A DNA stretch of 38,394 nt from a bacterium (GTDB lineage: Bacteria > Patescibacteriota > Minisyncoccia > Phycocordibacterales > CAIZLB01): positions 1 through 38,394 of the forward strand of contig JAIXXV010000002.1 in assembly GCA_027490575.1 (NCBI GenBank), in the 5' to 3' direction. This document shows positions 1-38,394 of the stretch, one piece after another. The stretch's first letter is position 1, and the number at the start of each line of letters is the position of its first letter. The notes beneath the pieces are model-generated. The model searched no databases and was not told the origin of the DNA. It was given only the letters and a program-made list of their open reading frames with translations. The position numbers were made by a program, and so were the translations under genes.

Positions 1-192
1 ACAATTCCTCCAATTTTCTATGTTGATTTTCAATGTGAATCTCACAAGGCCTAGAAGGCCAGGTAAGACAGAACTGTGTTCCTGAGCAATACTATACTAG
101 TATTTTTAGAGTTGTCTAGCGGCACTTTTTTCGAAGTCGTATGCCTAAACTGTACGAAAGATTTTGCCTAAAAATTAGCACGCTACAAAAAA

Positions 193-1401
193 CTACTCCT
201 CAAACCTCAACCACCGCAAATCCTCCATAGATATATCCCTCACATATTTGAAAAGTTTTTCAGTACTACTTGCTGTGGGTGTATTGATTCTTGAGCCTAC
301 ACTTGTGAATGGGATTATAGAAAACTTTGGCACGTAAACTTCACTCTCGATATTAAAAACTTCACCGGACTCGTCTTGCGCACTAAAAGCAGACACTTGT
401 TTTTCTTTTTTAAATTCTATAGATAACATAATGCCGTGCGTTGTATTGAAAGAAAAGTATTGATCAAATAGAGTATTACCGAGTGAATAAAATATCGGTT
501 TTCCTTGATACATTTCAATACGCTGAACAATGTGAGGATGATGTCCGACTATAATGTCTGCGCCGCTATCAATCCATGATTGTGCGAGTTGTCTTTGTCG
601 AGTACTTGGTTGTGATTGATACTCAACACCCCAGTGAGGATATACGACTATGTAGTCAATTTCGCTGACCATGCTTAGTCGCTTTATTTCACTTGTAATA
701 CTTTCGTCATTGGCATATCCAAACTCATTCCACGCAACAAGCCCTATACAGAAGTCATCAGTAATACATGTAGTTGTAGAGATATTTTGATCATTGTAAT
801 AGCTACCAAAAAATCCAACACCAGCTTTGTCTAAGTAAGACCTAGTTTGTTTTTCACCATCTCTTCCAAAATCCATCGAGTGGTTGTTTGCAAGACTTAC
901 GATGTCTACTCCAGCAGTCTTGAGAGCCTCAGCTGTATCTGTTCTAAATGTGAATTGGAATCCAGGTATAGCTTTGTTGTTTTCGAGAACCAGTTTTGAT
1001 GGATAGTTTGTGATAGTCCCTTCAAGGTTTGCGATGACCAAGTCGTGCATTGAAAAAGTTGTTGAAGCTGGTCCAATGATTTTTTCGAAACCATTCACAT
1101 TTACCTGTGACCTAACACCTCTATCAAACATCATATCCCCGGTGAAAAGAACTTTGATGATTTTTTCTGGTGGTTCTGGTGCCTTTGGCTCTGCATACGG
1201 ACTGTCGGTGGTGACAAGATTTCCTGCCTCATCTTTTTGTAAACCGATCTGCTGACCAAGGTACTCGCTGGCATTGGCAAAAAAGCCCATTCTGCTCAAG
1301 AAAATGACAAGTGCCACAAATATAAGTGAAAGTACTATACCTTGTAAAATATGGTATAATACTCGAGTATCAAATTTATCATTTTTTAAGTTTAAATTCA
1401 T
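193..1401 (-). CDS. CapA-family (PGA_cap) membrane-anchored phosphoesterase-like protein
   Basis: This 402-residue protein belongs to the CapA/PgsA family, whose fold is that of calcineurin-like metallophosphatases and which is linked to capsule or poly-gamma-glutamate export. One hydrophobic segment (about residues 20-37) anchors it, followed by a Pro/Glu-rich linker (about 65-80) and the catalytic-type domain outside the cell. Family motifs appear in order: GDMMFDR (88-94), NLEG (125-128), ANNH (171-174), PHWGVEY (255-261) and GHHPHI (286-291). The metal-type His and Asp residues are all present, so it is probably active, but the substrate is unknown. It is divergent from lemA with only 3 nt between the start codons, and the lemA promoter lies inside its 5' coding end. 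A minus-strand TATAAT (1413-1418) sits 11 nt before its ATG. Confidence 0.88.
   Translation of the reverse strand: MNLNLKNDKFDTRVLYHILQGIVLSLIFVALVIFLSRMGFFANASEYLGQQIGLQKDEAGNLVTTDSPYAEPKAPEPPEKIIKVLFTGDMMFDRGVRSQVNVNGFEKIIGPASTTFSMHDLVIANLEGTITNYPSKLVLENNKAIPGFQFTFRTDTAEALKTAGVDIVSLANNHSMDFGRDGEKQTRSYLDKAGVGFFGSYYNDQNISTTTCITDDFCIGLVAWNEFGYANDESITSEIKRLSMVSEIDYIVVYPHWGVEYQSQPSTRQRQLAQSWIDSGADIIVGHHPHIVQRIEMYQGKPIFYSLGNTLFDQYFSFNTTHGIMLSIEFKKEKQVSAFSAQDESGEVFNIESEVYVPKFSIIPFTSVGSRINTPTASSTEKLFKYVRDISMEDLRWLRFEE
1352..1360 (+). promoter_or_regulatory. Extended -10 promoter for lemA
   Basis: TGgTATAAT lies inside the beginning of the opposite-strand capA-like gene. It predicts transcription from about 1367 and a leader of roughly 38 nt before lemA. 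No good -35 box is visible. Confidence 0.5.
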
Positions 1402-1404
1402 ATT

Positions 1405-1965
1405 ATGACTCTATTATACATCATACTGATAGTGCTAGCTCTAGTGGTTATTTGGGCTATAGCTGGTTACAACTCATTTGTCAGACTTATAAACCGTGCA
1501 AAAGAAGCTTGGTCAGATATAGAGGTACAACTAAAGAGACGATATGACCTCATACCAAACCTCGTCAATACTGTAAAAGGTTATGCATCACATGAGAGCG
1601 GAACTTTTGAGAAAGTTACAGAGGCTAGAACAAAAGCAATGGCAACTACTGGAACAAGCGCTGAACACGCTCAAGCTGAAAATATGCTAACTGGTGCGTT
1701 GAAGTCGGTATTTGCACTTGCTGAGGCTTACCCAGATCTAAAAGCAAATACAAATTTCCTTGAACTACAAAGAGAACTTTCAGATACTGAAAACAAAATC
1801 CAGGCATCAAGACGTTTTTACAATACTAATGTAAGAGACCTTGCTATCGCAGTTGAATCTTTCCCTGGAAATATTATTGCCAAGATTTTTGGCTTCAAGA
1901 AAATGGAATTGTTTGACCTTGCAGATGATGATGTGGCTCAGAAAAATGTTGAGGTAAAGTTTTAG
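1405..1965 (+). CDS. lemA: LemA family protein
   Basis: This 186-residue protein is a full-length LemA family member. An N-terminal transmembrane helix (about residues 3-21) is followed by the conserved start of the helical bundle: GYNSFVRLINRAKEAWSDIE (21-40), then the LKRRYDLIPNLV segment typical of the family (43-54). The rest is the long alpha-helical bundle, with the LQRELSDTENKIQASRRFYN-type region near 125-145. LemA proteins are membrane proteins of uncertain function that are often encoded beside HtpX. Here htpX follows 450 nt downstream, separated only by a small gene on the other strand, so the association is kept. The 3' end overlaps that convergent gene by 4 nt. Confidence 0.95.
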   Translation: MTLLYIILIVLALVVIWAIAGYNSFVRLINRAKEAWSDIEVQLKRRYDLIPNLVNTVKGYASHESGTFEKVTEARTKAMATTGTSAEHAQAENMLTGALKSVFALAEAYPDLKANTNFLELQRELSDTENKIQASRRFYNTNVRDLAIAVESFPGNIIAKIFGFKKMELFDLADDDVAQKNVEVKF

Positions 1966-2384
1966 TATTTACTAAAATAAAATCTACGAGAGTACATAAG
2001 TGTCAGTCCTAATGTAATGATTGTAGATATAACAGATAACCCTCCCAGTTTTTCTGTGATGATTGATTCTTCCTCTACTCCAGTTGATGACATTATCATT
2101 AGGCTAATGATAAGCACAAAAAAGCTCACAATGTTACTGTAAAAAAAGAAGAGCCCGACATTGATAGGCCAGACACCAAGCTTCTTGATGAAACTAGGGA
2201 AGTGGACGGTCTTGTTCATCACAGGTGTACTTTCTGGGCTTTGTGAGGAGTTGTCATTTTGCTCAGGCATATCTGATTGCTCAGGTGCGTCCGCATGTTC
2301 GGTTTCACTTGCTTGCTCTGGCTCGTTTCCTTGTACAGGCTCACCCTTGATAATATCTTCATTTTTGTTAGTTTGTTGTTCCAT
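1962..2384 (-). CDS. Hypothetical two-helix membrane protein with acidic Glu/Gln/Pro-rich tail
   Basis: I do not recognise this 140-residue protein. Residues 1-55 are low complexity and rich in Glu, Gln, Asp, Pro and Ser with repeated PEQ/EPEQ units. Two hydrophobic helices follow (about 74-100 and 112-131), separated by a short acidic loop and ending in a basic RRFYFSKY tail. This suggests a small inner-membrane protein with a disordered acidic cytoplasmic N-terminus. It lies between lemA and htpX on the opposite strand, overlapping the lemA end by 4 nt. Its start is supported by a TATAAT box exactly 6 nt upstream, which predicts a leaderless mRNA. Confidence 0.7.
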   Translation of the reverse strand: MEQQTNKNEDIIKGEPVQGNEPEQASETEHADAPEQSDMPEQNDNSSQSPESTPVMNKTVHFPSFIKKLGVWPINVGLFFFYSNIVSFFVLIISLMIMSSTGVEEESIITEKLGGLSVISTIITLGLTLMYSRRFYFSKY

Positions 2385-2390
2385 ATATCT

Positions 2391-2400
2391 ATTATATAAT
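2391..2400. promoter_or_regulatory. Self-complementary bidirectional -10 element
   Basis: The palindrome ATTATATAAT contains TATAAT on both strands. The minus-strand box (2396-2391) is 6 nt from the ATG at 2384. The plus-strand box (2395-2400) is 14 nt from the htpX ATG at 2415. One 10-bp element may therefore serve two divergent genes. Confidence 0.55.
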
Positions 2401-2414
2401 GGATATCACAATAT

Positions 2415-3347
2415 ATGGCAACTCTTTATACCCAACAATCTAAAAACGTAACGAAAACATGGCTACTTATGGGAGCTTTTTTGGCTTTGATAGTGGCTGT
2501 GGGCTACTTTGCAAGCTATTACTATGCAAACCCATTTATCCTTTATATCGCTATCGTTTTTAGTGTACTGACCAATATCACTGGATACTGGTTTTCTGAC
2601 ACCATAGCCCTAAAGATGTCAGGTGCTGTGGAGGTTGATACCACAAAAAGCACAAACCCCGAGCGAGACAGAGAGCTTATACGTATAGTGGAGAACCTTT
2701 CTATAACAGCAGGCCTACCTATGCCAAAAGTTTGTATTATAAATGATCCGGCACCAAACGCATTTGCAACCGGTAGAAACAAAGAGCACTCAGCAGTCGC
2801 TGTCACTACTGGACTTCTCGATAGGCTTGACAGAAATGAGTTGGAGGGAGTGATAGCGCATGAGCTTGCACATATAGGAAACCGAGACACACTCATTGCC
2901 ACTGTCGCTGTGATACTTGTAGGTCTAGTTTCTATCATGTCAGATATACTTCTACGGTCTCATATGCACGGAGGAAACAATAACAACAATAGAGGTGGTG
3001 GAATACTTATGATAGCCGGCATTATTCTTTTGGTACTATCTCCAATATTTGCAACAATGCTTCAAATGGCTATATCACGAAAGAGAGAGTTTGTGGCTGA
3101 TGCTACAGGTGCACTTTTGACTAGATACTCAGAAGGCTTGGCATCTGCTCTTGAAAAGATCACTAGCTATAGTACTCAAGGAGGTACGCCTTTGAAGAAA
3201 GCATCAGACGCTACTGCTCACATGTATATTGCAAATCCTTTCGGTGCAAAGGCTCTCGGTGGTTTACATAAACTTTTTTCAACACACCCTCCAGCAGAGC
3301 AACGTATAAAAGCACTGAGAAGTTTGGATATATCGGCTAACAGTTAA
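2415..3347 (+). CDS. htpX: HtpX-like M48 family membrane zinc metalloprotease
   Basis: This 310-residue membrane protease matches the HtpX family (M48B), which degrades damaged membrane proteins. It has two N-terminal transmembrane helices (about 15-36 and 40-57) and the zinc motif HELAH at 149-153, where His149 and His153 bind zinc and Glu150 is catalytic. The probable third ligand is Glu225 in EFVADA. Two further hydrophobic segments are at about 160-180 and 195-220. An Asn/Gly-rich loop (HMHGGNNNNNRGGG, 183-196) separates them. The C-terminus carries the HPPAEQRI element expected in the family. Length is normal. It starts just downstream of the bidirectional promoter and has no Shine-Dalgarno sequence. 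Confidence 0.95.
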   Translation: MATLYTQQSKNVTKTWLLMGAFLALIVAVGYFASYYYANPFILYIAIVFSVLTNITGYWFSDTIALKMSGAVEVDTTKSTNPERDRELIRIVENLSITAGLPMPKVCIINDPAPNAFATGRNKEHSAVAVTTGLLDRLDRNELEGVIAHELAHIGNRDTLIATVAVILVGLVSIMSDILLRSHMHGGNNNNNRGGGILMIAGIILLVLSPIFATMLQMAISRKREFVADATGALLTRYSEGLASALEKITSYSTQGGTPLKKASDATAHMYIANPFGAKALGGLHKLFSTHPPAEQRIKALRSLDISANS

Positions 3348-3376
3348 GAGTCGAGAGACACACAGACTACTTTGTT

Positions 3377-3385
3377 TGCTATACT
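3377..3385 (+). promoter_or_regulatory. Extended -10 giving a leaderless start
   Basis: TGcTATACT ends 6 nt before the ATG at 3392, so the expected transcription start is the A of the start codon. Confidence 0.5.
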
Positions 3386-3391
3386 AATGTC

Positions 3392-5086
3392 ATGAGAAAA
3401 ATATTCCCAGCTTTTTTAATTATAACCATATTCTCATTGTCATTCGCTGATACTAGAACAGCTGACGCTGCTGTTTCGCATACTTGGACAGAACAACAAG
3501 ATGTTGGAAATAGATTTTGGACATCTGTCGCCATGACTCCTGATGGACAAAAAATAGTAGCTACTGCACAAAATACAAAAATATATATTTCTAATGACGC
3601 GGGCCTTGTATGGAGTAGTGCCAACGATTCTCCAACATTGTCTGGGTGGAATGGTATAACTTTGTCAGATGACGGCTCAAAGATAGCTGCGTCCGCCCAA
3701 TCTGATTTCATATACATATCCACTAATGGTGGCGGCAATTGGTTAGAGTCAAGTGGGAGTGGTGGTGGAATAAATACATGGGCGGGCATAGCCGGTTCAT
3801 CAGATGGTCAATACTATGTAGCATCTGTTCAGAGTCCTCAAGCTATAACTATATCAACTGATGGAGGTGATAACTGGGTGGAAGCTACGAGTCTAGCTCA
3901 GAAAGATTGGTACGGTATAGATTGCTCAAGTGATTGCAGTACTATAGTTGTAGCTGGTTTTGACGACTACATATATGTCTCACACGATAGAGGTGCTACT
4001 TGGGAAGAGATGACGTCTATAGGTGACAGGTTCTGGCAAACAGTGAGTGTTTCTGCTGATGGTCAAAAGATCATAGCGATGTACAACTATGAAGGATCTG
4101 GTTTTGGTGGTGCATATATATCTAACGACGGTGGTGATACATGGAGTGAGGTCACTACTTTGGGTAATGATTATTGGAGAGATTCTGAAATGTCTGATGA
4201 CGGAAATCACATCATAGTTGGAGGGGATACAGGAGGGGTTTATATTTCTCACAATGGCGGTGTTACGTGGATAGAGCAAACTGGTTTACCTGCAGGTCAA
4301 AAGAATGGAGTAGACATTTCCAATGATGGTACTATTGCCGCTGCAGTAGACTATGAAGGTTATGTCCATACAGGTTTGCTTGTATTACCAGCTAAGTCTG
4401 TTATAGATAATGTGTCCGCTGACCCTAGTGAGACTACATCTACTATTACCTGGACAACCGACATAGGTGCAGATTCTCAAGTAGAGTATGGCTTAACCTC
4501 AACCTACACATCTTCCTCTACTAGAAGTTTTTCCACTACCACATCACATTCAGTATCACTGACTGGTTTGACTGCGGGCACAACATACAACTACAGAGTT
4601 ATATCTAGAGATGAATACGGTCAGACATCAACTTCTACAAATCGAACATTTTCAACAAGTGGAGGTGCTCCTGTGGTTACACCAGTCACTACATCATCAG
4701 GTGGAGGTGTGACTTATTACTCAGTACCTACGCTTACCCCAGCAGAGATTCAAAAGATATTCGGCACGCAACCAGGCTTTTCTGCAACACCACTTCTTGC
4801 CACACAATCTTCTGTAACTCAATCATCTGCAACCTCGTCTTCATATGTATTTACAAGAAACCTCAGACTTGGATCAGTAGGTATTGATGTCAAAGAGTTG
4901 CAAAAGTTTTTAAATAGAAGTGGGTTTACTATTGCAGCGTCCGGAGCAGGATCACCTGGATATGAAACCACACTCTTTGGACCTGCTACAAGACGTGCAC
5001 TGATCAGATATCAACAAGCAAACAAGATCACTCCTGCAGTGGGATTCTTTGGATCCGTGACCAGGGGGTTTGTTAATGGCAGGTAA
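3392..5086 (+). CDS. Secreted Asp-box (BNR) beta-propeller protein with Fn3 and peptidoglycan-binding domains
   Basis: This 564-residue exported protein has a signal peptide (about 1-27, ending ADA). Residues 28-325 form a sortilin/BNR-type propeller with six Asp-box motifs of the form S-x-(D/N)-x-G-x-x-W, beginning near 67, 110, 155, 197, 244 and 286. A fibronectin-like domain of the purple-acid-phosphatase type follows (about 337-422), with WTTDIGADSQVEYG and LTAGTTYNYRV. After a Ser/Thr/Gly linker, residues 490-564 make a peptidoglycan-binding domain (VKELQKFLNRSGF, LFGPATRRALIRYQQ). The layout suggests a wall-bound protein that displays a propeller for binding. No catalytic residues of sialidases are evident. 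It is transcribed alone: leaderless promoter in front, hairpin terminator behind. Confidence 0.88.
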   Translation: MRKIFPAFLIITIFSLSFADTRTADAAVSHTWTEQQDVGNRFWTSVAMTPDGQKIVATAQNTKIYISNDAGLVWSSANDSPTLSGWNGITLSDDGSKIAASAQSDFIYISTNGGGNWLESSGSGGGINTWAGIAGSSDGQYYVASVQSPQAITISTDGGDNWVEATSLAQKDWYGIDCSSDCSTIVVAGFDDYIYVSHDRGATWEEMTSIGDRFWQTVSVSADGQKIIAMYNYEGSGFGGAYISNDGGDTWSEVTTLGNDYWRDSEMSDDGNHIIVGGDTGGVYISHNGGVTWIEQTGLPAGQKNGVDISNDGTIAAAVDYEGYVHTGLLVLPAKSVIDNVSADPSETTSTITWTTDIGADSQVEYGLTSTYTSSSTRSFSTTTSHSVSLTGLTAGTTYNYRVISRDEYGQTSTSTNRTFSTSGGAPVVTPVTTSSGGGVTYYSVPTLTPAEIQKIFGTQPGFSATPLLATQSSVTQSSATSSSYVFTRNLRLGSVGIDVKELQKFLNRSGFTIAASGAGSPGYETTLFGPATRRALIRYQQANKITPAVGFFGSVTRGFVNGR

Positions 5087-5115
5087 ATAACGGCCTACAA
5101 AAAACTAGACAAATA

Positions 5116-5145
5116 AAAAAACACCTCCATTGCGGAAGTGTTTTT
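5116..5145. terminator. Rho-independent terminator, likely bidirectional
   Basis: A stem of about 10 bp (AAACACCTCC / GGAAGTGTTT, one mismatch) with loop ATTGC is flanked by A-rich and T-rich runs. It lies between the convergent propeller and DsbA-like genes. A second perfect hairpin (GTAATTAA / TTAATTAC, 5160-5181) follows it. Confidence 0.8.
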
Positions 5146-5188
5146 ACTATTTATTGTCGGTAATTAATAATTGTTAATTACTGATTGT

Positions 5189-5953
5189 TTAAGCTCCGAT
5201 AGATGCCAATAGCTTGTCGACAATATTTTTCATAGCTTCATAAGGCAAAGATCCTAGTCCATTACCTTCAGCATCTACTAGTGGCACCGTCTCTATCTTA
5301 CCTCCGTTGTTTACAAAGATAACCGTATAAGGTGTACCTCTCGCCCCAGCTTTTTGTCCGGCTTTGATAGCCTCCGAAACCTTGTCAGCGTATTTACCAC
5401 TGTTTAGACAAGTTTCAAATGCTTTTCTATCTATGTTTATCTTCTCAGCAAAAACTGGAAGTTGAGCTGGGTCTAGGCCATCGTTACCAGGTGACTCTTG
5501 GTAGATTAAGTCTGTGTAAGCCCAAAACGCGTCCGCTCCACCAATCTCATTTGCACACTCTTGTGCCTCAGCTTCTTTTGGTGCTAGTTTGTGCATAGGG
5601 AGAGGGAAGTGTCTGTATACCCAAGCGACTCTGTTGTCGGCGCTGTATTCGTCATAAATGCGCTTCATGGTCTGGTGGAATCTTTTACAAAATGGGCATT
5701 GTGTATCTGAGTATTCCACTATAGTAATCTTTGCTTCTCTGCTTCCTCTGATATGGTCAGTATCAGAAACAGGCTCTACTTCTATGGCTGGCCTTTCTGG
5801 CTTTATGGCTGAGTTTATAATATCTTGCTTACTCGTATCTGTATTGGTGTTTAGTGATGAGCTTCCTGATAAATATATTGCTATGGCTATGATGGCACCT
5901 GCTACTACTATGGCTATAGGTGTTACTAGCTTTTGTTTGGTTTCATTATTCAT
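5189..5953 (-). CDS. Membrane-anchored DsbA-like thiol oxidoreductase
   Basis: This is a thioredoxin-fold protein of the DsbA/Thioredoxin_4 type, acting outside the membrane in disulfide formation or exchange. With the start chosen here (254 residues) there is a transmembrane helix at about 8-29, the active site CPFC at 86-89 after ITIVEYSDTQ, and the cis-proline loop GTPYT near 206-210. Two more cysteines are present (QEC and ETC). An upstream in-frame ATG at 5983 would add 10 residues. I prefer 5953 because an extended TGaTATAAT box lies 7 nt before it, inside the longer reading frame, as at other leaderless starts in this window. It may serve the paired cysteines of the protein at 20362. 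Confidence 0.92.
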   Translation of the reverse strand: MNNETKQKLVTPIAIVVAGAIIAIAIYLSGSSSLNTNTDTSKQDIINSAIKPERPAIEVEPVSDTDHIRGSREAKITIVEYSDTQCPFCKRFHQTMKRIYDEYSADNRVAWVYRHFPLPMHKLAPKEAEAQECANEIGGADAFWAYTDLIYQESPGNDGLDPAQLPVFAEKINIDRKAFETCLNSGKYADKVSEAIKAGQKAGARGTPYTVIFVNNGGKIETVPLVDAEGNGLGSLPYEAMKNIVDKLLASIGA

Positions 5954-5960
5954 ACTGGAG

Positions 5961-5969
5961 ATTATATCA
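5961..5969 (-). promoter_or_regulatory. Extended -10 that decides the DsbA-like start
   Basis: Read on the minus strand this is TGaTATAAT followed by 7 nt and the ATG at 5953. It overlaps the codons of the longer start candidate, arguing against that candidate. Confidence 0.55.
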
Positions 5970-6082
5970 TGCTCATCTGACATATAAAATAATAAATTAT
6001 GAAGATTGTATGACTAAATTTATATATTAGTCTTAACAGAAAATGGCATGTAAATACCAATTTTTTTCAGGTCGGGTTATGC

Positions 6083-6658
6083 CTAAAACGGCAAACTAAA
6101 TGTCATCTTGTTGTCCTCTTTGTCCTCCCAACTACTTGTATCTATAGTGAAATCAGCAATCTTATCGCCATCCAAGAACTTTAAAGCTCCATTTTTCATA
6201 GCATAGTCGTGAACTTCTTTTGTGATACGCACATCCTCAAGACAGTACTTTATAATCTTATCTACTTCACCTTTTTTCCACCACTCTATGGCTTCAAGTC
6301 CATGTCCACCTTTTCCAACACCGAGAGTTGCTTGTGCAATAGAGCCCAGTCCGATGCGATGACCGAGAGCTTTTCTGACTTCTTTGAGTAGGTCCAAGCT
6401 TTTTAGTTTCATCAAGTCGCCTGCATAGTATTTGTTTAGTATAGGTAAGTCAAAATGATCTCCGTTGAATGTCACGATAGAATCTGCTTTCTCAAGTATA
6501 GGCCAAAGCTTAGGTAAGTCCTCTTGCAGGTAGCTAGTATATTTATCATTTTCACTTTCGTAAATACATACAACTGAAATATCCAAAAAAACAGGGTCTG
6601 ATTTACCAACCTCCTGAAACGAATTTCGAGTTTCAATGTCCAAAAAAACTTTATTCAT
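6083..6658 (-). CDS. DEDD-superfamily 3'-5' exonuclease (RNase_H_2/YprB type)
   Basis: This 191-residue protein has the RNase H-like exonuclease fold of the YprB-type family. The acidic motifs are all visible: FLDIET (5-10, Asp7 and Glu9), VTFNGDHFD (62-70, Asp67 or Asp70) and YCLEDVRIT (138-146, Tyr138 and Asp142, a DEDDy-like third motif). It is a stand-alone domain without a helicase or polymerase and probably trims RNA or DNA 3' ends. The start codon overlaps the hisS end by 8 nt on the same strand, so the two genes are co-transcribed and probably translationally coupled. Substrate is unknown. Confidence 0.82.
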   Translation of the reverse strand: MNKVFLDIETRNSFQEVGKSDPVFLDISVVCIYESENDKYTSYLQEDLPKLWPILEKADSIVTFNGDHFDLPILNKYYAGDLMKLKSLDLLKEVRKALGHRIGLGSIAQATLGVGKGGHGLEAIEWWKKGEVDKIIKYCLEDVRITKEVHDYAMKNGALKFLDGDKIADFTIDTSSWEDKEDNKMTFSLPF

Positions 6659-7901
6659 GCTGATTTACTTGTTTAATATCGTATGTCTTTTTTAATGATT
6701 CTTCTTCGCCAATAACTATGAAATAGGGTATAGACTGCTTTCGGGCGCTCTTTATTTGATCCACAACGGGTCTGTACGAGTAGTTTACTGATACTTTTTT
6801 ACCATCTGCTCTTAGTTCATCTGCTACTTTGTCAGCATAAGATCTAGATGACTCGTCCATAATACATATCATAATGTCTGTAGTAGATACATAAGAGGGT
6901 AGTAGCTCATGCGTTTCTAGAAAATCTCTGATAGTCACATCTCCCATGCCAAAACCAAATGCAGGTAGTGATTCTCCACCAAATATAGAAAGTAAGTTGT
7001 CATATCTACCACCTCCAAAAAGTGATCTATTGTTAGCAGGGTCAGTATCAAAAACTTCAAAGACTGTACCAGTATAGTAGTCAAAGCCTCTGATGATGTT
7101 TTCGTCATAAGACACATTTGATATGCCAAATGATTTTAGTTGCTCAACAATACTATCGAGCTCAAGCTTGGCCTCTCTAATATCTGGCATAGCCATAGCT
7201 TGTTCGTATGTGGGGTTTTGATGACTTAGATTTAGAAACTCAAGGGGTTTGCCTATGACTTTTTCAACTTCGCCATAGAAAACTTCTTCAGGAAGTTTTG
7301 ATTTTTTATCCAGGAGTCTTTGAAATGCTTGTGCTTGGTTTTCATCAAGTTCATACCAACTATTAAAAATAGCATTTAAAAGCTTTCTACTGTTTATCTT
7401 AATCTCAAAATGACTGTCATCAGCACCAAATGCTTTCATGATGTTGTACGCCAGCTTAATAGTTTCTACATCTGCTTCCGTACCTGCAATACCAAAAACA
7501 TCTGCATTGAGTTGCCAGTGCTCTCGTAGTCGCCCTCTCTGAGGTCTCTCATATCTAAAAACGTTTGGTATAGAGTACCAACGAGCAGGGAATCCGAGCT
7601 CTCTCTTGCGACTCGCAATCATACGAGCAACTGTCGGTGTCATCTCAGGTCGAAGTGTGACCTCTCTATCACCTCTATCTGTAAATGTGTAAGTCTGCTC
7701 ATTGACAATCTCTTCACTAGTCTTTGCTTTATATAGGTCTGATGGTTCTAGGACTGATGCATTGTACTCATTGTACCCAAAACTCTCGACTACTTTTTTC
7801 CATATAGAAAATATGTAGTTTTGTACTGCTAGATCCTCCGGATAAAAATCACGTACACCTTTGTACGGCTCAGTGCTAATATTGCTAGTATTTTTTACCA
7901 T
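6651..7901 (-). CDS. hisS: Histidyl-tRNA synthetase
   Basis: This 416-residue class II synthetase charges tRNA-His. The N-terminal KGVRDFYPED (14-23) matches the family's KGxRDxxP start. Motif 2 is seen at RPEMTPTVAR (84-93) and FRYERPQRGRLREHWQ (115-130). The histidine-specific region is GFDYYTGTVFEVF followed by FGGGRYDNLL, and motif 3 is the AFGFGMGD segment. The C-terminal anticodon-binding domain starts near residue 325. Length is typical. It is divergent from truB with 23 nt between start codons, and leads the operon with the downstream exonuclease. Confidence 0.97.
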   Translation of the reverse strand: MVKNTSNISTEPYKGVRDFYPEDLAVQNYIFSIWKKVVESFGYNEYNASVLEPSDLYKAKTSEEIVNEQTYTFTDRGDREVTLRPEMTPTVARMIASRKRELGFPARWYSIPNVFRYERPQRGRLREHWQLNADVFGIAGTEADVETIKLAYNIMKAFGADDSHFEIKINSRKLLNAIFNSWYELDENQAQAFQRLLDKKSKLPEEVFYGEVEKVIGKPLEFLNLSHQNPTYEQAMAMPDIREAKLELDSIVEQLKSFGISNVSYDENIIRGFDYYTGTVFEVFDTDPANNRSLFGGGRYDNLLSIFGGESLPAFGFGMGDVTIRDFLETHELLPSYVSTTDIMICIMDESSRSYADKVADELRADGKKVSVNYSYRPVVDQIKSARKQSIPYFIVIGEEESLKKTYDIKQVNQHE

Positions 7902-7910
7902 ATTGATGTA

Positions 7911-7924
7911 TATAATACATTATA
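7911..7924. promoter_or_regulatory. Divergent hisS/truB -10 region
   Basis: The plus-strand TATAAT at 7911-7916 lies 8 nt before the truB ATG (leaderless prediction). ATTATA at 7919-7924 is a TATAAT for the minus strand, 17 nt before the hisS ATG. Both promoters sit within 23 nt. Confidence 0.5.
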
Positions 7925-8842
7925 ATGCAATCAAATGTAATCTCCTCAAGTGATATTGACCGTGGTCTTGTTGATGGAATAATCCTTGTATATAAGGACA
8001 GGGGAGAAACTCCTCTGGAGGTTTTAAATAAACTAAAGGCCAGGTTTTCCACTTTGACAAATGTGCCACTTAGCTATGCTGGGCGACTTGACCCATTGGC
8101 TTCAGGACTTATGCTGGTGCTTTCTGGTAATTTCAATAAACGTAGGGGCGAGTTTTTAGGATTGGACAAGACATATATTGTAGAGTTTCTACTAGGTGTA
8201 TCAACTGATACAGGAGATTTGATGGGGTTGATTGATGAAGAAACCGTCGCGCAAGCTGGCGCACAGAATAGCGATTCGACTAAAGAAGAAGCTGGCGCAC
8301 AGACCGGCAAAATTATTGATGAGGAAAAGATAAAGAAAGTATTAAAATCATTGAAAGGAAAATACGATATGCCATACCCAATGTTTTCATCAAAAACAGT
8401 CGATGGTAAGCAACTTCATCAATGGGCGAGGGAAGGTGTCACAGAGGGTGGTGTAGCTGGGCTAGAGATACCAATGCAAAAAGCTGATATTAAAGATATC
8501 GAATATTTAGGAACTAGAATGGCTGATAGACTTGAAATTGCAGGAACAGCAATAGAGCTTATATCTGGTGTATCAGGCGACTTCAGGCAAAAAGAAATCA
8601 TAAAGCAATGGACTGAGTTTAAAGAAAAAAATATTTCAGATGAAGCTAAAGATGAAGATGAAATAAATTTAAAAGAAAGATTTTTAATTGTAAAAGTCAA
8701 AGTTGATGTTGGTAGCGGTACATATATGAGGACATTAGCAAATACATTTGCAAAAAAGCTGGTAACATGTGGTCTGGCGTATTCTATCCATAGAGAAAAA
8801 GTTGAAGATATTAGTGTTGATCAAGCAATAATCATAGTTTAA
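7925..8842 (+). CDS. truB: tRNA pseudouridine-55 synthase
   Basis: This 305-residue TruB-family enzyme makes pseudouridine 55 in the tRNA T-loop. The start GIILVYKDRGETPLEVL (18-34) and the catalytic motif YAGRLDPLASGLM (51-63, catalytic Asp56) are clear. DKTYIVEFLLGVSTDTGD (81-98) is the expected second conserved block. The C-terminal VGSGTYMRTLAN motif is also typical. Two insertions stand out: an Ala/Gly/Gln/Glu-rich stretch around residues 105-127 encoded by more GC-rich DNA with an internal direct repeat, and an acidic loop near residues 230-250. Both are probably surface loops. No Shine-Dalgarno sequence is present. Confidence 0.95.
   Translation: MQSNVISSSDIDRGLVDGIILVYKDRGETPLEVLNKLKARFSTLTNVPLSYAGRLDPLASGLMLVLSGNFNKRRGEFLGLDKTYIVEFLLGVSTDTGDLMGLIDEETVAQAGAQNSDSTKEEAGAQTGKIIDEEKIKKVLKSLKGKYDMPYPMFSSKTVDGKQLHQWAREGVTEGGVAGLEIPMQKADIKDIEYLGTRMADRLEIAGTAIELISGVSGDFRQKEIIKQWTEFKEKNISDEAKDEDEINLKERFLIVKVKVDVGSGTYMRTLANTFAKKLVTCGLAYSIHREKVEDISVDQAIIIV
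8255..8303 (+). repeat. 13-bp direct repeat inside a truB insertion
   Basis: GCTGGCGCACAGA occurs at 8255-8267 and again at 8291-8303, 36 bp apart and in frame. It encodes AGAQ twice within a GC-rich loop that normal TruB proteins lack. Confidence 0.7.
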
Positions 8843-8915
8843 TTGTTTATTAGTTTAATTCGCCACTTTATAAAAATTTTATTTTTACATAATGTGAAAG
8901 TTGTATTGTCTGTAC

Positions 8916-9926
8916 ATGGCAGACATACCCGTAAAACAAAACAAGATACATATATATAAGAGAGATGATGTACCAGATATATCAATAGCTGATATCACTC
9001 CCGTCTTTAAGTCAAAAGGCGCAACTGGTTTTATTGATTATGTTGTTGAATACGCACTTTCTATAGATGCAAGCGATATACACATAGATCCTTTTCCCGA
9101 CTATTCTATGGTCAATATGCGGGTCAATGGATTTCTGAGGTCTGTATTCAAATTGCAAAAGAATCTAATACTAGAATGTATTGGACGTATAAAAATACTG
9201 GCAAAGTTGCGCACTGACATAAACAACAAGGCGCAGGATGGCCGATATGAGTTTATGTCACAAGAAAAAGAACGCATTGATATGCGTGTTTCTACCATGC
9301 CGACTTTCTACGGAGAGAATGCAGTGCTTAGGATACTTAGGCCATCCAAGCAAAGAGATTTAAGTCTAAATACACTAGGCATGGATGACACACAGGTCGG
9401 CACGCTCAATCGCTTTGTAGATAAACAACAAGGCCTGATACTGGTGGCAGGGTCCACTGGCTCTGGTAAAACTACAACTATATATGCATTTTGTAATCTC
9501 CTCATAAAAGCAAAGCGCAATGTGGTAACCGTGGAGGACCCAGTCGAATACCTAATAGACGGTGCAAGGCAAATACAGATAGCGGAAAGTTACTTTGGAT
9601 TTTCTGATGCTCTTAGGTCGGTACTAAGGCAAGATCCGGATGTCATTGTGGTAGGCGAGATTAGGGATTCAGAAACAGCACACCTAGCTTTTCGAGCCGC
9701 TCTTACTGGTCACCTTGTGATAGCAACCATACACGCTGAGGATTCATATGGTGTCAGAGATAGACTGGTGGACTTAGGAGTATCAGAATCCATGCTCACT
9801 CTTTTAAAACTTATCATATCACAAAAGCTCAAGCCTGTGACAGATGAAAAGCAAAAAGTCATATCCAGAAAAGCAGATTTTCACTTTTTGGATTTAACAA
9901 ATACTGATAATGATAAGCCACAGTAG
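8916..9926 (+). CDS. Short PilB/PilT/GspE-family secretion ATPase
   Basis: This 336-residue ATPase powers a type IV pilus or type II secretion-like machine. It has the N2-like region SDIHIDPF (53-60), Walker A GSTGSGKTT (179-187), the Asp box TVEDPVEY (205-212), Walker B VIVVGEIRD (243-251) and the His box TGHLVIATIH (264-273). PilB proteins are usually about 560 residues. This one lacks the N-terminal MshEN domain and stops shortly after SQKLKP, where PilB carries the CxxC zinc element, so it is nearer PilT in size. I chose ATG 8916; a TTG at 8901 would add five residues. It opens the pilus cassette, with pilC 82 nt downstream. Confidence 0.9.
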   Translation: MADIPVKQNKIHIYKRDDVPDISIADITPVFKSKGATGFIDYVVEYALSIDASDIHIDPFPDYSMVNMRVNGFLRSVFKLQKNLILECIGRIKILAKLRTDINNKAQDGRYEFMSQEKERIDMRVSTMPTFYGENAVLRILRPSKQRDLSLNTLGMDDTQVGTLNRFVDKQQGLILVAGSTGSGKTTTIYAFCNLLIKAKRNVVTVEDPVEYLIDGARQIQIAESYFGFSDALRSVLRQDPDVIVVGEIRDSETAHLAFRAALTGHLVIATIHAEDSYGVRDRLVDLGVSESMLTLLKLIISQKLKPVTDEKQKVISRKADFHFLDLTNTDNDKPQ

Positions 9927-10008
9927 TTATATATTGGTGTATTTGCGCGGACAGGTGGCACTAATGATAAGTCACAAAGAACGTAGAGAGAAAAATACTT
10001 AATGTAAA

Positions 10009-11058
10009 ATGAAAAAACAAAACTCCTTAATCATTCAAAAATATTTCAAATATGTATCGCTGTATCTTTCATCTGGACACAGTATTGACGACTCATTTAG
10101 AATTGCTTTAAAAAAGATTAAGGATAGGAGAGTCTGTAGACATTTTACTGATTTTGTAGAATCGCTTAGAGAAGGAAAAAGCATAGATGATGTACTCGAA
10201 GCACTCTTGAAGCAAGGTATCATAGACAGCACTGTATATGCACTTATACTTGTCGGTCACAAAAGTGCAAATCTACCACTGTCACTTATGGAGATATCAA
10301 AGTATTTGGAAAAGAACAATAGCTTCAAAAAATCACTAGTCGGTTCAATGATTTATCCTGCGGTTGTCATAGTATCCGCAAGTCTATCTGTACTATATAT
10401 AGTATATATCGTTCTGCCTAAAATACTCCCAATATTCAAATCCTTAAAGGCACCGCTCCCCAAGACGACAGAATATTTACTTCATTTTACGAGCCTTCTG
10501 TCTAAATATGGTCTTATATATTTCGTAGCTGTTATCTTTGTTATGGCAATAGTATTGGTTATATATATGTATAATGAAAATCTCAGAAAAACTTTGCACT
10601 TTTATGTCTACTTGATACCAGTACTTGGCAAGGTCATATTTTTATGCGATATGAGAAATCTGTCACTTTGTTTAGGTACATTATTGAAATCCAATATGAG
10701 CATCGTTGATAGTTTTGAGGTGGGGATATCATTTACAAAAAATCTTCATATCAAAGGTGCTCTGTTAGATATAAAGGCCGGTATTTCATCAGGGCAAAAC
10801 TTATCCAGCGCAATTACCGAAAAGCATTTACTTGCAAATGAGTTTAAGGACTTTGCAACTTTAGGTGAAGCTACAGGAACCATGGCAGAGTCATTTTTAG
10901 ACCTAAGCAATATATCTATGTACGAATATGAAGACGAAGTAAATAAAATATCAAAACTAGTTGAGCCTATCGCGCTTCTAATATCAGCAGGTCTTGTACT
11001 TACTGTTGCACTGTCTGTTATAAGCCCAATGTACATGTTAGTTAATTATGTAAATTAA
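10009..11058 (+). CDS. pilC: PilC/GspF-type inner-membrane platform protein
   Basis: This 349-residue protein is the polytopic membrane platform of a type IV pilus/type II secretion-like machine and binds the ATPase. It contains two repeated T2SSF domains. Membrane helices are at about 117-140 (following SMIYPAVV), 168-188 and 320-343. The signature after the first helix, KSLKAPLPKTT (144-154), matches the family's lpxxT loop. The second repeat contains the FATLGEATGTMAESF-type segment. It follows the ATPase gene on the same strand and precedes two prepilin genes, the first by 18 nt, which suggests one transcription unit. Confidence 0.93.
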   Translation: MKKQNSLIIQKYFKYVSLYLSSGHSIDDSFRIALKKIKDRRVCRHFTDFVESLREGKSIDDVLEALLKQGIIDSTVYALILVGHKSANLPLSLMEISKYLEKNNSFKKSLVGSMIYPAVVIVSASLSVLYIVYIVLPKILPIFKSLKAPLPKTTEYLLHFTSLLSKYGLIYFVAVIFVMAIVLVIYMYNENLRKTLHFYVYLIPVLGKVIFLCDMRNLSLCLGTLLKSNMSIVDSFEVGISFTKNLHIKGALLDIKAGISSGQNLSSAITEKHLLANEFKDFATLGEATGTMAESFLDLSNISMYEYEDEVNKISKLVEPIALLISAGLVLTVALSVISPMYMLVNYVN

Positions 11059-11076
11059 ACTTCTATTAAAAGACTG

Positions 11077-12471
11077 ATGGCAAAAAATAATTTTGAGAAA
11101 AAGCGCGGAATAAAATTCAACATAATATCCAGCACCAAACCATATGGATTCAGTATGATCGAAATACTACTTGTGGTATCTCTGTCTACTTTTCTCTTTA
11201 TGCCAATCATTACACTGCTATATAGTTTTTATAATGGCTTAAATCAAAACCATGATGATAGTGCCCATGAGGACATTTACTTATCTAAAAACACCAAGCT
11301 TACAAAATACAAAGAGGGGTTGATCTTGGTAAACCATCCTCTTGGTCAATATTCAAATGATAATAGTGATTGCCCTGTGATGGAAAAAATCGGTAAAGAT
11401 ATTGCGCTTAAAAATGAGCTTAAGTTTTCCTTAAAATCAATACCCTCAATAGACATAGGATTTCCGACGTCGACTCTGGCAACTGGTCTTAGTTTGATAG
11501 GTTCAAATATTATAACGTCTGTTGACTCTTCAAGTACTACACTTGAAGACATTATAGTTTATGGTTACGAAAATATGTCTCTACTTAGACGAAGTCTTGT
11601 TGATACTGGTCCTGGATATTTAGGTATAGCCTCAGACGGACACAGTCTTTATCTTGCAAACACTAGCGTCAATTCCCAGGCTCATTTGTTGGACGGTTTG
11701 TTTACCCAGGACTTGTTACGGGGCATTACTGGTGCTATCCAAAGAATTGATCCAGAGCTATCTAGTCCAACTGAAATTCTTAAAAGTTTTAAATTTCCAG
11801 GTGCAAACTCTAGTACTTCGCCCATAACAAAAAAGATTATAAAACATGGTGATTTACTTGTTGTTGGAACACAGAAAACTTCCTTAGATGAAATACATAT
11901 ATTTGATGCAAACACTGGAGTTTTGCTCTCATCTATAAATACTGAATATGGCATAAATGCCATGGCTATTTACGACAATCATTTGATAATACTTGGACCA
12001 CAAGATCCGGAGATTCAGATATATGACGTAAATAATCCAGCTCAACCTACCATTGTTAGTGAATATGATTTGAAAGGCGGGTCGGGGAATGGAAGGAGTA
12101 TCGGTATATTTGGAGAAAGGATGTATGTCGGCAGATCAAAAGGCGGTGAAGAGCTCATGGTTTTTGAGACAAAGAGTATTGGAGATGATTACAGGCTGGT
12201 GCAAGTGGCTAGTGAAAAAGTCGGACATAGTATTGACGTTCTCGTACCGCATAGAGATTTTGCTATGTTGTTCACATCAAATCAACATGGTGAAGTATAC
12301 ATAGCCAAGCTAGAAAAAGGTGTCACGGGTAAAAGTATTTCATTGGAAAATCTACCACTGAATCTCGAAGGTAGAGTTTCAGATTATGTATGTGTTGGTA
12401 ATGATATTGTCTTATCAATCCTTAATACCGAATACCCATTTGCAATATTAACTTATGAAAATGACAACTAG
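11077..12471 (+). CDS. Prepilin-like protein carrying a C-terminal beta-propeller
   Basis: This 464-residue protein joins a type IV prepilin start to a propeller. The leader is long and basic (1-24), ending YG before FSMIEILLVVSL. Cleavage would fall after Gly24 and leave Phe+1 and Glu+5 (residue 29), the classical prepilin pattern. The hydrophobic helix runs to about residue 50. Residues 170-464 show about six weakly similar blades; one, IQIYDVNNPAQPTIVSEYDL, fits the LVIVD repeat type, and others contain LVVG, MYVGR and VYIAK strands. Pilins are normally 120-180 residues, so the propeller is an extra exported head. It lies between pilC and a minor prepilin gene it overlaps by 17 nt. A tip adhesin role is inference. 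Confidence 0.78.
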   Translation: MAKNNFEKKRGIKFNIISSTKPYGFSMIEILLVVSLSTFLFMPIITLLYSFYNGLNQNHDDSAHEDIYLSKNTKLTKYKEGLILVNHPLGQYSNDNSDCPVMEKIGKDIALKNELKFSLKSIPSIDIGFPTSTLATGLSLIGSNIITSVDSSSTTLEDIIVYGYENMSLLRRSLVDTGPGYLGIASDGHSLYLANTSVNSQAHLLDGLFTQDLLRGITGAIQRIDPELSSPTEILKSFKFPGANSSTSPITKKIIKHGDLLVVGTQKTSLDEIHIFDANTGVLLSSINTEYGINAMAIYDNHLIILGPQDPEIQIYDVNNPAQPTIVSEYDLKGGSGNGRSIGIFGERMYVGRSKGGEELMVFETKSIGDDYRLVQVASEKVGHSIDVLVPHRDFAMLFTSNQHGEVYIAKLEKGVTGKSISLENLPLNLEGRVSDYVCVGNDIVLSILNTEYPFAILTYENDN

Positions 12472-12838
12472 ACATAATCGCAATTCTAAAAAAGGTATGA
12501 CAATCTTTGAGATTGTCATTTATGTAGCGCTTTTTTCAATATGCTTTAGCACTATTATGATGACAGTATTTTCTATGCAAAAAACAATACTTCGGATTTC
12601 AGAGAACAGAAAAGTGTCCATAGCAAACATGTACATATATGAGTATGTCAGGAACGCACTTCATGGAGACAAGGTCGTCACTGCAGAAGATATAAACACA
12701 TTTGCTAGAAAGATTTCTCCGTACATAGAGATCGGCACTTTTGAGATTGATAGTTTTGAAAAAATCCCACAAGACTATGTGGAACTTAAATACAAAGTTG
12801 ATAATAAATCTCAAGAAATAAAAATTGATATGATATAA
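12455..12838 (+). CDS. Minor prepilin-like protein
   Basis: This 127-residue protein has a type IV prepilin signal: a basic leader (residues 1-14, ending KKG) followed by MTIFEIVIYVALFS. Cleavage after Gly14 gives Met+1 and Glu+5 (residue 19). The hydrophobic helix spans about 15-43 and is followed by a small mixed alpha/beta head with no cysteines. The start overlaps the propeller-bearing prepilin by 17 nt, so the two are probably translated together and may assemble as adjacent minor pilins. It resembles PulJ/GspJ-like or GspI-like minor pseudopilins in layout, but I cannot assign a subtype. Confidence 0.82.
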   Translation: MKMTTRHNRNSKKGMTIFEIVIYVALFSICFSTIMMTVFSMQKTILRISENRKVSIANMYIYEYVRNALHGDKVVTAEDINTFARKISPYIEIGTFEIDSFEKIPQDYVELKYKVDNKSQEIKIDMI

Positions 12839-12839
12839 T
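12831..12839 (+). promoter_or_regulatory. Extended -10 for the coiled-coil gene
   Basis: TGaTATAAT overlaps the end of the preceding prepilin gene and lies 8 nt before the ATG at 12848, predicting a leaderless or 1-2 nt leader mRNA. Confidence 0.5.
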
Positions 12840-12847
12840 CAACGCAT

Positions 12848-13564
12848 ATGGTATATGGATATTCTGGAGGTGGTATAAGTTCTCAAAAAAGTGCACTTGG
12901 AAGTGATGCGTCTTCTTCTGAGAGACTTAGAATAGAAGCAGCAAGAAAAGAAAAAGATAGAGTTGAAAAACAAAGGGCGAAAGCTGCACTTGATGAAGCT
13001 AGAAAAAAGTACGAGCACAACAAGCTGGACATTTCGCATCGTGAGACTGAGATAAGACGTCTAAACACAGAGATAGCCAAAGCACAAAGAGACATACAAG
13101 ATGCAGAGATGGAGTTAAAAAACTCAGATAAAAAAGAGCATGATTCCAAGGTCAAAGTTGTTGATTATGAAAATCAGGTAAAAGAATTTGAAAGAAAGAT
13201 TCATGACACAAAGATTGAGTCAGACAAGAAGTCATATGAGCTAAGGCAGCATGAGATAGAGTTGCAAAGACTACAGCAAAAGATTATAGAGATCAAAAGA
13301 GATATTTCTGAGTATGGTTCTCGGATACTTTCAATAGGATTACAAATAAATCAACTTGAGTCGACTTCACATAAGTCAGCAGTGGACGCTGAAAGAGTCA
13401 AAAGTGAAAAGATGTACAAACAAAAAGATATAGACAATAAAACTCGAAGTCTGGATATCATAAAAGGTAAGCATGATAGGGAGGTTTCTGAAGTTAGTCG
13501 TTTGAAGACAGAAGTCTTGAGGCTTGAAATGGAGATAAAAAGTTTGGAACAGAAAGCCAAATAA
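12848..13564 (+). CDS. Coiled-coil protein at the end of the pilus cassette
   Basis: I do not recognise a family for this 238-residue protein. After a short Gly/Ser-rich head (MVYGYSGGGISS, then to about residue 23), it is almost entirely charged heptad-rich helix from about 25 to 238, broken near residues 155-165 (SEYGSRILSIG). It has no signal peptide, transmembrane segment or cysteine, so it is probably cytoplasmic and elongated. It directly follows the prepilin genes but has its own extended -10 promoter and a perfect terminator, so it can be expressed separately. A structural or scaffolding role near the pilus base is possible but only guilt by association. Confidence 0.75.
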   Translation: MVYGYSGGGISSQKSALGSDASSSERLRIEAARKEKDRVEKQRAKAALDEARKKYEHNKLDISHRETEIRRLNTEIAKAQRDIQDAEMELKNSDKKEHDSKVKVVDYENQVKEFERKIHDTKIESDKKSYELRQHEIELQRLQQKIIEIKRDISEYGSRILSIGLQINQLESTSHKSAVDAERVKSEKMYKQKDIDNKTRSLDIIKGKHDREVSEVSRLKTEVLRLEMEIKSLEQKAK

Positions 13565-13596
13565 AAACAACCCCATTAAAGATGGGGTTGTTTTTT
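13563..13596 (+). terminator. Strong rho-independent terminator
   Basis: A perfect stem CAACCCCAT / ATGGGGTTG with loop TAAAG is preceded by a run of A and followed by six T. It closes the pilus/coiled-coil region and may also act for the convergent enolase gene. Confidence 0.92.
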
Positions 13597-13630
13597 GTAC
13601 CACAGCGCGACTTTTGGAACAGCTTACAGT

Positions 13631-15070
<1,440 letters not shown>

Positions 15071-15109
15071 TTAAATTTATATTTTATTTATAATTAAAAT
15101 TACGGTGAC

Positions 15110-15118
15110 ATTGTATCA
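15110..15118 (-). promoter_or_regulatory. Putative extended -10 for enolase
   Basis: The minus strand reads TGaTACAAT here, predicting a leader of about 40 nt that is almost purely A and T. Confidence 0.4.
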
Positions 15119-15220
15119 CAAATTTTGGCAGATCTTTATAATATCTTTATTTTTCCTACATTTTAAGTGTGTAGACTTAAGTTATGGCAGGTATTATTAT
15201 ATAAATAAAAGCAACTAAAA

Positions 15221-15586
15221 ATGATAAAAAAAGACCAAAAAAATAGCCATATTTCACCAGAAATAGTTCACGAAAGTGATAAGGTTGTTACTGTTGGATT
15301 CCTTAGTCAGTATATGTCCGATTTCAAGGCTGATTTTAAAGCTGAGTTAATGGTTGATATTAAGATGCAAATCGATCCAATAAAGAGGGAGATTGAGGTT
15401 ATGAGAGAAGATATTGATATTATAAAAGCGGATCTCCAAGCTTTCAAAGAAGAGATGAGAGCGGGTATGGAAGATATGAGGTCAATGTTTAGGCATATTA
15501 TGAGATATATAGATGTAAATGAAGAGGATAAAGCGGTAACAAACAAGAGGTTAGACAGACTTGAATCAAGACTACTCTTAGCGTAG
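15221..15586 (+). CDS. Hypothetical small coiled-coil protein
   Basis: This 121-residue protein is not recognised as a named family. Residues 20-35 (VVTVGFLSQYMSDFKADFK) are followed by a long amphipathic helix to the end, with repeated charged heptads (IKREIEVMREDIDIIKADL). It has no cysteine, signal or membrane helix. The pattern resembles small phage- or CPR-type helical oligomers that form trimeric or tetrameric bundles. It is followed 9 nt later by the dihydrouridine synthase gene on the same strand, so the two are likely co-transcribed. Confidence 0.65.
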   Translation: MIKKDQKNSHISPEIVHESDKVVTVGFLSQYMSDFKADFKAELMVDIKMQIDPIKREIEVMREDIDIIKADLQAFKEEMRAGMEDMRSMFRHIMRYIDVNEEDKAVTNKRLDRLESRLLLA

Positions 15587-15595
15587 ACTGGCGAT

Positions 15596-16852
15596 ATGAG
15601 TGAAAGTAAAGCAAATGGCGACACGAGTGAAGTGGTGGCCGGTGACGGCAAAAAAGTAAATCTCGGGTTTTGGAAGAAACTACATGAAAAGGCAAAGTCG
15701 GAAAACCGACCTCTTTTTGTACTTGCTCCAATGGCAGACGTTACTGACTGCGCATTTAGACATGTCATAGCAAGGTATGGCAAACCTGATGTGATATGGA
15801 CTGAGTTTGTATCTGCTGATGGTATTATCCGCGCGACTCCTGAAGGTAAAGAGAAGTTGATGAAGGATTTGATCTATCATATAGAGAGTGATGACATGCC
15901 AGAAAGTACCAATAACCCATTTGCGAAAAATGCTAATGTCAGTGAAAGACCTATAGTCGCCCAGCTTTTTAGTTCACACCCTGAGTACATGGAAAAAGCA
16001 TGTCGACTTGTTGCAGAGCTTGGTTATGATGGCGTAGATATAAATATGGGTTGTCCGGATAAGAGTATTGAGAAGCAGGGATGCGGATCTGCAATGATAA
16101 AGACTCCAAAAGTTGCGCAGGAAATCATTGAGTCTGCAAAGAAGGGTGCAGTAAGATTCCCTCAAGAAAAGTTTGGTGATGATCCTGAATTGATCGCTAG
16201 ATATGAAGCAGGAGATACTGATGCTATGGTACACCTTCCAATATCAGTAAAGACTCGTATTGGTTACAATAAAAATGAATTGGAAACATGGCTACCTGCG
16301 CTTTTGTCTGCAAAGCCTGCTGTCATAACTATCCATGCTCGTACTAGAAAAGAAATGTCAAAAGTTCCAGCTAGATGGGAGCATGTGAAAAGGGCCGTTG
16401 AAATACGAGATGAGTTTTTTGCCAAGGCAGCGGAGGAAAAAACTGAAAGCGCTAATTCAGATTCTGACTTTGATAAAACTTTAATATTTGGAAATGGTGA
16501 CGTTGAGACCATTGAGCATGGTTTTGAAAAATACAATGAGACAAACACGGATGGTGTGATGATAGGGCGGGGAATATTTGGAAATCCATGGCTTTTTTCA
16601 GGTATATATAGTGCAGATCATAAATCACATATCCCTGACATTGAGGAAAAGCTAAGGGTTATGCTCGAGCATACATTTTTATATGAAAAGTATCTTGGTG
16701 GTACAAAAAGTTTTGCGATTATGAAGAAGCATTATAAGGCATATGTAAATGGTTTCGACGGTGCCAAAGAGTTGCGTGCAGAACTGATGGAAAAGGCTAG
16801 CTGTTTTGAGGAGGTGAGAGGTATCGTTGAGGGGTTTTTGAGTAATAATTAG
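15596..16852 (+). CDS. dus: tRNA-dihydrouridine synthase, enlarged
   Basis: This 418-residue flavoenzyme of the Dus family reduces uridines in the tRNA D-loop. The FMN-binding start FVLAPMADVTDCAFR (41-55) and the catalytic motif DINMGCPDKSIEKQGCGSAM (148-167, catalytic Cys153) are clear. VKTRIGY and the ITIHARTRKEMS segment complete the barrel, and GVMIGRGIFGNPW is the typical phosphate-binding end. Most Dus proteins are about 320-350 residues. The extra length comes from an N-terminal tail of about 38 residues and internal loops near 95-118 and 180-205. It is probably cotranscribed with the small coiled-coil gene in front. The subfamily (DusA/B/C) cannot be assigned from sight alone. Confidence 0.93.
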   Translation: MSESKANGDTSEVVAGDGKKVNLGFWKKLHEKAKSENRPLFVLAPMADVTDCAFRHVIARYGKPDVIWTEFVSADGIIRATPEGKEKLMKDLIYHIESDDMPESTNNPFAKNANVSERPIVAQLFSSHPEYMEKACRLVAELGYDGVDINMGCPDKSIEKQGCGSAMIKTPKVAQEIIESAKKGAVRFPQEKFGDDPELIARYEAGDTDAMVHLPISVKTRIGYNKNELETWLPALLSAKPAVITIHARTRKEMSKVPARWEHVKRAVEIRDEFFAKAAEEKTESANSDSDFDKTLIFGNGDVETIEHGFEKYNETNTDGVMIGRGIFGNPWLFSGIYSADHKSHIPDIEEKLRVMLEHTFLYEKYLGGTKSFAIMKKHYKAYVNGFDGAKELRAELMEKASCFEEVRGIVEGFLSNN

Positions 16853-16868
16853 TGACCCAGGGAATCGC

Positions 16869-16896
16869 TTGACAGATTTGTATATGTGTGTAATAT
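16869..16896 (+). promoter_or_regulatory. Consensus-like sigma70 promoter inside an inverted repeat
   Basis: TTGACA (16869-16874), a 16-bp spacer and TAATAT (16891-16896) form one of the strongest -35/-10 pairs in the window. It is flanked by GCTTGACAGAT (16867-16877) and ATCAGTCAAGC (16897-16907), complementary at 10 of 11 positions. No gene starts downstream; the transcript would enter the GC-rich non-coding block. Confidence 0.6.
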
Positions 16897-16902
16897 ATCA
16901 GT

Positions 16903-17311
16903 CAAGCCACAGTGAAATTGTTAATGATTTGGTAGCAACATATAAACCAAATCTGAGCCTAGAAACTCAGAATGCGAACAAATCAAGCACTTGAACTGTG
17001 GAGACACGGTTCTTTCAATGTGGTGAAAACGATGAAAACGAAACTCGGTATCCTCGAAATCAATAAATCTTCTTCTCCAACCTCCGCCCGCCGCATCAGC
17101 CCAGTGCCTGGCCACGCCGACTATACTTTGCCCATTTTGGGAATCGGCTCCGCCCTCCGCCTCGGCTAAGCGCTCTTAACCTCACGGACATGAGCGCTCG
17201 ATGCAACACAGCACATCGGAGCGCACGATTCAAGGTCGTGTAGCTCAAATCACATAAAACAAAAGAAAGGAAGCCCCGCGCCCTCTACCAGAGAGCGCGG
17301 GGTAATATTTT
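16903..17311 (+). ncRNA. Candidate structured non-coding RNA, family not identified
   Basis: This block has a strong promoter in front, a strong terminator at its end and no credible gene. It is far more GC-rich than its surroundings, especially 17080-17230. Visible structure includes a closing helix TGATTTG (16925-16931) with CAAATCA (17246-17252), a hairpin GAACTGTG-GAGA-CACGGTTC with a GNRA tetraloop (16993-17012), CTGAG/CTCAG (16953-16970), GCCGA/TCGGC around CCCA/TGGG (17116-17148), AGCGCTC/GAGCGCT (17169-17198) and a T-arm-like hairpin CACGA-TTCAAGG-TCGTG (17224-17240). Size and build would suit tmRNA or RNase P RNA, but I do not see the diagnostic conserved blocks of either, nor of SRP RNA. 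Weak open frames on both strands look accidental. Confidence 0.45.
17274..17311 (+). terminator. Strong rho-independent terminator
   Basis: A 13-bp stem with one mismatch (CCCCGCGCCCTCT / AGAGAGCGCGGGG) and a 3-nt loop is followed by TAATATTTTT. It ends the GC-rich transcript. A smaller hairpin CGCTCT/AGAGCG lies at 17334-17352. Confidence 0.85.
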
Positions 17312-17362
17312 TGTCTGGTTTTATTTTAAAAAACGCTCTATACAAAAGAGCGACAAAAACAT

Positions 17363-17456
17363 GCCATAAAAGCACCACAAGAGCTCTTCACAAAAAAACC
17401 CACCAAAAAAACTTGCCACAAAATCTCACCAAATAACGTGCCACATACAAACCAAT
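17363..17456 (+). repeat. C/A-rich leader with repeated CCAC/TCAC motifs
   Basis: The plus strand is almost free of G apart from isolated positions. It repeats CCA or CAC followed by runs of A roughly every 11-16 nt (near 17364, 17375, 17388, 17400, 17416, 17427, 17441 and 17453). It lies just upstream of the P-type ATPase promoter. Function unknown. Confidence 0.4.
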
Positions 17457-17460
17457 GGGT

Positions 17461-17466
17461 TATAAT
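17461..17466 (+). promoter_or_regulatory. -10 box for the P-type ATPase
   Basis: TATAAT lies 8 nt before the ATG at 17475, predicting a leaderless or near-leaderless mRNA. An ATG at 17471 is out of frame. Confidence 0.5.
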
Positions 17467-17474
17467 CATTATGT

Positions 17475-20249
17475 ATGTTAAACAAAAATACTCATTTACA
17501 AGCGCAAGATAAAGATGTTAGTTTGCAAAACAAAGCAGTAAGTCAAACTCGATATGAACAAGCCTATACCAAAGACGCAGGTGTAGTGATGTCAGAGCTC
17601 AACACTTCTATCAGAGGTATTGATCCAAAAGAAACAGCAGAGCGGGCGCAAAAGTACGGAGCCAATGTATTGCCAGAGTCGCCAAAGACTTCGAGGTCAA
17701 CTATTTTCTTAAGACAATTTCAAAGTTCGCTTATTTACATACTTATATTCGCCGCTGTTGTAGTGTATCTACTTGGAGACTATATAGATGCAGGTGTCAT
17801 ACTCACTGTACTTTTGATCAATGCGATAGTGGGTACCATCCAAGAAGGTAAGGCTGAAGATACTTTGGCAGCACTTCGAAACTTTGCTACAACAAACTCT
17901 ACTGTTATTAGAAATGGCATAGAGGAGATAATCCCTGATACTGAACTGGTTGTTGGAGACATACTTGCTTTAAAAGAAGGCGACAAGGTCGGCGCTGATG
18001 CAAGACTTATACAACTCAATAGTCTAAAGATAGATGAATCATCATTAACAGGTGAATCTGTTCCTGTTGAAAAATCAATTGAGACACTTGCTGATACAGC
18101 GGACCTAGCCACCGAATCATTCAAACAAAACAATATGGTGTTTAAGGGTACAAATGTTCAAGGCGGCACAGCACTCGCAGTTGTGGTTGCTGTAGGAACT
18201 AGTACGGCTATAGGAAATATATCTCAGGAGCTATCTGCTATAAACAAAGAAGTTCCTCTTAAAGAAACTATAAGAAAATTATCAAGACTTATAATATTTG
18301 TTGTATTGATAGTTGGTGTCATAGTTTTCTTTATTGGTATATCAAAAGGTTTTGATGTTTCTACTATGCTCTCTACTGTCGTCGCTATGGCGGTATCGGC
18401 AATACCTGAAGGTCTTCCTATCACTGTTACCTTGGTACTGGCAGCGGGTGTATATCGTATGGGAAAGAAAAATGCACTTGTTAAAAAACTTCAAGCAGTA
18501 GAAGCTCTCGGTCAAGCGGATGTCATAGCTACAGACAAGACAGGTACTCTTACTCTCAATGAGATGATGGTACAGCAAGTTTTCACAGGTGAAAGACTTT
18601 ATGATGTATCAGGTTCAGGGTATGAGCCAAGCGGCACTATCACCGATGTGCAAGATTCAAAAGCCGTTGACCCGATGTTGCATGATGAGATTATGATGAC
18701 AGCACGTATCTGCGCGCTCGTGGCGGATTCACCTATAGTATATGACGATGCGACGTCGAGTTGGAGAAGAGTATCAGGTGATCCGACTGAGTCTGCGATG
18801 ACTGTATTTTCACAGAAGGTTGGTTTTTTAAAAGAAGAGATTTTAGGAGAATGGCCTTTGGTATCAGAAGTACCTTTTTCATCAGATATAAAATATCATT
18901 CTGTATTACATAAAAACGGTATAGAAGATCTGTACTTTATAGCAGGAGCACCTGAGGTGGTACTAGATAGATGCGAGCAGTATTTTAAAGGAGGAAGAAA
19001 CCATGAGCTGACAATAGCTCACAAAGAAGATTTGCAAAAACAAGTATACGACATGGCTTCTCAGGGTCTACGTGTACTTGCACTTGCTACTAGAAAGAAT
19101 CCACCAGAATATTCGCATGAAGCTGGCAACATACCCGAACTATCTTTTGTGGCGCTTGTAGGTATCAGTGATGCCCTTCGAGAAAATATCCACGAGTCAG
19201 TTGCTCAAGCACAAAATGCAGGAGTGAAAATAGTAATGATAACAGGCGACTATTTAGAAACAGCAAAAGCTATAGCCAAAAAAGCTGGTATATATAGAGA
19301 AGGTGATATGGCTATCACGGGAGATGACCTGACGTCTTTTTCAGAAGAAAAGCTGACTGAGATACTTTCAAAGGTCACAGTATTTGCAAGAGTGTCTCCT
19401 GAACACAAGTTCAAGATAGTACAGATGTACAAAGACCGCGGGCTTATAATCGGCATGACAGGGGATGGTGTAAATGATGCATTGTCTATAGCGGCAGCAG
19501 ACCTAGGTATTGCCATGGGAAAGATTGGTAGCGAGGTAGCAAAAGAGGCTGCTGATATAGTACTACTCGATGACAACTTCAAGAGTATAGTCTCTGCGAT
19601 ACAAGAGGGCCGGTACATATATCATAGTATAAAAAAGATCATCACTTACTTAGCATCAACAAGTATTGCCGGAATGTTGATTATCGTTCTAGCCCTTGCA
19701 CTTGGTTTTGACTTACCGCTTCTGCCAACTCAGATCATTTGGCTAAACTTTGTAACCGATGGTTTCTTGGTGGTAGCACTTGCCATGGAACAAAACAGTC
19801 TAGGTGCAAGTATGCATAGTAGGAAAACCAAAAAAGGAAACTCTCTGATAAATCAAACCATGCTCGTGAGGATTGTGCTCGGAGCAATAGTGATGATGGT
19901 AGGTACACTTATTGTATTTGAAACATATATGGCCGACTATATGAAAGCAACTACTATGGCATTAACTACAATGGCAGTATTCCAATGGTTCAATGCTTGG
20001 AATTGCAGGTCAGAAAATCATTCAATCTTCAATATACCTTTCTTCTCAAACAAATACTTGGTATTTGCAACATGCCTCATCGTGGTTATACAGTGTATTG
20101 GTATATACTGGGGTCCACTTCAGACAGTGCTCAGGACAGTACCTCTTAGTCTAAATGATTGGACGGTCGCTATAAGTATGGGTCTCACAATCATAATCGC
20201 AGATGAGATTAGGAAGTTGGTGCATAAGCAGGTGGCAGGTATCAGATAG
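17475..20249 (+). CDS. P2-type (PMR1-like) Ca2+/Mn2+-transporting ATPase
   Basis: This 924-residue P-type ATPase moves a divalent cation, probably Ca2+ or Mn2+, out of the cytoplasm. It has the N-terminal cation-ATPase domain, TGES (192-195, dephosphorylation), PEGLP in M4 (311-315), DKTGTLT (phosphorylated Asp354), and TGDGVND (662-668). M6 carries NFVTD (Asn758, Asp762). Together with Glu312 these form the single site-II geometry. M5 reads STSIAGM instead of the Asn/Glu-bearing motif of SERCA site I, as in PMR1-type pumps, so one ion per cycle is expected. There are about ten membrane helices. The gene stands alone behind its own promoter. The ion is inferred, not proven. Confidence 0.93.
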   Translation: MLNKNTHLQAQDKDVSLQNKAVSQTRYEQAYTKDAGVVMSELNTSIRGIDPKETAERAQKYGANVLPESPKTSRSTIFLRQFQSSLIYILIFAAVVVYLLGDYIDAGVILTVLLINAIVGTIQEGKAEDTLAALRNFATTNSTVIRNGIEEIIPDTELVVGDILALKEGDKVGADARLIQLNSLKIDESSLTGESVPVEKSIETLADTADLATESFKQNNMVFKGTNVQGGTALAVVVAVGTSTAIGNISQELSAINKEVPLKETIRKLSRLIIFVVLIVGVIVFFIGISKGFDVSTMLSTVVAMAVSAIPEGLPITVTLVLAAGVYRMGKKNALVKKLQAVEALGQADVIATDKTGTLTLNEMMVQQVFTGERLYDVSGSGYEPSGTITDVQDSKAVDPMLHDEIMMTARICALVADSPIVYDDATSSWRRVSGDPTESAMTVFSQKVGFLKEEILGEWPLVSEVPFSSDIKYHSVLHKNGIEDLYFIAGAPEVVLDRCEQYFKGGRNHELTIAHKEDLQKQVYDMASQGLRVLALATRKNPPEYSHEAGNIPELSFVALVGISDALRENIHESVAQAQNAGVKIVMITGDYLETAKAIAKKAGIYREGDMAITGDDLTSFSEEKLTEILSKVTVFARVSPEHKFKIVQMYKDRGLIIGMTGDGVNDALSIAAADLGIAMGKIGSEVAKEAADIVLLDDNFKSIVSAIQEGRYIYHSIKKIITYLASTSIAGMLIIVLALALGFDLPLLPTQIIWLNFVTDGFLVVALAMEQNSLGASMHSRKTKKGNSLINQTMLVRIVLGAIVMMVGTLIVFETYMADYMKATTMALTTMAVFQWFNAWNCRSENHSIFNIPFFSNKYLVFATCLIVVIQCIGIYWGPLQTVLRTVPLSLNDWTVAISMGLTIIIADEIRKLVHKQVAGIR

Positions 20250-20324
20250 CAGTTAACAGAGGGTAAGCGGTGATTTTAAGTTCGGGTCAAAACCGTGCAT
20301 ATAGCTATTGCATTAAAATATATG

Positions 20325-20333
20325 TGTTATAAT
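20325..20333 (+). promoter_or_regulatory. Extended -10 upstream of the three-repeat protein
   Basis: TGtTATAAT predicts transcription from about 20340 and a leader of about 22 nt to the ATG at 20362. Confidence 0.5.
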
Positions 20334-20361
20334 TCAAACATTAATAAATTAACAAATTATA

Positions 20362-21705
20362 ATGTTTGAAAAAATAGGCGCATTTTTTACTGCCATATTA
20401 GTTGTATTCGGTGGAGGAGGTATTGCAAAATATCAGGGTGATTGGTCAGGTGTTGCTCTAGTTGATTCACAATATCAACAAGAGTGTATGAATGTTACAT
20501 TTAAGATTAATATTTCTAAATCTGGATCAGTTTCTGGGTCATCAAGTGATGGTGGAAATCTTATCGGAAACATAGATGATAAAGGTGTATTTAGTGGGAC
20601 ATCAGGTTTTGTAGATTTCAAAGGTAACTTTACAAAGAAAAGTGGTTCAGGTACTTGGTACACCAATTCACTTTCACCAATAACTTGTTCAGGTACATTT
20701 ACAGCGGATAAAGGTGCAAAAACAAAAGCTTCTGTAAACGTAAATACAGATGGTGTAAATGTAAATGCCGGTGGTCTGAATGTTAATGTTCAAGACGATC
20801 AAACGGCTCCTGGCAATAGCGGCTTTGCGTCAACAAATGGATCTTGGTCAGGTCTGACTTCTGTCACAGGAGGTGCTGATGAATGTATATCAGTAAATGT
20901 AAAATTTGTAGCAAATAACGGTAGAATAAGTGGTACTACAAGTGATGGGGGTACTCTTGTCGGTACTGTGGATGTAAACGGAAACATGACTGGTACATCT
21001 GGAGTTGTAAATTTCACTGGAAATATATCTGGTAACACAGGCTCAGGAACATGGTCAACAAACTCAAACTCACCTGTAGACTGTTCAGGAACTTTCAGAA
21101 TTACAAGAGGATCTTCATCACCAGTTAACACAGGTGCTGGTTCAGGTTCTGTAAATGTAAACGCTGGTGGCGTGAACGTTAATACAGGTAGTTCAGGTGT
21201 TAATGTAAATGCTGGTGGAGTAAATGTTAATACTGGATCAACTCAAACAAACTCAACAGTTTCTGGATCTTGGTCTGGTTCTACTAGGGTAACATCTGGA
21301 TCATGTATACCTGTAACTTTGAGACTAAGTATTTCAAATGGAAGAGTTTCTGGTACAGCGAGTGACGGTGGTTCATTTGTAGGAACTGTGGCTTCTAACG
21401 GAAGATTTACAGGTACTTCAGGTGCTGTAAATTTCACTGGAAATATATCTGGTAATTCAGGATCTGGTAACTGGTCAACAAATGACTTCTCACCTATAGA
21501 CTGTGCCGGTACATTCACAATATCTAAAGGAACTTCATCATCAGTTAATACAGGCTCTGGTTCTGTAAATGTAAATACTGGTGGAGTAAATGTTAATACT
21601 TCTAGTAATGGCGCTGGTGGAAGCATTAATACTGGAGTAAACAACATCAATGAGGGTGCGAATGATATCAATGATGCCAGAAGCATAATCGAGTCTGTAT
21701 TCTAG
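20362..21705 (+). CDS. Exported protein with three paired-cysteine repeats and VNVN linkers
   Basis: I know no family for this 447-residue protein. A hydrophobic N-terminus (about 5-22, signal peptide or anchor) precedes three homologous beta-rich repeats of about 90 residues (27-115, 160-248, 302-389). Each begins near a WSG, contains DGG, GTSG and a WxTN-SP-CxGTF ending, and has exactly two cysteines: 42/109, 175/241 and 315/381, spaced 66-67 residues apart. One disulfide per domain is likely. The linkers are repeats of VNVNxGGVNVN (about 124-142, 263-291 and 400-413), which look like short beta-strand or fibre segments. Codons are Asn-, Gly-, Ser- and Thr-rich. It may be a surface or matrix protein; the DsbA-like enzyme at 5189 could oxidise it. 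Confidence 0.8.
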   Translation: MFEKIGAFFTAILVVFGGGGIAKYQGDWSGVALVDSQYQQECMNVTFKINISKSGSVSGSSSDGGNLIGNIDDKGVFSGTSGFVDFKGNFTKKSGSGTWYTNSLSPITCSGTFTADKGAKTKASVNVNTDGVNVNAGGLNVNVQDDQTAPGNSGFASTNGSWSGLTSVTGGADECISVNVKFVANNGRISGTTSDGGTLVGTVDVNGNMTGTSGVVNFTGNISGNTGSGTWSTNSNSPVDCSGTFRITRGSSSPVNTGAGSGSVNVNAGGVNVNTGSSGVNVNAGGVNVNTGSTQTNSTVSGSWSGSTRVTSGSCIPVTLRLSISNGRVSGTASDGGSFVGTVASNGRFTGTSGAVNFTGNISGNSGSGNWSTNDFSPIDCAGTFTISKGTSSSVNTGSGSVNVNTGGVNVNTSSNGAGGSINTGVNNINEGANDINDARSIIESVF

Positions 21706-21762
21706 ATTCTGGCCAAATGAAACAGACAGTATGAGATAGGCTGACATACTAAACATCATTTC

Positions 21763-21798
21763 AAAAACCACTTATTCAATTCGAATAGGTGGTTTTTT
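21763..21798 (+). terminator. Rho-independent terminator
   Basis: A 14-bp stem (AAAACCACTTATTC / GAATAGGTGGTTTT, one G-U pair) with loop AATTC ends in a T run. It separates the three-repeat gene from dnaX. Confidence 0.9.
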
Positions 21799-21814
21799 GT
21801 TTACTCAATGAAAA

Positions 21815-21823
21815 TGATATAAT
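21815..21823 (+). promoter_or_regulatory. Extended -10 giving a leaderless dnaX
   Basis: TGaTATAAT ends 6 nt before the dnaX ATG, so the predicted transcription start coincides with the start codon. It lies directly after the upstream terminator. Confidence 0.6.
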
Positions 21824-21829
21824 ACCCTC

Positions 21830-22951
21830 ATGTCAAAAAACACCAAATCAGATACATCTGCAGGTTCGTCTAGTACAAACCCGACTCGTGGCTCAGGGAA
21901 GCAAGAGGCTTCGGCCCATCACATATCTTTGTATAGAAAATACCGCCCAAAAACATTTTCAGATGTTATCGGACAAGACCATATAGTGGATGTTTTGAAG
22001 AAGTCTATCAGCGAAAACACAGTTGCGCATGCATACCTGTTCTCAGGTTCTAGAGGTACGGGCAAGACTTCAGTTGCTAGGATTTTTGCAAATGAGCTTG
22101 GAGTATCTGCTAATGATATCTATGAGATAGACGCGGCATCCAACAACGGCGTGGATGAGATACGACAACTTCGAGAAGCTGTGCAAACAGTACCACTTGA
22201 GTCTAAGTACAAAGTTTACATACTAGACGAGGTACACATGTTGTCTAAGTCTGCATTCAATGCATTTCTCAAAACTCTAGAAGAACCACCTAAGCATGTG
22301 ATTTTTATACTAGCAACTACTGAGACTGAAAAGATTCCAGAAACCATAGCGTCACGCTGTGAAGTTTACACATTTAAAAAGCCAAGCGTAGAGATACTGC
22401 AAAAAGTAGTACTAAGTGTTTCAAAAAAAGAGAGCTTCGATATAGACAATGCTGGTGCCAACTTGGTAGCACTACTTGGTGATGGATCTTTCCGCGATAC
22501 TTTGAGTATCTTGCAAAAAGTAGTTTCTCTCGGCGCTACAAGTCTCGAAGAGATAGAGCAGGTAACAGGTGCTCCAAAAGCATCTCTCGTCCACGACTTT
22601 GCTATGGGACTTGTATGTACTGACAAGGTTCTTTCGTACAAAGCTCTAGTGCAAGCGGACGGTGCCAATATCGATATGAAGGTTTTCACTGATTTGGTTT
22701 TGATAAGGGTTAGATATGTACTCGCACTACTTGTGGCAAAGTCTGAAGCTGACTTTTTCGGCCAAGCTATATCCGCCGAGGAAAAACAAAAGATAGCAGA
22801 TGTTCTAAGTGGTGCCGTGAAAGTCACTGGTATTACAGAGGTTACTCCAGCAAAAGTCGCTTCAATTCTTCGCTCTATACTTTCTATTTACAATACGATA
22901 GGTAAGACACATGTTGGTAGTTTGCCTTTGGAGGTGGTGATTGGCAGTTAG
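21830..22951 (+). CDS. dnaX: Short DNA polymerase III gamma-like clamp-loader subunit
   Basis: This 373-residue AAA+ protein is DnaX, the clamp-loader ATPase of the replisome. After a Ser/Thr/Gly-rich tail (1-30) the core begins LYRKYRPKTFSDVIGQD (34-50). It contains Walker A GSRGTGKTS (73-81), Walker B YILDEVHM (130-137), TLEEPPKHVIFILATTE (149-165) and the arginine finger region SRC (175-177). Two features are reduced. The four-cysteine zinc module that usually follows Walker A is absent, as the sequence passes straight from FANELG to ANDIYEIDAASNNG. The C-terminal tau region that contacts the polymerase and helicase is missing. A single gamma-like form is therefore likely. No frameshift site is needed. 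Confidence 0.95.
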   Translation: MSKNTKSDTSAGSSSTNPTRGSGKQEASAHHISLYRKYRPKTFSDVIGQDHIVDVLKKSISENTVAHAYLFSGSRGTGKTSVARIFANELGVSANDIYEIDAASNNGVDEIRQLREAVQTVPLESKYKVYILDEVHMLSKSAFNAFLKTLEEPPKHVIFILATTETEKIPETIASRCEVYTFKKPSVEILQKVVLSVSKKESFDIDNAGANLVALLGDGSFRDTLSILQKVVSLGATSLEEIEQVTGAPKASLVHDFAMGLVCTDKVLSYKALVQADGANIDMKVFTDLVLIRVRYVLALLVAKSEADFFGQAISAEEKQKIADVLSGAVKVTGITEVTPAKVASILRSILSIYNTIGKTHVGSLPLEVVIGS

Positions 22952-23063
22952 CAGGGAGTAGGTGGCAGATAACAGTTGCCCGGCAAATTAAGGATTGAGA
23001 ATTAAGGGCAAAGTGACGGTCGGTAATTAACGCTGTGCTATACAGTGAGCTTTTTACGTACTA

Positions 23064-23092
23064 TTGACTATTACATAATATAGTAGTATAAT
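23064..23092 (+). promoter_or_regulatory. Strong sigma70-type promoter
   Basis: TTGACT (23064-23069), a 17-bp spacer and TATAAT (23087-23092) predict a start near 23099 and a leader of about 110 nt to the gene at 23210. Such a full -35/-10 pair and a long leader are unlike most genes in this window. Confidence 0.7.
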
Positions 23093-23117
23093 ATAAAAAT
23101 ATAGTTCCTTACAATGA

Positions 23118-23194
23118 CTTGAGTTTGGAATGGATGATGACAGCTTAATTTATAGCCACAAGCTAGGGTTGTTATCCTTCACACCAAACTCAAG
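23118..23194 (+). promoter_or_regulatory. Long hairpin in the 5' leader of the secreted-protein gene
   Basis: The leader can fold into one long hairpin. The outer stem is CTTGAGTTTGG (23118-23128) with CCAAACTCAAG (23184-23194), a perfect 11 bp. The middle stem is GGATGATGAC (23132-23141) with GTTGTTATCC (23168-23177), 10 pairs including three G-U. The inner stem is AGCTT/AAGCT (23142-23146, 23160-23164) around a 13-nt loop. It ends 15 nt before the ATG, so it could control translation or mRNA stability. It matches no riboswitch I know. Confidence 0.55.
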
Positions 23195-23209
23195 AAAATA
23201 AAAAAGAAA

Positions 23210-24226
23210 ATGAAAAACGTTAAATCGTTAGTCGGGGTAATCATTTGCATGGTTGCTGTCATGTTTGTGTCACCTGCGCTCACTGCTCAGGATCCAATCC
23301 TGAAAATCGAAGATGGATCTATCTCTGCTCCACCGCCTCATTCTGGCATGGAAAAGTGGGGTGACTACCTTACGACTGTAGAGGCTGGTATTGTCTCGAG
23401 GATTCCATCATCGATTAACCTACCTGAAGCCTTTGATCGAAATGTCTGGGGCGGCTGGTTTGTCAGTCATGCAACAGCCATGATATCTGAGCCTGCTGCT
23501 TATGCAGATTGGGCGCATGATGATTGGCTAAGGGTCATAACCGCCTATGGCGTCTTCGGTGCAGGGAACTTCTACGACCCTCTGGTTGCAGACTCAAGGG
23601 GAGCATTCTATGATCTGGCAAAAGACGTAGGTGGCAATGACCCACTGGAAAAATATGAAAATCAGGCAGCGTTTCTTGACCAGTTCAAAGCACAAAGCCC
23701 ATTTTTCATTTTTGACGGTATCAAGGATGTTCATCTCTTGAAGGAATATGATAACCAAGACGCACTCCTGACTCAGGCTGAAAACAGCCTTGGATTGCTA
23801 TTTCGTTTCATGCCTCCGACACATAGGGATGGGTATGTCCAGCTTGGCAAACACGTTTTGTCTGAAGTCTCTCAAGAAGGTTGGTATGAGCGTGAATACG
23901 CCTATCACCAATCAACCCTCAAGGAGGGGAATGAGGAACTTTTTACCAGGTATCGCTGTGATGGCAAAGCTGATCCTTTCAGGAAAGGCGTTGCGTTCGT
24001 CTACCGGCGAGTGAGCGACAAAACAGTGACAGTTGAGCGAGCGATCCAGTTGCTCCAACGGGTTGTCGCATTTGTCGAGCGAGAAAATGCTTCAGGTCGT
24101 TCAGGTAATGTCCATGACCCAAAACTTAATCCTGAAGAAGAAAGTCCTGAAGAAAAAAGGGAAAAATTCTTCAACAGGATGAAGCAACTCGTCAGCGACA
24201 TCGCTGAAAAGCCAAAAGGGAGTTGA
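23210..24226 (+). CDS. Secreted protein of unknown family, foreign-looking
   Basis: This 338-residue protein has a clear signal peptide (MKNVKSLVGVIICMVAVMFV, then SPALTA, cleavage near residue 26). The mature part is Trp-rich and acidic, probably mostly helical, with WGDY, VWGGWF, DWAHDDWLRV and GWYERE segments. It ends in a charged Pro/Glu/Lys tail (about 300-338). Only one cysteine lies in the mature part (YRCDGK). I recognise no domain. Its codons are more GC-rich and use CGN and GGC more than the neighbours, and it is the only complete gene here ending in TGA. It has a strong promoter, a structured leader and its own terminator. Recent transfer is a reasonable inference. Confidence 0.72.
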   Translation: MKNVKSLVGVIICMVAVMFVSPALTAQDPILKIEDGSISAPPPHSGMEKWGDYLTTVEAGIVSRIPSSINLPEAFDRNVWGGWFVSHATAMISEPAAYADWAHDDWLRVITAYGVFGAGNFYDPLVADSRGAFYDLAKDVGGNDPLEKYENQAAFLDQFKAQSPFFIFDGIKDVHLLKEYDNQDALLTQAENSLGLLFRFMPPTHRDGYVQLGKHVLSEVSQEGWYEREYAYHQSTLKEGNEELFTRYRCDGKADPFRKGVAFVYRRVSDKTVTVERAIQLLQRVVAFVERENASGRSGNVHDPKLNPEEESPEEKREKFFNRMKQLVSDIAEKPKGS

Positions 24227-24297
24227 TACGGGTTTCATCCAAATCAGCAAAGCCAGTACTTTCTGGCAACCACTTTGAAATAGTGTCAAAAAATTTC

Positions 24298-24327
24298 ACC
24301 CCCAAAGCTTAGGCTAGGGGGTTTTCA
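24298..24327 (+). terminator. Rho-independent terminator
   Basis: ACCCCC (24298-24303) pairs with GGGGGT (24317-24322), enclosing an AGCT/GGCT-type inner pairing, and is followed by TTTTCATTT. It ends the secreted-protein transcript. A small GCCAG/CTGGC hairpin lies just upstream (24251-24266). Confidence 0.7.
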
Positions 24328-24394
24328 TTTGCCTTGTAAGTACAAATTATTGCAGTTTTTGAATAAATGGCATTTTTAAGGCCGCCAAAATCAT

Positions 24395-24423
24395 TTGGAA
24401 AAAAGCATTTTTTAGGTTATAGT
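24395..24423 (+). promoter_or_regulatory. Promoter for tRNA-Gln
   Basis: TTGGAA (24395-24400), a 17-bp spacer and TATAGT (24418-24423) predict a start near 24430, about 46 nt before the mature tRNA. The leader contains a small AAGGT/ACCTT hairpin. Confidence 0.5.
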
Positions 24424-24475
24424 ACTACTCACGATATATAGATAAAGGTATAAAAACCTTGTCCGATATCGCCAT

Positions 24476-24546
24476 TGCGAGATCGTCTAATGGTAGGACT
24501 GCGGTTTTTGGTACCGCCTATCTAGGTTCGAGTCCTAGTCTCGCAG
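24476..24546 (+). tRNA. tRNA-Gln (anticodon UUG)
   Basis: All arms fold: acceptor TGCGAGA/TCTCGCA (perfect 7 bp), U8, D-arm GTC-TAATGGTAG-GAC, anticodon stem GCGGT/ACCGC with loop TTTTGGT (anticodon TTG at 24508-24510), 4-nt variable loop CTAT, and T-arm CTAGG-TTCGAGT-CCTAG. The discriminator is G546-equivalent (24546), as expected for tRNA-Gln. CCA is not encoded (CTG follows), so it must be added by a nucleotidyltransferase. It is the only tRNA gene I see in the window. Confidence 0.97.
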
Positions 24547-24548
24547 CT

Positions 24549-24593
24549 GAATTTTAAGCGTAAAATTCACGTCAAAATCAGCAGATTTTGACG
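24549..24593 (+). repeat. Two tandem perfect hairpins after tRNA-Gln
   Basis: GAATTTTA-AGCG-TAAAATTC (24549-24568) is followed one base later by CGTCAAAATC-AGCA-GATTTTGACG (24570-24593). Both stems are perfect with 4-nt loops. They lack a clear terminal T run, so they are only a weak terminator candidate; 3'-end processing signals are another possibility. An open frame of 40 codons without a start codon (24551-24673) overlaps them. Confidence 0.6.
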
Positions 24594-24651
24594 AGGAAGT
24601 TTTACCTACACCACACGTCAATGAAGAGCTTGTTGTATTTCACTTTGGCAG

Positions 24652-24660
24652 TGATAATAT
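24652..24660 (+). promoter_or_regulatory. Extended -10 for the 4-TM protein gene
   Basis: TGaTAATAT ends 9 nt before the ATG at 24670, again predicting a near-leaderless mRNA. Confidence 0.4.
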
Positions 24661-24669
24661 ATTCTATAT

Positions 24670-25041
24670 ATGAATAATTTAATAAGTATAAACAAGAAGG
24701 TCATCGGTTTTTCTTTATTGACCTGGATAGTCCCTTTCGCGCTTTGTATGTTTATGGTAGATCCTGTTACCAAAGAGTATCTACCAAATTTCGCAATTTT
24801 TAAAGTAGTAATGTTTTTAGCCCTGGCGATAGTTACCAGTATTTTGTATACGTCACTTAAAAAAGGTCAATTACTAACTATCGCTATACCAAATACATTT
24901 TTACTAGCTAATATAATTCTTGATATATCTGTATTAGTTATAGCTCTCCAAATTACTGTTACAGTATGGTCTACAAGAGTGTTACCAATTTACCTAATTG
25001 TGTTTTATGGTGGTTTTCTTCTAAAGAAAAGATATGACTAA
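24670..25041 (+). CDS. Hypothetical four-helix membrane protein
   Basis: This 123-residue protein is not assignable to a named family by eye. It has four predicted membrane helices at about 10-30, 41-62, 68-90 and 93-116, a short basic loop (SLKKGQ, about 62-67) and a basic C-terminus (LLKKRYD). Positive residues at both the mid loop and the C-terminus suggest that these face the cytoplasm. Its last 8 nt overlap the start of the candidate 2H phosphoesterase, so the two are translated from one mRNA. Confidence 0.7.
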   Translation: MNNLISINKKVIGFSLLTWIVPFALCMFMVDPVTKEYLPNFAIFKVVMFLALAIVTSILYTSLKKGQLLTIAIPNTFLLANIILDISVLVIALQITVTVWSTRVLPIYLIVFYGGFLLKKRYD

Positions 25042-25561
25042 AAACTACATCTGCAACAGCTCAAAATATGCATACGGCAAAGGTTATATAACCTTACCTT
25101 TACCTCTATTAGACATACCCGAAACAATCACAGTTGAGGGTCAAACTCTGTATAGAAAGAGCTCATTCCATGTGAGTCTGGTTTGTGTTAAGGATTTGGT
25201 GTCTGCAAATGCTGTGAATGGTAACGATGAAGTGATTGAGCAAAGTATTTTGGATTGTTTTTGTTCAGCGATAAAATCCATCGATATTTCTTTCTTGAAT
25301 TTTTCTGGTGAGCCCCGACTGGCTAAAGACGGAGAGAGGGTAACTGTTGTGGCACTTTGTGATGTTTCTGGTATGCAGGAGTTGGTCAAATACTTTACAC
25401 ATAACCTCAACATTCAACTTCCAGAACAACCTACTCATGTCACATTGTATACATTGCAACCAGATGCTGGTATAGGTTTAAACAGTCCAGAGGATATGAG
25501 GAGCAAATCTACACAAATAGAAGTTCCAGAATCAGTCCGAGTTTCTTTGGGGCTGGAGTAG
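25034..25561 (+). CDS. Candidate 2H phosphoesterase superfamily protein
   Basis: This 175-residue protein shows two H-x-S/T motifs flanked by hydrophobic residues: FHVSLV (45-50, His46/Ser48) and THVTLYT (134-140, His135/Thr137), 89 residues apart. That arrangement is the signature of the 2H superfamily (LigT/ThpR, CPDases), which act on 2'-5' or cyclic phosphate bonds in RNA and nucleotides. The intervening sequence has the alternating beta strands expected (RVTVVALCDV). The C-terminus after residue 145 is unusual. It overlaps the 4-TM gene by 8 nt and lies near tRNA-Gln, so an RNA-repair role is thinkable. The family call is mine from motifs only. Confidence 0.6.
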   Translation: MTKNYICNSSKYAYGKGYITLPLPLLDIPETITVEGQTLYRKSSFHVSLVCVKDLVSANAVNGNDEVIEQSILDCFCSAIKSIDISFLNFSGEPRLAKDGERVTVVALCDVSGMQELVKYFTHNLNIQLPEQPTHVTLYTLQPDAGIGLNSPEDMRSKSTQIEVPESVRVSLGLE

Positions 25562-25570
25562 GATTCATCC

Positions 25571-25591
25571 ACGCCCGATGAACCCGGGCGT
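25571..25591. terminator. GC-rich hairpin between convergent genes
   Basis: A perfect ACGCCCG/CGGGCGT stem with a 7-nt loop lies between the convergent 2H and HTH genes. It lacks a clear T run on either side, so terminator activity is uncertain. Confidence 0.4.
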
Positions 25592-25632
25592 AATTCAAAA
25601 TACTAAAACATTTTCGTGGGTGATCAGCAACT

Positions 25633-26190
25633 CTACCTCCTCCACTTAGCAATAATCCCTCTAACCGTTTTCAAAAATACTGAGCTCTCAGTTTCTTCAA
25701 CCACCAGGTCCTTAGGCTCTACTTTCTTCACGACAGAAGGGGAGTCCGTTTTCTTTTTCAAAGGACGCGCGAAAGCATGAACCCCAAACTGTTTTTTATA
25801 TTGAGCATTCTCTTTTTTGAGTAATGATATTTCTTGGCGAAGTTCTTTTATTTTATTTTTCAACAATACATCAGGTTGAGAATTTATTTTCTCATTAACA
25901 TTTTGCATTTGAGTATCAAAAACTTTTTCTAAACTCTTTGTAGATAAATTATTTTTTTCAATCTTATGATTCCAATCAGTAAGTGTTCCTAAATCTTTTA
26001 TATTAAAAACTTTTGCAAACTCTGATTGATTTTTTATTTTAACAATTTTTTTTAGTATAGGATCACTGAATCCATGCGACAAAAGTTGCTCATTGGTCAT
26101 GCCTCTGAAATATGCAGGCGTAGATTTCCAAAGTACATACATTTCAAATTCTTTTTCTTTGTAAACTTTCTTTTTGGCATTGTTTGGCAT
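25633..26190 (-). CDS. HTH-plus-coiled-coil protein, possibly phBC6A51-like
   Basis: This 185-residue basic protein has an N-terminal helical region (about 10-78) that reads like a helix-turn-helix: YVLWKSTPAYFRGMT, then FAKVFNIKDLGTLTDWNHKI. This resembles the phBC6A51/terminase-small-subunit style of HTH found in phages and CPR genomes; the assignment is tentative. A coiled coil follows (about 95-135, LRQEISLLKKENAQYKKQFG), then a basic low-complexity linker and a C-terminal IIAKWRR. No membrane helix. It may bind DNA as an oligomer. TATAAT (minus strand, 26202-26197) lies 6 nt before the ATG. It is divergent from the giant surface-protein gene, with 108 nt between starts, so it could regulate it. 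Confidence 0.62.
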   Translation of the reverse strand: MPNNAKKKVYKEKEFEMYVLWKSTPAYFRGMTNEQLLSHGFSDPILKKIVKIKNQSEFAKVFNIKDLGTLTDWNHKIEKNNLSTKSLEKVFDTQMQNVNEKINSQPDVLLKNKIKELRQEISLLKKENAQYKKQFGVHAFARPLKKKTDSPSVVKKVEPKDLVVEETESSVFLKTVRGIIAKWRR

Positions 26191-26196
26191 TTGATA

Positions 26197-26202
26197 ATTA
26201 TA
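26197..26202 (-). promoter_or_regulatory. -10 box for the HTH protein gene
   Basis: The minus strand reads TATAAT followed by exactly 6 nt and the ATG at 26190, the leaderless arrangement. Confidence 0.5.
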
Positions 26203-26279
26203 TTACACAAAAATTCTTAAAACAATCCACAGAAATCATTAAAAAATGCCTTTATGTAAGAACATAATCATTGCTTCTT

Positions 26280-26288
26280 TGGTATAAT
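26280..26288 (+). promoter_or_regulatory. Extended -10 for the giant surface protein gene
   Basis: TGgTATAAT lies 10 nt before the ATG at 26299, predicting a leader of only about 3 nt. No Shine-Dalgarno sequence is present. Confidence 0.55.
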
Positions 26289-26298
26289 TAACGTAGAC

Positions 26299-29200
26299 AT
26301 GAAACAAAAAAGTCTGCATTTCATAAACACATTTCTTCTTTCTCTAGTCATTATGACTTCAGTTTTTTTTGTTTATCCATTTAAAACATTTGCGGAAGAT
26401 GAAGTTGCGCCAACAACAACTGAATCTGTTTCTGCACCAGTTGAATCAATTGCACCAACAGAAACAGTTGTTGAAGTTACAACTCAAGAAACAACAAACA
26501 CTTCTAATAACACAACTTATACGTCAACTGAAACTACTACAACAAATTCTGAAAATAATAATGTTCAAGTTACAAACACAGGTTCAGGTAGTGAATCAAA
26601 TTCATCGACCGGCACAACGACTGATGACCAGTCAATAATTACAAACGAAAACTCTACTTCAACGTCTCCTACATCGGGCACATCAACTTCTACGCCGGAT
26701 ACATCAACTAGTACTACAGACAACTCAACGACAACTATTGCGATTGAAACAAATCCAACATCGACATCAAGTAGCACTGAATCAACTTCAACTTCAACTA
26801 CTGCAGACACGACATCAACATCTACGGACTCAGCATCAAATTTAAGCAATGATGAAACATCAACTGCTTCATCAACTCAATCTATAACTACTACTCAAAC
26901 AACAACTACTACTGATACAAATACTTCAACTTCAACAGAAATATTTTCAACTTCTACAAATGCTCTATCTCCAAATATTTCAGAAGCACTTGATGATGGT
27001 AAAAAAATTGTAACTATATCTTCACCTGAAGGATATGATCCTGCTACGATGATAAACATTCCTGTAAAGATTTCTATTCCAGAAATGTTCAAGGTTGGTC
27101 AAGAAGATCAGATACAAATAAAATGGCAGAACAATGAAAATCTAAATATGCAATTTGTTGCAACTGATGAAGATGGTGATGGTTACCTTGATCACGTTAG
27201 TTGGATAGTTCCACACCTTTCAACTCAAATATTCGAAATTATATTTGTATCTAGCGCACTAAGACTTGATGCTGATAAAAATATTATTGATGACGTTTAC
27301 AGTTTTATAAAAGATAGAGATCAAAATTATGTAAGTGTATCTAATGGACAATTTGTAAGAGTGACATTCGAACATCTCTTGGATAACACAAGAGATATTA
27401 CACTTTTTGCTCGACCTACAAATCCTGGTGAATCAGTAACTGTAGAAGCTTATACTCTAGATGGAACACTTGTTGGAACTTTCGCTACTATAAATGCAGA
27501 TGGAAGATATAGTCTAGTTTTAAATAATCTTGCAAACCCTTCAGCTGTATTTGACTTGAAGATAATGGGTAACCTAGACATAGACTATATTATTGACCCA
27601 AACGCTTTCTGGGTAGGTGGAACAGGAAACTGGTCAGATCCAACTAAGTGGTCATCAACATCAAACGGTGCTGGAGGAAGCTTCGGCGGTATACCTGATG
27701 CAACTACAGCAGTATTTATAGATGCGAGTTCAGGAAACGCATCATCAATCATTACTATAAATACAAATGCTACTGTAGGATCTATCACAGTAAACGGATA
27801 CACAGGAACAATAGTTCAATCAGCAAATCTAACAATCACAAATGCATCAGGACAATCAGGTAACTATGTGCAAAACTCAGCTGCAACATTCACAGCAACT
27901 AATCCTGGTACAAATACATTCTCAGCTACTGGAAACTTTGCTATCAATGCAGGAACATTCAGAAGATACACAGGTTTAGGAATCAGCTCTGACCCATTTG
28001 TAGTTTTCGATGTATACGGACTACAAGGTATGTCTACGAATCTTGGTAGTTCATATAAATTGAATAATGATATCTCTGCATCAGTTACAAGTGGGTGGAA
28101 TTCAGCTTCTGGTTTTAGACCAATAGGAAACTTAGCAACTCCTTTCACGGGAATATTTGATGGAAATAATTTTGCAATCAACGATTTGTTTATTGCTACA
28201 ACTTCAGCCAACTACGTTGGTCTTTTTGGTTACTCTACAAACCTTATAAAAGATGTATATCTAAACTCAGCGTCTATATCTGCTACAAGTACAAATGGTG
28301 CAGTAGGAAGTAATGGTGCAAATGGTACAAACGGAGCTGCAACTTCAAACGGTGCAAACGGAGGAGCGGGTACAGCAGGAGCTACACTATTTTTGGGAGG
28401 TATAGTTGGATACAACACTGGAATATTATCTAATGTAAGTGTAAGTGGAAGTGTTAATGGTACTGGTGGATCTGGTGGTGTAGGAGGAACTGGTGGAAAC
28501 GGTGGAAATATCACAACTGGTGCAAACACCGGTGGCTTAGGAGGATCTGCTGTAAGTAACGCTGCGGCGGTCGGAGGTTTAGCATATGTCGGAGGTATAG
28601 TTGGATATTCGCAACAAGGAAGTGTGACATCAGCTTCAAGTTCTGCGACAGTTATAGGTATTGGAGGTGCTGGAGGAGCAAGTGGTAATGCCGGTAATGG
28701 AGGAAATGGATCAACCGCAGGTGTTGGAACTGGTATAGGTGGAGCTGGAGGTTCAGCCGCAGTTGCTGGAGCTGGTAACATAGCGTACGTAGGTGGTGTA
28801 GTAGGGTGGTTACATACAGGTACTTTATCTTCTTCAAATGCGACAGGTGAAGTCACTGCAATAGGCGGAGCGGGAGGTAATGCTGGTACATCAGGTGCAG
28901 GAGGAAATGCAGGTACAGGCGCAGGTGGTGCAAACATAGGAGGTGTAGGTGGTGCAGGAGCATCAGGGGGTGCGGCGGCGGCTGCCTTTGCGGGAGGTTT
29001 GGCAGGGAACAACTCAGGTACAATTCAAGAAGGTAGTTTTGCAACAGGTAGAATAATAGCGATTGGAGGTACACCAGGTAATGGATCTGCTGGAAGCACT
29101 GGAGGTGCTTCAGCTGCTGGATCTACTGTAGCAGCCGCATCCGGTCTTACTGCAGTCGGAGGAGCTGGCGGTGCAGGTGCGGCGGCATATGCAGGCGGAC

Positions 29201-32200
29201 TAGTAGCACTAAATAACATATCCGGAGTAATAACTGGTACATCTACATTGATTTATGCAGCTGGAGAAGTTACAGCTACAGGTTCTTCAGGTAGAAACGG
29301 AACTGCTGGTGGTGCTGGAGGAAGTGCAGCTTTGACTACTTCTGGTACGGGAGGTGTGGGTGGATCGGGTGGTGCTGGAGGCGCAGGTGGTGCAGGGTAT
29401 GCTGGAGGATTGGTTGCATTAAATCAAGGTGTCATATCTGCAGTATCTTCATCTGTCGGAACTACCACTGTTATGGGTGGAGCAGGAGGAAACGGAGGTA
29501 CTGGTGGAGTGGGTGGTGCAAGAGGTTCTGCTGGTACTTCAGGTGTGGGAGGTGCATCTGGTAACGGAGGTTCAGCCGCAGTGCTTCCGTCATATGCCGG
29601 AGGTGTGGTTGGAAGCAATACAGGTATAGTAGAATGGGCATCTTCTACTAATGTTGTTATTGGTACAGCTGGAGCTGGAGGTGCTGGAGGAACTGGAGCT
29701 GCAGGTCAAACAGGTCTAGCTGGTATTGCTGGAGGAAATGGCGGTGCCGCGGGTGTACTATTTATAGGTGGTGTTGCCGGGAACAGTACATTTTCAATAA
29801 ATAACACTAATCACACATTGGGTGCTGTTATAGGAACAGCTGGAGCCGGCGGTGCCGCTGGTGTAGGAGGTGCAGGAGGTGCATGGGCTGGTGGTACTCA
29901 AGGTGCTTCTGGTGCCGCTGTAGTAGGAGGTATTGTGTATGCCGGTGGAGTTGTTGGACACAATAACGGTACTACAGTTTTTAATTCTTACTCAACTGGA
30001 CCTGTTACAGGAACAGCTGGAGTGGGAGGAGCCGGTGTACAAGGTGGTAATGGATACACATTTACAACAGGTGTAGCTGGAGTAGCAGGAGGTGTTGGTC
30101 TAACTGGGGGTATAGCATACGTAGGAGGTGTTGTTGGTTTTTTAAATAACGGTGAAATTCAAAATTCATATTCGACAGGAGTCATAACTTCATTCGGTGG
30201 AGCTGGGGGTGCAGGAGGAAACGGAGGTAATGGTGGGGCAGGTACTTCAAACACTGGCGGAGCTGGAGGTGCAGGAGGAAACGGTGGTACAGGAGGTATT
30301 GCATATTCAGGCGGTGTCACGGGTATTATTTTGATAGGTACTGTATCTGGTAGTTATAATACTGGGGATATCATTGCAACGGGTGGAAACGGAGGTGTCG
30401 CAGGAAATGGAGGTAATGGTGGTATTGGCGGAACAAACTTCGCTGGAGGTGTTGGAGCTGGTGCTGGAGTGGGAGGTGCGGCAGGAAACTCAGCTGCTGG
30501 AGGTGTTGCAGGGCAAAGTGCAGGAATTATCCAATCAAACTCATATTCAGCCGGCAATGTCACAGCACTTAGTGGCACAGCGCAGGCTGGAGGTGTCGGT
30601 GGAAATGGAGGTGCTTCTACAGGAACCTTTGTAGGCGCAGCAGCTGTGGGTGGATCGGGTGGTGCTGGAGGAGCAGGTGGCTCTCCTTTTGCCGGAGGAA
30701 TAGTAGGTAACAATACAAACTCTATAGTGGATTCTTATGCTAGTGGAAATATAGTTGCTACTGCATCTGCTGGAGGCAATGGCGGATCTGCAGGATTAGC
30801 TGGCAGTAATGCATCAGGTGGAGCTTCAAGTACAGGAGCGGCAGGTGCAAACGGTGGTGCGGGTGGCGCAGGTGCAATAGCACATGCTGGAGGTATAGCT
30901 GGTTTGAATGCAGCTTCTATAACAAATGTTTATGTCGCGTCAGGTTTTGCTACTTCTACAGGAGGAAACGGCGGTGCCGGTGCTGATGGTGGAAACGCTG
31001 GGGTTGGAGGTACGGGCGCTTTGGGTGCTGTTGGTGGAAACGGTGGTGCTGGCGCCAACGGTGCTATCGGATACGCAGGAGGACTTGTTGGTTTTAACTC
31101 TGCTGGAAATGTTAACAGTTCGTATTCAACAATGTCTGTGGTAGCAATTGGTGGTTCATCAGGAAATTCAGGAAATGGAGGAAATGGAGGCGCGGGAGCG
31201 GTCGGTGGAGCAGGAGGAGGAACAGCTGGTACTGGCGTAGGTGTAGGTGCTCCTGGCTATGCTGGCGGACTTATTGGTATGAACAGCGGATCAGTCAACG
31301 GTTCGTATTCGACGGGTGATGCAACCTCAATAGGTGGTGTCGGTGGTGCTAACGGTCGTGGTGGAAATGGAGGTAGTAGAGCAACTTCTGCCGGTGCTTC
31401 AGGAGGTGCCAGTGGTACAGTTGTTACAAACATTGGAGGTATAAGTTATGCTGGCGGGCTTATTGGATTTAATACAACAAACGGAAGTATAGCGGCATCG
31501 TATGCTACTGGTAACGCAAATGCTACAGGTGGTGCTGGTGCCAATGGGCCTAGTGGTGCTAATGGAGGAAGTACAGGCGGTTCCTTTACAGGAGGTTCAG
31601 GTGTTGCTGGTCAATCTGGAACAACAGGAGGTGTGGCTTCTGCTGGAGGTTTGGTTGGTTTGAATACTGGTACTGTATCTTCTAATTCTTATGCTGCAGG
31701 GAGCGCTTTTGCAATAGGAGGAACTGGAGGTGCCGGAGGAAATGGTGGTAATGCTGGTGCGTCAGGGCCAAACTTTGCAGGTGTTACTGGAGTTGCTGGA
31801 GGAAACGGTGGTAACGGTGGAGCTTCATATGCTGGAGGAATATTTGGTATTAATACATCAGTGGGTGTAACAATCACTATTGCTAATGCCACAGGAACAT
31901 TTTCTTCTATAGGAGGTATGGCTGGATCAGCTGGAAATGGTGGTAATGGAGGTAATGGTAGTACTACACCTGCTACTATTGGAGGAGTTGGAGGAGCAGG
32001 AGGAACTGGGGGGACCGGAGGACTGTCTGCAACCGGGGGTATAGCAGGTTTTAGTAGCGAGGGAACAATCAGAGACATCATATATACAATCACATCTATT
32101 ACTGCAACCGGAGGTACAGCGGGTGCTGGCGGTATTGGTGGAAATGCAGGTGCATCTGGAAATGTTTCTGGCGGATCTGCTGCAACTGGTGGTTCTGGAG

Positions 32201-35200
32201 GAACTGGTGGTGTAGGAGGCGCAATCAACCTAGGAGGAATTGTTGGTGACAATGCGGGTTTTATTGAGAATGTTATTGTAATTGGTAGTTTAAATGCTAC
32301 AGGGACAGTTGGTGCAGCGGGTAATATTGGAGGCTTGGGTGGAAACGGTTCTCTAGGTGTCAGTGGTCATACTGGAGGTACGGGTGGAGCAGGAGGAAAC
32401 GGAGGTAACGGTGGTTTGATATACATAGGTGGCATAGCTGGTACAAGCAATGGAAATATATCAAATTCAACTACAACAGGAGGTTCTATTATGGTTACAG
32501 GTGCAAGTGGTGCAAATGGAGGAGCAGGGTCTGCTGGAGGTGTGGGTGGTTCCGGAAGTGGAAGAAATGGGGTTGGTGGTGCTGGTGGAACAGGTGGTTC
32601 GATAGGTCTTGCTTTTGCTGGTGGAATAATCGGCCATTCGTCACTTGCTTCGACTTTGCTAGACAAAGTTTCTTCGACACAAAACATAACTGTCATTTCT
32701 GGAAATGCTGGAAATGGTGGTAACAGTGTAGATGGGGTAAATGGTGCTGCTGGTAGTGCAGGAGGTATAGGTGGTAACGGTGGAGCAGCTGCTTCAGCGG
32801 TTTCGGCTGGAGGAATTGTTGGATATATCGCAGGTTCAGGTTTTACAATCAATACTTCTTATGCAACAGGTAATGTTGTTGTTGTGGGGGGTAATGGTGG
32901 TAATGGTCAAGTTGGAGGTGTAGGTGCTAATGCTATTAGTGCTGTTGCTGGAGGTGCAGGAGGAAACGGAGGAGCAGGTGGAGCAGGTGGATTTGCATAT
33001 GGTGGAGGACTTGTAGGTTTTATAAATACAATTGCTTTGATTAGTGATTCTTATGCAACAGGTGAAGTTTCTGTGACTTCAGGAAATGGAGGAAATGCTG
33101 GAAACGGCGGAGCCGGTGGAACAGGAGGAGCTTCTCAAGTTGGAGGGGTAGGAGGTGTTGGTGGCGCTGGTGGATTAGGAGGTTCATTGTTCAGCGGAGG
33201 ATTGGTTGGACAAATAGCTTCAGGAAATATTTCAAATTCGTATTCAACAGGGGCTGTAGAAGGAATTTCTGGTAATGGTGGAAATAGTGGAAATGGTGGT
33301 AATGGAGGAAATGGTGGTTCAGGTTCAGTAGGTACTATAGGTACCGCGGGTACTGCTGGTGCTGCTGGAGGTATAAATTATACCGGCGGACTTGTTGGGT
33401 TTAATACATCACATATACTGCTTTCATATCATGTTTCTGGTACAGTAACTGCAATAAGTGGAAATGGTGGTAATGGTGGAGCGGGAGGAAACGGTGGAGC
33501 ATCTGGAAACGTAACTGGAGGTTCTGCAGTGGCGGGTGGAGCAGGTGCTGCTGGAGGTATAGGTGGCGCATTGTCTGCAGGAGGGTTAGTAGGATTGAGT
33601 GGTGCTACAGCCTTGTCATCATCTATAACTGATTCATATGCAACGACTGATGTTGTTGCAACATCAGGAAATGGAGGTAGTGGTGGTGTGGGAGGAAATG
33701 GAGGAAATGGATCAGCTGGAACAAACCACACAGGAGGAGTAGGTGGAGCGGGAGGTGCAGGTGGTTCAGGCGCAAACGTCTTTGCGGGATCGCTACAAAT
33801 AGGAGGATTAGTTGGTCAAAATACTTTAGGTACTATATCTGGTAGTTATTCAAGAACTGGCACGATTACTGCTATTGGCGGTAATGGAGGTATAGCGGCT
33901 CTCGGTGGTATAGGTGGCGTCGGAACTGGTACAGCTGTTCATGGAGTAGGAGGTGCTGGGGCTACTGGAGGTTCAGGAAGTACTATTTACGCGGGTGGAC
34001 TTGTAGGTTTTACGACAGGTGTCGTACAAAATACATCATACTCACAAACAACACTTATTGTAACAAGTGGATCTGGTGCTAATGGATCAAATGGAATAAG
34101 TGCTACAGCAAACAGCGGTGCAGCTGGAAGTGTTCCTGGAGGAGGAGGATCAGCGGGTCTAATATTTGTAGGCGGTCTTGCTGGATACACTACATCAAAT
34201 GTCATATCTTCTTATGCTAGTTACGATAGTGTTTCTGGAAAAGGAAATATTACTTTCACAAGTGGAACACCTGGAAATGGTGGTAATGCAGGTAACGGAG
34301 GATCTGGACTAGCTGCTGGTGGAGCAGGAGGTGCAGGCGCTGTAGCAACCCTAGGGTCAGGTGGTGCATCGTCACTAGTCTTTGTTGGAGGATTATCTGG
34401 TTTTGCTTCTGGTGTAATAACGTCATCTTATGCAATAAATATAAATATTTCTGGAAGTATAGGAGCTGGAGGTAATGGTGGCTCTGGAGGAAATGGAGGA
34501 AATGGTATTGGATCTTTCAATGGTGGTGTCGGTTCAGTAGGAGGAATTGGAGGCGCTGGCGGTACTGTATTATCTGGAGGTCTAGTTGGTGAGTATTTTC
34601 CAACCGCAGCTACTGCTGGTTCAATACAAGGCGGATCTTATTCAAATATAAACATAAATGTAGTTGCAGGTAATGGTGGTAACGGTGGAGCGGGAGGAAA
34701 CGGTGGAGCATCTGGCTCAGGTCAATCAACTGGAACTTCAGCTGTGGCTGGTGTGGGTGGAGCAGGTGGCGCGGGCGCAACTGCCTTTGCAGGAGGATTG
34801 GTTGGTCGTATAAACGGTACAACTCAGATAATTCAAATCGCAGACTCTTATGCAACCGGTAGTACAACTGCCACAGCAGGAAACGGTGGTAACGGCGGAG
34901 CTGGAGGAAACGGTGGTAATGGATCTACTGGAAGTGGTACTCATGCTGGAGCTACAGGAGGACTTGGTGGAGTAGCGGGAGTAGGTGGTGAATCTAACGC
35001 TGGTGGACTGCTAGGTCGTGGTGATATAACAACAGGTGCTTTAGACACGATATCTGTATATTCAACAGGTGCTGTAAATGCTATAGGTGGTAATGCTGGC
35101 ACTGCAGGTACTGGAGGAAATGGAGGTGCTTCTGCTACAGGTGCTGCGGGTAGTGCTGGTGGTGGAGGTGTAATTGCGGCAGTTGGAGGTGCTGCGTATG

Positions 35201-38200
35201 CTGGTGGTCTTATAGGAATACACAGAATAACCACAACTCCTGGACAAGGTGATATCTTGAATTCATATGCTACAGGTAATGTAACTGCTATTGGTGGTAT
35301 TGGTTCAAATGGAAATATTGGTGGAAACGCTGGTACTGGTGGAACTATAGGTGGATCAGGTGGTGTAGGAGGTCCGTCAGGTATAGGTGGAGAGGCTTAT
35401 GCAGGTGGTCTAGTAGGTCTTGCAAGTGTTACAACTGGTTTTATAAATTATACAAATAACTTTACCACCATAGTAAGCGTTAATGCTATTGGAGGTGCAT
35501 CTGGAAATGGTGGAATTGCTGGGGCGTCTACAGCTGGTGGAACTGGAGCGGGTGGTGCTAGTGCCGCATCTGGTTCAAGTGCCTCAGGAGGAGCTGCGTA
35601 TGCCGGAGGTTTGATTGCTCAGGTTGTTGCCACTGCAAGTAACAACTTGCAGATATCAAATAACTATTCAATCGGTAATGTTAGCGCAACAGGAGGAGCG
35701 TCAGGTAATGGTGCTAACGGTGTAGTCGGCGGAGCAGGAGGAACAAATAGTATTGGTGGAGCAGGAGGAGCTGGTGGAGCTGACGGTACTGGAGGTGCTG
35801 CCTATGCTGGTGGTCTTATAGGAACAAATGGAACGGCAGGAGGTGTTGGTGGTGGTATAATCCAAGATAATTCATTTGCATCAGGTACTACAACGGCTAC
35901 AGGTGGTAGTGTTGGGATAGCAGGAACTGGTGGCACTGGCGGTGCAAGTAATATTGGTACAGCTACAACTGGAGCTACGGGCGGAAACGGCGGTGCTGCT
36001 GGTGCCGGAGGTGCTGCGTATGCTGGAGGTTTGATAGCAAACAATGGAGCAACAGGAGTTGTTTTGAATTCTTTTGCAACAGGTACAGTAATAGCTGTAG
36101 GAGTAAATGGTGGTAATGGAGGTACAGGTGGTAATGGAGGTGATGCATCTCTAAGTACAGGTGCTGGCGGACTTGCTGGTATCGGAGGTACTGCTGGAGC
36201 AGGTGGAGCAAGTTTTGCAGGTGGACTTGTTGCAAACAATGTCAGCGTGTTAAACACAATTACAACAAGTTACTTTGTTGGATCTCTGGTGTCAGGTATT
36301 AGCGGAAACGGAGGTGTGGGAGGAACAGGAGGAAACGGAGGTCTTGGTGGATCAGCTGCAACTGGTGGTGATGGACGTCAAGGAGGTACAGCCGGAGTCG
36401 GTGGAGTTTTATACGTAGGTGGATTTGTAGGCTTCAATAACGGAACAATACAGACTTTTTCATATGCAAGAACTAATGTAACTGGAGTTGCTGGTTCTGG
36501 TGGTGCGGGAGGTGCAGGAGGAAATGGTGTCAATGGATCAAATGGAACTTCAGGTAATGGAGGAAATGGCGGTGCAGGTGGTGTAGGTATCATAGGAGGT
36601 GCAGGAGGTGCTGGTTATGTAGGTGGTTTTGTCGGGTGGCACAACACCTCAAGAACAATTAGTGATGCTTTTGCAATAGGCAGTGTCACAGTTCTTGGAG
36701 GAAACGGTGGTAATGGAGGAGTTGGTGGAAATGGTGGTAATGGAGGAAATGGTGCATTGTCTGGTACGGGCGGAACTGGAGGTGTTGCTGGTGCAAGTGG
36801 TGCTGGAGCAAATACAGATGTTGTATACGGAGGTGGGTTTGCAGGATACAGTGCAGGTATAATAAACACAGTTTACTCAATTGGATCAGTTTCTGTTACA
36901 GGTGGTGCTGGTGGTAATACAGGTAATGGAGGAAATGCTGGAAACGGTGGAAATGGTGGACCAACGGGTGCAGGTGGTGCCGGTGGCGCTCAAGGTGCAA
37001 CTGCCGCTGCTGGTAATGGAGGTATTCCAGCCGCAGGTGGACTAATAGGTCGTATTTTTACAGGAGGGTCTCTATTAAACTCATGGACATCTGGAGCGGT
37101 CTCAGTTTCTGGAGGTAATGGTGGAAACGGAGGTGTTAGAGGTAATTCAGGAACAGGAGGTGCTGGCGGTACTGGAGCAGGAGGAGTTGGTGGTGCTAGT
37201 ATCTCAGGTGGTGCTGGAGGAGGAGGTGCACCCGCATTTGCTGGAGGACTTGTTGGTGAACTAATTAATGCATCAATCATTAACAGCTATGCTTCAACTA
37301 GCGTATATCTACTAGGAAGTAATGGAGGAAACGGTGGTAATGGAGGAAATGGTGGCGCAGGAGGAACAGGAGGATCTTCAGGTAACGGTGGTGCCGGTTC
37401 AAGTGGACTTGTTGGTGGTACAGGTATCGTCGCAGGAAATGTATTTGGAGGAAGTTTTGTTGGAGACGTTCTTGGTTCAACAATTACAAATGCATATGCA
37501 CTAGGCAGTGTCACTGTTATTGCAGGTAATCCTGGTGTTGGTGGAAATGGAGGAAATGGTGGAAATGGAGGTGTGGCTGGCGGAGCTAGTGCGGGTTCAA
37601 ATGGAAACGGAGGATCAGGTGGAGCTGGAGGTGCAGGTGCATCAGCTTTTGCTGGCGGTCTATTGGGAAGAAATGGTACAACTGTTGTTACAAATACATA
37701 TGCAACAGGTATTCCTGTTGCAACTAGAAGTCTGGGTGCTTCTGGAGGTACAGGCGGGGTAGCTGGAGTTGGAGCAGGTGCTGCTGGTTCGCCAGGTGCT
37801 AATGGGGCCACTGGAGCATCTTCTGCTCTAGAACAAGCTGGAGGTATTGTAGGAAGTACAGGCGGAACATTCTCTTCAGGTTATTTTGATGCTACAACAT
37901 CAGGTGCAACTTTCGCTGCTGGGAACTCAACAAACCCTAGTGGAACAGCCAGTAGGACTACAACACAAATGGAGCAACAAGCCACATTTACTGGTTGGGA
38001 TTTCACTACGCTTCCTGTTTGGAAAATAGTAGAAAATTCAACGTATCCGTATTTTGGATATCAAACATCACCTGAAGCGCCTACAAATGTAGTTGCAGTA
38101 GGTGGAAACGCTCAGGCAACTATAACTTTCACTCCACCTGGAGATGTTGGAGGTTCACCAGTTCTGTACTACACCGTCACATCAAATGCCGGTCACACTG

Positions 38201-38394
38201 CAGTCGGTGGTTCATCACCAATCACAGTACTAGGTCTAACTAACGGTACTACTTACACATTTACAGTAACTGCAACTAATGCATTCGGTACAAGTACAAT
38301 ATCTGCTACAAGTAATTCTGTAACTCCTGCAACTGTTCCAGATGCTCCTACTAACGTAGTTGCAGTTCGTGGAAACACTGAAGCTACAATCACA
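26299..38394 (+). CDS. Giant GLUG/Gly-Gly-X repeat surface protein, 3' end outside window
   Basis: One frame stays open for 4032 codons and runs off the window. A signal peptide (about 1-34, ending KTFA) is followed by a Ser/Thr-rich stalk (about 37-225), then a region with the DxDGDGYLDH-WIVPHLS motif (about 230-315) seen in CPR and DPANN surface proteins. A beta region follows (315-433), then a WVGGTGNW beta-helix-like domain (437-570). From residue 640 to about 3855 there are about 50 GLUG-type units with glycine-rich inserts. A closing block (GWDF, VWKI, YPYFGY, about 3895-3920) ends the GLUG array, and fibronectin type III domains start at 3922 and 4015, the second cut by the window end. 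No cysteine is seen. It is a likely secreted adhesin or cell-contact fibre; attachment is unknown. Confidence 0.9.
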   Translation, partial: MKQKSLHFINTFLLSLVIMTSVFFVYPFKTFAEDEVAPTTTESVSAPVESIAPTETVVEVTTQETTNTSNNTTYTSTETTTTNSENNNVQVTNTGSGSESNSSTGTTTDDQSIITNENSTSTSPTSGTSTSTPDTSTSTTDNSTTTIAIETNPTSTSSSTESTSTSTTADTTSTSTDSASNLSNDETSTASSTQSITTTQTTTTTDTNTSTSTEIFSTSTNALSPNISEALDDGKKIVTISSPEGYDPATMINIPVKISIPEMFKVGQEDQIQIKWQNNENLNMQFVATDEDGDGYLDHVSWIVPHLSTQIFEIIFVSSALRLDADKNIIDDVYSFIKDRDQNYVSVSNGQFVRVTFEHLLDNTRDITLFARPTNPGESVTVEAYTLDGTLVGTFATINADGRYSLVLNNLANPSAVFDLKIMGNLDIDYIIDPNAFWVGGTGNWSDPTKWSSTSNGAGGSFGGIPDATTAVFIDASSGNASSIITINTNATVGSITVNGYTGTIVQSANLTITNASGQSGNYVQNSAATFTATNPGTNTFSATGNFAINAGTFRRYTGLGISSDPFVVFDVYGLQGMSTNLGSSYKLNNDISASVTSGWNSASGFRPIGNLATPFTGIFDGNNFAINDLFIATTSANYVGLFGYSTNLIKDVYLNSASISATSTNGAVGSNGANGTNGAATSNGANGGAGTAGATLFLGGIVGYNTGILSNVSVSGSVNGTGGSGGVGGTGGNGGNITTGANTGGLGGSAVSNAAAVGGLAYVGGIVGYSQQGSVTSASSSATVIGIGGAGGASGNAGNGGNGSTAGVGTGIGGAGGSAAVAGAGNIAYVGGVVGWLHTGTLSSSNATGEVTAIGGAGGNAGTSGAGGNAGTGAGGANIGGVGGAGASGGAAAAAFAGGLAGNNSGTIQEGSFATGRIIAIGGTPGNGSAGSTGGASAAGSTVAAASGLTAVGGAGGAGAAAYAGGLVALNNISGVITGTSTLIYAAGEVTATGSSGRNGTAGGAGGSAALTTSGTGGVGGSGGAGGAGGAGYAGGLVALNQGVISAVSSSVGTTTVMGGAGGNGGTGGVGGARGSAGTSGVGGASGNGGSAAVLPSYAGGVVGSNTGIVEWASSTNVVIGTAGAGGAGGTGAAGQTGLAGIAGGNGGAAGVLFIGGVAGNSTFSINNTNHTLGAVIGTAGAGGAAGVGGAGGAWAGGTQGASGAAVVGGIVYAGGVVGHNNGTTVFNSYSTGPVTGTAGVGGAGVQGGNGYTFTTGVAGVAGGVGLTGGIAYVGGVVGFLNNGEIQNSYSTGVITSFGGAGGAGGNGGNGGAGTSNTGGAGGAGGNGGTGGIAYSGGVTGIILIGTVSGSYNTGDIIATGGNGGVAGNGGNGGIGGTNFAGGVGAGAGVGGAAGNSAAGGVAGQSAGIIQSNSYSAGNVTALSGTAQAGGVGGNGGASTGTFVGAAAVGGSGGAGGAGGSPFAGGIVGNNTNSIVDSYASGNIVATASAGGNGGSAGLAGSNASGGASSTGAAGANGGAGGAGAIAHAGGIAGLNAASITNVYVASGFATSTGGNGGAGADGGNAGVGGTGALGAVGGNGGAGANGAIGYAGGLVGFNSAGNVNSSYSTMSVVAIGGSSGNSGNGGNGGAGAVGGAGGGTAGTGVGVGAPGYAGGLIGMNSGSVNGSYSTGDATSIGGVGGANGRGGNGGSRATSAGASGGASGTVVTNIGGISYAGGLIGFNTTNGSIAASYATGNANATGGAGANGPSGANGGSTGGSFTGGSGVAGQSGTTGGVASAGGLVGLNTGTVSSNSYAAGSAFAIGGTGGAGGNGGNAGASGPNFAGVTGVAGGNGGNGGASYAGGIFGINTSVGVTITIANATGTFSSIGGMAGSAGNGGNGGNGSTTPATIGGVGGAGGTGGTGGLSATGGIAGFSSEGTIRDIIYTITSITATGGTAGAGGIGGNAGASGNVSGGSAATGGSGGTGGVGGAINLGGIVGDNAGFIENVIVIGSLNATGTVGAAGNIGGLGGNGSLGVSGHTGGTGGAGGNGGNGGLIYIGGIAGTSNGNISNSTTTGGSIMVTGASGANGGAGSAGGVGGSGSGRNGVGGAGGTGGSIGLAFAGGIIGHSSLASTLLDKVSSTQNITVISGNAGNGGNSVDGVNGAAGSAGGIGGNGGAAASAVSAGGIVGYIAGSGFTINTSYATGNVVVVGGNGGNGQVGGVGANAISAVAGGAGGNGGAGGAGGFAYGGGLVGFINTIALISDSYATGEVSVTSGNGGNAGNGGAGGTGGASQVGGVGGVGGAGGLGGSLFSGGLVGQIASGNISNSYSTGAVEGISGNGGNSGNGGNGGNGGSGSVGTIGTAGTAGAAGGINYTGGLVGFNTSHILLSYHVSGTVTAISGNGGNGGAGGNGGASGNVTGGSAVAGGAGAAGGIGGALSAGGLVGLSGATALSSSITDSYATTDVVATSGNGGSGGVGGNGGNGSAGTNHTGGVGGAGGAGGSGANVFAGSLQIGGLVGQNTLGTISGSYSRTGTITAIGGNGGIAALGGIGGVGTGTAVHGVGGAGATGGSGSTIYAGGLVGFTTGVVQNTSYSQTTLIVTSGSGANGSNGISATANSGAAGSVPGGGGSAGLIFVGGLAGYTTSNVISSYASYDSVSGKGNITFTSGTPGNGGNAGNGGSGLAAGGAGGAGAVATLGSGGASSLVFVGGLSGFASGVITSSYAININISGSIGAGGNGGSGGNGGNGIGSFNGGVGSVGGIGGAGGTVLSGGLVGEYFPTAATAGSIQGGSYSNININVVAGNGGNGGAGGNGGASGSGQSTGTSAVAGVGGAGGAGATAFAGGLVGRINGTTQIIQIADSYATGSTTATAGNGGNGGAGGNGGNGSTGSGTHAGATGGLGGVAGVGGESNAGGLLGRGDITTGALDTISVYSTGAVNAIGGNAGTAGTGGNGGASATGAAGSAGGGGVIAAVGGAAYAGGLIGIHRITTTPGQGDILNSYATGNVTAIGGIGSNGNIGGNAGTGGTIGGSGGVGGPSGIGGEAYAGGLVGLASVTTGFINYTNNFTTIVSVNAIGGASGNGGIAGASTAGGTGAGGASAASGSSASGGAAYAGGLIAQVVATASNNLQISNNYSIGNVSATGGASGNGANGVVGGAGGTNSIGGAGGAGGADGTGGAAYAGGLIGTNGTAGGVGGGIIQDNSFASGTTTATGGSVGIAGTGGTGGASNIGTATTGATGGNGGAAGAGGAAYAGGLIANNGATGVVLNSFATGTVIAVGVNGGNGGTGGNGGDASLSTGAGGLAGIGGTAGAGGASFAGGLVANNVSVLNTITTSYFVGSLVSGISGNGGVGGTGGNGGLGGSAATGGDGRQGGTAGVGGVLYVGGFVGFNNGTIQTFSYARTNVTGVAGSGGAGGAGGNGVNGSNGTSGNGGNGGAGGVGIIGGAGGAGYVGGFVGWHNTSRTISDAFAIGSVTVLGGNGGNGGVGGNGGNGGNGALSGTGGTGGVAGASGAGANTDVVYGGGFAGYSAGIINTVYSIGSVSVTGGAGGNTGNGGNAGNGGNGGPTGAGGAGGAQGATAAAGNGGIPAAGGLIGRIFTGGSLLNSWTSGAVSVSGGNGGNGGVRGNSGTGGAGGTGAGGVGGASISGGAGGGGAPAFAGGLVGELINASIINSYASTSVYLLGSNGGNGGNGGNGGAGGTGGSSGNGGAGSSGLVGGTGIVAGNVFGGSFVGDVLGSTITNAYALGSVTVIAGNPGVGGNGGNGGNGGVAGGASAGSNGNGGSGGAGGAGASAFAGGLLGRNGTTVVTNTYATGIPVATRSLGASGGTGGVAGVGAGAAGSPGANGATGASSALEQAGGIVGSTGGTFSSGYFDATTSGATFAAGNSTNPSGTASRTTTQMEQQATFTGWDFTTLPVWKIVENSTYPYFGYQTSPEAPTNVVAVGGNAQATITFTPPGDVGGSPVLYYTVTSNAGHTAVGGSSPITVLGLTNGTTYTFTVTATNAFGTSTISATSNSVTPATVPDAPTNVVAVRGNTEATIT
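26404..26970 (+). repeat. Ser/Thr-rich low-complexity stalk
   Basis: This part of the giant gene encodes about 190 residues that are mostly Thr and Ser with some Asn, Glu, Asp and Pro, in TST/STST-like runs. Such stalks are extended, and are glycosylated in many surface proteins. It sits between the signal peptide and the first folded region. Confidence 0.8.
28216..37866 (+). repeat. Array of about 50 GLUG-type units with PGRS-like glycine inserts
   Basis: I count 49 landmarks of the form (A/V/S)-GG-(L/I/V)-x-G/A from 28396 to 37840, after a first YVGLFGYS at 28213. Mean spacing is 197 nt (66 residues). Each unit has a GLUG-like core (AGGLVGxNxGxIxNSYATGxVxA) of about 28 residues and an insert of about 30-45 residues built from GGX triplets (GGNGGAGG and the like). 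The inserts sit at the same place in every unit. Codons alternate between GGA and GGT, so units are similar in protein but not identical in DNA. Well-preserved examples lie at 31078, 31264, 33004 and 33385. Confidence 0.9.

Follow-up and report, generated by a model that had tools for sequence, protein, structure and literature searches.

The locus considered here raises the question of why a gene that starts as a type IV prepilin should continue into a beta-propeller, and what such a product might do for the bacterium that makes it. The window, by which we mean the whole stretch of 38,394 nucleotides that was analysed, carries this gene together with a second prepilin gene, with which it shares 17 nt (12455-12471). 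A sequence-only reading had described both ORFs and their overlap, and both were confirmed at the positions given in Table 1; it had further suggested that the propeller protein could be a simplified tip adhesin of an episymbiont, built into a pilin where PilY1 would be a protein of its own. We consider, with a probability of about 0.7, that the propeller gene encodes the I-type minor pilin of the tip complex of a dedicated type IV pilus, with a built-in adhesive head instead of PilY1.

Table 1. Features of the pilus operon in the window and of its propeller protein
Feature	Position	Strand	Remarks
Short extension ATPase (PilB/GspE/ComGA type), third pilus system	8901..9926	+	T2SSE E 4e-82, residues 44-319; GspE/PilB/ComGA models
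Platform protein PilC/GspF/ComGB	10009..11058	+	T2SSF E 1.7e-32; adjoins the propeller pilin in most relatives
Propeller prepilin ORF	11077-12471	+	464 aa; seven-bladed LVIVD-like propeller; predicted I (ComGE/PilV/GspI) slot
Leader, residues 1-24, ending in Gly24	11077..11148	+	Site pattern in 70 relatives; predicted cleavage by prepilin peptidase
N-terminal pilin helix, residues 27-55	11155..11241	+	AlphaFold2 model
Low-confidence linker, residues 56-97	11242..11367	+	pLDDT < 50 over 52-97
Seven-bladed beta-propeller, residues 98-464	11368..12468	+	AlphaFold2 model, structural matches, L073 model
Cys99, proposed disulfide partner of Cys439	11371..11373	+	Pairing rule, 70 members
Cys439 (blade 7), putative disulfide with Cys99	12391..12393	+	48/70 members
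Second prepilin ORF, minor, J (ComGF/PilW/GspJ) type	12455-12838	+	127 aa; N_methyl E 0.014; J profile from relatives E 4.5e-16
Coiled-coil protein directly 3' of the J pilin gene	12848..13564	+	Counterparts in L002-L008, L010, L014

In the protein of the window, Gly24 is followed by FSMIEILLVVSLSTFLFMPIITLLYSFYNGL, which places Phe25 at +1 and Glu29 at +5 and leads into a hydrophobic helix; the features of a class III signal peptide (a basic leader ending in Gly or Ala, Glu at +5 and a hydrophobic helix) are present. Scored by itself this protein stays below threshold (N_methyl E 0.22, TIGR02532 E 0.13), but we accept the site because it is near-invariant in the relatives. Gly occupies position -1 in 58 of the 70 that could be aligned, the remainder being mostly leaderless, and the +5 residue is acidic in all 70 (Glu in 64, Asp in 6). 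The classical start that the sequence-only reading had recognized in Gly24 and Glu at +5 is thus a property of the family, and the prepilin peptidase (A24) encoded in the genome would be expected to cleave it. The exchange of Glu for Asp at +5 is found in one group of the order (L092, L099, L102, L103, L105 and L106).

The fold of the protein was modelled with AlphaFold2 from its own sequence together with nine natural relatives. Beyond the N-terminal helix and the low-confidence stretch, the model has seven four-stranded blades over residues 117 to 460 or thereabouts, with pLDDT mostly 80-94 over the 28 strands, a loop at 210-230 excepted, and the ring is closed by the first strand (117-122), which completes blade 7. 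The best structural match is YncE (Z 29.7, rmsd 2.5 over 291 residues), and others are seven-bladed WD40 proteins, including the spliceosomal PRL1 type (Z about 29). A distant relative, L073, was modelled with the same seven-bladed core, and six blades, as first read from the sequence, are ruled out by the two models; the propeller itself and its likeness to LVIVD stand, and its extent is about 98-464 where residues 50-464 had been proposed for modelling. LVIVD (PF08309) was not detectable by Pfam search in the window protein itself and is clear in five of 19 relatives (E 7e-14). The same Pfam search returned no PF05567 for the window protein, which has a prepilin start instead of a type I signal peptide; RCC1 repeats matched neither this protein nor anything in its genome, and a PilY1 chain is absent among the structural matches listed, which excludes nothing. 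A single product of 464 residues therefore joins a prepilin start, a membrane helix, a linker and a confidently modelled propeller, as had been claimed, and it agrees with the definition of a modular pilin as a pilin N-terminus with a domain that is not specific to pili (Raynaud 2021). The fusion is confirmed as a real feature of the locus, far beyond chance.

The cysteines of the family follow a simple rule. In 47 of 70 members, Cys439 in blade 7 goes with a single Cys in the segment from the helix to blade 1, and 17 members without Cys439 have two Cys in that same segment; three have none and three are exceptions (Fisher 3e-17 for the 70 members, a statistic that ignores shared ancestry). 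This pairing predicts a disulfide that closes the propeller, and the conserved pair suggests that in most members one disulfide of the exported protein links the entry strand with blade 7.

The fusion is preserved well beyond this genome. A protein search found the propeller pilin in 19 of 61 genomes of relatives. A profile found it in 72 of 397 genomes of the order (E 1e-28 or better) and, at 1e-20, in 40 of 384 genomes of the class and 32 of 381 of the phylum, samples that include some genomes of the same order; these counts omit the weaker hits to very long frames, which belong to other LVIVD proteins. A scan of genome contigs with the window protein alone as query returned nothing; an 11-row alignment as query gave matches, and the public titles name Candidatus Paceibacterota, with lakes and further environments as the sources of the metagenomes. 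The conservation that the sequence-only reading had wished to see checked is therefore present across the order and recurs in the class and the phylum, and its distribution indicates an old and widespread family of Paceibacterota.

The propeller and J genes lie within a pilus operon, a context that the sequence-only reading did not mention: genes for an ATPase and a platform protein precede them on the same strand. No MshEN domain was detected in this ATPase by Pfam search. I and J are the only pilins of the operon in the window, with no H, K or A gene beside them. The coiled-coil protein that follows, which with its counterparts begins MVYGYSGGG... or MTYGYQQGG..., is kept within one family of genomes, and no counterpart was seen in the other families inspected.

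In the relatives this context is more complete. PilC or another pilin lies immediately upstream of the propeller pilin in 51 of 57 loci, and in about 50 of 57 the next gene downstream is pilin-like, one ambiguous neighbour at L064 having been excluded from the count; the fuller operons read pilB, pilC, an H-type pilin, the propeller pilin, J-type, K-type and a major pilin (A) that carries an INPxRQF motif. H-I-J-K is the order of type IVa and Com pili, in which HIJK forms the tip complex and ComGE is the I subunit (PMC10191384). The K-type pilins of these operons lack Glu5, as expected of a cap. By sequence the I-type assignment is weak (E 1e-4) and derives largely from gene order; some relatives match PilV (1.5e-4) and ComGE (9e-5), none such being listed for the window protein, and the full H-I-J-K order is that of the relatives.

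A pilus-like apparatus need not be an adhesive pilus. The operon of the window has no retraction ATPase, and type II secretion makes use of HIJK complexes too (PMC10191384), so that the structure might be a secretion-type pseudopilus whose I subunit recognizes or carries a secreted cargo, or the propeller might be a pilin-anchored sensor; both seem unlikely to us, given that each complete operon has a major pilin of its own and that the sampled loci share no conserved cargo gene. It is quite unlikely as well that the propeller pilin serves as an accessory subunit along the filament, outside the tip complex: a flexible linker could fit a bulky head into the shaft (PMC8179133), and TM7x without PilX2 still forms thin filaments (PMC12206443), but the gene takes the place of I where the order H-I-J-K is conserved, and its tree distances follow those of PilC (Mantel r 0.78 over 43 loci, 0 of 2000 permutations), which implies that the two have been inherited together. 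We reject as highly improbable a Com-type DNA-uptake pilus with a DNA-binding propeller, to which the short ATPase, a comG-like gene order, ComGE and ComGF matches in relatives and the top match to YncE (crystallised from E. coli with DNA) might point, because ComEC is missing from the genome, in a search whose control was positive in 10 of 14 genomes, and the head is acidic (median pI 4.7, below 6 in 67 of 70 members and above 8 in none), the comparable T4P-2 of TM7x also having made no contribution to competence (PMC12206443).

The pilus to which the propeller gene belongs is one of three in its genome, if we count pairs of ATPase and platform genes (on contig 32, on contig 42 and in the window); individual pilins were assigned partly by eye. 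The set on contig 32 has a PilT-like ATPase, a peptidase, two major-type and four minor-type pilins, contig 42 holds a second set, and both look complete. With profiles from relatives, the major pilin (A) of the third system was located on contig 6 (E 2.7e-60, 45-55% identity to the others); a K-type pilin (E 7e-7) lies just before it, and no H pilin specific to this system was identified. This major pilin has a strong match (E 1e-45 or better) in 31 genomes of the order, and the propeller pilin is present in every one of them. This co-occurrence and the presence of A and K pilins in the genome argue for a distinct, co-inherited system and against a stripped-down remnant. The word "simplified" was therefore misleading: relatives keep the full pilB-pilC-H-I-J-K-A set, and this genome has two other pilus systems that look complete. 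Of the original interpretation, the built-in propeller, its coupling to a second prepilin and its conservation survive, and the six blades and the simplification do not. A search for a separate PilY1 gave no match in this genome or in 143 genomes of the phylum, but its controls were equally silent, so that it carries no weight on whether PilY1 is missing.

Three other frames of the same genome deserve mention. A 452-aa prepilin on contig 10 (L067:5617-6975) has a C-terminal half made of repeated Cys motifs, CSDPxYTxQxSC, and is a second, different modular pilin; near it lies a repeat-rich protein (L067:5-2278, SNFFGxxAGxxATNAxx) whose end resembles a phage tail-spike chaperone domain (LKENITTIENALDKISQLRGVSYEW). 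The window ends in a giant open frame (26299-38394), which runs off the contig and has a minimum length of 4032 aa. An N-terminal hydrophobic segment is followed by repeats, first Thr/Ser-rich and then Gly-rich (GGAGGNGG...YAGGLVG), and the frame closes with fibronectin-like sequence; it accounts for the strong G-over-C skew of that region and looks like a surface adhesin.

A tip pilin with an adhesive head might work as follows. The dedicated pilus would comprise the ATPase, the platform protein, the H-I-J-K minor pilins and its own major pilin; in the I pilin, the seven-bladed LVIVD-like propeller would follow the N-terminal helix and linker as a grafted domain. The helix would enter the membrane, the prepilin peptidase of the genome would remove the leader after Gly24 (leaderless relatives excepted), and the propeller subunit would associate with J and K in the complex from which the filament begins to assemble. 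For that reason the complex would end up at the tip, and extension would carry the propeller outward, where it would bind a partner cell or a surface and do the same job as a separate PilY1. The disulfide between the entry segment and blade 7 would probably keep the ring closed under pull. Although propellers bind partners of many kinds, the bacterium is probably host-dependent, and the most likely use of a propeller tip would be to grab another cell: in TM7x the deletion of PilX2 lowered host binding (4.6% of host cells, against 10.6%) and carried a competitive fitness cost (PMC12206443), and Paceibacteria of the family UBA5633 attach to Methanospirillum and have conserved pilin clusters (PMC9763046), which makes attachment to cells plausible here.

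PilX2 of Nanosynbacter lyticus TM7x is the nearest parallel, being, like the present protein, a minor pilin whose C-terminal part is a seven-bladed propeller and which is made by an ultrasmall bacterium; it belongs to the second pilus system of TM7x and has been proposed as a PilY1-like adhesin (PMC12206443). It comes from a different class of Patescibacteria (Saccharibacteria), bears the name X where the gene described here holds the I slot, and its propeller is described as RCC1-type as opposed to LVIVD-like, a comparison of descriptions and not of sequences. The modular PilB and PilC of Streptococcus sanguinis also place a binding domain after a pilin start and linker, but their domains are of the vWA and lectin types and they occupy other positions of the tip complex (PMC8179133). 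PilY1/PilC1 shares the propeller, for which a location on the core minor pilins at the pilus tip has been proposed, and differs in being a separate secreted protein and not a pilin. ComGE, PilI (PilV) and GspI share the gene slot and N-terminal segment, with weak profile matches in relatives, and are small pilins without a propeller. Propeller-bearing and modular pilins were thus already known (PMC12206443, PMC8179133), as was the need for PilX2 in normal host binding; new within the literature searched are the LVIVD-type family of the I slot, the conserved operon and dedicated major pilin that accompany it across the Paceibacterota, the rule for the cysteines, and the members that lack a leader.

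The leaderless forms are eight propeller pilins of three families (L006, L007, L008, L010, L013, L014, L053 and L118), from six species of one sister genus and from the genomes G323 and G364 of other families. Their coding sequences begin Met-Leu-Ile-Leu-Glu or Met-Ser-Thr-Leu-Glu, with Met at the mature +1 position and Glu at +5. Upstream of them there is no in-frame ATG, GTG or TTG, and no Gly at -1; a hidden non-ATG start that supplies a leader is unlikely, since in three of the six sister-genus members (L006, L007, L008) a stop lies in frame 2 to 10 codons upstream and none of the members has the Gly. The J and K pilins beside them, where present, keep normal leaders. Judging from these reading frames, we would give even odds that they are pilins made without a leader, which could enter the tip complex without prepilin peptidase, and we propose that processing might be unnecessary for a tip pilin, of which one is made for each pilus. 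Grossman et al. noted that PilX1 and PilX2 of TM7x likewise have no predicted signal for prepilin peptidase (PilD) (PMC12206443). If the proposal is true, a tip pilin would not need its leader processed, and PilX1 and PilX2 may lack the PilD signal for the same reason.

For the Paceibacterota, the propeller family offers a concrete and widespread candidate for the gripping end of pili outside the Saccharibacteria, and the propeller pilin together with its own major pilin may serve as a marker of a third kind of pilus in these bacteria. The putative cysteine clamp and the leaderless members would provide simple predictions on how the tip of such a pilus is constructed.

Follow-up and report, generated by a model that had tools for sequence, protein, structure and literature searches.

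A giant surface protein of Patescibacteria with a predicted 50-coil GLUG solenoid and polyglycine-II fin

Introduction

To our knowledge, polyglycine-II lattices are rare and small among solved structures. The helices of such a lattice are spaced like the coils of a beta-solenoid (4.8 A), and arrays of GLUG repeats, which form such solenoids, typically have an insert-free period of about 28 residues, a spacing that is not itself part of the Pfam definition. The closest described systems are gp38 of Salmonella phage S16, in which extensions of beta-helix turns make up a polyglycine-II sandwich (PMC6851490), and the PE_PGRS proteins, for which flat polyglycine-II "sails" with as many as 54 helices have been predicted (PMC9436101). 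AlphaFold yields polyglycine-II bundles for the GGX repeats of PE_PGRS proteins too, among which there is no experimental structure (PMC9436101). Here, we analyze a window of 38,394 nt (the whole stretch of DNA studied, contig JAIXXV010000002.1) from a patescibacterial genome, in which GLUG repeats and glycine-rich inserts had been predicted to alternate within a single giant protein.

Results

The giant gene runs off the end of the contig, which is also the end of the window, so that its 3' end is missing from within the first Fn3 domains onward; the orthologue in another genome (G031) is complete, with 5194 aa. The following features were assigned:

26299..38394, + strand: gene of the giant surface protein, with 4032 codons inside the window and a reading frame still open at the contig end
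26299..26394, + strand: signal peptide (aa 1-32, ending ...FKTFA), called by eye from sequence alone
26407..26970, + strand: Ser/Thr-rich linker (58% S+T), from composition
26971..27603, + strand: conserved N-terminal domain, its aa 316-435 predicted to fold as a CBM32/CBM6-like beta-sandwich, from orthologue identity and fold matches
27601..28212, + strand: N-terminal solenoid cap (NAFWVGGTGNW... FDGNNF), from model superposition on 3n6z
28213..37866, + strand: GLUG array (aa 639-3856), 50 anchors and 49 full units, each a 28-residue core plus a GGX insert of ~37 residues
37882..38064, + strand: segment that ends the GLUG solenoid on its C-terminal side (YFDATTSG... GWDF..LPVWKI.E.STYPYF), from sequence; it closes the orthologue arrays likewise
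38074..38394, + strand: first Fn3 domain (Pfam PF00041, 35 bits) plus the beginning of a second one, truncated where the contig stops

No Pfam family was found in aa 1-639, and hence no PE domain; because this N-terminal domain is lacking, we did not class the protein as PE_PGRS. The conserved N-terminal domain is 51% identical to that of the G031 orthologue, and its model, which matches CBM32 and CBM6 folds with Z-scores of up to 10.3, resembles a carbohydrate-binding module. In the cap, the model follows 3n6z (residues 56-330) without a break from its own residue 334 onward. Pfam scans of the N-terminal part and of the orthologues' C-terminal parts gave no match to a peptidase family.

The array itself proved to be laid out much as the original prediction had described it, with about 50 repeats of period 66 at the correct coordinates and a glycine-rich insert at one site per unit. 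Its 50 anchors (the first at nt 28213, the 50th at nt 37834) delimit 49 full units with a period of 65.4 ± 3.7 residues (SD; range 56-74), and the insert of ~37.5 residues always follows the third strand and precedes the next 'YAGGLVG'. The GLUG profile PF07581 gave 10 matches at E<=1e-3 in the frame of the gene, 7 of them over the Pfam cut-off, which bears out the proposed family; among units scanned singly, 11 of 47 matched at E<=1. Since the core profile matches, and with a beta-solenoid as the predicted fold, we regard the protein as a GLUG variant rather than a non-member, with a period of 65.4 residues instead of the usual insert-free ~28. A whole-protein hmmscan against Pfam and NCBIfam returned zero matches, a silence that probably stems from glycine composition bias hiding the GLUG repeats; routine annotation would therefore miss this protein. 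One unit matches the Pfam 'PGRS' family PF21526 (E 0.0043), and comparison of the unit profile with PDB sequences yielded nothing relevant and thus no solved structure.

The inserts have the strict GGX regularity that had been suggested: period-3 power of glycine is 1.21, against 0.25 ± 0.04 in shuffled inserts (500 shuffles, maximum 0.38), and along the arms of the insert glycine occupies two phases at ~55-90% and the third at 3-15%. The remaining X positions are mainly Ala and Val, with Thr, in the returning arm and rich in Asn, Thr and Ala in the outgoing arm, a difference that fits two layers with different faces. The array has few charges and no cysteine, and is not repetitive DNA, its units being ~48% identical to one another. 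A recent origin by tandem duplication was rejected, given an identity of 0.51 between neighbours (lag 1) and of 0.48 between distant units.

Structures were predicted with AlphaFold (AF2) for units 26-31 and 1-6, that is, for 11 of the 49 units. For units 26-31, using an alignment of non-overlapping blocks in which orthologous and paralogous sequences are mixed, the 5.5-unit model has a mean pLDDT of 94.5 and a pTM of 0.89, with inserts mostly >90, an insert confidence that depends on this mixed alignment; for units 1-6, using orthologues alone, the model is less confident, with a mean pLDDT of 70.7 and values below 50 at the hairpin tips. Neither model has the combination of disordered inserts and absent solenoid core that would have spoken against the proposed design. 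The core of units 26-31 matches the GLUG solenoid 3n6z (Z 19.6, rmsd 2.2, 173 residues), while its inserts match the springtail antifreeze protein 7jjv, a nine-helix polyproline/polyglycine-II bundle, over 124 of 125 residues (Z 18.8, rmsd 1.9 A), and the snow flea antifreeze protein 2pne over 81 of 81 (Z 9.9, rmsd 1.4). The model of units 1-6 matches the same solenoid (Z 25.6) and the same nine-helix bundle (125 residues, rmsd 2.3 A, Z 12.7). S16 gp38 is absent among the structural matches listed, a similarity being possible all the same, and a viral structure library gave no match at E<=0.001.

These predictions support the proposed beta-solenoid with a continuous polyglycine-II slab. We consider a beta-solenoid fold of the GLUG core to be close to certain, and an ordered polyglycine-II fin formed by the inserts to be very probable. 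The coils would form a right-handed solenoid with a length of ~24 nm (50 x 0.48 nm), from which each insert is predicted to emerge as an antiparallel pair of polyglycine-II helices, each arm making about five turns. Stacked at the coil spacing, neighbouring pairs would then build a continuous two-layer fin ~5 nm wide, of up to ~98 helices.

Homologues in other genomes of the candidate phyla radiation, which the original prediction had proposed to look for, were found with the N-terminal domain as query, since no part of the unit alignment was sufficiently conserved for this purpose. Among 84,980 genomes, this domain occurs at 16 loci, every one of the named ones from Patescibacteria; the viral contigs searched contain no relatives. 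Complete arrays are present in six other Patescibacteria, including Wolfebacteria, two Falkowbacteria and Kaiserbacteria, and a Doudnabacteria contig holds an array start only. Going by their names, the relatives come from groundwater as well as other environments that are not specifically cold. In all six complete orthologues, 50 of 50 anchors map in register, and unit lengths are position-specific (between-protein correlation 0.73-1.0, with 91% of the units at most 2 residues off the median). Among the seven orthologues, the arm glycine columns are 89% identical and the X positions 39-45%. Hypervariability like that of the receptor-binding loops of S16 gp38 was looked for at the hairpin tips, which vary no more than other positions (mean identity 0.62, versus 0.58-0.65 elsewhere). 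The 50-repeat array persists without drift in repeat number, unlike the adjoining Fn3 stalk, which numbers 11, 13, 21 or 27 domains in complete orthologues.

Five complete orthologues end in a dockerin (PF00404, over cut-off) that follows the Fn3 domains and carries two calcium-loop motifs. Dockerins are found in 112 of 297 genomes of this order, and because they are so common their presence alone is weak evidence. Downstream of the giant gene in complete orthologues lie two cohesin-like genes with C-terminal membrane helices, in conserved adjacency. PF00963 matches 4 of their 9 cohesin-like domains (best 7.6e-8), the others being below detection, and a profile comparison with the PDB returned cohesins only, at a non-significant E of 0.42. 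No dockerin is seen within the window or in the rest of its own, incomplete assembly, where the second cohesin-like gene is present but truncated by the beginning of contig C6. Taken together, domain matches and gene order suggest that dockerin-cohesin pairing probably anchors the protein to the cell.

Discussion

We infer that the likeliest role is that of a dockerin-anchored surface adhesin or spacer. That this giant surface protein is secreted by Patescibacteria and forms a stalked rod with a fin, acting as adhesin or stiff spacer, seems reasonably likely to us; adhesion as its actual function we see as an even call. In such an arrangement, the dockerin would plug into the adjoining cohesin-like membrane proteins, the Fn3 stalk would keep the rod tens of nanometres from the cell, and contact with a host cell, a polysaccharide or a neighbour may be made by the CBM-like N-terminal domain, by the flat fin or by both. 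A broader and more tentative idea, to which we give slightly less than even weight, is that of a new surface organelle: a fixed-length solenoid whose coils each add a hairpin to one continuous ~98-helix polyglycine-II lattice, moving horizontally between Patescibacteria as a cassette that includes its dockerin-cohesin membrane anchor, and reaching host cells or polysaccharide. If this is true, the retention of 50 coils in distant lineages would make the solenoid a molecular ruler.

The most serious competing explanation, unlikely but deserving of real weight, is that the rod is a passive, stiff and protease-resistant spacer or coat that binds nothing, its fin merely stiffening the solenoid. 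Fixed coil number and unit length would suit such a part, as would the scarcity of charges, the lack of cysteine, the variable length of the Fn3 stalk and the retention of glycines while exposed X positions drift; against it stand the CBM-like N-terminal domain and the exact count of 50 coils with position-specific lengths, a constancy that a simple spacer would not require. Far less probable are inserts that act as flexible, disordered loops (entropic bristles) on a GLUG solenoid: their glycine-rich sequences offer little side-chain chemistry, and the hairpin tips have low confidence in the orthologue-only model, but the strict glycine period, the conservation of arm glycines and insert lengths, the high insert confidence in units 26-31 and the fit to crystal structures of antifreeze proteins, with rmsd values of 1.4-2.3 A, all speak for order. 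We rate it as very improbable that a flat fin layer rich in Ala, Val and Thr binds ice in the style of springtail antifreeze proteins. Antifreeze proteins are indeed the best insert matches and the returning arm has the corresponding residues, but likeness of fold does not show function, S16 gp38 and PE_PGRS proteins have the same lattice without ice (PMC6851490, PMC9436101), the relatives' sources are not specifically cold, and the X positions lack the conservation expected of an ice-binding face. Finally, although the contig stops in Fn3 repeats and its genome lacks the dockerin end, an assembly artefact or decaying array can be dismissed, given the same 50-coil array in six independent assemblies (one within the 977-kb chromosome CP066698), arrays without internal stops, and a dN/dS of 0.060/0.82 = 0.07 between two Falkowbacteria.

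Regular alternation of this kind over more than 3000 residues was originally said to be known from no described protein, a claim that holds in part. Its parts are known already from phage S16 gp38, PE_PGRS proteins and GLUG proteins, and the first two are clear precedents; novelty lies in the single hairpin of every coil, the ~98 predicted helices, the constant number of coils and the candidate anchoring locus. The open-access literature searched contains no case of a glycine hairpin on every coil with the number of coils fixed. Within the same literature, where absence is weak evidence, we found no paper on GLUG and glycine-rich repeats together or on glycine-rich surface proteins of Parcubacteria, and no bacterial case of polyglycine with a solenoid besides S16. 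The family would show how a polyglycine-II lattice of nearly any length can be built on the template of a beta-solenoid of 4.8 A pitch, and would supply, for uncultured Patescibacteria, a specific candidate for an attachment structure, together with a candidate anchor.

Comparison with known systems

In S16 gp38, as in our predicted models, polyglycine-II helices emerge from beta-helix turns and stack into a lattice; no sequence relationship to gp38 was found. There, two turn extensions form a single cap, running along the fibre axis, of 10 helices in three layers, whereas here one hairpin per coil would give ~98 helices along a 50-coil solenoid. PE_PGRS proteins share a GGX-rich polyglycine-II domain (modelled here) and the PGRS profile match of one unit; unlike them, the present protein has a signal peptide in place of a PE domain, and its arms alternate with GLUG coils at a fixed unit number, whereas in PE_PGRS the arms are the whole domain and unit number is polymorphic. 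The solenoids of M26 IgA1 protease relatives (3n6z, 6xja) are alike in GLUG core sequence and predicted fold, but no protease domain was found here. Ordinary GLUG arrays (e.g. G230, G000:C16) have an insert-free period of ~27-30 residues, compared with 65 here. Consecutive inserts superpose on the whole bundle of the springtail and snow flea antifreeze proteins (7jjv, 2pne), in which the bundle is the entire protein, while here it is carried on a solenoid. Lastly, the C-terminal dockerin of the orthologues and the adjacent cohesin-like genes recall cellulosomal cohesin-dockerin pairs; unlike in cellulosomes, the cohesin-like domains have diverged and are carried by single membrane-anchored proteins, and the cargo would be a giant rod, not an enzyme.

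A GLUG array with a glycine-rich insert in every unit

The window protein is encoded by a giant gene whose 3' part lies beyond the contig end, leaving the protein incomplete. Its visible features are the following:

26299-38394, + strand: giant gene, 4032 residues; frame open to the contig end, which is the window end
N-terminus: signal peptide, read by eye
After the signal peptide: Ser/Thr-rich linker (58% S+T by composition)
aa 225-435: conserved N-terminal domain, then a solenoid cap
aa 639-3846 (nt 28213-37834), + strand: GLUG array, 50 GLUG anchors bounding 49 full units
Last visible part: typical closing segment, then Fn3

The original prediction of about 50 GLUG-type repeats, with a mean period of 66 residues and a glycine-rich insert in the same place in each, agrees closely with what was found: the 49 full units have a period of 65.4 ± 3.7 residues, and approximately 37 glycine-rich residues follow each core of approximately 28 residues at a constant position. 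The proposed search with the GLUG profile PF07581 matched 10 cores of the window frame at E ≤ 1e-3, 7 of which exceed the curated cutoff; when units were scanned one by one, 11/47 matched this profile, and a single unit matched the Pfam PGRS profile. Glycine occupies 2 of every 3 insert positions (period-3 power of 1.21, versus 0.25 ± 0.04 in shuffled inserts), the third position being N, T, or A in the outgoing arm and mainly A, V, or T in the returning arm, with a variable tip between them. Judging from the sequences, the array is old and not a product of recent slippage, because units share only approximately 48% pairwise identity and adjacent units are hardly more alike than distant ones.

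Elsewhere in the window are type IV pilus/type II secretion-like genes (8901-12838; a PilB-type ATPase, a PilC-type membrane protein, and prepilin-like proteins). The product of 20362-21705 is 447 residues long and has three 'GSWSG..' repeats with VNVNAGGVNVNTG linkers between them; that of 3392-5086 is secreted and combines Sortilin/BNR-type repeats and an Fn3-like domain with a peptidoglycan-binding domain at its C-terminus.

Inserts are predicted to stack on a GLUG solenoid

Structure prediction of 4 to 6 consecutive units had been suggested as a check on a beta-solenoid bearing stacked polyglycine-II inserts, and both models obtained here show a solenoid with stacked inserts. Units 26-31, modeled from a 56-row alignment (A4) in which seven proteins were cut into five-unit blocks without overlap, gave a mean pLDDT of 94.5 and a pTM of 0.89. 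Foldseek ranked the springtail antifreeze protein 7jjv first in the PDB (E 1.5e-3), and VIA-align matched this model to 7jjv (Z 18.8, rmsd 1.9, 124/125 residues), to the snow flea antifreeze protein 2pne (Z 9.9, rmsd 1.4, 81/81 residues), to the putative IgA1 protease 3n6z of B. ovatus (Z 19.6, rmsd 2.2, 173 residues), and to IgA1 proteases (Z approximately 18). The second model, covering the N-terminal domain and units 1-6 from a 14-row alignment of orthologs only, was weaker (pLDDT 70.7, pTM 0.52) but again matched 3n6z (Z 25.6, 241 residues) and 7jjv (Z 12.7, rmsd 2.3, 125 residues). Stacking of the inserts as a polyglycine-II bundle on the GLUG solenoid is therefore well supported by prediction, as two separate stretches with differently built alignments had the same outcome. 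Coil rise in beta-solenoids and helix spacing in polyglycine II are both approximately 4.8 Å, and for this reason a solenoid can template a polyglycine-II lattice.

GLUG proteins without inserts also occur. One, with a C-type lectin domain and cut at a contig end, is encoded elsewhere in the window's own genome (G000:C16, L020:228-3353). In another genome, a 5515-residue frame (L073, G230:C1:238000-257999) combines several plain GLUG blocks (period approximately 27-40) with a peptidoglycan-binding-like C-terminus, making it a useful comparison.

The array design is fixed across distant lineages

Homologs in other CPR genomes, which the original prediction proposed to look for, were found. The array was found in 1/60 relatives examined (G031) and in 2/397 genomes of the order, counting the window's own. 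Scanning 84,980 species for the N-terminal domain yielded 16 loci, the named ones all Patescibacteria, and 7 of these carry the GLUG-GGX array (Wolfebacteria, two Falkowbacteria, Doudnabacteria, Kaiserbacteria, and two bins including G031). The Doudnabacteria array is cut by its contig, leaving 6 complete arrays. Further large surface proteins that contain the domain come from Staskawiczbacteria and Nomurabacteria (L042-L050); several of them lack GLUG repeats and have a membrane helix at the C-terminus.

In each complete array, 50/50 anchors map onto those of the window protein. Unit length depends on position: unit 8 invariably has 56 residues and unit 29 has 72-74. Lengths correlate between proteins at 0.73-1.0, and 91% of them deviate from the median by no more than 2 residues; compared with G031, 36/49 units are most similar to the unit in the corresponding position. 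Across seven proteins, arm glycines are 89% identical versus 39-45% for X positions, and comparing the arrays of the two Falkowbacteria gives a dN/dS of 0.07. Unlike the array, the Fn3 stalk differs in size (11, 13, 21, 27, and 27 domains, as hmmscan stretches). At one ortholog locus (L040:21000-21493), 'QIMTSSDGIQW...SARQWRSVTYGNG' repeats follow the array closing, replacing the Fn3 domains of other orthologs.

By RpoB, the window organism is closest to G031 and L040 (73-74%) and distant from Falkowbacteria (55%), with enolase in line (72% versus 53%); array identity is 53-54% to G031 and L040 and 58% to Falkowbacteria. RpoB and array distances show no positive correlation (Spearman -0.31). 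Transfer of the array between lineages would be the simplest reading.

A putative dockerin-cohesin anchor and a carbohydrate-binding-like tip

In the complete G031 ortholog (P0002, 5194 aa), the C-terminal part comprises 13 Fn3 stretches and then a dockerin; four other orthologs also end in Fn3 and dockerin. The two genes immediately downstream encode proteins of approximately 200-300 and 500-600 residues, each of which has a signal peptide, carries a cohesin-like domain, and bears a membrane helix at the C-terminus (peptides and helices read by eye); PF00963 matches 4/9 of the cohesin-like domains (best 7.6e-8). In the Wolfebacteria, Kaiserbacteria, and both Falkowbacteria genomes, the only dockerin match lies on the giant protein, and two cohesin-like matches adjoin its gene or, in one Falkowbacteria assembly, are split across contig ends. 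This conserved neighborhood supports the predicted anchoring of the giant protein through its dockerin. In the window's own genome, contig C6 starts within the second cohesin-like gene (G000:C6:1-1299, L032), which in relatives lies two genes past the giant gene; from this we infer that the window contig and C6 are probably neighbors, the Fn3-dockerin stretch being lost in the gap. In this Patescibacteria order, 112/297 genomes have dockerin domains, usually a single one each, and cohesin-dockerin surface anchoring may be widespread and under-described there.

At the other end, aa 316-435 (model residues 92-211) superpose on carbohydrate-binding modules of the CBM32 and CBM6 families, with Z up to 10.3. 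The tip thus appears carbohydrate-binding-like in fold, from which glycan binding does not follow.

Comparison with known systems

The findings are best explained by a finned rod that the dockerin would anchor and the Fn3 stalk would carry, with the carbohydrate-binding-like N-terminal domain as its tip; we infer that it may act as an adhesin or a stiff spacer. The claim of novelty holds in part. Polyglycine sandwiches have precedents in phage S16 gp38 and PE_PGRS proteins, while we found no description in the open-access papers searched of a hairpin-per-coil design over 49 consecutive units, of a coil number that stays at 50 in distant lineages, or of the dockerin-cohesin locus. Its closest precedents are S16 gp38 and the PE_PGRS sails, the latter with up to 54 helices by AlphaFold prediction (PMC9436101). 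In S16 gp38, two beta-helix turn extensions form a 10-helix polyglycine sandwich (PMC6851490), whereas each of 49 successive units of the window protein is predicted to contribute a hairpin.
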